DNA from: Isoetes taiwanensis
Taxonomy: Eukaryota > Streptophyta > Lycopodiopsida > Isoetales > Isoetaceae
NCBI GenBank assembly: GCA_021234155.1
Contig: JAJEKV010000165.1
Coordinates: 684,001 to 748,000 of the forward strand
Reading direction: 5' to 3'
Length of the DNA stretch: 64,000 bases
Part shown: positions 1 to 64,000 of the stretch, piece by piece
Layout: every line of letters starts with the position of its first letter
How positions within the stretch are numbered: the first letter of the stretch is position 1
Translations under genes and position numbers: made by a program
The notes under the pieces: generated by a model
Told to the model about the DNA's origin: nothing
Databases searched by the model: none
What the model saw: the letters and a program-made list of their open reading frames with translations, nothing else

Positions 1-524
1 AGGCAGATCCTAAGTATCAAGTGTCATGCGGAATTTGGTTAAGATCTGTGCGATCAAGAATACTAAGATTAGAAAAGAAAGCAAAAGAGACACAAATGAC
101 AAAATGATGATCTTTTGAAGAAATGATAATGTGATACAAAGGGTCTCCCTCAAGGCAAAGATGGAAACAAGAGGACTCGAAATCTTGTCCAAGTATAAAC
201 TTCTAGTATATATAGCGCAATAGCCTTGGGTCCATAATGGCAAAGTTGTCATTTGGCGATAGCAGCTACCTACTCCGAGATCTTTGCTGATATCTCAGGA
301 ATCTCCCTACATGATGGCTGTTAGCTCATGAAGGCCATGATTTCTGCCGTGGAGGACTCACGCTCCAAACTCTGTGGAAAGTTCTCGCCTTGGGACCTGT
401 TGTCTCTTCTTAGGTGTGACCTTTCATGATGTTCTCCTCTTTCCATTGGAGCTTGGAGTTCTTCGCGTTTGTCTTACATGTGTACAATAAGAATAGTCCT
501 GTGTTTTTGGGCACACGACTAACA
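1..524 (-). mobile_element. 3' LTR of an LTR retrotransposon (cut by window edge)
   Basis: On the minus strand a purine run (GGTGGGGGGAG, complement of 525-535) is followed directly by TGTTAGTCGTG, the usual arrangement of polypurine tract and 3' LTR start. The LTR would read leftwards from 524 and leave the window. No second LTR is visible, so this rests on one boundary. The 80-residue open frame inside it has no recognisable features and is probably not a gene. Confidence 0.45.
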
Positions 525-535
525 CTCCCCCCACC

Positions 536-1000
536 AAACAACACTTAGGAATTTTGTCTTTGAGGAAAGCTGGGATGGTCTCTGGAGGAGAAAAGCTTGG
601 ATCACGGGCATCTTGCTGATGCATATGAGGCCTAATAATGAGTCGTGATGCTGAAGGGCTTTTGGAGTAGATAAAGCCACAGTGGTTGTAGCACCAATAA
701 GGAAGCCGGAGACAATCTCTTCAAATGCCTGAAGAGTAAGTGCGCATACAAAGGGCTATTTCAGGTGTAATGTCAGTTCCAACCCAAAAGCTAACACTGG
801 TATTGGATTGTAGTATTCGATAACATGTTTATGATCTATAGAACTCTGAAGAAAAGTATAGAGAGCAGTGCAACCTAGTCTGCCAAAGGATAGAAGAGCC
901 TAAAAATTGACAGTGATTTTAATAAACTTGGTTAATCCCCACTGTGTCTGACCAGGATTTTTCCAGTCACGTTCGTTTGGGATATACATCCAATTTTGCG
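536..1000 (-). other. Degenerate internal end of the LTR element
   Basis: Next to the polypurine tract the minus strand reads SPPETIPAFLKDKIP (within 530-624), possibly the C-terminus of a polyprotein. Further right nothing coding can be followed. I see no host gene here. Confidence 0.3.
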
Positions 1001-1310
1001 TTGGGGAGAGAGGGGTTGGGGGGGTAATCTCGACGAGAAGTAGTCTCCACTGCCCCACTCTTGCCTACGCATAGTGTTTTATTTCATTTTATGGGCTAGG
1101 TCGGCGTTGTTCCTATGATCAGCTCCCCACTCATTTTTTTCTCAACATTGTACACTTGGGAGGGGAGGGGAGAGGGGTATCTCGATGAGAAGTTGACCCC
1201 ACTGCCCACTCTTGCCTACGCATAGTGTTTTATTTCATTTTATGGGGTATCTCGGCGGTGTTCCTATGGTCAGCTCCCTACTCAATTTTTTCTCAAACAT
1301 TGTACACTAC
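1001..1310. repeat. Tandem duplication, two units of about 155 bp
   Basis: Two adjacent copies share GAGAGGGG, ATCTCGA, CACTCTTGCCTACGCATAG, a TTTATTTCATTTTATGG stretch and TCAACATTGTACACT-like ends. They differ by scattered substitutions and small indels, so the duplication is not recent. Confidence 0.85.
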
Positions 1311-1654
1311 TGCTGTGATGAATACGTATTATGATGTCAAACATACAGCTGAAGGCAAAAGAGAATAAAAAATTTACATTTCTTTCAGAATTACTAACAT
1401 GTTCATTTTGTCAAAGAGAGTGTGGAGTGCGTGTTCCACACAAAAATGGGAATAATCATGATAATGAGAATGACGAAAATAAAATTAACTTCACTTTTGA
1501 TGAAAATCTCAAGGATGCAAGTGACATGAAGATACTTTAAACGCAAAAAAGGACATGAAGTGGATAGCAATACCATGTAGTGAAATTAAGACCTAGGAAA
1601 ATGCCATCGAAAGATAGAATATGAAATAATATTTTTTGTTATACCATTAGGAAG
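1311..1654. other. AT-rich spacer, no supported gene
   Basis: It contains a 69-residue plus-strand open frame (1331-1540) rich in Lys and Asn with CSFCQRECG near residue 25. There is no family resemblance or surrounding gene structure. I treat it as unsupported. Confidence 0.3.
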
Positions 1655-1740
1655 TAGATAGATAGATAGATAGATACATACATAGATAGATAGTTATTTT
1701 AACGTCACGCTACTAGGGTACATTGCTCGGTTAGGCCCTG
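1655..1740 (-). mobile_element. 5'-truncated non-LTR element end with (CTAT)n tail
   Basis: Read on the minus strand, the sequence ends GTGACGTTAAAATAACTATC followed by repeated CTAT. This matches the layout of better-preserved tails at 42.4, 55.7, 60.0 and 61.5 kb (GGACGTTAAAA-ACT plus a short tandem repeat). How far the body extends to the right is unclear. Confidence 0.5.
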
Positions 1741-2224
1741 CCCCCAGCCACTTTACATTGCATTTGTGAGATTTGACGCCCAACAGTTCAGAGTGCAATT
1801 CTGGGCGGTCTCGAACTCGAGAAATATAGTTGCTAGAACTAGTACGTCATACTAGACCAAACTAGTGTGACATAGAAAGGTATGAAAAGACATGATGTAG
1901 AAGGCTATAAAAGGCCCCATGCTTCATTGTGTATGGAGACGTTTTTGAATAAAGTCGTATTTAATTAAAGTGGGACTCATTCCATTCCCACTTTTTTTCG
2001 GAACCCTGTTATTTTCTACAAAAAGGAGCACCCTGACCCGAAATCTGTCCTTAATTCGAATTTTTGTCTATTAGTGTGCATCCAAGCTTTCTTCCAGTTT
2101 TCTCGGATAGCGAGTCGAGAACAAGAACAATGCAACTCAAACAAAGGAAATTCATTAAAGATTGAAACCAAAGTTCTAGTTGAAAAAGAATTTTTATTAA
2201 TAAATTGAATAGGTACAATGTATT
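1741..2224. other. Spacer with a 25-bp motif shared in inverted orientation with 16.75 kb
   Basis: No gene seen. Positions 1952-1976 (core GTCGTATTTAATTAAAGTGG) are exactly reverse-complementary to 16753-16777. Both are followed by GGGACTC-type words, suggesting ends of one repeat family. Confidence 0.5.
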
Positions 2225-2733
2225 TTACATCGGATGCAGAGACCATGGCGGTCTTGCTGTCACTACAGTTACGTCATCGTGGTAGGTGGTCCACCTTAGG
2301 GGATTAACTTGCGGCACTTCTTCATGCCGTCTGTAAGCCTTGGGGGCAACCTGAAGAGTGTGGAATGCCTCATGAGGAGGTGCCTCCGGAGCCACCGGCT
2401 GACCTGTCCACCCGACTTCTCCACTATCCTCCCGCAGCTTTTCATCGAATATGCTCCTTCCCCAAACTCCGTGGATGTTATGCAATGCTTGCAAGATGCT
2501 TTGAGCTTTCTTGACTGTCTCAAATTTCTTCGCGTCTTCTTTATCCCGAGTGTGTGCATGGCGTCTGCATTCACGAGCAACCTTATCCCAAAGGCCGGGC
2601 AATAGTGTAGCGTGAGCGGGATCTGTGCCAGAACGGTATCTCTGCCGCCTTAAGCGGGATCTGTGCCGCCTGGAGCGGTCTTTGTGATGCCTGAACGGGA
2701 TCTGTGCTGGTGCGGGATCTGTGTCTGAACCAC
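2225..2733 (-). pseudogene. Terminal exon of the decayed 2.2-9.9 kb minus-strand gene
   Basis: The open frame starts after a clear acceptor (CCTTGCTCCAG at 2734 and rightwards, read on minus) and runs about 170 residues to a stop at 2225. It opens with an Arg-rich low-complexity part built on repeats of RSRLRRQRYRSGTDP type. A more ordinary segment follows, with LWDKVARECRRHAHTRDKED and ILQALHNIHGVWG. I do not recognise a domain. Position, strand and splice site suggest it follows the FCP1-like exon after an intron holding three palindrome repeats. The Arg-rich part arises from a short GGGATCTGTGCC-like DNA repeat, so it may be slippage rather than selected protein. An unrelated gene is possible. 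Confidence 0.5.
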
Positions 2734-3209
2734 CTGGAGCAAGGAGAGTATGATTAACAATTACGGTATCATTAATCAAAACGAAGAAAAGAATGGTGAA
2801 TTCAAAATACAATGGAGAACATTTATTCCATATAACTGCATCTATTCACGTGGCAAGTAGTGTCTTTCTCGACTCGCGAGTCGAGAAAGGCCCGGAAAAG
2901 TCAAAATACAACCATTCTCATTAGAATATGGTTGCATCCAATCACACACGGAAGCATACAAATGGTTTCGTCAACGAGACAAGCAGTGCCTTTCTCGACT
3001 CGCGAGTCGAGAAAGCCCCAGGAAACCCAATGTACAACCATTATCATTATAGATTATGGCTGCATCCAGTCACAAAAACAAACATACAAATGGTTTCATC
3101 AACAGAACAAGCATGCCTTTCTCGACTCGCGAGTCGAGAAAGCGAGCGAAAACTCAATGTACAAGTATATTCATTACAAAATATAATACATTTCTTCACG
3201 TTTCTTTAC
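2734..3209. repeat. Intron with three tandem units of about 126 bp, each carrying the CTCGACTCGCGAGTCGAG palindrome
   Basis: Perfect 24-bp palindromes lie at 2865-2888, 2991-3014 and 3118-3141, spaced 126-127 bp. The DNA between them is also repeated (ATGGTTGCATCCA, ACAAATGGTTTCRTCAAC). The block sits exactly between a donor (GTAAAG, complement of 3204-3209) and an acceptor (CCAG at 2734-2737) of the minus-strand gene. Confidence 0.85.
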
Positions 3210-4092
3210 AAGATTCACACAATTCGACTATCTGAAAGCAGAGGTCACTCTTCTTGTTCACCAAAATATCGTCCATAGCTTTCATGATCGCGCTGCTCTC
3301 TGGATCGACCTCCTTGAGGTGCGGATAGTTCCTAATGACATCGGCCACAAGTATGGCAAACAGGGATTCCGCCAAGACAGGAACGAGCTTGAAAGACAAC
3401 CACCTATCCATTTCATACTCTTCTGGTCGATAACTCTTGGCAATGATTGCATTGTGCGAGTTATGATAGCACTTGTAGGCGGAGTCGTCTATGATCAAAG
3501 TGTTGTGTTTGTTAAAGTCCTGGTATGCCTCATAAACCATGTCCAGCCTTTTCACCATAATAGGCTTCCCCTTAGTGATGGCTGGATCGAGGTTTGACAC
3601 ATGCTTGACCCTTTCGTTTCCCCAAACAAACTTGAACATTAAAACAGAAAGGCCGAGAACACCAAGGACATTGATAATATTTTTCTTTGCCATACAAGAC
3701 CATATGGCCACTTGGAATCCCCGTTCCACACACCACTCGATAATATCCTTTGCTCTAGGTCGAAGATACACGACTTTAGACCCCACTTTTGTCGGCACCT
3801 GCGAGGTATTAATCTAAGGGACGTCTTTATCGTGGTATACTGCAGCTAATACTCCATTGACGTCAAATATAAGGTGGGCCCCGCTGGATCCCAGTTAGAG
3901 TTTGGCTCTGACCAGATTTCTGATTGATCGGGATCCATATGCGGGATCATTATTTTTTCAGGTCCTTTCTTGCTGCCCGCACTGTCTTGCTCTTGACTGG
4001 CTTTCTTGGATCCAGTATCCTCCACGTGATGTGAACTGCCAGCAGATTCATGTGATATTGACAATGATCCCGATTCGTTGCGGTCGATGTGC
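3210..4092 (-). pseudogene. FCP1/NLI-interacting-factor-like phosphatase domain exon, decayed
   Basis: After an acceptor (TTTCATCATTCCAG) the frame gives a Ser/Lys-rich linker (SISHESAGSSHHVEDTGSKK), then an FCP1-type HAD domain. Motif I reads LIFDVNGVLA, so the second Asp of the family's DxDx(T/V) is Asn. Next come RPRAKDIIEWC and QVAIWSCM in the motif II region and LIIDDSAYKC, the acidic DD motif. This family dephosphorylates proteins such as the RNA polymerase II tail. The Asn change argues against normal catalysis, although I recall plant paralogues with a similar DxNG motif. The frame is broken by a shift near 3885 and a TAG at 3814-3816. The domain call is firm; the fusion to upstream exons is inferred from strand, splice sites and spacing. 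Confidence 0.7.
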
Positions 4093-4222
4093 CTGGAATG
4101 ATGAAAGACGTCAGATAGGAAACGTTTTCTCGACTCATGAGTCGAGAAAAGAAAAAGCTAAAGACTCGGAGGATTTCTCGACTCGCGAGTCGAGAAACAC
4201 TCCGAGAGCAAAGTGAACTCAC
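4093..4222. repeat. 130-nt intron carrying two palindromes
   Basis: The donor (GAG then GTGAGT, read on minus from 4222) and acceptor (CATTCCAG ending at 4093) are both canonical. The intron is largely made of two palindromes: 4125-4150 with a CATG centre and 4174-4197 with a CGCG centre. Confidence 0.75.
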
Positions 4223-5282
4223 CTCAATCTCAGACTCTCAAGTATTAGTTCGGCAGCGTTGTCGTCTAAACCTTGGACATTGTCGTCTCCGTCACCTTTC
4301 TCTCCTTGGCTGTCAGGTTTGTCTTCGTCATCATCGTCCTTAGTGCTTCCATTTGTCTTCCTCGCTTTGAAATGCTCATGAAACAGGTCCAGGTATGACC
4401 GAATGGTTTCAACCATGTCCTTATTTCCAACCACGGAAATAGGTTTCATTCCATACTGCATAGCCCCCTGAGAGAACAGGCCATTCATGTACCACTCACA
4501 TACAATATGATCTTCCTCGACCAAGCTGGTTATGAAGTACTTGATAACTCTTGGCCGGATAGGAATTCTATGTATTGGACATGTCGCACCATCAATGCTA
4601 ACTTTGTCCATCGATGGCACATCCTCCATAAATCTGCCGTCCTTCCAGGGTTCCATCTGCTCTTGAGAAATCATGAACTTGTCGAGATAGTGGTGTTCGC
4701 TAGACCACTACTTGTCCAGGTCTGCAGCCGATCTTGAAACCAAAACCAAAACTACATTGGCAAAACTTGGTGCCTTCGGCAGGCCAAGTCTACACTCATG
4801 TTCCAGTTCGTATATGGAATACAAGATCTTGTTGGTGAAGTTAATATCAGCTGCCCATTGTGACACAACAGTTGTCTGATTGCCCGACATGCAAAAGATA
4901 AGGAAACTGAAAGTATCCAGCTCGGTCATGTCCAGACATGTCTTGTACCACTGCTCAATGTCAAGTTTTTCATAAAACGGGGTGGGGTCTTCGATCACAT
5001 TGATGGCAAATAGTGCCACGGGCCCAGGTGCCAGTTCCAGACCACCAAACGCCTTGTGTCCCAAGGTTACCAGGAATGGAGGGGAGCTATCATCCATCTT
5101 AAATGGGACCACCCCGAATCCAAGCTTCCTCTTCAGAATTGCCATAGCTCGTTCAGGGAAGGGGAGGGTTTTGACGTTACGCTTTAGCTTGGTGTTGATG
5201 TAGGGTTGACATAGGCGGTTCAACTCCTTCATGTCTTCCTCATCAAGCGCAGCCTTCTCCTTATCATGGAATAATTTAAGGG
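4223..5282 (-). pseudogene. Long internal exon of the decayed minus-strand gene, unknown function
   Basis: Starting after an acceptor (TAAGTTTAG), one frame stays open for about 350 codons apart from a single TAG at 4708-4710. It reads LKLFHDKEKAALDEEDMKEL and then a globular-looking part (LGFGVVPFKMDDSSPPFLVT, GPVALFAINVIEDPTPFYEK). After the TAG come WSSEHHYLDKFMIS and a C-terminal acidic tract (KDDDDEDKPDSQGEKGDGDD). The exon ends LILESLRL at a GTGAGT donor. I recognise no family. One stop in an otherwise long frame suggests recent loss of function or C-to-T decay of a CAG codon. Confidence 0.6.
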
Positions 5283-5867
5283 CTAAACTTAGCTATTTGG
5301 CGATTTTTTAGCACATTTTCAAAAATCATTGGCTAAAGTAAATGGAAAAAATTGGGAAAAAAATAATAATTTTAGCTTAACTTTTTCCGGGACTGCACCA
5401 ACCCTGGAGCTCTTTAGCCAAATGCTAGAAAGTACGAGCGTGAAATTTTGTAGTGTTTAGCTAAACCATAGAAACTTTTAGAATGAATTTCGGGCTAGTT
5501 TAGCTAACATCATTCTAGTTTATATGAAATATATGACTAGTAGTTTAGTTTCTAGCATTATGAATTAATTTGAGTCCTAGACTTTACTACTTAACATTAT
5601 AAAATGTTTTCACAAAGAAAATGACTAAAATAAGTGGAATATATTGAAAAAAAGTATAGCAATTTGGTTTAATATTTAGAAATTTTTGGAATGATGTTTG
5701 GGTTAGTTTAGCTAAACGCTAGAAAGTATGAGAGGAAAAATGTATAGAGTTTAGCTAAGCCACAGAAACTTTTGGGATTAATATCGAGCAAGTTTAGCTA
5801 AAGTCATTCTGGCTAATAAGAAATATGCGATTAGTAATTTATTCCCTGCTCCTTATAATAATCAAAA
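5283..5867. repeat. AT-rich intron with a duplicated TTTAGCTAA-type repeat
   Basis: Two related blocks (about 5395-5550 and 5690-5835) share GCTAGAAAGTAYGAG, TTTAGCTAARCCAYAGAAAC and TTTAGCTAA-rich ends. They look like a duplicated MITE-like insertion inside an intron. The donor near 5868-5910 is not clear. Confidence 0.55.
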
Positions 5868-6207
5868 TCATGGCATGCATTGGAGGCAACATTGCAGACC
5901 TTCTTCCAATGCACGGCGTCTCTTTAGGATTGTGGCGTAATCCTTTGCGGCCTGCAATTTTGAACTTCTACTTTTCCTTAGCAGGATTGTTCCATCCAGG
6001 ATTCTGCCCTGTAGATCAAGCATTTCCTTGTCCATCAGGCCCTGTATCCTTTTCATGAATTGCTTGTCGAACAACTTTGGGTCCGGCCTGCACGGCAATT
6101 CTCCATTGCTGTCCTTCAGCTTGCCTCTTGTCCATTAAGCCCATATCTCAGTCCATTTCTCCCAGACCGTCTCAGTGCTAAGAATGAGGTCATACTGGTC
6201 TGAGTCC
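5868..6207 (-). pseudogene. 3' part of an exon split by a hAT element
   Basis: The minus frame reads DQYDLILSTETVWEKWTEIW, a TAA near 6137, then WTRGKLKDSNGELPCRPDPK and LFDKQFMKRIQGLMDKEMLD, ending in a Lys/Arg-rich helix (LQAAKDYATILKRRRALEE). Taken across the insertion it continues in frame from the acidic-basic segment at 7474-7683, which confirms the two pieces were one exon. I do not recognise the fold; the spacing suggests a helical, possibly DNA-binding region. Confidence 0.6.
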
Positions 6208-7473
6208 CATAGTTACCCGGAACGGGAACTTTTTGGGAACTTTGACCCAAAATCTGGAACGGGAACGGGAACGGATGGGAACGACCAACATTCAAATTTT
6301 TCAATTTTGAAAATGGATTTGAAGTTCCCTTTGCTTAAAGAACATCTTAGAACACTTAGAATTAAAAAATGTTTCAAGGGGAGAGAGTTGCAAGCCTAAA
6401 CATGTATAGCTACTCTGTAACAATAACATTAGAACTTTTAAACAACATTTTCCCATTTAGAACGTATTTTTTTAAGTTAATATATTGTTATTTATCAAAA
6501 CATCATAAAGAACATAAGTCACACAGTATAATAAGTTCTCGTACTTTCGAATCTTCTATTTTCATGGCCTTCATCAACCTGCAAAGCAGAATCAAGACAT
6601 GTTTTAAATCACATAATAGATAGAAAGTAGGAAACAGTACATATGTGAAATGAAAAAGGATTATTACCTTCATTTTGTTCCCCCAAACCCTCAACCTCTT
6701 CATCTACTAAATCTTCTGCATTTTCATGACTTGTGTCTTCTCCATTTTCATCCCCATCTTCTTCCACTATAGGTGGAATACTTTCTTCTCGGTGCATTTC
6801 CTATCCACCATTGTAGCACCTCCATTGGGTGAGTTCATCACGAATTGTCAAAAGTTGCAGTAGTTTGCACATTCGAGCTTTGTGTGATAAATAAGCTACA
6901 ACGCAAGTTAATGATCTTCTGGAATAGCAGACAATGCAAGTAAAAATACCTTCTTACTTGCATAAGTGTCGGCACTGGCAGAAGATAGAAGATAGCTTCT
7001 GTGCAAGATGAATGCAGCAAATAAAAACAGGCTGATCGATTAACAAAGAGATATGAAATGCAAATGCAAACCTTCGATTGATGAGAGTCGGCAACAAGGC
7101 AGCAAGGCAGAAGGCAGAGGAGTCGGCACTGCAGAAAGCTTCGATTCGATTCCTTTGACGGCACAGCAGACTGGCACAGAGGTTTTCTTGGGCGCAGGGG
7201 TTTTGTCTTTGACGGACAGCAGACTGGCAGAGGCGGGAAGAACAGCCACAACGTAGAAAAAAAGAAATTTCGTTCTTGACTTTCTTGAAACCATTGAAAA
7301 AAAAAAATTCTTTACCGGGAACTTGGTTCCCAGATAATGGGAACTAGTTTTGGAACTTAGTTCCCGGTAACAGGCCATATGGGAACATCCCCAAGAGTTC
7401 CCGGAACGTCTGACCCTCGGGAACTAGTTCCGGAACGGGAACGAAGTTCCGAACTTTGTTCCCGGTAACTATG
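6208..7473. mobile_element. Non-autonomous hAT-type DNA transposon, 1,266 bp
   Basis: Terminal inverted repeats begin CATAGTTACCCGGAAC on the left and end GTTCCCGGTAACTATG on the right. Both sides are flanked by the 8-bp direct repeat CTGAGTCC (6200-6207 and 7474-7481), which is diagnostic for hAT elements. The outer 100-150 bp at each end are packed with GGAACGGGAAC and GTTCCCGG motifs, like subterminal transposase binding sites. Only short open frames are inside, including an acidic minus-strand piece near 6609-6797 (VEEDGDENGEDTSHENAEDL). No hATC dimerisation domain can be read. Removing it restores an open exon of the host gene. Confidence 0.9.
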
Positions 7474-7683
7474 CTGAGTCCCTGCCCTTTCTTGGTGTTC
7501 TCTTCTTCTTCTCATCTTCATCCTCTCCCTCATCATCTTCCTGACCTTCCAGAAGAACATATCTGCAAAGTTTCTCGAAGGTCTTCCACTTATCGGAGGG
7601 GCCCCTGTTTCCTTTAGGACATTGAGGACAACCCAATGCTTTCCACTGTTGCCGAGCATGTATGATCTGGTCAGGAGTACGGG
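7474..7683 (-). pseudogene. 5' part of the hAT-split exon
   Basis: After the acceptor CTGAATGCAG the frame reads ARTPDQIIHARQQWKALGCP, then QCPKGNRGPSDKWKTFEKLC, and an acidic then basic tail (EGQEDDEGEDEDEKKKRTPR). The frame then runs into the hAT element. CPQC with a later Cys could bind metal, but no family is recognised. Cleanly open apart from the insertion. Confidence 0.6.
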
Positions 7684-8646
7684 CTGCATTCAGTAAATGT
7701 CACAATGTCAGATCATGAAAGTATCTCCTAACACCCAAAGGAATATAATAAATAAAAGGATGCAGGAAGTTTTCTCGACTCGCGAGTCGAGAATAACCAC
7801 AGGAGAGGAGAAAACATAGGAGAGTCAAGGCCAGAGCGAAAGCATCACGCATTCCCAAATCTTTGCTTTCACGCCTCTTCGAACGATGCAACTTAGGATA
7901 TTAACTAAGTGACATTGCCCGAAGAGGGGGGAAAGAAAGATTGGGAAGGCTCGATGCTTTCACTCTTCAACCATTAATCTCTAATGTTTTCTCTATTTCG
8001 CTAGAGTTTCTCGACTCGCAAGTCAGGAAAGTCAGAGGAGCACAGGAGAGGAGAAGATCGAAGGGACTTTCGACTCTCACGAAGTCGAGAATACCTTTGT
8101 GAGGAGAGAGAACATAGGAGAATGAAGGCCAGAGTGAAAGCACCGCTCATTCCCAAATCCTTGCTTGCCCGCCTCTTCGAACGATGCAACTTAGGATGTA
8201 AACTAAGCGACATTGCCCGAAGAGGCGAGGGAAGAAAGGATGGGAAGGCTCCATGCTTTCACCCATCAACCATTAATCTCTAATGTTCTCTCTGTTGCCC
8301 TAGGGTATCTCGACTTGCGAGTCGAGAAAGTCAGAGGAGCGGAGGGAAGTCGAAGTATGAAGGGACTTTCTCGACCCGCGAGTCGAGAAAGCCCCTTCAC
8401 ACTGTTCTTCCCATTTATTCTCTGGCTTTCTCGACTCGCGAGTCGAGAAAGTCCCTTCAATCTTGACTTTTCTTTACTTCTCTGGAGTTTCTCGACTCGC
8501 GAGTCGAAAAAGCCCCCGCAACCTCTGCTTTCCTGTGTTCCTCTAGCTACGAGTCGAGATACCCCAGAGAAACACAGAAAGCAGAGGTTGCGGGGCTTTC
8601 ACTCAGCGAGTCGCGAAACCCCCGAATCGAGATTCAAATTCATTAC
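7684..8646. repeat. 963-nt intron made of palindromes and foldback DNA
   Basis: Palindromes or close variants sit at 7772-7793, 8007-8030, 8064-8091, 8306-8329, 8367-8390, 8427-8450 and 8488-8511. The last four are spaced 60-61 bp. Two copies of a unit of about 200 bp (7802-8007 and 8103-8305) are each a long imperfect foldback, with arms meeting around CCTCTTCG and CGAAGAGG. A separate tight hairpin lies at 8514-8595. The intron is bounded by a donor (AAG then GTAATG, from 8646) and the acceptor TGAATGCAG. Confidence 0.8.
8514..8595. repeat. Perfect-looking hairpin with 28-30 bp arms
   Basis: The left arm CCCGCAACCTCTGCTTTC and right arm GAAAGCAGAGGTTGCGGG pair over about 28-30 bp with roughly two mismatches or bulges. 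They enclose a loop of about 22 nt that contains half a palindrome (CGAGTCGAG). Its size resembles a plant pre-miRNA foldback, but nothing shows it is processed. Confidence 0.75.
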
Positions 8647-9769
8647 CTTATGTAGCCGGGCACTTGCCGCTATTGTGTTCTCGGCAAAGGGCTAATGCCG
8701 GGCGAAGCTCGCTGGTGGCGCTCTCCGCCGGAACTCTACACTCGCTTAGAATATCCGCTTTTGATCCTCTGCGGCACTTCCTTTTCTGTCTGCAATACTT
8801 GCGCTGCCCTCACTGAATGCTGGCCGTCCACAACCCAAAACCTGACGTCTTTTCCCTTCAGGTCTTCCTTAGACTTCCAGCTGAACAACTCACCGGTTGA
8901 CCTGTTGAATGGTATGACATCCGCGGGCATTGGATCTGCAACAGGATGCCGCACCATCAAGTTCATAATCTCCAAAGATGTGTGCTGGATTAAATTCCCC
9001 GCGGGTTGAACAAGACGGCATCTCCTCGCAAAACCTTGAGGCGTTTGATGTCCAAAGGTGTGATATCCCCAATGGATAATATCGAGCCAACCGCCCCATC
9101 TTAAAGGCCCCTCTCTCGTGATTTCCTAATCCGCTCATCCGATCCAAGAATTGGGAGTCGACCATATCTTCCTCATCTTCAAAGATCTCAATCCTCCAAA
9201 GTGTAGTCTCATCCGCTTCATCTGCGGCCTTGTCCGGAGTTTTTTCTTTGTGAACTACAACATCCATGGTAACTGCCGAGTGCTTTAGAGTCTTTAGCAC
9301 GCTGGACGTAAAGCTCCCGGTATTGAACAGCTTCTCCCTCCCCTTGAAAATCTCCATTCCAAGCTCCCGGGATGTCAGGGTTCCGGCCTCCTTCATCCCT
9401 TATAGATCCTTCCACCCAAGGTTCTGACAATTTAAAGGCGTCGGCCTTTTGTCGGTCCCCTTCGACTTGTTCATTGAAGAGTGAGAGTAATTAGATACTG
9501 ACAACTTCTTCGTGTGGTAAAACTTACCCTTCAGGCAGTCTTCCACATACAATGTAATGTGCTTCGAATCTGGCGCAGAGACGGAGAGCACAACATCGAC
9601 CTTTTTGTACTTGTCGCCGGAGCTCTTCTTATCCCTTGCCACAGAAACAGATCCTTCTCCTTCCCACTTGTTGATACTTTGACATACCACCAAGAATCTG
9701 CTGGTGTATCAAGCAGCTCTGTCTCCAATCCCTCGATAACGAAGAACGGAGTTCGGCCAGCAGTGAATG
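8647..9769 (-). pseudogene. Large exon with a ParB-like DGQH segment, frameshifted
   Basis: The exon follows acceptor GTCTTGCAG. It opens AFTAGRTPFFVIEGLETELL, shifts frame near 9690, and continues as KKVDVVLSVSAPDSKHITLY through a TAG at 9400-9402 into LWRIEIFEDEEDMVDSQFLD. Next, in shifted frames, come VGSILSIGDITPLDIKRLKV with LRGDAVLFNP, then IPFNRSTGELFSWKSKEDLK and FWVVDGQHSVRAAQVLQTEK. The DGQH-x-x-x-AA motif after a short basic segment recalls ParB/sulfiredoxin-fold proteins, but this is only a resemblance. At least two frameshifts and three TAG codons (two near 8730 and 8685) mark it as decayed. Confidence 0.5.
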
Positions 9770-9831
9770 CTGCAAGACAGAAGGATGGATCAGTAAAGGT
9801 ATCCTGACCGAACACAAAACTGAGAGCTCAC
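9770..9831 (-). other. 62-nt GT-AG intron
   Basis: The donor CAG then GTGAGC and the acceptor GTCTTGCAG bound a 62-nt intron between the first exon and the large exon. The first intron of the divergent gene at 10247-10308 has the same length. Confidence 0.65.
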
Positions 9832-9931
9832 CTGGAGTTACTGTCTTTCTTTTCTTGGTCCCGCTTGAACCAGCTTCTGCTCCGGCGCCTCGCTTCTTCG
9901 ATGGAGTCGCCATATCTGTATGCCCCCGCAT
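9832..9931 (-). pseudogene. First exon, N-terminal nuclear-localisation-like segment
   Basis: An ATG at 9931 or, more likely, 9913 gives MATPSKKRGAGAEAGSSGTK followed by KRKTVTPG up to the donor. The KKR and KKRK clusters look like a nuclear localisation signal. This fits a nuclear protein with an FCP1-like domain further on. Confidence 0.5.
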
Positions 9932-10230
9932 CTTCTTGCTGCTCGGATTCCCTTGTAAATTGAGCCTCTTCCGTGCCTTGGAAGGTTTAGGACTGCACGT
10001 AAAAAAAGGTCGGGCGTGTTCTTAAATTTGAAATTAAGGACACACAATGATTCAAGGAAAAAAAGCGGGCTAAGGGTACAGGACGGCCAGCTTTAGCCTG
10101 CCCAAACACGAATTTCAAATTCATTCACTTCCAGGGACTTAGTGAGCGCAGTGGAGATTTCTGGGCGCTTAGTTCGGTAGCATAGCGCACAGCGACCGGA
10201 GGCGGAGATCGATTGCTCGCGAGTTCACGG
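9932..10230. promoter_or_regulatory. Divergent intergenic region, possible bidirectional promoter
   Basis: This 299-bp gap separates the first ATG of the minus gene from that of the plus gene at 10231. No clear TATA box stands out. It is more GC-rich than the surrounding transposons on the 10231 side. Assignment rests on geometry only. Confidence 0.35.
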
Positions 10231-10589
10231 ATGGCGCCACGACGCTGTAAGCTCCTAATAGCGCCTTACTCTGTGTCTATTTCTAACTGCGTGTCTTTTT
10301 GCAAATAGTTGATTTGATCGATGTGCACGTGGCTAAGGTAGCAAGCGGATATGAGCTGCAAGACACGGAAACACTACACTGCAGCGCCATGGAAGAGGGA
10401 TACGCGAGAATCGCTTTGATACAAGTATTTGATGGGGATGCATTGTTGATGAGGCCAACAGAAGAAGCGAAGACTCTCGGTGAGGCTGCGGGATCTGTGA
10501 TACAATGGTCCAAGGAGTTCTTGCAAGAACACATGAGTTTCAGAGATTCATGTTTCATTATGTGTGTAGAACATGCCAGATGTGTATAG
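10231..10589 (+). CDS. Short protein with DUF8039-like domain (two exons)
   Basis: Exon 1 (10231-10246) starts ATGGCGCCACGACGC. A 62-nt GT-AG intron (10247-10308, CTAAC branch-like word, acceptor GCAAATAG) leads in frame to exon 2, ending in TAG at 10587-10589. The product is about 100 residues. Exon 2 reads VHVAKVASGYELQDTETLHC, MEEGYARIALIQVFDGDALL and EEAKTLGEAAGSVIQWSKEF. This matches the pattern I know for DUF8039, a small domain in plant CACTA-type transposon proteins. It is much shorter than such proteins, so it is a fragment or a truncated relic. A second frame continues to 10747 and may be the original continuation after a frameshift. Confidence 0.55.
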
Positions 10590-10878
10590 AACAGGGAACT
10601 GCTCGTAAGCTCGGCGAATTTATTGTTTCCTTGTCCAGCATATTTCAGCGTCGAGAGATGAAATATACTCTCTGGGTTGAGAGATGCTGGGCACAATGGA
10701 TCGGAGTAACACGCGAACAGCTCCCTGTTTTGATCATTGAACTGTAGAGATGCCCAGCAAGGGAACTATAAATCGGAGCAACTCGCGAACAGTTTCATTT
10801 GTCTGTATTTTTGCTTGGAATGCCTTCCATTCTGTTTAGAAGCATCGGTCCGAGTATCTGTTAGGCATGCTAGTTCTG
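10590..10878. other. Spacer downstream of the DUF8039-like gene
   Basis: A frame open to 10747 (FQRREMKYTLWVERCWAQWI) overlaps the stop and may be out-of-frame remains of the same gene. The rest shows a short repeat (ACTCGCGAACAG at about 10710 and 10783). Nothing else is seen. Confidence 0.3.
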
Positions 10879-11965
10879 TTATGATAATGCTAGGTCTAGG
10901 GCCTTTTTGATGTAGTTCAAATGCATCCCCCTGTGGTTAGTCCCAGATGCCTCCACCCAGTCCGGGCCACTCCCCGTCGCAATATTCGAGGACGATGGTT
11001 CGAAGGAGAGTGGCTCAGATGGGATAGAGGCACCTAGGACTAAACCTAGGACTAGAGGAGTCGAGAATCCCAGTGTTGGCTTGATGCCTGCATTCTCGAC
11101 TCGCAAGTCGAGAATCCCAGTGTTGGCTTGATGCCTGCATCCTCGACTCGCAAGTCGAGAATGCCTTAGCCAGCGAAAACTCCAGGTAGTACTCCTGGAG
11201 TGCTGGCTGGTTAAGGCATTCTCGACTCGCGAGCCGAGAATGCAGACAACAAGCCAACCTATGGCATTATCGAATCTTCAGTAGAAAATAAAGTTGGGTG
11301 GCTGAGGCCTTAAGGATGCATTTCCCTGTGGTTAGTTGCAGAGGCCTCCACCCAGTCCGAGCCCCTCCTCTTTGCAATATTCGAGGAAGATGGTTCGAAG
11401 GAGAGTGGCTCTGACTGGGTCGAGGAACCTACGACCAGACACAAGATGCAATACTCGAGGAAGATAATTTGAAGGAGAGTGACTAAGACTGTCTGCAGGC
11501 GCCTGTGACAGGACATAGAAGAATGCCCTGGGATTCTCGACTAGCGGGTCTTCTCGACTCACGAGTCGAGAAGACAGCCAGCACGTCTCTGGTTCATCGT
11601 AGAGGCCTCCACCCAGTCGGAGCCAGTCCCCTTCGCAATATTCAACGAAGATGGTTCGAAGAGGAGTGGCATGGACTGGGTGGAGGCACCTGCGACCGGA
11701 CACAGAGCCATTGGCGAGTCGAGAATGCACAAAAGGCATTGGCTGGCTCTCGAGGACTAGAAGGACCTTGGGTAGATGTCTGCGTTCTCGACTCACGATT
11801 CGAGATTGCCTCAACCAGCCAACAATCCAGGGGGTACACTCCCTGTTCTCGCCTCGCGAGACGAGAGATTCTCGACTCGCGAGTCGAGAAGAAGGCTTGT
11901 ACTTCCTGGATTGTTGGCAAGTTGAGGCATTCTCGACTCGCGAGTCGAGAAAGCCGAGTGCAGTC
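10879..11965. repeat. Intergenic palindrome and foldback array
   Basis: At least eight palindrome variants occur (for example near 11094, 11142, 11218, 11552, 11795, 11870 and 11930). Between them lie long foldbacks. Three related ones of about 95-105 bp (10929-11031, 11336-11435, 11584-11690) have arms CCTCCACCCAGTC and GACTGGGTGGAGG around a TTCGCAATATTC centre. Others fold at 11155-11228 (GAATGCCTTA with TAAGGCATTC) and 11811-11927 (CCAACAATCCAGG with CCTGGATTGTTGG). Long open frames across it, such as 11332-12216 minus, are by-products of the repeats. Confidence 0.85.
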
Positions 11966-13240
11966 TGCACCTTTCCTGCAAGGGTTTGAGGGGTGCACTC
12001 AGTAAAAACCGTAGAAAACATGTGAGTGTATGGGATGGGGTTTTTTTGGGGCCAAAACTGTACCCTTATATGGAAGGGAGTATTTTTCTTGCTTGAATTC
12101 TGTATATTTATAAGAGAAATATGGTAGGGGTATATAAAATATGAGGTATAAAATATGAGGTAGGAAATTTTCGTATAAGGGATAATTTCTCTTAACCCTA
12201 TGCACGCACATGCCATATAGACTTTACATTAGGTGCACCCCCCGGGTGCAAGGGAGGATATTCTGTGAGTTAGAAAGATTTGCATTTGCTGTAAAGCAAA
12301 TCCTGTTCTTAGATCATAGTTAAAAACATTCATTCATAGTTAAGTTCTGTTATGAAACAGTCATAGAAAGTTTTGCAATTTCTGTTGTGAATCATTCATA
12401 GTAATGTTCTGTTACTGCTCTGTGGATTTTTTCTTCCTATCACCTGTCTCTGAGGATTCCTAGTTCAGTTGCTTGCCACTAGTCTTAGCACTAGTCTTAC
12501 TTATGCCTGTACAAGGTTTTCAATAAAACAAAAACTAAGAAGAAGAAAACAAACACAGAAAACAAAACAAAAGCAAAACAGAAAACAGTGAAAACATGTG
12601 AAATAGAGTGAAACAGTGGAGACAAAAGAGAACATATTAATAAACCAAACCTGGTAGATTTGCTGGATGCAGAGGAAGCTCCCGTGTTTGATTCCATGTT
12701 TGAACAGGCGTTTGCAAAGAGGGAATAGGGATTTGTCGGGCTGGAAATTGAAACAGGGGATAGTAAGAACCTCTGATAAAAGAATATAAGTAAGAGTGCA
12801 ATAAAACTAAAAAGGACTTAGAGAAAACTAAAAAGAAGCAATAAAAAAAGCTATAAACTTACAGAGAAGGACCTCACTTTCTTCTCAGGCAGTAACGCCC
12901 GCTCGAACACTCAAACTGTGAAAAAACCTCGGCGCTAGATGCGTCCTGATCCGTCGACCAGGCTGTTGTCATAAGAAGCCGTCCGAATTGAGAGATTGGA
13001 AGGATCGCCAAGGGCGGAGCTCCAGAGACGGAATGGAAAAACAGAACAGAGAAAGAATGAATGGATGAATGGGTCGCGGGGGAAGAGGAAGAGGGTGCAG
13101 TTATTTTGGGCTGCACCCTCGAACCTCGATAAAGTGCCATTATGACACCCTCTCACGTGTGGGCCATGCGGTCCGTGACATGGGTGTCCGGATTACTGAC
13201 GTGGCAATGTCAGCGGTGGCTGACGAGGCACCACGTGGGC
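11966..13240. other. Gene-poor spacer with two G-box words
   Basis: Small minus-strand frames (12497-12697 and 12874-13140) are rich in Phe and Ser and show no domain. CACGTG words occur near 13154 and 13231, just before the low-complexity tract. They could be G-boxes for the gene at 13.7 kb, but no transcript evidence is available. Confidence 0.3.
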
Positions 13241-13640
13241 CATATTTTTAATGGTTATAATGTTTATAATGGTTAATAGATTTAATGGTTAATGGTTTTA
13301 ATGTTTTTAATGGTTAATGGTTCTAATGGTTCTAATATGGTTCTAATAATGGTTAATGGTTTTAATGTTTTTAATGGTTAATGGTTCTAATGGTTCTAAC
13401 ATGGTTCTAATAATGGTTAATGGTTTTAATGGTTAATGGTTCGAATGGTTAATGGTTATAATGGTTACATGGTTATATGGTTATAGTGTTTTAATGTTTT
13501 TGCTGGTTATATGGTTTTAATGTTTTTGGTTTAATGGTTTAATGAATCTATGTGGTTTAATGGTTTAATTGTCTTAAATGGTTGTATATGGTTTAATGGT
13601 TTAAATGGTTGTATATGTGGATTTAATGGTTTAAATGGTT
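13241..13640. repeat. Low-complexity TAATGGTT tract
   Basis: About 400 bp consist almost only of TAATGG, TTTAATG and GGTTATA words. It is a degenerate microsatellite directly upstream of the DUF7869-type gene. Confidence 0.9.
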
Positions 13641-13685
13641 GTATATGTTTTTAATGTGTGCTCTTTCATTCAGGGAGCATGTGAG

Positions 13686-16580
13686 ATGAGCAAAATGGAG
13701 CCAAGGAAGTCCAGCACAGGACATTGCCCTAGGCTCCAATTGAGGAAGATGGCATGCTTGTTGTTGCACCCTTGCAACGAGATAGTATTTGTAGAGGGCA
13801 TCATAACTGCAGTTGATCCTTTTGATAGTGTCAATGATGAAAGGCTGGGAGATGATCATCTTGGAGTTGGCATTGTGAAGCTTCTTATCCAAGTTGATAC
13901 AATCATGTTCCAGGGAAGCTCTAGTGATTGCATTGTGTGCTCTGGGTTGTTGGAGTCCCAAACTCAGTTGAGATGGCCAATTAGATATATTACACACAAG
14001 AATGGTGATAGTTTGGAATGCCCTACTGAACTACATACCCCAAGGCCCACCCCAGGCCATGTGGAAGATTTGGTGGTCGATGAGCATCCTTTGGTCACAA
14101 GGAAGGCACTATGTTTTTCATAAAAGGAAGCCAAGGGTGCCCAAGAGGCCTAGAAGTGACAGGATGGAAAGTATGGCCCCAACCAAAGAAAACCTAGAGG
14201 CAATTAGGGGACAAGAGTGTTGCAACCTAGATTGCACAGTGCAGTACAGTGTGGATGACCTCGTGCAGATAAGGTCCCAATACATTGGACAGCTTCATAA
14301 AGATAGGATTAATTTCATCTACTCCTTGTGTAGGAATTCCAGCTATGATGAAAACACAGGAAGGCTATTATATCAATTGAGGGGCCTGAAGGTATGTATG
14401 AGAGCATTGAGATGGATTCTTGGGGTGAGCAAGTCTTCATTCTACAGATACTGGGAGCAGGTTAGAAAAGGACACAGTTTGTTCCAACATGGCAATGCAC
14501 TCACTTTGAAACCTAGAGCAAATATACTCTCAAGGCCATTGCAGTCTTCGAGAGCTTTGTGAGATACATGTCTCAATCTATGCCCCACAAGTCGAAGGTG
14601 AACGAGCACGGTGTGCGAGTGGTGCAAAGGGTGTTGCCACAACACTATACCCAAAAGGAGTGCCTTAAAGAGGTCAACTCCATCCTAGAAACTATTGGAG
14701 GTAGGCCTCTTTCTCAATCACATTTCAACAAGTTATGGAGCACTCACTTCTCAGACGTGAGTGTCCTGCAACACATGCCATTCTCAAAGTGCAACACTTG
14801 CATTCAACTCAAGGATACACTTGCATCAACTGCAATAGAGAAAGAAAGAATGGCAATTAGGGAGCAATTTGCAGATCACCAAAGGGACCAAATATCATGT
14901 AGACAGTTGTATTGGCAGTGGAGAACATTTTCTCAGATGCAGCTTGACAGATTTGTGTGTATAATTCATGATAAGATGGACCAACACAAGACTTTCTTGC
15001 CAAAGCTAGATCCTTTACCCAAGCGTTGTCAAAACGCTTTTTAGATGAAAGTAAGTCTAGCGGGTGTCTTAACATATGGTCATGGAACTGGAACCTATGG
15101 TCATTTTGTGCTTGATCTATGGAGGGATGATCCAAACTTCCATGTGAACTCTATTTTCAAGTGCTTGAGAACACTAGAGAAAGGATCGATAGAAGGGAGG
15201 AGGTATTCCCCATCAGCACCCATTTTTGAGGCTTTGATGGATGATCAACCGCTTTGTTACCAAAGGCAGATAAAAAAGCTCATATCCAAGGTGTCTAGTG
15301 AATCAAGGAGGACTTGGGATGATTTCCCCTTACTTGAGAAACAACTGCCAGAGGAGCTATGCGTTCAATTGGACAACTGTTGGAAAGAAAACAAGAATAG
15401 ATGGATGTTTGGGGCAATGTCATACTTGACAGTAGTGGGAGTATTCAAAGTTGTGAAAGTGGGATTCATGATGGTTGGGCATACACATGATGATATAGGT
15501 GCATTCTTTGGAACTTTCTCCACCAAGCTCAAGAGAGAAAACGTGACTAGTCTCCCTGAACTAATGGATGTGTTTGAGAGCTGCATTGACCCCAACCCAA
15601 TGGCTTTCTTGATGGATGAGGTTGCAGATTGGAAATCATTTGTCGAGGGATACTTGCTAGATGGTAAGGATCAGTTGACAGGACACACAAAGCCACTTCA
15701 GTTCAAGGTTTGGGTTAGGGATGGAATATCAATCATGCAATATAAGTGGAGACCAGGTGACAAGTTGTGGATGCCTGTACAAGGCATCGAGTTGTGGCAA
15801 CGGGGTGCTGCTGGTGAAATTCTCATTCCTAAAGGGCAGCCAAAACCACTACCTCCCTTCAAGACTGTCAAAGACTCTAGCCAACTAGTGAAGGGGATCA
15901 AGGATTATATAACGCACTGGGATGATGTTCGGAATGGAAAGCACACCTCCACTCTTAAGAAAAATCAAATGGACTCCCTAATCAAGTACTGGGAGAAAGT
16001 TGTGACATGCTTAGAAACTGAACAACCATGTGGGAGGGAGCTGAGAGACGGGTTCTTGCAAGAGTCAAGATGGGAGGGTTCTCAAGGAGCAAGCACGTCT
16101 AAGAATGTTCACTTGGGTCCTAATAAGGGTTCCAAGTGGTTTGTGGGAAGTAAGGCCTCAAAGCTGAAGTGGTTTGATCTTCCTGAGTGGGATCCCTTTG
16201 AGGACATCAAGGAAGGATACTTTGTGCTAGTAAGGCCTGATGATGAGGATTGTCCAATATGGTTAGGGGTGGCACTCTCTGATGTAACCACCACTATGGC
16301 TGATGGAGAGGAGTTGCGTCCTGGATTCCAAATTCAATATTGGGAGCCCATTGGAAGACACAAGAAGGGCAACTTGAAGGAGCAATAATACACCGACTGC
16401 TGGGAGAAGAAGTGGAGGGCAAATCATGCTGATCCTCAAAGGAGGGAATTGGTGGAGTGTGTGGTATGGTCATATCCAAGTTCTCACATTGCAAAGGACA
16501 ACACACACAAGATCCCAAAAAGGGAGATGGACAAAGCCATGAGCAACCTCCATGCTTTGTCATTGTATGAGGGTAGATAA
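13686..16580 (+). pseudogene. DUF8039/DUF7869-type transposon protein, decayed
   Basis: An ATG at 13686 opens a segment resembling DUF8039 (IVFVEGIITAVDPFDSV and SQTQLRWPIRYI). After a frameshift near 14100 it reads CCNLDCTVQYSVDDLVQIRS and GVSKSSFYRYWEQVRKGHSL. After another shift near 14555 it gives LWSTHFSDVSVLQHMPFSKC with NTCIQLK and CIIHDKMDQHKTFLPKL. The C-terminal half is a typical DUF7869 domain: GHGTGTYGHFVLDLWRDDPN, LCVQLDNCWKENKNRW and VGHTHDDIGAFFGTFSTKLK. The conserved Asp and His residues suggest an RNase H-like transposase core; that role is inferred. In-frame stops are TAG at 15042-15044 and TAA at about 16386. Coding resemblance continues to a TAA near 16580 (DCWEKKWRANHADPQRRELV). 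Confidence 0.75.
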
Positions 16581-17870
16581 TATTGAGAAACTTAAAAACT
16601 TTCCCAACTAGTGGTTTGTAAAATTTATGAGGAAAACAAGTAACCCAATTCTTTGTGTGTGATGTGTAATTCTATTCAAGCAATCAATTCAGAAATTTTT
16701 TTTTCTGGGGTATGAGTCCCATTTTCAGTCCGAGTCCCAAAATTCGAGATTTGTCCCACTTTAATTAAATACGACTTAATAATGCCTTCTGTATATAACT
16801 CTTTTTGTAATGTGTGAATGTCTTTTGCTTTTATATGCTTCAATCAAATTTTAAAGTGAAGCATTTGAATGTTAATATGACTTAAAGAATGAAAGGCTTA
16901 TTTAGAGCAGTGATGCATGCCAGCCAGCATTCTGTCATTTTGATAAATGATTCAAGAACTGCCCGTGTGATGGCATTTATCTGTGTTGGTCATTCTTTAT
17001 AGCCTCAGCTGCTTCTAAATCAATAAATTCCATCTTTCCAAAGAATTCACTTGAATCTTGGATCTCTTCAAATTTCATTTGTCTGCGCTCCGTCTCTACT
17101 ACATCAAGCAGGCTGATAGGAACCTTACTACTAATGATATTCTTTGCTCTAATTATTTTCAAGTCAAGAGAATCAGATGTATCAGTTGTTTCTTTACTAC
17201 TACAGGGGTAGTGAAGCTACTTCTTACTTGTAGATTTACTCATATGTTTTTGTGCCGCTTATAATGAACTGAACAAGAATATTAATAATTTTGTTGTTTT
17301 CAAACTTGTTTTTGTTGTGTGGAAGCATGGAACCTAAAACTCTATAAGTTTATGTAACCATTGCATCGCCAAACCTATCTAAAAGTAATACTTTTACTTT
17401 TTTTTGGGATAATTCAACCAAATGCTTACTTGCAATTCTGTTAAAAAAAACTTAAGAAGAAGTATCCTATTGTGCACAAAAGTGCATGTTTTTCTACTTA
17501 GAGAGGCCTTGCAAAAGGCCGCTCTAAGAATAAAGCAAAGATGAAATAGTTAATTTTGCTTTTGAAATGAGAATACCTTTGGGCTGCTGGTAAAAAACAG
17601 AGGATGCTATCACCATTTTCTTGAGCTTATCACAAGCTTCTTTACTCTTTGAGATTGTTATTACTTGAAAACATGAATGTGATCTATTGAAATAGATCAC
17701 CTCCTGCATCTAGTAGGTCGATTAAGTGAATCTTGATTGATCCGCCACATTTCATCACAAAGGTGGGTGGACTAGATCTCCTCTATAAATGTCCCTGTTG
17801 ATGGATTTTCCCCAAAATCCCCAGCAAGTGACCTCAAAATGCAAGAATCAAGATCTCCTTAATGCTGTAA
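16581..17870. other. AT-rich spacer without a supported gene
   Basis: It contains the inverted partner of the 1.95-kb motif at 16753-16777, preceded by GAGTCCCATTTTCAGTCCGA, and several poly-T runs. Small frames at 16977-17264 and 17524-17709 have no recognisable features. Confidence 0.4.
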
Positions 17871-17875
17871 CCAAG
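17871..17875. other. Left target-site duplication CCAAG of the Copia element
   Basis: CCAAG directly precedes the 5' LTR. The same five bases follow the 3' LTR at 29501-29505. Confidence 0.9.
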
Positions 17876-18358
17876 TGTTGGAATTACATGCCTAAGTGGT
17901 GGCCTTTTGACCCAAATGACACATGGTTAGCGTTTACATATAGGTTTTGCATGGAGCAAAAATAAAAAGGGAAAAGCGGACCAAAATTATATGGTGAAGA
18001 GAACAGAAGTTTTTTTTAACAGGAACACAACCGACGTCATCGTTTGTGAGCCGGATTTGTTGAACTGGCATCTGTTGCCGAAACAGGCCTTGGAGCTTCC
18101 ATATGTTGCCGGATTTGATATTGGAGCAGGGTGGAACAGGTGATTATCTGTGATATGATGTTTTCTGTAGTAGAAGGCAGTCTGTTTATCAGTTTTGTGT
18201 GATACTGTAATTTAGTCCTGTGTGGAATTCTCTGTGGGTTTCGATTTGCTTTAAGCAGGTACATCCTTTGTGGATTTTGAAGAGGTGCTAAGGGAGAAGA
18301 TTGAGTTTGGAATTTCTTCTGGGTTCAATTCCTGGGCTCAAAGCGTTTGATTCCAACA
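17876..18358 (+). repeat. Copia 5' LTR
   Basis: It runs from TGTTGGAATTACATGCC to GTTTGATTCCAACA. Compared with the 3' LTR it has an extra stretch of about 36 bp around 18009-18045 (poly-T then AACAGGAACACAACC). Confidence 0.97.
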
Positions 18359-18360
18359 AG

Positions 18361-18372
18361 TGGTATCAGAGC
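18361..18372 (+). other. Primer-binding site for initiator tRNA-Met
   Basis: TGGTATCAGAGC lies two bases after the 5' LTR. It is the complement of the plant initiator tRNA-Met 3' end and the standard Copia primer site. Confidence 0.95.
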
Positions 18373-18391
18373 TTTTGAGTCTAAACGGGAG

Positions 18392-19290
18392 ATGGCATCT
18401 AATAAGGTCGCTGCCTCTATTTTAGCTGACGTTAAGGTGTATAAAGGAGGCTCTGGTTTTCAGGCATGGAAGATGAAAGTTGAGAAGGCTTTGGAAGCAG
18501 AGGGGCTGTGGGATTTGGTCTGTCCTGTCACAGAAACTGAGAAGCAAATGCGGGTAACTATGAAGAATGAAGCTGCAGAATCGTCAAAGCTGGAGGTATC
18601 TGCGGAATCAGCAAAGGCTGCAAAGGATGCTGCAAAAGATTTAGCCCAAGCAAAAGGTATTATCATTTCAAAGCTTGGTTATGGTATTATAGCGTCAATT
18701 CATAGTATGGATCCACGAGATATGTGGCAGTATTTGTTAAATGAATATGAACAGTTAACTGCATCTCAGAGACATAAACTGGAACAAGAATTAAGAATGT
18801 TGAAATATGAAAGTGGTCAAGATCTGGTTGAGTTATTTGATAAAAAGGATGGAATATTTATGGATTTAGAAGGTGCTGCGCCTCTTTCTGTCCAATAAAA
18901 AATTCTTTATATCTTAGATGTATTTGCTGCATATGATGAAAATATTGCATCTTTAATTCGCACGATGGCTAGAACTAAAGAAGAAGCTATAAGTATTGCA
19001 AGGACTGAAATTACGCAAAGAGAAGCAAGAAGAAATTATGATCAAGGGGGAGATAATATATTGTATTTTGGAAGAGGAAGGGGCAGAAGTAAGGATGTAA
19101 TGTGTTATGGTTGTGGAGAAACTGGACACATTAAGCCAAACTGCACTAGAATCAGAGGCCGTTCATGCTATGCTTGCGGAGGAGCTGGTCATCTAGCCAA
19201 TATGTGTACAAAAAGGGAAAGAGGACGTGGAAACTTTAGGGGATCTTCTAGTAGAGGTGCGTCCAGAAGTGTTACCTTTTCAAAGCTGAC
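18392..19290 (+). pseudogene. Copia Gag with two zinc knuckles
   Basis: An ATG at 18392 begins MASNKVAASILADVKVYKGG. A retrotransposon Gag core follows (FQAWKMKVEKALEAEGLWDL and YLLNEYEQLTASQRHKLEQE), reaching a TAA at 18896-18898. The same frame continues KILYILDVFAAYDENIASLI into two CCHC knuckles, CYGCGETGHIKPNC and CYACGGAGHLANMC, then an Arg/Gly-rich linker. Gag packages the element RNA into particles; the knuckles bind nucleic acid. Plant Copia Gags usually have one knuckle, so two are slightly unusual. The single in-frame stop separates most of Gag from the knuckles. Confidence 0.85.
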
Positions 19291-19720
19291 TATAGGTTCT
19301 GTATCAGAAGAAATTCCTGAGGAGGAGGTAAAGTCATATGCTTTGTCAAATTTATGTGATGAAAATATTTCTAACCCTGTGGTTATAGATTCTGGAGCTG
19401 AAAAATCCGTGATGCAAAGTTCACAAATTTTAAGAAAGCTTGAAACTAGTAAGCTCAGATGTGTGCATATGGCTAATGGAGAAAAGCAAAATGTAGAAGC
19501 TTGTGGTGTGTTAGAGCTCATAGGAGAAGATGGAAAAATTATTACCATTAATAATGTATTGTGTGTAGCAGATTTAGTTGATAAAAATTATAAAGTCTTG
19601 TTTGACAAGCATATGTGTATAGTTCATGATAATGGAAAAATAGTATTGTATGCAAAAAGAATTGGAAATCGTTTTGAGCTTTGTCCTAGAAGTATAAATA
19701 TTTTATCAAGTGAAGTTGGA
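19291..19720 (+). pseudogene. Copia aspartic protease region
   Basis: The catalytic motif VVIDSGAEKSVM (DSG triad) is followed by hydrophobic strands typical of retropepsins (GVLELIGEDGKIITINNVLC). It would process the Gag-Pol polyprotein. This part has no internal stop. Confidence 0.85.
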
Positions 19721-20629
19721 AAGGAAAACTCAATGGAATTGTGGCATCAAAGATTAGGCCACACGAACTTGAAAAATATAATTTTTATGAAAAGGCACAA
19801 GTTACTGGACGGTTTGGACTTTATAGATAATAGTGAGGGAAGCGCTTTGTGTCATGGATGTATGTTGGGCAAACAAAGTAGAAAGCCTTTTCCTATGAAG
19901 AGTGAACGGGTAAATGAAAAATTAGCCCTAGTGCATTCGGATGTATGTGGACCTATGAGAGTTAGAAGTGTTAGTGGAAAATACTATTTTGTGTCATTTA
20001 TTGATGACTATACAAGAAAAGCTAAGTGGTACTTCTTAACTCATAAAAGTCAGGTGCTCAACTCATTTAAAGCCTATCTTGCAGAAGTCGAACGTGAAAC
20101 AGGTGCTAAATTAAAATGTTTAAGATCAGATAGAGGGGGAGAGTACTTATCAAATGAATTTAAAAGGTTTTGTTTAGAAACATGAATCAAAAGGCAGTTG
20201 ACTTGCAGAGGTACTCCTCAGCAGAATGGTGTCTCTGAAAGAAAGAATTGAACGGTAATGGAAGCATCTCGGGCTATGTTAAAGCATGCAGGTCTTCCAA
20301 ATTTCTTATGGGCAGAAGCTGTAAATACCACCGCGTTCTATATTCAAAATAAGATCTCAAGCACATCCCTGAATGGTCAGATCCCAGATGAGTTATGGAC
20401 CGGCAAGCGTCAATCGGTAAAAGACTTTAAAGCTTTTGGTTGTTTGGCATATTCAAAGGTAATAGATGATAAGATATCAAAATTGGATGATAGAAGTAAG
20501 GAAACATATGTTGTTGGATACGATAAAGAATCAAAAGGGTATAGGCTCTATGATCCAAACAAAAAGACAGTGATTATAAGTCGAGATGTCATTTTCTTTG
20601 AAAATATATTATACAAAGATCGGTTTTTA
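19721..20629 (+). pseudogene. Copia integrase, two in-frame TGA stops
   Basis: The zinc-binding HHCC region reads ELWHQRLGHTNLKNI and CHGCMLGKQSRKPFP. The catalytic core shows LVHSDVCGPM and LRSDRGGEYLSNEFKRF, containing the first two acidic residues of the DDE triad. A TGA at 20183-20185 interrupts. The core continues TPQQNGVSERKN to a second TGA at 20249-20251 where Arg would be expected (CGA to TGA), then AMLKHAGLPNFLWAEAVNTT. The C-terminal part is cut by the LINE at 20630. Confidence 0.9.
20614..20629. other. Left copy of the LINE target-site duplication
   Basis: CAAAGATCGGTTTTTA here is repeated exactly at 27236-27251 on the other side of the LINE. Confidence 0.95.
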
Positions 20630-20844
20630 TTTTTTTTTTATTGAAGTCGGTATATGTATATTAAAGTATAAATATGGAGAGTACAGAGAAAAAACTTTTT
20701 ACAGGGAAGTTTAACCCGATAATAGAAAGGAGGGCAAGGATCCCTCCTGATTAAAAGTCAAAAAATATTATAAAAAATAGATAGATTAAGTCTTTAAATA
20801 GTACTGGGTGTGATATCTTGTTCCAACAGATAAGAATTCTCCAC

Positions 20845-21168
20845 TTAGAAACCCGATCTGAGGTTAAGATTAGTAGTTTTCCTTCCTCTTCCCTTGACCT
20901 CTGTGCTGAGGGTGCAGAACATACATATACAAGACCCTGCCTTCGCCAGATTATATCTCCCCTTAGCATCCTTGGCTTTGCAGATCAAAGCCCGTCTGAT
21001 ATTATAGTTTTGGTCGCAGCAGCAGTTGCACATACAGGGTTCTTCATGCCCGAGTGTATTGGGTGAGCCGAATAGCCTGGTCCACTCCCTGTTTGCCTCC
21101 AGATTGATTTTCTTCCACTTAATTCTCCTCATCGGCACGAACATTATTCCTGCAATTAAAAGGGCCAT
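20845..21168 (-). CDS. LINE ORF3, small eight-cysteine protein
   Basis: A 107-residue ORF whose ATG overlaps the stop of ORF2 in TAATG. It has a hydrophobic N-terminus (MALLIAGIMFVPMRRIKWKK), then cysteines spaced C-x-C-x-C-x-C-x11-C-x16-C-x-C-x2-C, with AKDAKGRYN between. The same spacing occurs downstream of ORF2 in the other LINE at 51.1-51.56 kb, so the ORF is conserved in the family. The cysteines suggest metal binding. I know no named domain with this pattern, and its role in retrotransposition is unknown. Confidence 0.75.
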   Translation of the reverse strand: MALLIAGIMFVPMRRIKWKKINLEANREWTRLFGSPNTLGHEEPCMCNCCCDQNYNIRRALICKAKDAKGRYNLAKAGSCICMFCTLSTEVKGRGRKTTNLNLRSGF

Positions 21169-24100
21169 TAGTTTGATAATCCTTCAATAATCCAATCAAC
21201 ATCATATTTGATCTGTTTTATCACTCCCTCCGGGTTGATAATTTCATAATTGAAAACAAATTCATTTCTCCCTTTCCAAATCCTCCATAGGAGGATGTAG
21301 ATTCTCCAGTCAGTTGGGTTGGCTGGGAGAAAGAAATCCAGGGAATTAAGAGAAAGAAGATCATATCCCAAGTATGTCGAGGCTAAATCCAGAATCCACT
21401 CGGCCCAGATGCAGGTTCTGAATAAATGGTCCTCATCTTCCCTGTTAGCCATACATCTGATGCAAATATCCGAGTCAGCCATATGGAGTCTCTGTCTCTT
21501 CTTGTTTGTAGCCAGGGCCATGTGCTAGAGTTGCCAATAAACGACTTGATTTTAGGATAAATAGGGCTGGACCACATGAAAGTAAGTTTCTTGATGCATC
21601 TGTCCTGGTCGGTATGCCACATTCTATGGATGGTGATTTCTTGATTCCTCATGAGATGCCTGTAAGCTTTTCTAACTGTAAAATTCAGCAACCCATTATG
21701 ATTCCAGTTAATTCCATCAATGGACCAAATACCATAAGTCAAAGTGATACAAATGTTGTTGTACAGAAGTTTACAGTCCTCTCCTTCATCAGCCAAAGGA
21801 GAGTTTTCGAATGGAATCAGCCCCTGGTCATTGAACATATTGTGCACATAAATGATGCCTTTAAGACTCCATTTTTTAACCTGATCTGGAAAATGATAGG
21901 CTAAGCACAGGTTCCCATTGTTAGTAATCAGGGCCAGATTCCAGAAAATGGTCTGATCCATCAATAAGCCTTCCTTCCAAGTATACATACCTCTAACCTG
22001 AATCCAGGCTTTAATCCATTTCTTTAAAATACCAGGAGTAGAATTAGGAACAGTAAAAGGAAAATAAATGGAGTGGGGAAGGTGCATTTTAATTTGTCTC
22101 CAGCCAAAAGGGTGGCACTTATTAATATAGTGCTGGATGATAATCGAGATAGGATGCTTGATAAGACCATAGGCAGCTTTGTAAAAATACTTGGCCGTAA
22201 GTGCAATCCCCTGCTTCTCAATATTAATGACACCTAGACCACCAGCTTTCTTTTTCTTGCAACACTCTTCCATGGACACAGGTGTCCAACATCTTTTGTT
22301 TTGACCAGCAGAAATAAACCTTCCAATTATACCTTGAAGCTTAGATGAGACTTTCTTAGGAGCAAGGATAACAAAAGATTGGTAAACATGAGAAGAAGAG
22401 ATAACAAAGTTAGCTATGATAGCCCTACCATTTTTAGACAAATACTTAGAGTTTAAGCTATCAACTTTTCTCTGAAACTTGTCAATTATACCCTCCCAGA
22501 TATCAGAGGGACTACTCCTAATAGCAAAGGGAATACCAAGAATCTTTGATTTAAGAGTGGGGGGGTCATACTTACAGTCCAGGAGGGCAGCTGTTTGCAC
22601 TCCCTTTACCTGATTTCTTGCCATCACCCTTGATTTAGTCCGGTTAATCTTACATCCCGAGGCTACTCCAAACTGATCCAGAATAGTTTGAGTATTTAAA
22701 ATCAAATTTGCATCCATAGAGACCATGAGAAAAGTGTCGTCTGCAAAGTGCCCATTTAGAATTTGACCTGTAATATTATTGTCAGGTAGAGAGAGTCCTT
22801 GGATCATATTAGTGTTCTTGGCCTCCTCAAGTCTGCTATGCAAAGCTTCCATGACAATTAGAAATAAAAAAGGGGCTAAGGGACAGCCCTGCTTCACACC
22901 CCTTTTAAGGGGGAAGAAGGGGCTGCACTCACCATTGATAAGAACAGAGGATCGAGAGTTATTTAAGATAGCATAAAAGATATTAATTACCTCTTCAAAG
23001 AAACCAAGAGCACTGCAACAGTGGAGCAGAAAATTCCAACTTACCATATCAAAAGCCTTTGTAACATCGAGCTTAATGAGGGCAATATCTTGCCCTGAAT
23101 CTTTGGCCCAGTTCAGTCCTAAAATAGCTGTAACCACATTATCCAAAATATACCTGTCCCTCAGATAGGCCAATTGTGAGGAACTAGGCTTGAGTCTAGC
23201 AGCAATGGAACCTGAGATGATCTTATAGATCACATTAGAGAGAGAGATAGGTCTGTAGTCTAAAAAGCTACTTGGCATATCATTCTTTGGGATAAGAGCA
23301 ATGAGGCTAGTATTAATTCTAGCATCCAGACATTTCTGTTGTCTGAATTCATTTGCTAAACTTGTGATACTGTCACCAAGGATAGGCCATGCTTTCTTGA
23401 AAAACTCAACCGGCAGACCATCAGGTCCAGGAGTCTTGCCATTCTCCATTTCCTTGACTGTATGATACAACTCAATGTTACTGAAGCATTTCTCCAGTTC
23501 CCTATTATGCTCATTACTAACCTTTGCTTGGAGATTAATAAAGTTAAACATAGTGCCAGGTTGACAGTCTTGATTGGTACCCATAACATTAGTGAAGTGA
23601 CTGGCAGCAGCCTTCTTAATTTCCTCTTCATTTGAGATAAGATCATCCCCAACCATAATCTCATAAATATGGTTTTTCTTAGCTCTACCCTTAGCCTTAG
23701 TGAAAAAAAATTTGGAATTACACCTCTCATCCTCCTTGATTTCCCAAATTTTGGATTTGAGCTTCCAACCTCTGGCAATTCTGATTTCCTCTTTCTCAAT
23801 TTCCTTCCTGATTTGCTCCTGTTGATCCCCTGAGACCTGAGGAAGAAGATCCCTAAGATTCTTAAGATTGGCCATCTTCTGGTAATGAATTTCCTTCCCC
23901 CATTCTTTTAGCCAATTTTTAATTGCCTTAGAAGCTCTTACCCACCAATCCATCCAACCAGAATTGCCCAAGGGCTTTGGATATCTATCTAGCACCTCCT
24001 GGAGTTTAATCATGAAATCAGTGTGATCGAGAAGAGTGGTATTTAACTTAAAGTAAGTTTTTCTTTTCCTGTTCTGATCTTGGGCCGAGATAATAATCTT

Positions 24101-24790
24101 CTGAGGGAAATGGTCCGACAGGGTATAACCTTTCATGTTCTCCACTCTGTTGTTGTTATTCCAAAGGTTTTTTGAGATGTAGAATCTATCATGTAAGCAC
24201 CAAATGGGGTCCACCCTTTTATCTGTCCAACTAAAATCAGTAGGCTTAGTTCTAGCTAAAAGAATGTGATGGGACTGCAAGAGGTTATTCCATATGTTTC
24301 TCTCTTGGGGCAGCAGAGGCTTGAAATTTTTATTTCTCATGTATTCATTGGTACCTCCCATGATACATTCATCATAATCAATATTATCCAAGCTGTTCTT
24401 GACTTTAGTCCAAACCTTAATCCTATCCCCAGGGTTATTATAAGCATAGATGTTGACAAAAGCTAACCTCACTTTTTTCATGTTACATCTCAGAATCTGC
24501 CACCTACCCTCTCTATCACTAACCATATAAGGGTCAGTTAGATTAAGATCATCTCTCCAAATGATGGCAATGCCTGCAGAAGACTCCTGAGCAGGAATGG
24601 ACCATAAACTGTACCCATTAGGGAGAGTCTTTCTAGTTATAGATTCATGCTGAAAATCGTGAATCTTATGCTCCTGAAGAAAAAGAATGTCAGGGTTAAG
24701 AGACAGAATACATACCTTTAACCGCTCCCTCTTGATGATACTATTAATTCCCTGGAGATTCCAGGTGATGCAACTTATAGACCTATCCAT
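21168..24790 (-). pseudogene. LINE ORF2: endonuclease, reverse transcriptase, zf-RVT
   Basis: Start ATG at 24790 overlaps the ORF1 stop (TAATG). The N-terminal endonuclease shows CITWNLQGIN, FLQEHKIHD and LSDHFPQ. The usual GGDFN motif is GGTNEYMRN, apparently through a 15-bp in-frame deletion that removes the catalytic Asp-Asn. The reverse transcriptase has DYRPISLSNVIYKIISGSIA, LDVTKAFDMVSW, GVKQGCPLAPFLF and HFADDTFLMV (catalytic ADD). After about 1,085 residues a frameshift near 21530 moves the zinc-finger region to another frame (MADSDICIRCMANREDEDHL), ending in TAA at 21168. This copy should lack endonuclease activity and a continuous C-terminus. Confidence 0.93.
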
Positions 24791-26025
24791 TAGTACATAA
24801 ACTTACCTGCTGTCCTTCCAGCCTGAATCTTTCTTGAACTGGTTCTGGTAGGCCCCAAATAGATTTTCTTCTTACCCCTGCCTTTTTTCCTTGTAACAAT
24901 TTGCCAATCCTGCTCTTTGTCCATTATGACCTCGTCAGCAATATGATTCGAATCCCAAATTCTTCCCTCCATAAAGCTCTCAGATATATTCTCTGGAAAC
25001 ACTAAGGTAAACCTTCTTGTGTCAATTTTAACAGAGAATTTCACATTATTCAAGGTTAAAACAAGGTTTTGATCCATGTTCATACTGGTATGGTCAATGT
25101 TTCGAATGGGGATCAACGTTTCTTGATTCTTCCCAATTTCTTCTGTAACACTAGCTTCCCCTTTTTCTCGGGTCTTAGGAACCCAAATTTGTCTGCTTTG
25201 CTCCTTTTGGGGGATGTTCTTACCTTTATCAGAGGCTTCCCCCGGAGGTAGGACAGGCATTTTAGAGTAGTTGACCTTGAGACTCTGGAAGTCATCAGGG
25301 CCAGTCTTCACCTTGATCTCCCTTCTCCAGTTAGAGTTAACTGTTTTAGAAATACATATGGAAGGGTAATTCGTCTGAGGAATACTGATATCAATGGTAT
25401 CTCCTAATTCCTCTGATATAGCTTTGAGGTGAGAATTAGTCCAGAAAACAGGGGGAAGATTGGGGAAGGAGACCCATGTGGTAATAGAGATATTCTCAGG
25501 CTTGTTAGGAATGTAATTGGGACTCCACCTCATAATATAAAAAGGCTGGTAGTTAATATGATCAATCTTCCTTTTAAGGATTTGATTAACACAGATCTCG
25601 TCCCTGCAAACTATTTGGAAGGTTCTGTTGTCCATCTTAAGAATAGACATGATAGGGATATTTTGGACTTTAGTGACCCACAACTTGACTTCACTGATGG
25701 TCAGACACTTCCTGGGAAAATGTATAAGAAAAGCTTTCTTCGAGAAATTGTCATAAGCAGAGGGGTCGGATATGGAATAAAGGTCTATAAAATCTTTTTC
25801 CGGCCCTTTTTCCTGACATATGTTCCTGTGCTTTTCCTTAGAACAATCCAAAGAATCATTTTTTAACAAAGCATTTTTATAAGAGACAGGGGTTATCAAA
25901 CCTTTTGCCGAATCACTTTTGCCCATCACCGCAATTCTGTTTCTGATTTTGAGGTCCCCCACCTTGGTACTTGTGCTGTGAAGCTTGTTTTCCTTGATAG
26001 TCTTGCAATTTTGGCACTCGCACAT
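24790..26025 (-). CDS. LINE ORF1, DUF4283-like RNA-binding protein
   Basis: 411 residues from an ATG at 26025. It begins MCECQNCKTIKENKLH, a possible Cys cluster. The central part (FLIHFPRKCLTISEVKLWVT, then MRWSPNYIPNKPENI and TTWVSFPNLPPVFWTNSHLK) follows the pattern of plant LINE ORF1 proteins with a DUF4283/RRM-like fold that binds the element RNA. The C-terminus is basic (KKGRGKKKIYLGPTRTSSRK), as in the second LINE at 47.2-47.6 kb. The stop TAA overlaps the ORF2 start. Confidence 0.85.
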   Translation of the reverse strand: MCECQNCKTIKENKLHSTSTKVGDLKIRNRIAVMGKSDSAKGLITPVSYKNALLKNDSLDCSKEKHRNICQEKGPEKDFIDLYSISDPSAYDNFSKKAFLIHFPRKCLTISEVKLWVTKVQNIPIMSILKMDNRTFQIVCRDEICVNQILKRKIDHINYQPFYIMRWSPNYIPNKPENISITTWVSFPNLPPVFWTNSHLKAISEELGDTIDISIPQTNYPSICISKTVNSNWRREIKVKTGPDDFQSLKVNYSKMPVLPPGEASDKGKNIPQKEQSRQIWVPKTREKGEASVTEEIGKNQETLIPIRNIDHTSMNMDQNLVLTLNNVKFSVKIDTRRFTLVFPENISESFMEGRIWDSNHIADEVIMDKEQDWQIVTRKKGRGKKKIYLGPTRTSSRKIQAGRTAGKFMY

Positions 26026-26150
26026 CTCGACCTCTGCAGGGTTGAAGAATCTGTTGCTGTCCCTGATGCAACATTCCTTGAGTCCCCCTTTTTTTAAAGT
26101 TGATAGGTTTCGAGTGAAGTGGAAATTTGTTCCAAGAAAGAAGTGTTGCT

Positions 26151-26720
26151 TTAGAGAGAGGCTTTAAACTGACGCTTATGCCATTCTATTACATGATCTT
26201 CCGCATCCTCCCACCGTTTAATTAGTTTCACACTTGCTTTGGAAGTCCATTTCATGCTGTCAAGTTTAACTGCTATCATCTTCGCCTTATTGAGCATTTC
26301 ATCCATTGAGTTCCTGAAAATATTGTTCTTCAAACTGCAACAATCTTCCTCTGTGTGCCCTTGCTTAACTGTAATCAGCTTATACAGAGAATGATCTATA
26401 GCCTGAGCAATTTCTAGCATGTTCCACACCCAATCTCTGTCGCTCGCCCTTCCCTCAAAGTAATCCTTCTCAATTTCATCATATTTCTTCAGTCCCGCCA
26501 CAACCTGGCCATCTTCTTGCACTCCCATGCAAACAACAGCAGCCTTCTGTTGATCTTTGATGATATTGAAGGCTATATAGATTTCTTTAAGATTTTTCCA
26601 GGCTTCATCCCTTTTGTCCTCTAACCAAAAGATTTGCGTCCATTCCTCGTCCTCTACTCTTGCCTCCTGAGTTCCCTGTTTTGGTCTAACGTAATCGCTC
26701 TTTCCTGCCTTGCCTTCCAT
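26151..26720 (-). CDS. LINE additional ORF upstream of ORF1
   Basis: From an ATG at 26720, eight bases after the stop of the preceding ORF, the frame runs 189 residues to TAA at 26151. It is charged and helical (EDEEWTQIFWLEDKRDEAWK, EIEKDYFEGRASDRDWVWNM, LIKRWEDAEDHVIEWHKRQF). I recognise no domain. The close packing with its neighbours suggests a real element gene rather than chance. Confidence 0.55.
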   Translation of the reverse strand: MEGKAGKSDYVRPKQGTQEARVEDEEWTQIFWLEDKRDEAWKNLKEIYIAFNIIKDQQKAAVVCMGVQEDGQVVAGLKKYDEIEKDYFEGRASDRDWVWNMLEIAQAIDHSLYKLITVKQGHTEEDCCSLKNNIFRNSMDEMLNKAKMIAVKLDSMKWTSKASVKLIKRWEDAEDHVIEWHKRQFKASL

Positions 26721-26728
26721 TTCTTCTG

Positions 26729-27118
26729 CTAGTTGACGACTTGAAACCTCCAAACCAAGATGTCTAAGTCCTCGAAGCGTTCTGCTGGCTGCAAATCAAA
26801 GAACAGAGCCCACCGTACTAGGGGTTCGGTACCAAAATCTATGGGGATGCTGAGATGAAAGAAATTTTTGGGGAAACGGTTCCCTAGAGCCAAATATCTG
26901 GTATTATGAGCAGAAATTCTGAGGGATCCTAATCTGTCAAAGCATAGGATACTAAGAAAATGACTGCCTACTGACGTTCTACTGAATCCTACTCTCGATT
27001 GATTATTGTATGCTAAACTAAGAAGAATCCTAATGGCACTGACTGTCACATCATGGCCCACTGGGATCTGAGGAAGCCCAAGACTCTGGAGAACATCCTC
27101 TAACAGGGACTCATCCAT
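26729..27118 (-). CDS. First LINE ORF, 129 residues
   Basis: ATG at 27118, about 117 bp from the element's 5' end, to TAG at 26729. It reads MDESLLEDVLQSLGLPQIPV and TVSAIRILLSLAYNNQSRVG, with few charged residues. No known domain. It is the most upstream ORF of the element. Confidence 0.5.
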   Translation of the reverse strand: MDESLLEDVLQSLGLPQIPVGHDVTVSAIRILLSLAYNNQSRVGFSRTSVGSHFLSILCFDRLGSLRISAHNTRYLALGNRFPKNFFHLSIPIDFGTEPLVRWALFFDLQPAERFEDLDILVWRFQVVN

Positions 27119-27235
27119 CGAGGCTCAGGCTTTCCACGTTTCCTAAGGCGGACGCGAGGAGCGCCAACGCTCATTTTTTCAGCGCCCGCTTTATTTTCAT
27201 TCTCTCCACTAATCTTCTCATCTTGTGCAAGCTTC

Positions 27236-27251
27236 CAAAGATCGGTTTTTA
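27236..27251. other. Right copy of the LINE target-site duplication
   Basis: Exact repeat of 20614-20629; Copia sequence resumes after it. Confidence 0.95.
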
Positions 27252-28926
27252 AGTACTAATAAAGAAGATCGAGATGCAGATAAAGATGCAGATAAAGATA
27301 TTAACTGGGAACCAATAGATTATTTTGATGATAAGGAAGAAAAAGCCATTGTCAAACAAGCAGATGAAGAAGTTGATCAGGAAGGGTCGCCTGAGCATAC
27401 TGATAACGAAATGGAAGCAGCTCCAGAGCCAATAAGACGTAGAAGAAGGACTGAAGCTGAATTGCTTAAAGAGGGGATATCTTTTGATACTTCACAATAT
27501 GGAAGGGATGAGACCGGAAGAAGTACCAGGAGAAGTGCTACTGAGCAACAAAAGAAAGAGAGGAAGGCGAACAGGTAATTTCTGCTCTTATGTCTGTATT
27601 AGAAATTGATACACCAAGCAACTATAATGAAGCCATAGAAAGTCTAGATTCCGAGAAATGGAAGGATGCAATGAATGCAGAACTAAGCTCTTTTGAACGT
27701 ACAGGAACGTATAAACTGGTTGACAGACCTACTAACAGAAATATTGTTGGAAATAAATGGATTTTTAGAATTAAACAGGGACCAGATGGGCAAACTCAGA
27801 AATTTAAAGCTAGACTGGTGGCGAAAGGGTTTACTCAAACAGAAGGTATTGATTATGATGAAACATTCTCTCCGATTGTTAAATTAACAAGTGTCAGGGC
27901 AATTATGGCTACTGCTAATATGCACAACTTAGAGTTGCATCATATGGATGTTTGCACGGCATTTCTCAATGCAGACTTGGATGAAGAAATTTATATGGAG
28001 CAGCCTCCTGGATACGAAGTTGATGGAGATAAGGTGTGGAAATTGCAGAAGGCACTGTATATGGCCTAAGACAAGCTCCACGTCAGTGGTATGTATGTAT
28101 TGACAATCATTTGAAAACACATGGGTTTGAAAAATTAAATATGGATGGAAATGTCTATATCTATAGGAAAGATGGATACTTTTGCATAATTGCAGTTTAT
28201 GTAGATGATTGCGTAATGGCTGCTAATGATATTGGTTGCTTAAATTATTGCAAAGATATTCTAAAGAAAAGATTTCAAATGACAGACTTGGGGGAGCTTA
28301 AACAGTTATTAGGTATGGAAATTTACAGAGATAAAGAGAAGGGATTTATAGCTATTACTCAAAAACGAAATATTCTAGGGATGCTTAAAAGATTTGGAAT
28401 GATAGAATGTAAGCCTGCAAGCACTCCAGTAGCAACTGGACAGAAAATCAGCTCTGAGATGTGTCCCAAAACAAAAAAAGAAGAGCATATCATGATGAAT
28501 CGACCTTATAGAGAGCTTATTGGATGTCTTCAATATGTATCAATTTGTACACGTCTTGATTTTTCATATGGAGTAAATGTGTTAAGCCAGTTTCTAAATA
28601 ATCCTGGTGAAGGTCACTGGAAATGCGCAAAACGTATTTTAAGGTTTCTGAAAGGTACTCAGGACTATGGTCTTGTATTCAGACGTGAACATGGTGTAAG
28701 ATTGCAAAGTCTATTACTTGAAGGTTTTGCAGATGCATATTGGGGAGGTGATCAGGACACTCGCAGATCAAGATCAGGATATGTCTGCTTGCTAGGAGGG
28801 TCCGCTATTTCTTGGAAAAGTAAGAAACAACCCTTTATTGCTCTTTCTACAGCAGAAGCTGAATATGCAGCAGTGTCTCTTGCATCTAGAGAAATTGTCT
28901 GGCGGAGAAATAAACGTCTTGTATAG
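27252..28926 (+). pseudogene. Copia integrase tail and reverse transcriptase
   Basis: Resuming after the LINE, the frame gives the acidic linker (NWEPIDYFDDKEEKAIVKQA), then a 1-base frame change near 27576. The reverse transcriptase follows: WKDAMNAELSSFERTGTYKL, NKWIFRIKQGPDGQTQKFKA, ARLVAKGFTQTEGIDYDETF and the catalytic YVDD in IIAVYVDDCVMAAND. A 2-base insertion at about 28058 shifts frame at the conserved ALYGLRQAPRQW. It would copy element RNA into DNA; this copy cannot make a continuous product. Confidence 0.92.
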
Positions 28927-29044
28927 ACCTACTGAGGTACAGTGTGTTGACATTCTTACAAAAGCTTTGTCAGAATCTAAATTTAAAGTATTTCAAAAGG
29001 ATTTAGGAATAGAAGATGTTGGAACCATCAGCACTTACGCATGA
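28700..29044 (+). pseudogene. Copia RNase H domain and polyprotein C-terminus
   Basis: Motifs GFADAYWGGDQDTRRSRSGY, LGGSAISWKSKKQPFIALST and AEAEYAAVS are the Copia RNase H signature. A frameshift near 28900 precedes the C-terminus (VQCVDILTKALSESKF), which ends in TGA at 29042-29044. Confidence 0.9.
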
Positions 29045-29053
29045 GGGGGAGAT
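29043..29053 (+). other. Copia polypurine tract
   Basis: GAGGGGGAGA lies directly before the 3' LTR and would prime plus-strand synthesis. Confidence 0.9.
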
Positions 29054-29500
29054 TGTTGGAATTACATGCCTAAGTGATGGCATTTTGACCCAATGACACA
29101 TGGTTAGCGTTTACATATAGTTTTGCATGGAACAAAAATAAAAAGGGAAAGCGGACCAAAATTATATGGTGAAGAGAACAGAGGTTTTGAGCCGGATTTG
29201 TTGAACTCGGCATCTGTTGCCGAAACAGGCCTTGGAGCTTCCATATGCTGCCGTATTTTATATTGGAGCAGGGTGGAACAGGTGATTATCTGTGATATGA
29301 TGTTTTCTATAGTAGAAGGCAGTCTGTTTATCAGTTTTGTGTGATACTGTAATTTAGTCCTGTGTGGAATTCTCTGTGGGTTTCGATTTGCTTTAAGCAG
29401 GTACATCCTTTGTGGATTTTGAGGAGGTGCTAAGGGAGAAGATTGAGTTTGGAATTTCTTCTGGGTTCAATTCCCGGGCTCAAAGCGTTTGATTCCAACA
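29054..29500 (+). repeat. Copia 3' LTR
   Basis: Same ends as the 5' LTR, 447 bp. It is followed by CCAAG at 29501-29505, completing the target duplication. Confidence 0.97.
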
Positions 29501-29505
29501 CCAAG

Positions 29506-30499
29506 AAAATGGAGAGAGAAACACAATGAGAGAAATTGGGCCCAAAAATCTTCCACATAATCAATAAGAATAAGAATACATATGAATGAGCCCTCCATGC
29601 GTCTGAAACATGGAGAGCCTTTGATCTTGAACCAAGCAAGAGGGTGCCATCCCCTTGTAAGATTTGTAGGGCAAGGAAAAGAGGAGCAGCATTTTGCTCC
29701 TCAAGAATATTTATATTTTTTTCAATAAAATCTCCACCCTTGATCTCACCACATCATCAATCCTCCTTTTCTTGTCTTTTACATAATGATTTTTTTGTCT
29801 TCTCATTCTTTAATTTTAATAATGATCACAATAGATCAAGGCCCTTGATCTTTCAACAAGAAACACAAAATTGTTTGGGGGCCCTTGTTCTTTCAACAAG
29901 AAACACAAAATTGTTTGGGCCATTGATCTTCTTCACTCCCCTTTAGACCTTATATCACAAAAAATGGTTCGTCTTGCAAAATATATAATTATACGGCCAT
30001 TTTACTATGGTTTGCATACTATTGTTGTATTTGTGTGAGGGTAAGCCAACAGTATTTATAGAGCGCGGCATTTTCTTATTAGTTTGCACTCCCAACCTAT
30101 GGTTTTGGCATGCATGCGTGCATGCATTCACACAGTGCATGCATGCATGCAATGCATGCACTTTGCAATGCATGCACACAATGCATGCATACCATGTAAT
30201 GCATGCATGTTGAGTCCCTTTAGTACTTAACACCATGCAAGGCACATTGCTTACTTTCTTTTGCGGCCATATATATATTTTCACATAAGAGACATACAAC
30301 ATTCATCTTCAAAGTAAATTTGCAGATTAGCTTTGTTTGTATGAGAGGTAGAATTCACAAATTTCCTGTTCATACAAATATAGTTTATTATGCTCGAGTA
30401 ACAAGCTGTGATACTGTGTTCATGCAGGCACCAAGATCCAGTACTATGTTCATGAGAATCTCGTTGCTTTTACTTGTATTTTAATCCTTCAAAGAAAAA
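29506..30499. other. Spacer with small repeats and a GCATGC-rich patch
   Basis: No gene. A unit of about 41 bp containing TCTTTCAACAAGAAACACAA is duplicated at 29848-29925. From 30107 to 30215, GCATGC and ATGCAT words recur about a dozen times. These are RY-type CATGCA motifs known as B3-protein sites in plants, though here they may be a simple repeat. Confidence 0.5.
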
Positions 30500-30880
30500 T
30501 GTTAACCACCTAGTGGTTAACATTGTGCATGCACATGTTAGGTGCATGCACATGTTAGGTGCATGCACATGTTAGGTGTCAGTGGTGGCAGACTGACACT
30601 TGGCATGCTTAGGTTAACTTAAGTGTATGGCTTAGATTAGTTAGATGTACGGCTTAGATTTGCGGTCTACACTATATTAGACCGGAGCCTCTTCAGATGT
30701 ACTCAGGTTTATCTCATATTTGGAGAGCCTCATTTGGCTACGTTCCCCTTCATTCTTTGTACATATTTCCTTGTCTTGTTCTTGTTTTGTGTTCTTGTTT
30801 TGTGATCATGAGCATGGCAGCTTTGTAGCATCCGGCAGTCATGGACTGCTGTTGCAGGGTGTATGCCAAGAATCCAAACA
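30500..30880 (+). repeat. 5' LTR of the non-autonomous element
   Basis: It starts with the palindromic TTAACCACCTAGTGGTTAA. Three tandem 17-bp units GCATGCACATGTTAGGT follow (two in the 3' LTR). Each unit contains an RY-type CATGCA word. Confidence 0.93.
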
Positions 30881-30899
30881 TTGGCGCTGTTATGCCGGG
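30881..30899 (+). other. Candidate primer-binding site
   Basis: TTGGCGCTGTTATGCCGGG resembles the tRNA-Asp site used by some plant LTR elements (TGGCGCCGTTGCCGGGG) but is not exact, so the primer tRNA is uncertain. Confidence 0.5.
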
Positions 30900-33393
30900 T
30901 TCGCTCGTGATCACTTTCTTCTCCCTTGCTGTTTGCTGTTGTCTTGCTGCTCCAATTTTTCCCCGTTTTGAAGACTTCTTGTATACTATTCCTCCCCTAT
31001 TAGGTTTCCTTAGTTTGCCCAACCAAGTCGATTTGTGTATCCGCTTGGAGGCCTTTGTTTTTCCAAACAGCTGATGATTCTGCCAGCTGATCAAATTTAA
31101 TTTCGTAAATCTGTTCTCAAGACTCTGTTTTTCAAGTGCAGCAAGTACAGTTTGCAGTTTCAGGATTTCTGGAGTGGTGACAGCACTCCTCTCTACAACA
31201 AAATCAAGAAAAAATCAAGTGTTTTTATCTTTTCTCTGCTGAAAAAGCTATCAAAAAAAAAAAATCATGTCTTTGCTCAATTTTTATCATCTTCTGTTTA
31301 TCTTGGCTTATCCGAAATTTTGTGCCTCTTGCACACCCAAAAATATTTTGTCTCATAGAGGCAGTACGTGATTATCTGCATCAACAACTCTTCAGTAGCT
31401 TCCTCCATGAAGTTTTCTTGTTCAGATTGTTACATTCCTCCATGAAGTTTTCTTGTTCAGATTGTTACAGAGGGCCAGCAGCTTGGCTAGCCCCCTCTAT
31501 GTCAGTTCGAGTCTCAAATCTCCATGGAGGATCATCGTTCTTTTTCATCTACATCACCTGTAAGCAAGCATCGTTCAAGAATAAGTGAGCATCATCAACA
31601 ACGGGCAGCCCACTCATCTAGAATTACAGAGTATTTGTGGCATCATGTTCTTATTTGCAGAAACCAGCCTCTTGCTCATTTACTGGCGTTATTCCTGCAC
31701 TGTCAAGCTTTCTATATGCATTCTTCTTGAGTTTTTCAAGAGGGCCAACATTTCTGCTTGCCCCCATCCATCTGCTCAAGCTAAGCAGGCTGCAACAAAG
31801 TCTTCCAGCAAGCATCAGGTCGGTTTTCTGGTTCGTCTGCAAAACAAGCAAGTATTTTCATTAGTCTAGAAGCACAAATTCGGCTGCCATAAAACTCTGT
31901 TTTTCAACCCAGCACGCCTTCGGTCGACTTTATTCAGGCTTTCTAGTCCGCATTATCTGCAAAACCAGAAAATATTTTTATCAGCTCCGAAGCTTTAACT
32001 CGAAAATCCTTCTGTGGCACAGACTGGACATCTTTAACCATGCTCTCGCCTCTGCATCTATCCTTTTTTCAGTTCATGGTACCGCATTTCATATCCTTGC
32101 TTCTTGAAGCATATTTGAAATGCTCTCAGATTCAGCAGCGAAAATCAGGCCGCCTTCCTTGGCATCACTTATTCTGGGATCAACTTTCTATTTCCAGCCG
32201 ACTCTTCCACCGCTCCAGTAAGAGCCCTGTTTCTTGCACCATTGAATGCCCCAATCTTTAGCTATCTGCTATCTGGAAGCATCTGCAATTCCATGGAAGC
32301 TTGAACCTCTTTTTAACGAGTGCAACACCATTTTGAAGCAGTCGCAGCCGATTCATGCACAGACCTCTCTATTTCGTCCTCAGAAGAACCTCGAAAGATT
32401 ATCGCAGCCCCAGCCTTCCACCGATCGCTCTTCCAGCAGAAATAAAGATATCAGACGATCCAATGTGTGGCCGCTGCCTCTGTTATCGCACCAGTCGAGC
32501 AGGACGGCTTTTAGGGTAAATTGTCTTCAATGGCTCAGATGTTTGCAGCCCCAACCAAGCGTTCAGATCGGCTTTGATATTTTTCCACGCTCACGGCCCA
32601 CGCCCTACTAGAGGTGGTTGATCACGGGTCACGCTGCCATGGCCAGAGTTGGTTGATAACAGGTCACGCTGCCATGGCCCACGCTAACTGTCTTGACATC
32701 GGTATTTTTCCACGCCAGTGGTGGGTCACACTATCTCACGCTGTTCACGCCGTGGGTTTTGCCACGCTCTTCATGACTTTTCCCTTATGCTCCACGGGCG
32801 ACGCTCACGATGACGGGCCACGCTCACGCTGACGCCCAGGGCCATGCTCTGTATTTTTGCCCAAATTGACCACGCACATTGACCACGCAAAAGCCATGCT
32901 CTGAAATTTTTGTCCTCTTTTTTTCAACACCCACGCTATGTCCACGCTCCAGCCACACTTTTTATGGCCCACCCTCACACTTTGCTTGCTTATGGCCACG
33001 CTTTTTGCTCAACATCCACGCTTTGCACAAATATTGTGACGTATAGTCACGCTCTCCTATGGTCAATCACGGGGAATGCTTTTTAAGGTGTTTACATTTT
33101 TGAAGACCCCTAATTATTTTTTAATGAACTTTTGGGCACTATATGTTGAAATAGACTTACCCATAATATAAGGGGATGGTCTTCATGTTTTTGGCCCAAA
33201 GTTCTTATGATCCATGTTCTGCATCGACATTCCTTCGGATCCCCTCATGAAAATCTTTCGGCGACAAAACCAACCATTACCAGAACCATCATTTTTGCCC
33301 CTAAATTTTTTTGGCACCATATTGTAATTGTCGGACTTATCTTATAAAAGTCTGTACATGTTTTTGTGCTAAAAAACTTTTAGGGGGAGGCAG
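30900..33393 (+). other. Non-coding interior with a CACGCT-rich segment
   Basis: No frame resembles a retrotransposon protein. Positions 32585-33050 carry at least a dozen CACGCT words mixed with GGTCACGCTGCCATGGCC-type phrases, a degenerate motif array. A 34-bp duplication (CTCCATGAAGTTTTCTTGTT) is at 31402-31470. Its origin is unknown. Confidence 0.7.
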
Positions 33394-33757
33394 TGTTAAC
33401 CACCTAGTGGTTAACATTGTGCATGCACATGTTAGGTGCATGCACATGTTAGGTGTCAGTGGTGGCAGACTGACACTTGGCATGCTTAGGTTAACTTAAG
33501 TGTATGGCTTAGATTAGTTAGATGTACGGCTTAGATTTGCGGTCCACACTATATTAGACCGGAGCCTCTTCAGATGTACTCAGGTTTATCTCATATTTGG
33601 AGAGCCTCATTTGGCTACGTTCCCCTTCATTCTTTGTACATATTTCCTTGTCTTGTTCTTGTTTTGTGTTCTTGTTTCGTGATCATGAGCATGGCAGCTT
33701 TGTAGCATCCGGCAGTCATGGACTGTTGTTGCAGGGTGTATGCCAAGAATCCAAACA
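33394..33757 (+). repeat. 3' LTR of the non-autonomous element
   Basis: Copy of the 5' LTR with two 17-bp units instead of three; followed by AAAAA. Confidence 0.93.
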
Positions 33758-33762
33758 AAAAA

Positions 33763-34600
33763 CAGAAGAATATACCTCTCAAAGCATAATTTGCAAGCCT
33801 CTTCGTCATGTGCATCCACTTGAAGAAAGCTTTGAAGTAAGTTTTGCCATATAGTTGTGATATAACTTGCTGCCAATGGACAAACTTACTTATAGGATAT
33901 TTTAAAATATAATTCCAATTTGTATCCTGAATACATAATCAAACCATATATAATGCATACACTTTGATTCTATTCTTCGAGATTCTTTGATGCTCTAGTG
34001 CATGCACGCCGAGTGTCAAAAAATATTTTTGAGGAACATTTTTTGTATTTTCCTAGTTAATATTTATTGAGGACGAGCCATAGCCACATGACTCCCCTTG
34101 CTCAATCAATCCATCTAAGGTTTCTTGAGCAAAGAATGAGCAAGTTTGCACCCACATTCCTTAAAAATTATCAAAGCACGACATGTGTGCACTTTGCATT
34201 TATTGCGGCCATTAATACACTCTAATAACTTGATGAGACATGTGTGCACTTTGCATTTATTGCGGCCATTAATACACTTTGCATTTATTGCGGCCATTAA
34301 TACACTTTACATTTATTGCGGCCATTATTCCGACGTCCGCCATAGCCAGACCTGTGCTTGCCCCTACAGTCCACAAGGCATTTCTGTGGACCAATGCGGC
34401 CATGCGAGCGATAATGAGACAACCCGGCAGATCCACTTCCATTCCACGCATACTTCAAACAAGGTGCGTGCTCTATATCTCTCATCCCATTCCCTTTCTG
34501 GCCCATACGATAGATGGCATGCTGTTTGATTACCATGACGTTCTCCACATGTATTCTTCAACAAATCAAACTAGAAACATTAAACAAATGAGGCAGAGAT
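33763..34600. other. Spacer with a 28-bp tandem repeat
   Basis: Units of TTTGCATTTATTGCGGCCAT-TAATACAC type recur four times at about 34190-34325, the first two inside a larger repeat starting CATGTGTGCAC. No supported gene. Confidence 0.6.
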
Positions 34601-34613
34601 AAAAAGATGCTCA

Positions 34614-34895
34614 CCGCGTTGATGGCCAAGTGGTTAAGCTAATGGTTATGGGAAACCCCCGTCCAGGCTCAAGGCTCAAAGCCCACTGCCCATCATCGGG
34701 TGCAGCTAAATAAACAAAAAGGTCCATCGCGTTGTTAGCCTAGTGGTCAGGCCATTGGTTCTGGGCATCACCCATCCAGGCTCAAAACCCACTGACTAGC
34801 AATGGATGGCGAGAAAGAGATAACGGCAACCGCGTCAGGCCATTGGTTCTGGGCAGCACCCATCCAAGCTCAAACCACACTGACTAGCATCGGGT
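34614..34895 (+). repeat. Cluster of three tRNA-like SINE heads
   Basis: The first unit has a perfect A box TGGCCAAGTGG (34623-34633) and a B-box-like GGCTCAAAGCCC about 45 bp later. The second has TAGCCTAGTGG at about 34736 and GGCTCAAAACCC at about 34779. The third is truncated (CAGGCCATTGGTTCTGGGCA to CTCAAACCAC). Similar words after the B box (ACTGACTAGCA, CATCGGGTG) show they are one family. No cloverleaf can be folded, so they are not tRNA genes. Confidence 0.5.
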
Positions 34896-35580
34896 GATAA
34901 AAAGGAGAGGATAAAAGAGAGAAAGGGATGCCAGCATTGGGAATCTCATGGCCGTCTCGCAGCAACTATCTATCGTATGGGCAAGAGGACGTAAGGCAAC
35001 AATGTGGGTTCAAATCCCGCATGTTCGGCAATTCATAAATGCTACCACATGTGGTCTTGCACCCTTGTGAATAGAAACCCATTATTAAGCATGCATTGCA
35101 TTGACAGGTTGAACGTTAATAGTGGGCCAAACCTCAGCAGGTTGGAACTAGAGAAACGTTCGCGGCGGCCAAGGCCGCCGCGATAAGTTTCTTGTAATAT
35201 TATTATGCATATTTTGGCATACATTTTATTATTATTTACATATGTGTTTGTCAATTTGTAATGATTGTTATTGCTTTCTTTTATTTGTTTCTTTTGTTAC
35301 TTGCTACAAGGTTGTCTTCGACTTTAAACATTTTCAACGGTTTCGGAGGCCATGGTATATTTTTAAGATATTTGAGGCTTCAAGGCAACCTACCAAAGAA
35401 GAAGGGTGTGCTCGATTAGGGATATTTACACTTCATTGTATTCTACAACATACAGTATCCCATGTTCTTTATTGTAGTAATATTATTTCATACTCCGTGA
35501 CCCATTTTCCATGTAGTTCCATTGCAAGCCGTGTCCCTAGTTTTTTTTTTTTTACTTTTCCTTCAATTAATAAGTTTAAA
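34896..35580. other. Spacer with a tRNA-like B box and a GC hairpin
   Basis: GTGGGTTCAAATCCCGC at 35004-35020 looks like a tRNA T-arm without the rest of a tRNA. CGCGGCGGCC, AA, GGCCGCCGCG at about 35160-35181 forms a 10-bp perfect stem, flanked by complementary AGAAAC and GTTTCT. No gene. Confidence 0.5.
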
Positions 35581-36880
35581 AGTCTATTCAATAAGAAAGT
35601 TCTTGTGCATGTACACAAAAGGGGTTGTAAGATAAGATAAATTTCAGCACTCCAAAGAAATAGTTATTACAAGTGTTGAAATGTGAAGTGAATATGCAAT
35701 TATTATGCAAATGTCATTGCTATGAGTATTGAAATCTCTCAGACACAATGGGATAGTGGTTGCTAAAGTGTTATAAAAGTTGACGACACGAAGGAATGCA
35801 CGACGCATCAAGCATAATGGAACGTACATTAGATGTGAATTTCCCATGCTGGCAACAACACTAGCAAGTGTTGATATAGTTGTATACCAGATTGTCCAAC
35901 AAGCATGGTTCTACTATGTCTTTATATATGTCTCTATAAAGGAGAAGGGTTTCCTTCGTGGGGTGGTTGAAGGGTGTCAAAGGTAGAAAGGAACACGTCG
36001 TTTTCAATGCGTTACAAGGCAGTTTTCTTGGTTTGCATCATGGTAGACCATTCAATAAGATAGTTATGTGCATGTAGACAAAAGGGATTGTATAATAAGT
36101 TAAATATGGGCACTCCAAAGAAATAGTTGTTACAAGTGATGGAATATGAAGTGAATATGACAATTATTGTGAACAAATGTCTGTTATGAGTATTGAAGTG
36201 TGACCAGAATCTCCTTCCGACACGTGAGCTGCTCAAAAGAAGCATTAATAGGCACGACCACATGACGTCTTTGTAGGTACCCCGGGAACGTATATGGAGG
36301 GTGGAATTAAAAGCTCACATATGGCCGTGCCTAGTGTTTGCATCCATATATAGATATTTCTAAACTGAAGAGTATATGCCTTCATATCTTCTACTTACCC
36401 AGTATTGCATGAATTAATCATGTACTTTACCATATATAGAACGTTGAGGTGAATGCTAAGCGTTTTAGAAGTTGACAGCATGAAGAGATGCACGACATGT
36501 TAAACAGACATTACGTACATTAAACATGATTGCAGGTTGGCAGCACCACTGGCAAGTGCCGATAAGTTTTTTACTAGCAAGTGTCGATACAGTGCCAATA
36601 CAGTTGTTTACTAGCAAGTGTCGATACAGTTGCATACCGATCGTACACGAACATGGGTCTGTTATATGTTTATGACATGTCCCCGTAGGAGGAGGAGAGG
36701 GTTTTCCTTATGGGTGGTTGAAGGAAGGAAGGAAGGAAGGTATTTTTATCGTCCATAGGGCTAGGTACTCACACAAATATGCCTCAACCCATTTAATATG
36801 GTGTCAAAAGGTTGAAAAGAACACGTTGTTTTGAATGCATTACAAGGCAGTTTTCTTGGTTTGCATCGTGGTCGACAAAG
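35581..36880. repeat. Tandem repeat of about 460-bp units (two full, one partial)
   Basis: Related blocks start at about 35581, 36043 and 36440. Shared words include CACTCCAAAGAAATAG, GAAGTGAATATG, GCAAGTGTYGATA and CAAGGCAGTTTTCTTGGTTTGC. An internal duplication of ACTAGCAAGTGTCGATACAG occurs at 36570-36635. No coding potential. Confidence 0.75.
36722..36808 (-). mobile_element. Short non-LTR tail insertion with (CTTC)n
   Basis: Repeated GAAGG followed by TATTTTTATCGTCCATAGGG is the reverse of the GGACG-TAAAAA-plus-repeat tail seen elsewhere. The neighbouring repeat unit (near 35973) has GGTTGAAGGGTGTCAAAGG without it, giving an empty-site comparison and fixing the insertion at about 87 bp. 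Confidence 0.7.
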
Positions 36881-38796
36881 GTGGTTAGGCTTGTCCATCC
36901 AACGGCCCCAAACAATCCACACAATATAGGTGAAAATCTTCGAACCTAACAGATAAGAAGAAGAATCAATATGGCGTTTTTTTTTGTGGGCTCCTGCCAA
37001 TTATTATACACTGCACCAGAATCTCACAAAACTATGGAAAGTAGACAAGGAACATATTGTACAGCTCAAAAGCGGATTCTTCAGACATGCCCATCATAGT
37101 TGCAGGATAATTTTAATCCCACAACAGATCCTTTGTCTGGGATTTAGAGGAAAGGAACAATATTGGGCATCCATTCGACTCTTTTGGGCTTTTCAAAAAC
37201 GCCCGATACAGTGGAATTTACCTTCTTAGTTAAGTCTGGTAGTCTGTTACATTACTGTTCTAGGTTTTAGCCTCGGATAAACGACAAGAATACCAGTTTA
37301 TGTACTTGATTGATTGATCAAAATCCTTTTATGTTTTGAATCTAAGATTGGGATATCCGTATTGGGTTTGTCTTATTTGAACAATTTGACATCTGCCAGA
37401 GGTTTGATACCCATACCCTGATATCTCTATAATCTAGCTACTTACTTAGCGTTTATTACTTTATAACAGGTTGAGCTTTAGTTTTTTTCTGAACAATTAT
37501 GGCAGATCTGAATCCCATCCACTTGGGTTCTGCTTAAAAATCAGATTGGCAATGTCAGGAATTTAAAGCAGGGCCTGAATCTGATCCAATAGAAACCAAA
37601 TAAAAAAATGCACAATCTGCAGAGTGCAGCAGAAGTTATAGCAGTTGAAAATGAGGAGCACTACATTAAGCTTAAAAAGAAGGGGGATTTCGGGGCTGCA
37701 GGGCCTACTGCATTGAAGGTCATTAACAGGATAATAAAACGCAGTACTATTGCAGGGACTATAGAATAAAGGTTGTGTAAGATTAGACTAGTTGCACCAA
37801 GATCCATGGCTGATGCAGGCTTACGTGAACACCAGTCTTGAGAGATCCTGCTGATGTGATGAAGATGTCTTCCTTCTATGTTAAGAATCATTGCTCTCAA
37901 GCTTGTGCTTTGGATAGTAGACTAGAGCTCATTTTTTTGAAACTAGTGTCCACCACTCATACCTGAGACCTTAAACCCTAAGATAATGTATACCATATAT
38001 CTTGGGTATTCTATCTCTGTACAATAATATAATACCTTAAACCCTAAGATAATGTGTGTATAGTATCTTGGGTATTATATAATAGTATCTGGGTATTCTA
38101 TATGCATCCACAACGTATCAACATGCATAATTGAGATTCTATCACCAAACCCTACTCGTAGCCTGTCCTTTTCGCACTCTGCTTATCATACCAACATCAT
38201 TGCACTACATTTCGTCATCTCCATGTATGTCTTCTACTCATGGTGACATCCACTAGTCCATGCCATTTTCCCTCCTGCCGAGGAAAATTCATTAAATATC
38301 AAAGTTAACTTAGAATACATTTCTTATAGGTGCATGCATAGATTATCTTTTGCTCTACCTTGGGCCATCCACCAAGAGTTTTTCTTTCACAAAGTTGATC
38401 TCCTGCCTAGTATAGAGTGCTAAAATAGTGTACTCCAATGAAGACTGGTCATCCCATAATGTAGGCTTTCTCATCCTTACCAAACTTGGCACTATTGAAA
38501 TGTAATGAAGATAGCCCATCTATAGTTTGTGCTCAATGTCGTGTTGCTTGTATATTCCTCAAACTATGAGCTCCTTTATGTTATTGCATTCTCTCCTTTA
38601 AATAGTAGACATGTCCTATTTGTTTGGCGCATTTAAAACTTTGAACACATAGATCGTGTACAACAAGGCAATCTAAATGTCCACAACTGTTGTGAGAAAA
38701 TGAGAGCATAGGGCATTTTGTTACTCAAGTAACTGATAACTGTTACAAGTTAACCTCAACTGATAATATTCTATGTGGCATTTTCTATAAAGTATT
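36881..38796. other. AT-rich spacer, no supported gene
   Basis: A duplicated block of about 70 bp with ACCTTAAACCCTAAGATAATG lies at 37969-38060. Small frames (36984-37229, 37661-37900) have no domain features. Confidence 0.5.
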
Positions 38797-40104
38797 ATTT
38801 TATTTTTTTTGAAGGACGAAAGCCAAAATATAAATTATATATGTCTCATCTAACTATGTAAGCATAAAAGGATGCCACAGGAGCACGAGTCTAGAGCACA
38901 ATGTACTTACCCATATCGACCACAAGAGTCAACCAGAAACAAGATGGAATGCCTTCTGTTTAGCTTGGGGCCATGCATTGGGATAGGATGCCAAGAGGAT
39001 GCATCGACAGTCCAATGCACTGTTAAACAAACCTTGCAGCCACGCTGACTGAACCTCTAAACAATAGAAGAGACAGTGCTCAAGAGTCTCACCGTCTGCA
39101 AGGCAGAGCGGGCATATTGTAGATATGTGAGGATCATCACGATGTCGGAAGGCATTAACATGCAGGCACCTGTGGATAACCTACCACCACAGTACACGTA
39201 CTTTAGGGTGGAGCAACTAATCCCAAAGCCATCGCCATGTACGATGCAGAGTGGGCTGTGGAACCTTACGTGCCACCCTCTGGCAACTGGAGGGTCTATG
39301 GTGCTAAAAGAAGGCGACATACTGATTTGACAAAGTGCTTGCCTTTGTGAATAGTTTCACGACAGTCCCAAGGCACCCTTTTGGTAACACCAATCTGCAC
39401 CATAAGAGGCAAATTTTGTGTGACCTTCTTCCATACAGACGCATCTCAACGAGCGAGCAGGAACTTACCTGAAATTCAGGCCAAGACAGTAGGCGACCAG
39501 CTTCATACCATGCTTGAATAGAGACAACACCTGCAAGAACCCATTGTCTCTGTGTAAGGGGATGAATTGATGCTACCAGTGGAGGTGCTGCGGGGTTTGG
39601 AGGCAGTGATACCCACCACCATGGAGTCTCCAATAGGGTGTGGATGGAAGGGCATGGCCAAAAAGGGTGTTTGACTGCATCCCATGCTGTCAACAATCCA
39701 CGCAGAAATGGAGAAGCACTTGGAAATGGTTGCAAAGGCTGAAATAATGCCCAAGGTAGGACTGATTTGACTGCCTTCTTGCCTAGAGGGATACAGTGAC
39801 CAAGAGCTTGTCTAAGAAGGCATAAACTATGAGAGTCATCTTCACCATTCAGGAGTCTCCAAATGAATTTTGAAATGCGGACTTTGCTCTGCAGTACCTG
39901 CCTATTTTGGAAGGATGCACTTCGACCAAGCCACCTTAATCACGGTACCTTCCTCAGTACCCGCCCATATAAAGTTCCGAACTATTGCAATGAGCTCATG
40001 TACTTTGATCTGTGGGGCTAGCAGTAAGGATGCCATATAGACATGATACTACTAAGGACTGACTTGGCCACTGTAAATGCGACCCGCAACATTGTCGTGG
40101 ACCA

Positions 40105-40647
40105 CTAGAACAAGTGTTTCTCCAAACCCTTAATGATCTTCTCCCATGCAGCTTCAGTAGTAACATGGATGCCAACTAGAATCCTCAACAACTTGATGGC
40201 CTGTCCATGAGCAAGTAATTTCCATGGATAATCATGAACACATGCTGGAGTCGGAGTATCCAATATCCATAAAGCTGTACACTTCTGCCACCCCACAAAG
40301 ACACCAGAAGCCAGTGAAAAAGTGTCTAAGAGCAATTTGTAAGCTTGTAGATTGTTAGAACTAGTGACCAGGAAGAGGATTGTGTCGTCTGCATATTGAT
40401 TGCAAACCTCTTGTGTGCCATCCTTCATTACGAGACCATGGAGAAGTCCCTCTGTGGTTGCAATAGTGAATAACTGCGATAAAGCCTCTACGACAATTGT
40501 GGATGCCAAAGGGCATCCTTGACGAATACCACGACCAAGTGAGAAGGCATCTAATGGCTCACCATAGAACATAACTGTCACTCGAGCAGAGACATGCAGC
40601 TTCATAATGTCTGATATGAATTGTTCCCCAAATCCCAGTCTTAGCAT
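40105..40647 (-). pseudogene. LINE reverse transcriptase fragment
   Basis: A 180-residue open stretch: MLRLGFGEQFISDIMKLHVS, FSLGRGIRQGCPLASTIVVE and YADDTILFLVTSSNNLQAYK. YADD is the catalytic box. Upstream RT motifs lie in frame beyond a stop and beyond the MITE. Confidence 0.88.
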
Positions 40648-40840
40648 ACATCAACGCATGAATTCCCAGCTAACACTATCATAAGTCTTCGCAAAATCAA
40701 GCTTAAGGTACACAACTTGAAGGTTTTGTTTACGTGCATAATAGATTCCCTCGTAAGCTGAGAGATGGACTCGTCCACTCACTCCGTAAAAGCATTGGCA
40801 AAGATCTTATGTACAAATGATAATAAGGTGATGGGTCGCC

Positions 40841-41078
40841 CACGGGGGGTTCACCTTTATCACATGAGCATATGCCACCTGCGTGCTTAAAGTGAGAAGA
40901 AACACCCCTATATACGTACGCAAAAGTGTTGGAAAAAACCCCTTCCGTGGAAAAAATACACTAGAATGTCAGTAAGAGGGGGATTTAAACCCCTAGTATA
41001 CGTACGAAAACGTCGAGAAAAAAACCCCTTCCATGCACTCACTAGGTTTATACGGGTCTTCTGTGTGAATCCCCCATG
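40841..41078. mobile_element. hAT-type MITE, 238 bp
   Basis: The ends CACGGGGGGTTCAC and GTGTGAATCCCCCATG form an imperfect inverted repeat, flanked by the 8-bp duplication GGGTCGCC (40833-40840 and 41079-41086). Removing it restores the LINE reading ISDWRP. Inside are two related segments with TATACGTACG and AAACCCCTTCC. No coding capacity. Confidence 0.88.
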
Positions 41079-41170
41079 GGGTCGCCAGTCTGAAATAGTC
41101 TGAGGATCAATGACCTTGGGGATGAGTGAGATGGCACCTGTATTTAGAATTCAGTCCAAAATATAGATCA

Positions 41171-41573
41171 TCATAGAACACTTAGAATAGAAAAATTCAC
41201 ATACATATTGATGTGGAACATAAGGTAAAATCACTTCCTAACGATCATTTGAGTTAAGAAGCATCAAATCTAAGGTTGTTTATGTCAAAATGTGATTCTA
41301 TATCATAGGACAAAGATGTGCATTCTAACTTGCACCTCCTTTGTTAAGGTTTTTCTTAACAATCTGAAAGCATAGAGCATCAAAATTGTTAACTGGTCAC
41401 TATTGAATTTGTAATAGCTACTGTCCTTGATTGAAAAAAGATAGAAAATTTGTTATAAAGAAGAAAGTATAGATAGTACTACAAAGCAAATACCAGCCTA
41501 TTTCGCTCTTCAACTAGAAGTAATGAGGCATAACAAGATCAGTAGCAGTCAACAATGTGATGTCATGCCCTTT
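41171..41573. other. Spacer, nothing recognised
   Basis: AT-rich sequence without open frames of note. Confidence 0.5.
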
Positions 41574-41838
41574 GGGGTATGGTCTAGTGGCAGGACCTTA
41601 AACTACCACATATGAGGTCACGGGTTCAAACATGGCCAACATCCATCTAGTAATAGGGACCTTAAAAATCCATCGTCCTGAAGTCATGGGTTCAACTACG
41701 ATCAAATGGTCCTGTAGTAAGACATTAAACCTGCCATATAGGTCACGGTTTCTTCAAGTACAACCTACCGGTCCTGTGGTAGAGACATTAAACTTGCCAT
41801 ATATACTAGATAATCACATGCAAAGCATCTTCTAGATA

Positions 41839-42431
41839 TGGGACGCAGTTACTTTGGCCCAAGTGAAAACTGGTCATTATCATGCACACATAAATCCCAC
41901 TTTGGCACCAGGGCCCCAAGCTTATTTGCTTGCTTCATTGTCCAGGAACAAGTTTGTAGCTATTGCATCAATTCGCACGTGGTCCCACAGGCTACGGATT
42001 GAGACAGGTAGATGGGAGCGGCCGCAATTGCCGCGAGAAGCGAGACTATGTACCTGTTGCCAGTTACAGGTTATTGAAGATGAAAGCCATACTCTTCTGA
42101 GTTGCCCTGCTTTTGAGATAGTCCGGAATCATTTTTTGACCTTAGCATTCCATTCCACGCTTCCACAACTTCTCAGCACACCATCTGTGCATGACTTGGC
42201 ATTATATATACTTGAGGTTCTAGATAAACGTCTGCAATTACTGAGCCCTCAGTAGTCATTATCTAAGCTTGTCTAGTATCATCATTACTGCAAAGGTTTT
42301 TCCCTTGAAAACCTTTCGAGGCAGGGGTTTTTTAATCCTAGTAGTAATGATTGTACTAGCCCATTGTATGGGTCCCATGACCTATTGGTCTCCGTGGACG
42401 TTTAAAAAAACTATTCTATTCTATTCTATAG
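41839..42431 (+). mobile_element. 5'-truncated LINE with (TTCTA)n tail
   Basis: It contains the C-terminus of a LINE ORF2 and a 3' untranslated region with CCTTTCGAGGCAGGGGTTTT and CCCATGACCTATTGGTCTCC. It ends GTGGACGTTTAAAAAAACTA plus TTCTA repeats. About 55 bp flanking it on the left (41780-41838) are repeated on the right (42430-42488) with a few differences. This is either a long target duplication or two SINE sub-repeats. Confidence 0.85.
41854..42255 (+). pseudogene. LINE ORF2 C-terminus, zinc-knuckle region
   Basis: The frame includes TWSHRLRIETGRWERPQLPR, then RLCTCCQLQVIEDESHTLLS with CPAFEIVRNHF. This is the CxxC-H-C pattern near the end of many LINE ORF2 proteins. It ends in TAG at 42255. 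A copy on the minus strand at 55919-56146 is almost identical, so the family was active fairly recently. Confidence 0.85.
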
Positions 42432-42590
42432 TAGAGATATTAAACTGGCCATATATACTAGATACACATGCAAACCATCTCCTAGCATATCGTGCCTAAG
42501 TAGTGGATTGGCTTCTATGTGATATGTAGAATGTACTCATGATGTGATGATGAATAAAATGATATCCTTCAAATTAAAAAAAAAAAAAAA

Positions 42591-43279
42591 CTCGGCCTGA
42601 ACTAGCAAACGCTAGACCAGCATCTGCCTCGGTCAATCCCTTGGCAGTATTATCATCCTAATATCTAAACTGGGCAAGCCAGTCTAGACTAGTACCTCTT
42701 TTCCCAAAGCCTAAATAATTTGAAGACCATTATTTACTCACTAGAATCATTATGTAATTCATCTGCTACAATACTCAATTCGAATTATGTGCAGTTACAT
42801 AGACTATAAACTCTATGTACCATAGTTTGAACATTATGCCCAGAACTTGGCACGGATACACTTGAGCCAAAAGGATCTTACCATGTGTATCAGTAATCTA
42901 AAATAGTTGTCTTACTAAATCACTTTGAATACGTAGATCGTCAATATTGCAGCCCATATTCCAATGGACAGACAGCTCCAAACCATTGTCCATGTCTTTT
43001 TTCGATATTCCACATCCTTCAAGCTAAAGCCAACTCTAACAGCAAAATAAACACAATTGGAGGAGAGAACCCGTACCTGCAGCCAATCAATACACAATTA
43101 GCATGATAATGGTAATCGTGCAAGGGCCAAAAGGTACATTGGGTCTCTCAGTTTATCACTGATCACCAATTGTATCCTTTTGCCCTGAGGTGAACATTAA
43201 CAAGAATGGAAACTGGAATATCAACGTTTTTAGTATTATAAATTTTCAAATTAATCTCGAGTTTTGTATCATAATGTAT
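42591..43279. other. Spacer, nothing recognised
   Basis: No open frames or repeats of note up to the LINE target duplication. Confidence 0.5.
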
Positions 43280-43291
43280 AAGATTTTAGAC
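43280..43291. other. Left target-site duplication of the second LINE
   Basis: AAGATTTTAGAC occurs here and again at 51783-51794, just after the LINE poly(A). Confidence 0.85.
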
Positions 43292-43480
43292 CACCCAGAA
43301 GGTCTCCAAGGAAAACCAAACCCCCAGTTAAATGGACATAAATCTTAAGGGTATTACCTGGAACCTGCAGGGCATTAATTCTAATGTGAAAAGAGGAAGG
43401 GTGAAGGTTTGTCTTGCTTCTATGAATTTAGACTTCATTTTCTTCCAAGAACACAAGCTCCATGATGATAGTATTGATAA
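43292..43480 (+). pseudogene. LINE ORF1/ORF2 junction fragment, left of Helitron
   Basis: Nearly identical to 47553-47742 (end of ORF1, start of ORF2: ITWNLQGINSNVKRGRVKVC). One clear difference is AAGCTCC against AAGATCC. Its continuation lies at 47071. Confidence 0.9.
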
Positions 43481-46400
43481 TCAATCTTGTTAATTTGGGA
43501 TTTTCAGGTTTGGCTAAAAACTTTTTTGATTTTTTTTTGAAGTGATTTCCTATGATTTTGAGGGGTTTTGGTCGCCTGAAAAACTTACCGATTTCCAAAA
43601 ATTGGGCCTGTTCGTTATGATTTCTAAATCTTTTATGTTAAGCGTGAAGGGCGGCATGGAGAAGAATGATTTTGAGGTTTGAGATCCCGATCCGATTTAC
43701 ATTTTGTCTCTTCTTATCATCTGCGGTTAGCTGGCAAATGTAGGGCATGCCACGCATTGCTCAAAGCTTTGAAGGTTTTAGGCAAGTATTGAGGCACCAG
43801 TTGTTCTTGCATTCTAATCTAGGTATTCTTAAAGCCCGATCACATGAACCGGTTGAGTCGGCTGATTGGGTCGAGTCAGGCTCTGTGGCATGCACCAAAG
43901 CTACTGCGGAAGATGTAAAAGCGGACTGAAATCCCCATGTTCAAGACCCGATTCAACAAACTCTCACCGGGGGTTTTGAAATTCTTCGTGTGGCCATGCC
44001 TTTAGCCGGATATGCTATCGATTTGATCTTTGGTGTTTTTCGCTTGATCTTTGTGAAGGCCCTCAAAATGCACGAACGATTAACCGACCGCTTATGGCAA
44101 GTGCAAAAAATGATGATTTAAAATTGATTTGTGGCGAGTTATATTTATCTTTGTCGTTGTTGCTGCCTGTGTCACCCCTCATTGCCCTAGGAGAGCCCTT
44201 TGTTAGAAATAATAGATCGCTTAATCTCATGGCCACTTCAAATAATTTGAGCCCAACATCATAATTGATCCACCACGACCTTTGTATGTATGCCTGTTTG
44301 ATTTGAAGCGACCGCTATGTGCTAACATTGGCGAATGGTACTTGATAAAATTATTCACATCAATTTGGTAATTGCATGCATTTGTTGCAAATCCGAAGAA
44401 GGCGAGTGTTCCTTCGGATGTTGTAGTAAGTGGTGCTCAATCTGGCTGTTTCGGTTTTGCATTTTCGTGGGATCTGTGGAATGCCTACCTGTTGATTTGT
44501 TGATGGCATATATGTAGGCATCATGCTTTGAAGGATAACAAGCTTCATGTCGTCAAGCAAAGAGGATTCATAAGCTTATGAGTTGCGTGGACCGGTTGAT
44601 GCACTCAATCTTTCTATTTGGAAAAAAGAGATGGATCCTTCATTTCATGCAAAGACTTCCACGGGCAATGGAGCTATTTAGTAAACATTGGAGCTAGCCT
44701 TAACAAGATACGTTAAACGTATACATCCGCTTTCTATAGTGTAAAAGTCTTAATTATGTTTTCTCTATCATAAAGACCATGTTCTTATGTCTCCGCACTT
44801 TGTTATACTGAGTTGGTTTGTCTATGATAGTTTGGTTGCATTACCAAGTTCATTCACAAAAGGCTAATCTTCAGATTTACTATTGGACTCTCACAAGGTG
44901 ACATTCAACCTGGTTATGGTACATGTTGGTTTCCTTTCTAGCTTTGAAAATAATATATCATAGCCTATCATCCTTGGAAGAAGCGGAATGGATTTATGTG
45001 CACATTACGGACACAATATATGAACACAATATATGATGTGTGCTATTGGATGTAATTTTCTGACCTATACCCCCTGAGCCCTAGGAGAGCCCTTTGTTAG
45101 AAATAATAGACTGCTTAATCTCATGGCAGCCAGTTGAAGTAATTTGAGCCCAAAGATCATAATTGATCCATGCAAACTGGTACACTTGAATCAATCTTTT
45201 AAGACCAAAGTATAATCGTTCTTATTCTCCAATTGGAAGAAAACCACAGATTTTGCTCTCTTAGAAAGTTTCCAGTTGTCCTTTGATGATTTTGAATATT
45301 TTCTTCAGCTTTTTGTCTTTCATGTTCCCAAACTTTTTCAGTGACTTTGATTATAGAGTTTTGTTCAATGGCGATCTTGTGTTAGGCGTGTGAAGAGAAG
45401 AATGTTCTTCTATGTCATAACCATGCTTTTGACTTGGGGTATGATTGCATGGACTTCTTCTCTACAAGATTTTGCTTCTCCTTATGTATTTTCTTTTTTT
45501 ATGGTGGTGTTATTGCGGGGCTAAAATCATGTTTTATTGTGCGTGAGGTGTTCTTCACCATAACCATATAACCATGCTTTTGTCTTGGGAAATGATTGCA
45601 TGGACTTCTTCTCTACATGATTTTCCTTCTCCTTATGTATTTTCTTTTATGAAAGGTGTTATTGCATGGGCTAAAATCTGTGTTTTATTGTGCAGAGGTG
45701 TTATTCATGGTTTTATATGCCCTTTGTTCTTTTACAATCCTTGGCACTTTGGGCATACTATGGTCTTTCCTTTCTGGTCCCGCATTAAGTGTCTATTGAA
45801 ATATAACATTTGGTTTTAGTTCTAGATTGAATGCATATGGTAGAATGGATTCACTATTTTTTTTGATATAGCCAGAGCAATAATTGGCTCCTCCTGCACC
45901 ATATTTGAATGACAGTCCCTCAACCCCTCTTATGTATCATATTCAATAACGGTGATCTGCAAGATACATGCACAGATTGCTTTGTATGACCATATGGAAG
46001 CAGTTAGGGCAAAAACACAGGCAGTCGTGGCAACAAGATGAAGTCTCCAAAGAACTAGCACCAAACATCAAGGCATGCATACCCATATTAGAAGCCTTCT
46101 CCTTCAGTTTGTATGATATTTGATTCTGCAAGGAGACAGCCTTGCTGGATTGGGGCAAACATAGTTAATGTCATCTTTGAACGACAACCCCTTCCTTTCT
46201 ATGTATCATATTCAATTAAGCTGCCTTGCTGCAATAATGATATTTTTGCAAAAAGATAGCTTTGCTGGAATGAGGCATACATTATTGAGCTTATCTTTGA
46301 ATGACAGTCCCTCAACCCCTTTATGTATCATACTCAACAATGGTGCCCAACTTTAACTTATGCAGTTTCACGTTATATGAAATAATATTATCACAACTAA

Positions 46401-47070
46401 TATATAGGTGTCAATTATTGGCACCTTTTCTACTCTTTTTGCATGCTTATATAGCTATTTTTGCATTATTGTATTGCAACCCTTTGGATGGTGGAATATT
46501 TTAGAAGATGCTTCCTATCAAGGGCCAATAAATGTTTTTGAACGTAAACACTTGAACGACAATTGCAATTAGAGATTAAACCTTTACAATCCAAGAACTT
46601 CATGCTGAAAAAACTAGGTCATCTAAAAAAACTAGATGGTGGATACCTTTGGCAGAATGATAAACACTTGCACGGGTCAATGGTGCAAAACAAACAACTG
46701 ACATTACAGATTAAACCTTTACAATCCTATAACTTCATACATTAAATACTAGGGGTCTGGAAAAACCAGGTCATGGCTATCCTAACAGAAAATCAATGCC
46801 CTCAATAGATTTGAGTAGTGAAAAAGTGCCACTCTGGCATAGAATATGAATAAAAAATAGCAAAATGAGAGGGTGCGTAAAGCTTGCAGTATTGAAAACC
46901 TTGGAAGTTAAAATTTTGGTGAAATCAAGATAATGCAACCTCATTTACATCTCTCACTTCACTTGCATCTCTACCATTTCATTTCATAGAAATTGTTGCC
47001 AACACCATCAATCCCCAACAACCCCTACAAAACATTACTAAAGCCCGGCAACGCCGGGCACCATAACTAG
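43481..47070 (+). mobile_element. Non-autonomous Helitron, 3,590 bp
   Basis: It begins TCAATCTTGT and ends with hairpin GCCCGGCAACGCCGGGC, ACCATAA and CTAG, inserted between A and T. The uninterrupted copy at 47743 reads TTGATAATATTATTAGAG, so the empty site is known exactly and there is no target duplication: all Helitron features. No Rep/helicase frame is present. Inside are repeats: 44184-44275 with 45078-45172, 45420-45510 with 45570-45665, and three copies of a CAACCCC-TTATGTATCATA segment near 45910, 46180 and 46305. Confidence 0.93.
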
Positions 47071-47174
47071 TATTATTAGAGAAGTGTTGCCTAATAATTT
47101 TAATCATTGGTCTATAAAAGCAAACAATTCTTCGGCAGGTATTTCTATTGCTTGGCATAGTAGGATTAATCTAG
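47071..47174 (+). pseudogene. LINE ORF2 fragment, right of Helitron
   Basis: Matches 47743-47846 (NNFNHWSIKANNSSAGISIA) with one or two differences. It is the continuation of 43292-43480. It ends at an abrupt junction into ORF1 sequence at 47175. Confidence 0.88.
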
Positions 47175-47606
47175 GTCTGGAGACCTAAAAGCAGAAGTGT
47201 AGAGGAAAAAGGGGAGGGAAGTGGCAGTAACAAGGAAATCATGGTGATTGAAGATCCCACCCCTCCTTCTCTACCTATCCCTAATCTTCAGGGGATCGAC
47301 CAAGAAGGCAGAATTATTGTGCAATTCCCTCCCAAGCTTCTTATCTGCATCGACCCCATTAACTTTGTGGCCTCCTCCATAAGTACCAGTGGGCAGGTGG
47401 TTTCTAACAGATGGCCCAGGGATATGGATATGAATGAAGATTCCGAAAATTCTGATCAGGACCTAGATCAGGATCGATTTCAGAACTTGGAATGGAATCT
47501 AGTTACTAGAAGAAGGAAGAAGGGAAAAGGAAATGAGAAGAAAATGATCATGGGACCACCCAGAAGGTCTCCAAGGAAAACCAAACCCCCAGTTAAATGG
47601 ACATAA
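47175..47606 (+). pseudogene. LINE ORF1, C-terminal part
   Basis: Open from the junction: VWRPKSRSVEEKGEGSGSNK corresponds to VPKTREKGEASVTEEIGKNQ in the other LINE's ORF1. It ends with the basic RRRKKGKGNEKKMIMGPPRR and a TAA at 47604-47606. The N-terminal two thirds are missing. The ORF2 ATG lies inside its last codons, a 10-base overlap. Confidence 0.8.
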
Positions 47607-50600
47607 ATCTTAAGGGTATTACCTGGAACCTGCAGGGCATTAATTCTAATGTGAAAAGAGGAAGGGTGAAGGTTTGTCTTGCTTCTATGAATTTAGACTT
47701 CATTTTCTTCCAAGAACACAAGATCCATGATGATAGTATTGATAATATTATTAGAGAAGTATTGCCTAATAATTTTAATCATTGGTCTATAAAAGCAAAC
47801 AATTCTTCGGCAGGTATTTCTATTGCTTGGCATAGTAGGATTAATCTAAGTGATATGCAGATGATGCAGGATGGTAGTAAGAGATGGCAGATTTTACATG
47901 GCAATATAGGGAACAATAGGATTGCTTTTGTGAACATTTATGCCTATCATCAAATGCACCGAGAGGGCTCAAAATTCGGAATATTATAACTAATGGTTTG
48001 AATAGTATCCCATATGATGAGATCATAATGGGGGGTGATTTTAATATGGTTACTCATGAGTATATGAGGAGTGCTAATTTCAGAGCCCTTAGCGGGGAAG
48101 AGAATGATAAATGGATGACTCTGCTTACAAATCACCACCTAAATTTGGCAAGAGTGGTCCCTCATTCCTATAGCTGGAATAATCACAGAATCCAGCCTAT
48201 CTGCTGTCTTCATGATAGGTTTTACCTTAGTGAATCATTATGGAACAGCAGCTCTAGAGTCTCCAACCTCTCGAATTACACTATCTCTGATCATTATCCC
48301 CAGCTTATTAATATCAATGCCAACAATAATCAGAGGAAAAGGAATTCCTACTTTAAGCTTAATACTAATCTGCTGGATCAAGATGATTTCATTACCAGGT
48401 TAGCTCAGGTGTTGGATATGGAAGATAAGCCCAGTAATGAACTCGGGTGGATGGATTGGTGGGTTAAGACCTCTAAAAACATAAAGAATTGGTTAAAAGT
48501 TTGGGGGAAGGAGATACATCAGAAAGAGACTATTCACCTGCAAGAGTTGAGAAATCAGTATGGAATAGCTCAAGGTCAGAATAAGGAGAATCTTAAAATT
48601 CAGATTGAAAGGGAAGAAATCAGGATTGCAAAGGGTTGGAAGACTAAGGCCAAAGTCAAAGAGTTAAAGGAAGATGAGAGGGCCAACTCCAAATACTTTT
48701 TCATTATGGCAAAAGGGAGGATTAAGAAGAATCATATATATAGTGTTCTTTGGGAGGGAAATAATATTGTTGAGGACAATCATCTCAAAGAGGCTGCTAA
48801 GGAGCATTTTATCAGAATTATGGGTACTATCAGGGATACGAGCTCTCAAGACATTCATAACTTCATTGATATTCAGGCCAGAGTTAATAACGCCATGAAC
48901 AACAGCATGTCTAGACCTTTCAACAACGAGGAAATCTTTAAGGTGCTAAATGAAATCTCCGGGTCCGGATGGCCTCCCTGCTTGTGGTTTTCATTGCTAA
49001 TGAATTCTTACTAACCAAAGGTTTGGACTGCAGGATCAATACTAGCCTTATTGCTCTCATACCTAAAATTGACATGCCCATCTCTTTTTCTGATTATAGG
49101 CCTATCTCACTATCCAATGTGCTCTATAAGCTTATTTCAGGTTCAATTGCAGCTAGAGTCAAGCCTATCCTTGATGAGATCATAAGTAAGACACAAAGTG
49201 CCTACTTGAAAGGGAGATACATTTTGGACAATGTTGCAGCAGCATCTCTAGAGATCAGTTGGGCCAGGGAAACTAAACAAAACATAGGGCTTCTGAAATT
49301 GGACATCACCAAAGCCTTCGACACAGTAAGTTGGAAATTTTTGCAAGAATGTAGCCGGAGTTTAGGATTCTCGGAAGAGGTAATTTCTATTTTCATGGCG
49401 ATTCTGAAAAACTCAAGATCAGCTGTCCTAATCAATGGGGAATGCAGTCCCTTCTTTGACATAAAAAGAGAGTAAAACAAGGTTGCCCCCTGGCACCTTT
49501 TTTATTTCTAATAGTCATGGAAGGTCTGCATAGTAATTTCCAGAAGCTTAGGAATCTTAATGGGCTTAAAGGGCTCAAACTCCCCCCTAATCAAGAGATG
49601 GAGGATATTCTCAATGTTCATTTTGCAGATGATACCTTTCTTTTTATGAATCTGGACAACCAGTCTATTCAAATTACACAGTAGATTCTCGAAGACTTTG
49701 GAAGATGCTCTGGATGCAATATCAACCCGACCAAGACAAAGCTGATTTCAAGGGATCAGACTAAAGGGGAGCAAGCAGCTTTATCTCTCGGATGTATGTA
49801 TCTCTCTCCTACCACCAAAACCAAAATCTTGGGGATCCCCTATGCAATTAGAGTGAACGCGAGTGACCTGTGGGGGGATCTCTTGGACAAATTCTACAGG
49901 AAGGTGGACTCTCTCAACTCTAAATTTCTTTCTAAGAATGGTAGGGCTATTCTTGCAAACTCTGTTATCTCCTCTTCTCAGGTTTATCAGTCATCTATTA
50001 TTATGGCCCCTAAAAAGGTCTATTCTAAAATGCAAAGCATTATTGGTAGATTCATTGCAGGGGGTACAAACAGAAGATGCTGGATTCCAGTCTCCATGAA
50101 GGAGTGTTGCAAAACTAAAAGTATGGGAGGATTGGGGGTTATTAACATCGAAAAGCAAGCAACTGCTTTAGCTGCTAAATACTTCTACAGAGCCTGTACA
50201 GATCAGATTTATCACCCGGCCAAAGCTCTGATCAAACATTATATCGGGAGATGCCATCCCTTTGGGTGGAGGGGACTTAAGATGCACCTTCCCTTTAGTA
50301 TTTTCTTCCCCTTCACCATCCCAAATTCCATCCCTCAAATTATTAAAAAGTGGATCAGGGCGTGGATCGAGGTTAAGGGCATGTACACTTGGAAGGAGGG
50401 CCTTTCTCAGGATCAAACAATTTTCTGGAGCCCTTCTCTCATTCTGGATGATCCTAATACTTGTTTAGCCTCTCATTTTCCTACCCTTACTAAACAATGG
50501 ACTAACAGGGGAATTGTGTTCATCAGGGACATTACCAATAATTTGGACTATCATACCTCCGTTCTGAGGGATCTGGGGGAAGAGTCTGAAATGCTTTTCA

Positions 50601-51202
50601 ATAGTATTACACAGAAACTTGCTAGTGGACAGTGGCACCATTCCGAAGATTCGTGGCACATAAATGGGTTCAGTGGATACAAAGTTAAAAGAGCTTATAA
50701 ATTCCTGAACAGAGATCAGGATATAACAATCCATATCAAATGGAATATTGATCACATGGGAATCAAAAGGAATCTCATCTTTCTTTGGAAGTGTCCAATT
50801 CACCCAAAAGTAAAAGCCTTTATGTGGCAGCTTTGGCATAAGGCTCTTGCAACAAATATGAAAAGATGGAGAATGAATATGGCAGACTCTAACATTTGTG
50901 TGCGATGTATGCAGGATCAGGAAGACGAGAATCATCTTTTCAGAAACTGTCTATGGGCTGAATGGACTCTGGAGTTAGCTGAGACTGAGCTTAATATGCC
51001 CAATCTTAGGACCATGAGCCCCATGGACTTCTTTCTTCCTGAAAATCCATCAAATTGGCGTATTTATCTTCTCCTTTGGAGGATGTGGAAGGGAAGAAAT
51101 TCCCTGATCTTCAAAGAGGAGATTATTTGGCCTCAGGCTATCATTGAGCAAACTAAATATGATATTAAATGGATTGAGGAGATTTTCGGTATTCATATTT
51201 GA
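47597..51202 (+). pseudogene. LINE ORF2, frameshifted
   Basis: ATG at 47597 starts the endonuclease (ITWNLQGINSN, FFQEHKIHD). After a frameshift near 47985 come GGDFNMVTHEYMR, CCLHDRFYLSE and TISDHYPQL, so the endonuclease motifs are intact here. A deletion near 48960 removes the region before the reverse transcriptase. RT motifs are DYRPISLSNVLYKLISGSIA, LDITKAFDTVSW, VKQGCPLAPFLF and HFADDTFLFM, with a frameshift near 49470 and a TAG near 49684. The C-terminal 468 residues are open and include the zf-RVT (CVRCMQDQEDENHLFRNC), ending in TGA at 51200-51202. Confidence 0.92.
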
Positions 51203-51560
51203 ACTCTTTTCATCCTTGTCTAACTTTATTTTGAAATTCGCAGGGAACATTCTGGTGTTGGTAAAGAAGCTGAAGTGGAAAAGGATTGACCTTCACTCTA
51301 ATGCACTATGGCTAACTCAGTTTGGGGTCGAGATCCCGATAGCACATGAAGGTGTATGTCACTGTAATTGTGCTTGTAACACAGCTTATGATGCAAAGAG
51401 GGATATTTTATGCGGGGCGAAAGACAAGAAAGGAAGATTTAATCCGGGGAAAGCTCATTTATGCAAATGCCCATTCTGTCTATTCATAAGGGCCACCAAA
51501 GGAATGGGTAGAAAGGATCACGATGCGGGCGAGCCCAAGAAAAGGAGATTTTCGGAATGA
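51159..51560 (+). CDS. LINE ORF3, eight-cysteine protein
   Basis: From ATG at 51159 (overlapping ORF2 by 44 bases) to TGA at 51558-51560, about 133 residues. VKKLKWKRIDLHSNALW aligns with MRRIKWKKINLEANREW of the other LINE. The cysteines CHCNCAC, C, CKCPFC have exactly the same spacing (CxCxCxC-x11-C-x16-CxCx2C), with AKDKKGRFN between. The sequence has diverged while the frame and all eight cysteines are kept, although ORF2 of this copy is broken. It has a basic tail (GMGRKDHDAGEPKKRR). Confidence 0.75.
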   Translation: MILNGLRRFSVFIFELFSSLSNFILKFAGNILVLVKKLKWKRIDLHSNALWLTQFGVEIPIAHEGVCHCNCACNTAYDAKRDILCGAKDKKGRFNPGKAHLCKCPFCLFIRATKGMGRKDHDAGEPKKRRFSE

Positions 51561-51794
51561 AGACTGTCTCTGTTACTGTCTTTTATAAACTGAAATCCTT
51601 TTGTGATAAAGGTTCAGGGCCTATAAGCTGCCTAAATATTTTCTTAAGATATTATGTTGAAGGGTCTTCACAACCAACCCTACCCAAATCGGTTACTTTT
51701 TGTAAACATATGTATATACATATGTTCATATGTACACATATATCTACATTAATATAAATACTAAGCCTTCAATTAAAAAAAAAAGATTTTAGAC

Positions 51795-54700
51795 ATTTAA
51801 CTCTTCCAGAATCAACCTCGAAAGATTAAATTATCCACCTTTAAGTCTTACAATCTCAGCATATAGCAACATATAGTCCATCTAGCATTATATAGAATTA
51901 TTCCAGGCAGCCTTTTTTTTCACTTTAAAAGCCTGGTAGCATAAGGAATGCTATGGAAAGATGTATCCAAAAAGTCAGTAAGCATAAGCCTTAGAATCTT
52001 ATATTCTTGGCTGTTATAGAACCCTATAATCTAGGCTTGAACATAAGGTCTAAAATACTTATTGTCCTGTAAACCCATACATGCCAGCAATTATCCTTGC
52101 GATTTGAATGCCATAGAAGCATAAATATCAATTTCTCATATGTGGTTGCTTTTAAACAAATAGTCACATGTATAAACATATGAGACAAAAAAAGGTCACT
52201 CTAGTAATATCTAGAAATAATGAAGAACCTGGTATTTTGAAGTCACATATGCTATCTCAATGACTGCAACAGTTTGTATAGGAACATATCTATATTACTA
52301 TGAAACTTCAGATATAGCTACTGCTTTTGTACAGCCTTCAAGCCCCCGTGTGGCATGACATCACCATAGGATGATGGCATCTTGGTCTTCATATGAGAAC
52401 CATAAATCGTGATTCAAAAGCACCCTTTATTTAAAATGTTATGCTCAACACCTACTAAGATCAAAGTACCCATCTGCACTATTATCCGCACTCACATCCT
52501 TGCATTACTGATTTTATGCCATTGCCATGAATGCCAAAGCTAGCAGCATGTAAGTATCTCTTGTATCATTCTGTAGTATAAGGTATATAACTGATACATG
52601 TTCCTTTATCTGCCATAATCCAAGCTAGAACTTGTATGTTTGTTTCAGCCAAGCCCATGCAACCACTTATACAGACGATTTTCTTTTCATCACTGTGATC
52701 TGATAAGCCCTTTGTGCGGCCATTTTAGCGCTTCAGTATTGCTGAGCAAAAGCCCCAAATGTAATCAGACATCAAACCTATCGATTCTTTGCAGATTTGA
52801 AATGAATGCCAAGCTGTTTTCGGCTAAGGCAGAAAAAGCGGCTTCATCGGCTTCAAACTTCCTTATGCTGGTCGGAAGAGGCAGGTCCGACATGCTCCAA
52901 GACAAATCCGACAAGTATTGCATTTGTTAGCCTTCCGGCGACAATAGTGGTCGCATGGCGCCAAGGTCACAGATAGAAGAATTGTTTGGCCTTAGCCAAT
53001 AATACCTATGCCCTAAATCGACCTTGAAAGTTCTCAAGGTCCACAGGCCATGAAAATCATCAAAATCTGTCCCTTATGAACAATATTGCTTGAAATTTTT
53101 AAGGGGTCTAAATATACACCAGTAACATTTTCGTATACCATCAGGTTAAAAAGTATATTTGCACATGTTCTAGTATCATGAGAAATCTCTAGATCACTAT
53201 TGACTGTCCGAACGATTTTGCTTAATCAAATCAAAATTGCATAAATAACAATCTCAAGATCGTTTTTTATTATTGAAGCTTAATTGCTTGATTAAATATG
53301 GAGTTAAGCAATCTAAAATTTATTTTTTCAAATGAGCACCACATGTTTCATATAAGCTCAAATGTTAATAGTGTCATGAATTCTAATGTCACCAGAGATC
53401 TCTGGATCATTATTGACTGTCCAAGCAAGATTGCTTAATTAAAGCAAAATAGCTTAAATAAAAAAAAAAAAACAGGTGATGTTGCGCCTATGTAGTCGAT
53501 TGGCTTCCATATTCACAACACCATATAGTATTCCGCTTGAAATCTTATAGTATTTTGCGAATCTTGTTATACAGTATAGCAAATTTTGTACTTGCATACC
53601 CCACAAACGAGGAACTTTACGTACGGTGTAGATTAAGGAATAAGGAGTGAATATGCCTATCCAACAGCTCTCGTTGCCCGGAGTCACCCCCCGTGTGAAT
53701 ATGCACCCAAACCAAAGGGGGTTTAAGGGGGATTTTAATTTAAATGTGTTGGACCCAATGGTTGTGTTAATTAATGTCAATGGTAGTTATGTGTTGGTTG
53801 TTAATGTCAATGGTTGTTATGTGTTGGTTGTTATGTGTTGGGGGATTTAATTTTTATATGTTGGATGTTAATGGTTTGTGTTGCAAAAAAAAATTTTTGG
53901 CCCCTTCGGGGCCTTAGGGACATCCCCCCAAAGACAAAAAAATTTAGAATTCAAACCCGTAAAAAACTAGAATTCATTTGAGGCTTTCATCACCTGTAGC
54001 TTTTGAATTTCATCACAATAAAACAAATAGAACATAAGTAAAAGTTACCATACAGATAGAGCGGATTGATCCCATTATTCTGAAAGTCATAAAGTTTGCA
54101 ACACCCATACATAAACATTTTTCAACTGGAATTTAACAGCAGCCTTTGGCCTACATGGATTCTTGTGGTGAGAAACCAAAGTGGGAAACTTTTTTGCTTG
54201 TTAGCACAAGGATCTAGAAGCCTTGGAATTTGCTTAATAACTGCCTCAAAATCTAAAAATGCATGGTAATTTTTTGCAACCTTCATTCGGAATGAGCCAT
54301 AAGACAATATCTAATAGCGCAATCCTGTATTAATCAGCTGGTAGGATGTGAAAGCCTACCAAACCCGGCCGAAAAATTGCTGTTTTAGCATAGATAACTT
54401 AACCAAACATATCCATATCATACACTATCAAAAAAATCTCGGAGAGAGCTTTCCAACGCAATAAAAATCATCTCAAACAGAGCTCTGGATCCAAAATTAT
54501 GATAAGAAATGTGTTGCCGGCGGGGAAACTGCACTACATGCGCCCTTCAAGCCCTTCATGTTCCCATTATACACCACACACACAAAAAGAGGGCTTTTGT
54601 TGTGAATCATTGGTTATTGACCATTATGCACCACACGCACAAAAAAAGGGCTTTTGTTGTGAGCTATTGGTTGTTGACCATTATGCACCACACGCTTAAA

Positions 54701-54859
54701 AAAAGGGCTTTTGTTGTGAGCCATTGGTTGTTGACCATTGATGTACGCATTAGTACATCTATTTGAATACATCACGAAATCATAGGAAAACCTTAGTGAA
54801 AAGCGTACAAAAACACAAAGAAAACCCCCTGTTATTATGCTACATATTGATATGTAGAA
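51795..54859. other. Gene-poor AT-rich region with tandem repeats
   Basis: A unit of about 185 bp is duplicated at 53161-53460 (ATTGACTGTCC, TTGCTTAATYAAA). Near 53770-53840 TATGTGTTGGTTGTTA words repeat. Three 62-bp units with CACCACACGC, GGGCTTTTGTTGTGA and CATTGGTTGTTGACC lie at 54563-54745. A GGCCCCTTCGGGGCC hairpin is at about 53899. No gene is supported. Confidence 0.6.
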
Positions 54860-55007
54860 TCTTTATATTATAAAAATATAGCATGTGTCTTCTATGGAGA
54901 CCTAGATCAAACGATTAAGGATTTGATCGACCAACAGTGAAGATGCATTTGCGCGGCTTCAACCAAAATTTCATCTTGACTATTGCTTCAATAAGATTCA
55001 CTCAATT

Positions 55008-55745
55008 AGACAGCGACAGGGTGAATAGGGAAAGGGAAAAGGGAAAAGAGAGTGAAAATGGAGAAAAAAGGAAAAGGGAAAAAGGGCAAAAGGAAAGGGT
55101 GAAAGGAAAAAGGAGAAATAGGAAAATAAAAAATGAAAAATAGAAAACGGGAAGAGACGAAAATAGAAAAAGGAATGTGGAAAGGGAGCAAAGAAGAAAA
55201 AAGGCGGGGAAGGGAATAAGGGAAAGGGATGGGGAAAATTAAAAAAAAAAGGAAAGGCAAAAGGGCCGAAGGAAAAGAGAAAAAGGAAAGCAAAAAGGGC
55301 AAAGGAAAAGGACAGGAAAAAAAGTGAGGAGAAAAAAAGTGGAGAAAATGAAAGGAAAAAGGACATAGAAAAGGGGAAAGGGAAAGAGAAAAGGAAAAGG
55401 GTAGGGGAGATGGAAAATAGAAGGGAAAAAAAGGAAGAGAGAAAGGGTTAAGAGAGGAGGAAAAGGTAAAGGAAGGGAAAGGAAGGGGAAAGGGAAACCA
55501 AAGAAAGGGAAGGGAAGGGGAGAAAAGAAAAAAGGGAAGGTGAAAAAAGGGCAAAAAAAAAAAAGGAAAAACGGAGAGTGGAAAAATGGAAAAGAAAGAA
55601 GGGAAAACGTTAAGGAGAATGGAAAAAGGGAAGCGTGGGGATGGGCAAAGGGGAAAAGGGAAAAGAGAAAAAATAAGAGTAAAACGAGAAAATAGGGGAG
55701 GGGAACTAAAAAGAGAAAAAAGGAAAAGGAAAACGCGATGAATGA
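55008..55745. repeat. Purine tract of about 730 bp
   Basis: The plus strand is almost only A and G (AAAGGG, GGAAAA words), with pyrimidines only here and there. It abuts the GAATA repeats of the nested LINE tail. The 299-residue minus frame across it (Phe/Pro/Ser/Leu-rich) is a composition artefact. Confidence 0.95.
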
Positions 55746-55746
55746 A

Positions 55747-56197
55747 TAGAATAGAATAGAATAGTTTTTTTAACGTCCACGGAGACCAATAGGTCATGGG
55801 ACCCATACAATGGGCTAGTACAATCATTATTACTAGGATTAAAAAACCCCTGCCTCGAAAGGTTTTCAAGGGAAAAACCTTTGCAGTAATGATGATACTA
55901 GACAAGCGGAGATAATGACTACTGAGGGCTCAGTAATTGCAGACGTTTATCTAGAACCTCAAGTATGTATAATGCCAAGTCATGCACAGATGGTGCTCTG
56001 AGAAGTTGTGGAAGCGTGGAATGGAATGCTAAGGTCAAAAAATGATTCCGGACTATCTCAAAAGCAGGGCAACTCAGAAGAGTATGGCTTTTATCTTCAA
56101 TAACCTGTAACTGGCAACAGACACATAGTCTCGCTTCTCGCGGCAATTGCGGTCGCTCCCATCTACATGTCTCAATCCGTAGTCTGTGGGACCCCGT
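55747..56197 (-). mobile_element. LINE end with (TTCTA)n tail, nested in the Helitron
   Basis: Reverse-oriented copy of 41990-42431: the tail is GAATA repeats on plus, followed by the same 3' untranslated region and the ORF2 C-terminus (RLCVCCQLQVIEDKSHTLLS, stop at 55919). It is 5'-truncated at about 56197. No clear target duplication. Confidence 0.88.
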
Positions 56198-57613
56198 GCG
56201 TACAGCAGGATCCCATAATATCTAAGGATGCTTTTTTGTGGCCCGTTTCTATGCCTAAAAATCTGCTACTGTGGGAGCATGATTTGGGGTTCGTTGCTTG
56301 GAAGATAAGATCAGAGGGTGTATGTAAATAAGGCTATGTTTTGTTGCTTAAAAGGCTGGTGGTGCACTTCGGATCTGTGGTCTAACACCTCCAAGGAAGT
56401 ATGGCAAAAGCCACTTTGGAATAGGACAAGAAGCAACGAATTTGGGTATGTCTTCTAACAATTCAGATTGGTATGTCTTCTAACAATTCAGATTGGTGGT
56501 GGGCACTTGGGATGTGGCTGGAGAAAGTCCTCTAGATGATTTGAACTTGGCTGCATGGCTAGACACAAACCTGCAGATGTTTATATAATTGGGTCTGTTA
56601 TAGCAGATTGATTTACCCGTGCAGTCTATAGCAGCACAATGAACTGCCAATCTTTTATTTCTTGCTAGGCAACATTGCTCATGATAAGCATGACAAGGTA
56701 ATGCCCAAGCATGGTAGCTTATTTCCAGCTCATGAATCGTGTGCTCTAATCCTTTAGTAAATACATGTGGATGATTGCAGACATGCAGCATATGAAGGAA
56801 ATACAATAGATTCAGGCATGGAATTTAAGGAACAATAGGTTATATATATGTCATCGTTGTCGGAGTGCCTGATGTAAATGTGCATCCAAATGTGAGCTTT
56901 ATTCTGATCATCAAGTAGAAATTCTTTCTTCTAAACAATTGTGTCTCAGATGAGATTATTTTCTCAACAAGATAAAGTTTACATGACTTCTTAAGGAGGG
57001 CTATTGAAGGCCTGCTATAGATATAGCAGAAGTTGTTGGTGATTGTTCCTTGGTAAGTTATTGGTATTGTTTAGAATTCCCTTCTTACACCCAAACTTGA
57101 AATGGAACTTTTGCTTTGCCATGCAAGTGCTTAATTCCAACTTCCCAATCCTTACAGGTTGTGAAATGCTCTCATGTAAGTCTATATATTGCTTGTGCTG
57201 AGATTACGTATGGGGCTTAAAATAGTTCTAAGTAAGGCATCTACTTAGATAGACATTCAGAGCTCAATCAGATGATTTATCGCAACCCATTGCTTCTGCA
57301 CGTGCATTGCAAAAGCTCAGCCTGCATTTGTAGTTCTGGCTCAGATTTAATTTGTAGTTATCAATGTACCCTGGCCTTCCTTGCAGCCATGGCTTTGTCT
57401 GTGCAGAACATTGGCATATTTCCACTTTGTGCGATTAGAAAGTATCCAAGTGCTACCACTACAAAGACTTAAAGGTGTGCTTTTGGACAATTGTTGGGAG
57501 TTGCATGATGAGTACTAATGCAATTGGTGAAGTTAACATGGCATTTGCCATATCTGTCCAAGTTAGACATTTGATTAATACATAGAGTTTATGGAATATT
57601 CTACTGATAGCAG

Positions 57614-57724
57614 GGTTTTTGGGATTGGAGCTTGGATGAGCTTGCGCTATATGATTTTCCTGCGATGCTGAATGTAGCTTACTCTATGTTACGAAGTAAA
57701 ATCAACTACATTGGCTACTCACAG
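57614..57724 (+). pseudogene. Captured exon of an acid-lipase-type gene
   Basis: Between an acceptor (GATAGCAG) and a donor (CAG then GTCTTT) the frame reads FWDWSLDELALYDFPAMLNV and AYSMLRSKINYIGYSQ. Plant and animal acid lipases (AB-hydrolase, triacylglycerol/lysosomal lipase family) have W-D-W-S-x-D-E-L-x-x-Y-D-x-P-A-M here, leading to the nucleophile elbow GHSxG. The elbow is altered to GYSQ at the exon end. A fragment captured by the Helitron, not a working enzyme. Confidence 0.75.
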
Positions 57725-57782
57725 GTCTTTACAACATATACTTTTTTATATCTATAGAGTATTCTGATGCTACTTCCAATGC

Positions 57783-57880
57783 AGAGCACTGAAACTGTAT
57801 TTGCAGCTCTATCAGAACAAAAGATGTGATTCTGTTGATAAAGCTATCATGCTTGCATCTGAGGCTTTCCAATAACATGA
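57783..57880 (+). pseudogene. Second captured lipase exon, decayed
   Basis: After acceptor TTCCAATGCAG it reads STETVFAALSEQKM and then, in a shifted frame, DSVDKAIMLASEAFQ. This resembles the lipase segment after the nucleophile elbow (T-x-x-A-F-A-A-L-S then A-A-x-L-L-x-P). The frameshift makes it non-functional. Confidence 0.5.
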
Positions 57881-59210
57881 TCCTTTTTTGCACTTATAGT
57901 TGTTTCTGCTTTCTCATTACTTCCTGCTTGGATTTTCAAGAAGCTGAAGTTCTTATTTTTACTTTTATGCTGGGCAGATCATCATGGGGTCTGGCCTAAA
58001 TGCTGACATCTGGAAAAAAAATTGAAAACAAGGATTGTAGTTCCTTTTGTCATTTTTTGACGATCTTAGTATAGTTCCTCATAATGTTTTACCCGCCTTT
58101 GTTGCCAGAAGCATAAGCAAGTTGTGTAAAAGCCCTTAGTTCAAACTACTCTTAAGATGATTTGGATCATTTTTCGCATTTGATGCTCATCCCTATGCAA
58201 TAATATTAGACAAAGTGATAATGTCTATTTATCACAATCTTAAAATATGTGTGCACAAAAAAAGAAGAAAAAAACACCAAAGGGTATGTTGGATCCTTAC
58301 AATAGCAATAAACTCTGTGAGATTGTTTAGGAAAGTATAGTTGATTTGAATTTTAAACTTAAGAGGGCTGAACAACTATCGTAAGAGCAGAAAGAGCTAC
58401 AATCTAATCTAGAAAGTTACCAAATGACCTCTACAACACATGAATAGCTTCTTTCAACTTCTTCAATGCAAGGGAAAATAAGACATGTAAAAACGCAATA
58501 TGCATTCTATAGTTTTAACATACAATAAACATAGACATTTGAAGACATGCACATAGTCTCAATAATCTAAAGTAGAATGAACACAAAATTCCAGTTACAA
58601 GTTTCCAACTTTAGCCCAATGCTAACTACGCCAACTTATCTCACCCTCTAGGTTTTTTGCTAGGCACCGTTGCTATAAGTACATAAAGACACACTACTTA
58701 TGCTCTTTTTGCCTTATAATCCATTTGGTCATATAGCAAATTTTTGAGTAAGTTTGCATGTGTGAAAAAAGACCTCATCTCAATACAGACCACGTATTGT
58801 TGACAGGTTCCCAACATTACAAAGGATCATGGCAACAAGACTAAAGCGTCCCCTTTCTTCATATGGGCCCAAGTTTCCACAATTATACTTTATAGGCCTG
58901 TTGCGCAAGAAAAACCCATTACCCATTAGGCTATATTGAATAGTAACGTTCAAACTACATGTTTGAACCAGTCTTAAATCACAAAAAATCCACTAAGTCC
59001 ACAGAAACGACATGTATTTTTTGTGATGTGGTTTTTAACATGTTAAAGACCCGGATATACCCATGGTTTAAAAGTGATGGCATCCGATATTTACGGGGCT
59101 CCTCAAACTACTGGTAACACATTACTATCCCATTGTTTGTGAACAATCACATGGAATGATCACAAAAGGTGAACACATGTAAAGCCCACCAACGGTGGGC
59201 AATTTACTAG

Positions 59211-59310
59211 TGGATGCATAATGTAATGATGAATAAAATGATATGTAGAATGGATGCATGATGTAATGATGAATAAAATGAGGTCCTTCAATAAATAAAT
59301 GAAAACAATG
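59211..59310 (+). repeat. SINE-tail repeat flanking the Helitron
   Basis: Two tandem units of TGGATGCATRATGTAATGAT-GAATAAAATG, ending TCCTTCAATAAATAAATG, match the tail of the SINE at 42.5 kb. It is the host sequence into which the Helitron inserted. Confidence 0.65.
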
Positions 59311-59951
59311 TGATTTCATTCTTAGAAATTGTCTTATCAGATTTTTGTTGTAGGTTGAATTGTTTTGGTTTTTCTCTGAAAAAAGCCATGTTATATCATA
59401 GTCCAATGCCATCTATTCATAAGTATGCCCTTTACAAAAAGGAAGGATGTCTATAGAAGGACATGAATAAAAAAAGGGAAGCACCTAGTAGGGTAACCCT
59501 AGATGCTGCACTGCACACAGAAGGGTCATACAATGCAGGTGCAGTTATGCAAATTTAGACTTCTACATTAAGTAAGAGACATAAATGATCACTAGTTGTA
59601 GCTGGCCATAGGGTTCTCATGGATGATGGCGACCGTGGCCTTCCTCCACCAAGCCATCTCTCAGCTCCAGCGATCAATTCAAGTGGCCTCTTCTTTCCAA
59701 AATGCAACACAAAGTTATTAGAGAGCAAAAAAAAAAGGGGGGGAAAAAGATCGATCATTTCACTTGGGGGTTTTTTTTTTTTGGGTTTTTCAAAGATTTT
59801 ATGCCAAAAACGAATTTGCTACCTGGAACGGAGTGCACATTTCACGTGAACTTTACTCATAACAAAGTTCTCCGTAGCACCCATACTAGAAACTTGGTTG
59901 GGACTTCTCGAACTCTAGACCAAGTTCCGAACGAGAACTGGTTCTTGGTTT
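59311..59951. other. Spacer, no supported gene
   Basis: It contains poly-A/poly-G and poly-T runs at 59728-59783 and, at 59870-59945, words such as AAGTTCCGAACGAGAACTGG that resemble the subterminal repeats of the hAT element at 6.2-7.5 kb. Confidence 0.4.
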
Positions 59952-60061
59952 TTTAATCCTAGTAGTAATGATTGTACTAGCCCATTGTATGGGTCCCATG
60001 ACCTATTGGTCTCCGTGGACGTTAAAAAACTATTCTATTCTATTCTATTCTATTCTATTCT
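59952..60061 (+). mobile_element. Severely truncated LINE 3' end with (TTCTA)n tail
   Basis: It starts within AATCCTAGTAGTAATGATTG and ends GTGGACGTTAAAAAACTA plus six TTCTA-type units, the same 3' end as at 42.3-42.43 kb. Confidence 0.88.
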
Positions 60062-61494
60062 CAAGAAAATAGGAAATTACTAAAGAGAATGAAATTTTTG
60101 AGTTTTGGCCCTTTATATTAAGTCTCCACATATGCAATGGATATTTTTAACGAATTAGCCAAGCTAACTGAACATATGAATAAGTGGAAAATTCTTCGAC
60201 CTTTTTTTTTGTCGTTATAGATGGATGAGAATGCTATGACAATTTAGGAAGGACTTTCAATTGTTAGATGAACCTTTGCTTTCTAAAATGTGTGGGGCAA
60301 AATATACAACCGAGACAAACCTTTAGAAAGACAAGTTTCTTTGACCTTTGCAATTGTAGATGTATTGCTTTGATTGGAAGGGAGTTGAATGAAATAATTT
60401 TGATGAGCTTTTATGTGCATGCAACGCAAATGCAAGGGGCCAAAATTTTTAAAATGATGAGCTCGATGGGGTTAAACCAATTGGTAGCACCCAACTGAGG
60501 TTACCACTAAGCCTTCACCCTCAAATGGAAATCTGAATGCTGGAAAGGGTTCAATTCATGACATATATAGCAAGAAAGGCCTATACAACATCACACATTG
60601 AGTACCAAATGTTCGTAGGTTTTGCTTTAAACAATATTGTAGTACTATTGTAGGGGTCTCGTTTCAAGATTCCTTTAAAAATCAAATTTAGGTAACAAAT
60701 GAACCTTCTGGGATTGCCCCTAGAGAGCAAACCCTCATTATGTGGGTAAAAGGCAAATTCCATATATATGCCAGTATATGCATGGATATTCCTTATGATT
60801 GTCCTAAACCTACTTTGTAGTTAATTTACCAGTCGCAAAAGGGAATCTAGAAGCATATGCCCTCGATGCGAAAGAGATTGTGATGCTGCAGGAGGAGGTA
60901 TGAGAAGTTGCAACACAAATTATTGGGCTTCTACTTGGTATTCTGTTGCTTGTAAGCCCCCGTGCTCTTTGGATTGCTATTCATTTTTAAGTTGGTTGAT
61001 AGCAAATGTCTGTAGTAGGTGCAGGGAGCAGATGCATTGGCAACATCATATATGTTGTTGATTTTTTCTTGGGCAGTTCTTCGTGTTATACATCTCTGGC
61101 TAAGATATAAGTCTCTAAAAGTGCTTAGTTCCCCCACATTATGCTGAATGTTATCTATTATTTTTATTTGATGCACCCTGAACTCTAAATAGTCTGCTCA
61201 ACAGATCTAGAAGCTTGAGAGTCGTTAGATGGTTGATCTCATTGACCCTGCTGTAGACAAGCATGAATATAATTTGTTGAATCGAGAAAAGATATGCTTT
61301 GTGTGTGTTTATCTTTTCCTATTATCTCCTTTCTGAATCCGATCTATTTATTGTTATAAATGGGTTCCTGTCTAGGCTAATCTAGAGATTTATGTCTAAT
61401 CGTTGGTCTAGATCCAATGGTTGGGATTTAAAATCGTCAAGGACTTGCCAATAGGGGTGCGCAATACATGACGTCCATATTTATTTTAATACAT
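60062..61494. other. Spacer, no supported gene
   Basis: AT-rich with short open frames only (for example 60268-60498). No repeat family recognised. Confidence 0.45.
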
Positions 61495-61498
61495 AATT

Positions 61499-61596
61499 TT
61501 GGGTCCCATAGATCGATTAGTCTCTGTGGACGATAGAAACTCTACTCTACTCTACTCTACTCTACTCTACTCTACTCTATTCTATTCTATTCTCTT
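61499..61596 (+). mobile_element. LINE 3' end variant with (CTCTA)n tail
   Basis: GGGTCCCATAGATCGATTAG, TCTCTGTGGACGATAGAAA and about nine CTCTA then TTCTA units correspond to GGGTCCCATGACCTATTGGT and GTGGACGTTAAAAAAC in the other copies. A diverged subfamily with a different pentamer. Confidence 0.8.
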
Positions 61597-61599
61597 GGA

Positions 61600-63180
61600 A
61601 CAATCCTGGTTGTTGAGATATGTGGTTGGGATAGGACGTTCCACAAAATTGTTGATGTAAAGAAAATGAATATAATAGGAGTTTATTATTGGAGACGGTC
61701 ATTGTAGAATACCTAGTGAATAGGCTGAAAGCAATAAAAGGTTGGTTTGGAATTTATTTTAGGTAGCCATGTTCCGACTTTTCTTGCTTAGGCTAGATAT
61801 ATAAATACCCCCCAAAGTTATTACTTTTTGAGATCAAATTTGATATTATTTTCCATGGCTATCTAAGTTGCATGGACCTATAACAGAGAGTGGCACACAC
61901 AAATCCCTAAATACAATTGTAAATCACTTGTCTATCTTGATTTAGTAGTCATTTAACCATGTAGAGCATTTTAGGTAGAATAATTTTCCAATTCATCATA
62001 CCTATTGAAGAATGCTACAAGCTCCATATTTAACAATTCTAAGCTTGTTGTTGTTGATGCTGGCGGCGAATGCATCCTCGTAGTTTTCAAATAATTTGCA
62101 AGAAAACGTCTCTAAGGAATCATATCATGTAGGAGGGTGGGTCTTTGGATTACAACATATAGATTTTGTAACGAGGGTCAAGTTTAAGGTGGGTCAAGCC
62201 AACAGTTTAATCCACAACCTTAGCTCAACTAAGAGCTGCTCTCGTGATTATTGCCTGACTGACAGCGATGCCTACCACCCACATCCATGCAGGTGAGCCA
62301 CAGATCTACATCAAGTTGGCCAACAAAGGCAGATAGCATGCCACATAGACCATCCACATTCAGAAGCTCTTCAATCTCCAAGATCCACACATCGAGCTCC
62401 GAAGTCACATGCATAGGAAATATGGGGCTTTCATTAAGGGGATTGGGGGCTTCAATAGGATCAAAGGAGGGCACACCAAAATCAGTAGGTAGTCTAGAAG
62501 GAATGGGGTTATCAGGCTTTGCAATTTCCATCACTTCATGCCTTTCTTCCTCTGGAAACCTGTCTGCAAGCGAAAATTGTAAAGACAAGGAACATACCTA
62601 GATAGAACCAAATCTCCTAAGCCCACTATAGGGCCTACACTACAAGCCAAGTCATTGCAACCGCCCTTACCAGGTAGAGGCACCAGCATCTTAGGTACTA
62701 GCATCTTCACAAAAAACCAAAACAGGACCACAAGGGACAAAAAGCAGGTCGGAGGCACAGGCTCCAGCCAAAACAAACACAAAACACCACACAGTCGGCC
62801 CAAGCCTATGCTGCCATTAGAAAATGCCTTCCTCATCCGAAAAAAAATACTAAACGTATAATTTTGACCCAAGAAAACACACAAATACCCAATGGTTTCT
62901 TGCAAGAAAAAAAACCGAATTATAGCAACTTCGCAGCCCGTACAAATTGCAAACCATTGGAATGGGACGTTTTGGGTGTATTATCGTTTTGGGTGTCTAA
63001 AAATTATTTTGGGCCATTGGATGCTGGCATATGCCACGACATATGCCATGGGGCGAATTTGGAGCCCTCAAACGCAAGTCAAGATGGGGTCAAAGATGGG
63101 GCCCACCTTTGACTTACCCCTAACATTTTATTAAACCATTGAATAAATAGGATGCTCCACAATTAGTAGCCAAACAAAAT
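61600..63180. other. Spacer; one unassigned open frame
   Basis: A 119-residue minus frame (62229-62588) reads HEVMEIAKPDNPIPSRLPTD and TSELDVWILEIEELLNVDGL with balanced composition. It has no recognised domain and could be an exon fragment. Otherwise nothing is supported. Confidence 0.3.
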
Positions 63181-63690
63181 AATAAGCACTGTAAATAGAG
63201 AATGATGAGCCTGGGGAGTCGAACCCCAGTAGAAGTTCCGACGCTCATCCCACACACAAAAACAGAAGCCATCTGTAAGCGAGACACCCCAAATGATAGT
63301 ATTACAAATTTTAAGACACCCCAAATGATAGTATTATCTGAAGCCAAGATCATCGCTGGTTGTTGCCAATCTAACTATTGCTAAAGCCAACATCAGAGTC
63401 TGTTCTAAATCAGGAAGAGCAGGGCTTGGGGGATCGAACCCCAACAAAAATCCAATGCCCTTGGCTTACCTGAAGCATCAGCCAGCCGGAAACTTGGCTC
63501 TACAGACAGAGCAATACCGACAAGACAAAAGGAAACACAAGAATTTAACAAATGTAAACTTCCCTATTCAAAAATCCAATGGCCTTGGCTTATCTCAAGC
63601 ATGCGCCAGCCGGAATCTTGGCTCTACAGAAGCCTGTGAAGATTGAAGATAACCAAGCAACACCGACAACACAAAAGAAAACACAAGTTC
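63181..63690. repeat. Duplicated segment with tRNA-like B boxes
   Basis: Minus-strand B-box words GGTTCGACTCC (about 63205-63220) and GGTTCGATCCCC (about 63428-63445) suggest SINE remnants. Two copies of a segment of about 120 bp share AAAATCCAATGSCCTTGGCT, GCCAGCCGGAA and CTTGGCTCTACAGA (63448-63550 and 63571-63686). A 33-bp duplication (GACACCCCAAATGATAGTAT) is at 63283-63340. Confidence 0.55.
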
Positions 63691-64000
63691 TGCACCAAAA
63701 TCTCTGAGCCTGTACAACTTTGCCAAATCTGCCAGGCCACAAACTTCTCCACTCCAGAGATCCGATGCCCACAGGAAGATCCTGCTGAAGAAATCCGGCG
63801 CAAGGAAGGTATGGCGCAGGGATAGGTTCTATACGTACAAAATTAAAATTCCTGACGTATAAAGTCAAAAAATACGTATTTTTTAATAAAATCGTATTTA
63901 ACGATAAAAACCTCGCCCGTAGGAAAAAAAAAAAAATTGTCGTCTGTAGCGTCTGTGAAAAAACTTCAGCGTCTGACGCTGAAATACAAATTCTGCGCCG
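63691..64000. other. Window end, no supported gene
   Basis: A/T-rich with TACGTATTTTTTAATAAAAT and repeated CGTCTG words near the edge. Nothing assignable. Confidence 0.4.

Follow-up and report, generated by a model that had tools for sequence, protein, structure and literature searches.

A 22-bp palindrome arrayed inside a large TIR DNA transposon family of Isoetes taiwanensis is a candidate protein-binding motif

TNPA of En/Spm (CACTA) binds subterminal repeats, and CACTA elements have terminal inverted repeats (TIRs) that start with CACTA or CACTG and a target site duplication (TSD) of 3 bp. Bacterial REP/BIME sequences and mitochondrial GC clusters are short palindromes that act as tiny mobile elements. 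The target motifs of VANC in VANDAL transposons are reported to lie in introns and in intergenic and terminal non-coding regions, where they form tandem repeats subject to gain and loss (PMC5735166).

The window, i.e. the whole stretch of 64,000 bases that was analysed, contains 20 matches to CTCGACTCGCGAGTCGAG when 3 mismatches are allowed, every one of them within 2102-11949. No match was found in 100 dinucleotide shuffles of the window (expected count, 0), which bears out the about 20 copies reported in the initial annotation. The palindrome core comprises 22 bp, is two-fold symmetric and contains four CpGs. Ten of the 13 perfect palindromes of at least 16 bp in the window belong to the CTCGACTCGCGAGTCGAG family; nine of these ten have a length of 22-26 bp, in keeping with the earlier description of most copies, and one has 16 bp (8492-8507). 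The copy at 4125-4150, described as having a CATG but still symmetrical centre, is indeed present and perfect across 26 bp.

What had been overlooked is that the entire block of palindromes is one transposon (1952-16777), made up as follows (strand indicated where assigned):

1948..1951, left 4-bp target site duplication, AATA
1952..16777, forward strand, complete TIR DNA transposon copy, 14,826 bp long with its two later insertions counted, with perfect 25-bp TIRs, flanking AATA repeats and dispersed relatives
1952..1976, forward strand, left TIR, 0 differences from the right end
5263..5849, later insertion, missing from related copies
6205..7475, later insertion, missing from related copies, limits approximate
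16753..16777, reverse strand, right TIR, 0 differences from the left end
16778..16781, right 4-bp target site duplication, AATA

With its terminal inverted repeats and a target duplication of fixed length, this block is a TIR (class II) DNA transposon. The 25-bp TIR of the family is AAGTCGTATTTAATTAAAGTGGGAC, and 3,370 transposon ends (1,661 + 1,709) were found genome-wide with up to 2 mismatches, compared with 0 for the control. Sixteen of 17 elements carry a perfect 4-bp target duplication, one of which, falling in a run of A, is uninformative; in the remaining element, 3 of the 4 positions match. The family has two forms, a coding one of about 12 kb and one of about 4 kb. Unlike in En/Spm, the TIR begins with AAGTC (AAGTCG...) and the TSD has 4 bp, which does not agree with membership of the CACTA group.

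The coding segments recognized in the window copy are:

3196..3813, reverse strand, gene 1 segment with an NLI-interacting-factor-like phosphatase domain (PF03031, E 4.6e-9); codon signal weak, third-position share 0.37
4219..5262, reverse strand, conserved coding segment of gene 1, family unknown, third-position share 0.46 and 0.52
8736..9911, reverse strand, upstream segment of gene 1, fast-evolving (65-89% identity to the window copy), with mixed coding support (third-position share 0.37-0.48)
15045..16388, forward strand, DUF7869 (PF25273) ORF, probable transposase, E 2.1e-40, third-position share 0.44

The DUF7869 ORF, which shows 90-98% identity to the window copy in six other copies, is a probable transposase. 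Its single-sequence fold had a pLDDT of 39.6, too low for use; no relative of it was found in the viral collection, nor any mention of DUF7869 in the literature searched. A PDB search with this ORF and a second one gave no match, and in NCBIfam one ORF had weak phosphatase-type matches only, below the cut-off. A ParB-like reading of a motif in gene 1 was an impression without support from any tool and was dropped. Read in the frame of the window copy, each of the seven coding copies has one or more stop or gapped codons, some of which are possibly nanopore errors.

The palindromes of the window are distributed over five places:

2102..2119, degenerate subterminal palindrome (3 mismatches), some 150 bp in from the left end, within the terminal stretch common with the 4-kb elements
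2864..3142, three perfect 26-bp palindromes within a 126-bp tandem repeat
4125..4197, two palindromes, one of them CATG-centred
7772..8508, six palindromes (up to 3 mismatches) within 298-bp and 60-bp tandem repeats
11095..11951, eight palindromes between two divergent genes, partly within a 47-bp tandem repeat

Those at 2868-3138, 4129-4194 and 7774-8508 lie between, and outside, ORFs supported by Pfam or by a third-position excess. Judged by such ORFs, the earlier claim that the copies avoid exons holds as non-coding placement, and in the elements the palindromes are similarly found between gene-1 coding segments and between the two divergent genes.

The search of the whole I. taiwanensis assembly proposed in the initial annotation, run with the palindrome 20-mer and up to 3 mismatches, retrieved 12,735 places, compared with 28 for the reversed control; exact palindrome 18-mers numbered 3,851. 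The statement that copies occur nowhere else is thus correct for the window only. All 20 palindrome loci that were fetched sit in sequence of the transposon family, against 0 of 8 control segments, as assessed by partial coverage by other family members with the palindromes masked. At each locus sampled, the palindromes belong to the interior of members of a large TIR DNA transposon family and are inherited with them; they do not have the appearance of an independent family. The spreading mechanism invoked earlier does exist, but in the loci sampled it spreads the transposon rather than the palindrome.

An identical core found in several different contexts might also be expected of a tiny mobile element inserting into transposons and introns, and the palindromes resemble REP/BIME sequences and mitochondrial GC clusters in being many, near-identical, short, clustered and non-coding. 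Yet, among 300 site comparisons, of which 196 were unalignable and uninformative, the 104 alignable ones corresponded to 100 filled, 2 empty and 2 partial sites. Both empty comparisons concern one site in one element and resemble a deletion. Similarity between the flanks of single palindromes was present, but it resembles tandem duplication rather than direct target duplications. Disfavoured by this empty-site test and by the absence of any fetched locus outside the transposon family, an independently mobile (REP-like) palindrome is quite improbable. Unlike REP/BIME sequences and GC clusters, the Isoetes palindromes show no evidence of independent insertion and form part of a DNA transposon in a plant genome.

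The initial annotation had further proposed that symmetry is preserved through sequence change, and had suggested a test for small-RNA or RNA-structure signal at copies. A corresponding explanation would be an RNA hairpin with selected base pairing, acting in splicing, as small RNA or on RNA stability. One-arm changes (both mirror forms pooled) far outnumbered symmetric doubles, 1,068 versus 140 and 350 versus 11. Two findings favour the earlier proposal. Symmetric doubles exceeded the prediction from asymmetric doubles 2.5-fold at the centre and 1.9-fold at the outer positions, the yardstick being a single asymmetric double (18 + 18 places). Co-variation (z 4.6-6.6) was seen at positions 12-14 from the centre, where it takes the form of a few symmetric subtypes. 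Common descent of these subtypes can account for both the excess and the co-variation. Beyond position 14, ungapped pairing showed no consistent excess, and the gapped inverted flank score was not higher than in permuted data (2/198 versus 3.0 at score 14+). The arrays are also present in 4-kb elements, which have no gene sequence in common with the coding ones and a longest listed ORF of 200 aa. RNA pairing is thus mostly rejected, and we consider the hairpin very improbable.

In 85 orthologous comparisons, the ungapped identity of the cores was 85.7%, versus 87.3% for the flanks; as the cores are no better conserved than their flanks, individual sites show no sign of selection. Of 193 core mismatches, 89 are C>T or G>A changes at the four CpGs, and a CATG centre differs from CGCG by two changes of this kind. 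Because one-arm changes prevail, cores evolve like flanks and CpG changes give CATG, a special preservation of symmetry is not supported.

The two forms of the transposon share their ends (168-246 bp at the left one in the seven checked) and, inside, little more than the palindrome. Between coding and 4-kb interiors, 49 of 70 element pairs match when unmasked but only 8 of 70 when the palindromes are masked, with matches of just 24-40 bp, while the palindrome 24-mer is found at up to 2 edits in 16 of 17 elements and at 4 edits in the 17th. Measured from the left end of the 4-kb elements, palindromes lie at about 0.5-1.3 kb; 9 of 10 also carry weaker copies, at about 0.54-0.7 kb measured from the right end. 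Coding elements have no match of up to 6 edits within about 4.3 kb of the right end; 7-edit matches occur about 1.95 kb from it in 7/7 and 55 bp from it in 5/7, against a background of 12 in 127,513 shuffled bases. Since good matches and arrays are lacking on this side, a role as subterminal transposase sites in two-ended transposition does not fit. The palindromes resemble the TNPA sites of En/Spm as short repeated, here putative, binding sites present in both orientations in a DNA transposon, but the arrays of the coding copies, unlike those sites, are far from the right end.

Many palindromes lie in tandem repeats, and 35 of 79 tandem arrays (period 35+) hold one (up to 5 edits). The spacers that separate the palindromes are not the same in different arrays: when the spacers of nine tandem units, chosen by eye, were compared in 36 pairs, one pair only was above chance. 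The two stretches with the strongest restructuring contain 14 of the 20 window palindromes, whereas the DUF7869 ORF keeps 90-98% identity. A well-conserved stretch (82-96%) contains three others (2.86-3.14 kb), so that palindromes are not always tied to fast change.

Palindromes could simply provoke tandem duplication, a counterpoint to any reading based on binding. An ancestral palindrome would then have given rise to a passive satellite through replication slippage or break repair, unopposed copies piling up in non-coding DNA and the transposon spreading them. The presence of palindromes in tandem units, the similar evolution of cores and flanks, a direct flank homology far above that of permuted data (28/198 versus 2.2 at score 14+) and the deletion at the palindrome of one site in one element are all consistent with this process, which we regard as a real possibility, though with a less than even chance. 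Local duplication alone is, however, not readily sufficient to place the same core next to different spacers and in otherwise dissimilar elements.

We give about even chances to the proposal, drawn from sequence comparisons, that the palindromes form a candidate protein-binding motif array inside the TIR transposon, working like VANC or TNPA targets. As reported for the Arabidopsis VANDAL/VANC system (PMC5735166, PMC10398659), a short motif occupies non-coding parts of a DNA transposon in tandem arrays, with gain and loss among related copies; the Isoetes motifs likewise lie in fast-changing tandem repeats, except for the three copies in the conserved stretch. Unlike VANC motifs, the Isoetes motif is palindromic over 22 bp and contains four CpGs, and its element differs from VANDAL by clear 25-bp TIRs, a 4-bp TSD and genes of the DUF7869 and phosphatase-like types. 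When 20 ORFs from four copies, whose genes are incompletely reconstructed, were scanned with Pfam, no match named VANC, which counts only as far as Pfam contains a VANC model. The 16-bp core string of the palindrome was not found in the literature searched. The matches listed in one search had organelles as their subjects and included no nuclear palindrome family; those listed in other searches included no matching transposon.

Because a two-fold symmetric core is common to elements that otherwise share little inside, the 22-bp core may be the binding site of a dimeric DNA-binding protein, from the element or from the host. The bound protein would act on the chromatin or expression of the element itself, arrays would expand since additional sites attract additional protein, and single copies would then decay, mostly through CpG mutation. 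A more specific scenario, which we consider rather unlikely, is that of an undescribed lycophyte transposon group with 4-bp TSDs and its own palindromic operator arrays, in which an element-encoded dimeric protein, perhaps the product of gene 1, which is fast-evolving in its 5' part, would counter host CpG methylation. This anti-silencing would be independent of VANC, and the 4-kb elements would be parasites that keep only the ends and the operators.

This reading would trace more than 12,000 palindromes to a single transposon family. The reason why transposons multiply short motifs in their non-coding DNA could be tested naturally on the two classes of element that coexist in this genome, with common ends and almost only one palindromic motif in common inside. 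If the motif recruits an anti-silencing protein, such systems would be extended from flowering plants to lycophytes.

The palindrome CTCGACTCGCGAGTCGAG occurs in the window in 20 copies at up to three mismatches, every one within 2102-11949 (none expected from shuffles), which bears out the initial annotation's estimate of about 20 copies in roughly 9 kb. Ten of the 13 perfect palindromes of at least 16 bp belong to this family, and nine of those measure 22-26 bp, as had been described for most copies. The whole genome (1,658,258,908 bases, 1,110 contigs) holds 12,735 places matching the 20-mer at up to three mismatches, compared with 28 for the reversed control, and 3,851 places matching an exact 18-mer of the palindrome (control, 0). 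The genome paper (PMC8566536) gives an assembly of 1,658.30 Mb in 204 scaffolds and 909 unplaced contigs, combining Illumina reads with nanopore reads (v9.4.1 flow cell, Guppy 3.1). A subtype with the fixed asymmetric centre CACT, CTCGACTCACTAGTCGAG, was seen in three sequence stretches (L003 at 2623, L005 at 5710, L017 at 402); the L003 copy and a right-type transposon end at 2101 are 522 bp apart.

The window copies lie in a DNA transposon whose inverted repeat pairs 1949-1976 with 16780-16753 and contains these ends:

1952-1976 and 16753-16777 of the window: exact terminal inverted repeat, 25 bp

At up to two mismatches the repeat was found at 1,661 forward and 1,709 reverse places genome-wide (control, 0); among the matches listed (first 100 places), many end pairs were spaced by about 12 kb or 4 kb. 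We sampled 20 palindrome loci from the genome-match listings (contigs C1-C76; a sample, no census) and, so as to complete elements or gain additional ones, retrieved another 20 stretches, picked because exact ends were listed. Seventeen elements were complete, seven of 11.7-14.8 kb (the coding elements) and 10 of 3.5-4.6 kb (the 4-kb elements). A 4-bp target duplication was exact in 16 of them, once within an A run, and matched at 3 of 4 positions in the 17th. With palindromes masked and each locus's own element excluded, other family members partly covered all 20 loci (367-8,851 bp), but none of eight window segments outside the element. Dividing 12,735 palindromes by roughly 1,700 end pairs would give 7-8 per element.

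Flanks were alignable in 104 of 300 site-by-element comparisons; the palindrome was filled in 100, partial in 2 and absent in 2, both absences being one site of a single element in an alignment resembling a deletion. The copies are therefore inherited with the element. The palindrome was also present, within 5 edits, in 35 of 79 tandem arrays of period at least 35 (17 elements and 14 loci; some arrays overlap). Among 36 pairs of spacers from nine palindrome-bearing units chosen by eye, one exceeded chance.

Interiors of coding and 4-kb elements matched in 49 of 70 element pairs unmasked and in 8 of 70 with palindromes masked, the latter over 24-40 bp; they have almost nothing but palindromes in common. 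In the 4-kb elements a left array stands some 0.5-1.3 kb in from the left end; 9 of 10 also have copies of 3-6 edits some 0.54-0.7 kb in from the right end. In the coding elements, the last 4.3 kb or so before the right end held no match at up to 6 edits; 7-edit matches stood at about 1.95 kb in 7/7 and at 55 bp in 5/7, a threshold at which shuffled elements gave 12 matches.

The minus-strand segments of gene 1 (2.2-9.9 kb) include a match to NLI-interacting-factor-like phosphatase (E 4.6e-9), and a plus-strand ORF of 447 aa matches DUF7869 (E 2.1e-40). Third-position excess favours coding at 4219-5262, at 9400-9708 and in the DUF7869 ORF, and is weak in other segments. The supported segments are free of palindromes, in agreement with the claim that copies avoid exons. 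In six other coding elements, identity to the window copy was 90-98% in the DUF7869 ORF; the left and right ends were 88-93% and 95-97% identical, and identity dropped to 42-85%, with many gaps, at 7.7-8.6 kb and 10.7-13.4 kb. These low-identity stretches hold 14 of the 20 window palindromes; three others (2.86-3.14 kb) lie in a well-conserved stretch (82-96%). Short conserved motifs of the DUF7869 frame (HDKMDQ, LDNCWKENK, GHTHDDID) look transposase-like by eye; a single-sequence fold of the protein was of too poor quality to use. Across seven elements, several copies have breaks and odd residues in this frame at shared spots, a pattern pointing to systematic nanopore errors that may fall at methylated motifs.

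Other elements were noted, most of them by eye. At 6205-7475 the transposon carries what resembles a hAT-type insertion, whose ends read CATAGTTACC...GGTAACTATG and which is flanked by an 8-bp repeat, CTGAGTCC. ORFs at 18305-28926 have the look of a Copia-type retrotransposon, with zinc-knuckle text and stretches resembling integrase and reverse transcriptase; minus-strand LINE-like ORFs lie inside it at 21168-26163, and a second LINE-like element lies on the plus strand at 47597-51202. A further insertion, of roughly 590 bp (5263-5849), is missing from related copies.

Arm pairing in 198 unique palindrome copies was close to that of permuted arms at positions 2-11 (slight excess at 5, 9 and 11, z 1.9-2.2). 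It exceeded theirs at position 1 (z 3.5) and again at positions 12-14 (z 4.6-6.6), where the copies form a few symmetric subtypes (40/198 symmetric vs 14.5 expected). Past position 14 these copies showed no consistent excess, only scattered deviations in both directions (z -3.4 to 3.6). Genome-wide, next to the 3,851 unchanged places, centre changes were single in 533 + 535 and symmetric double in 140, outer changes single in 168 + 182 and symmetric double in 11, and asymmetric doubles numbered 18 + 18. By our own arithmetic, observed counts relative to independence were 0.74 for asymmetric, 1.38 for outer symmetric and 1.89 for centre symmetric doubles. Symmetric doubles are thus somewhat over-represented, yet symmetry is lost far more often than retained. 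The initial annotation's view that symmetry persists despite sequence change is not supported; its proposed check for compensatory changes gives the excess of symmetric doubles, one-arm changes being far commoner.

In 152 copies there were 193 core mismatches, of which 89 were of methyl-CpG type; another 41 fell at CpG positions and 63 outside CpGs. Misreading of methylated CpGs by nanopore sequencing may account for part of the variation. At orthologous sites (85 comparisons) the core was 85.7% identical (83.3% counting gaps) and the flanks 87.3%, values somewhat biased by requiring flanks at least 75% identical and near-perfect reference cores. No constraint was detected on single palindrome sites, and passive duplication, in which the palindromes themselves provoke duplication, therefore stays a strong rival.

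The palindrome is best read as a candidate protein-binding site, since a two-fold symmetric core is common to elements otherwise sharing little inside and has been amplified in non-coding DNA within several different tandem units. Among behaviours described in the literature consulted, that shown by the VANC targets of VANDAL elements comes nearest. As Pfam scans of 20 ORFs from four copies gave no VANC match, we propose a likeness, not membership: the arrays would resemble a VANC-target system.
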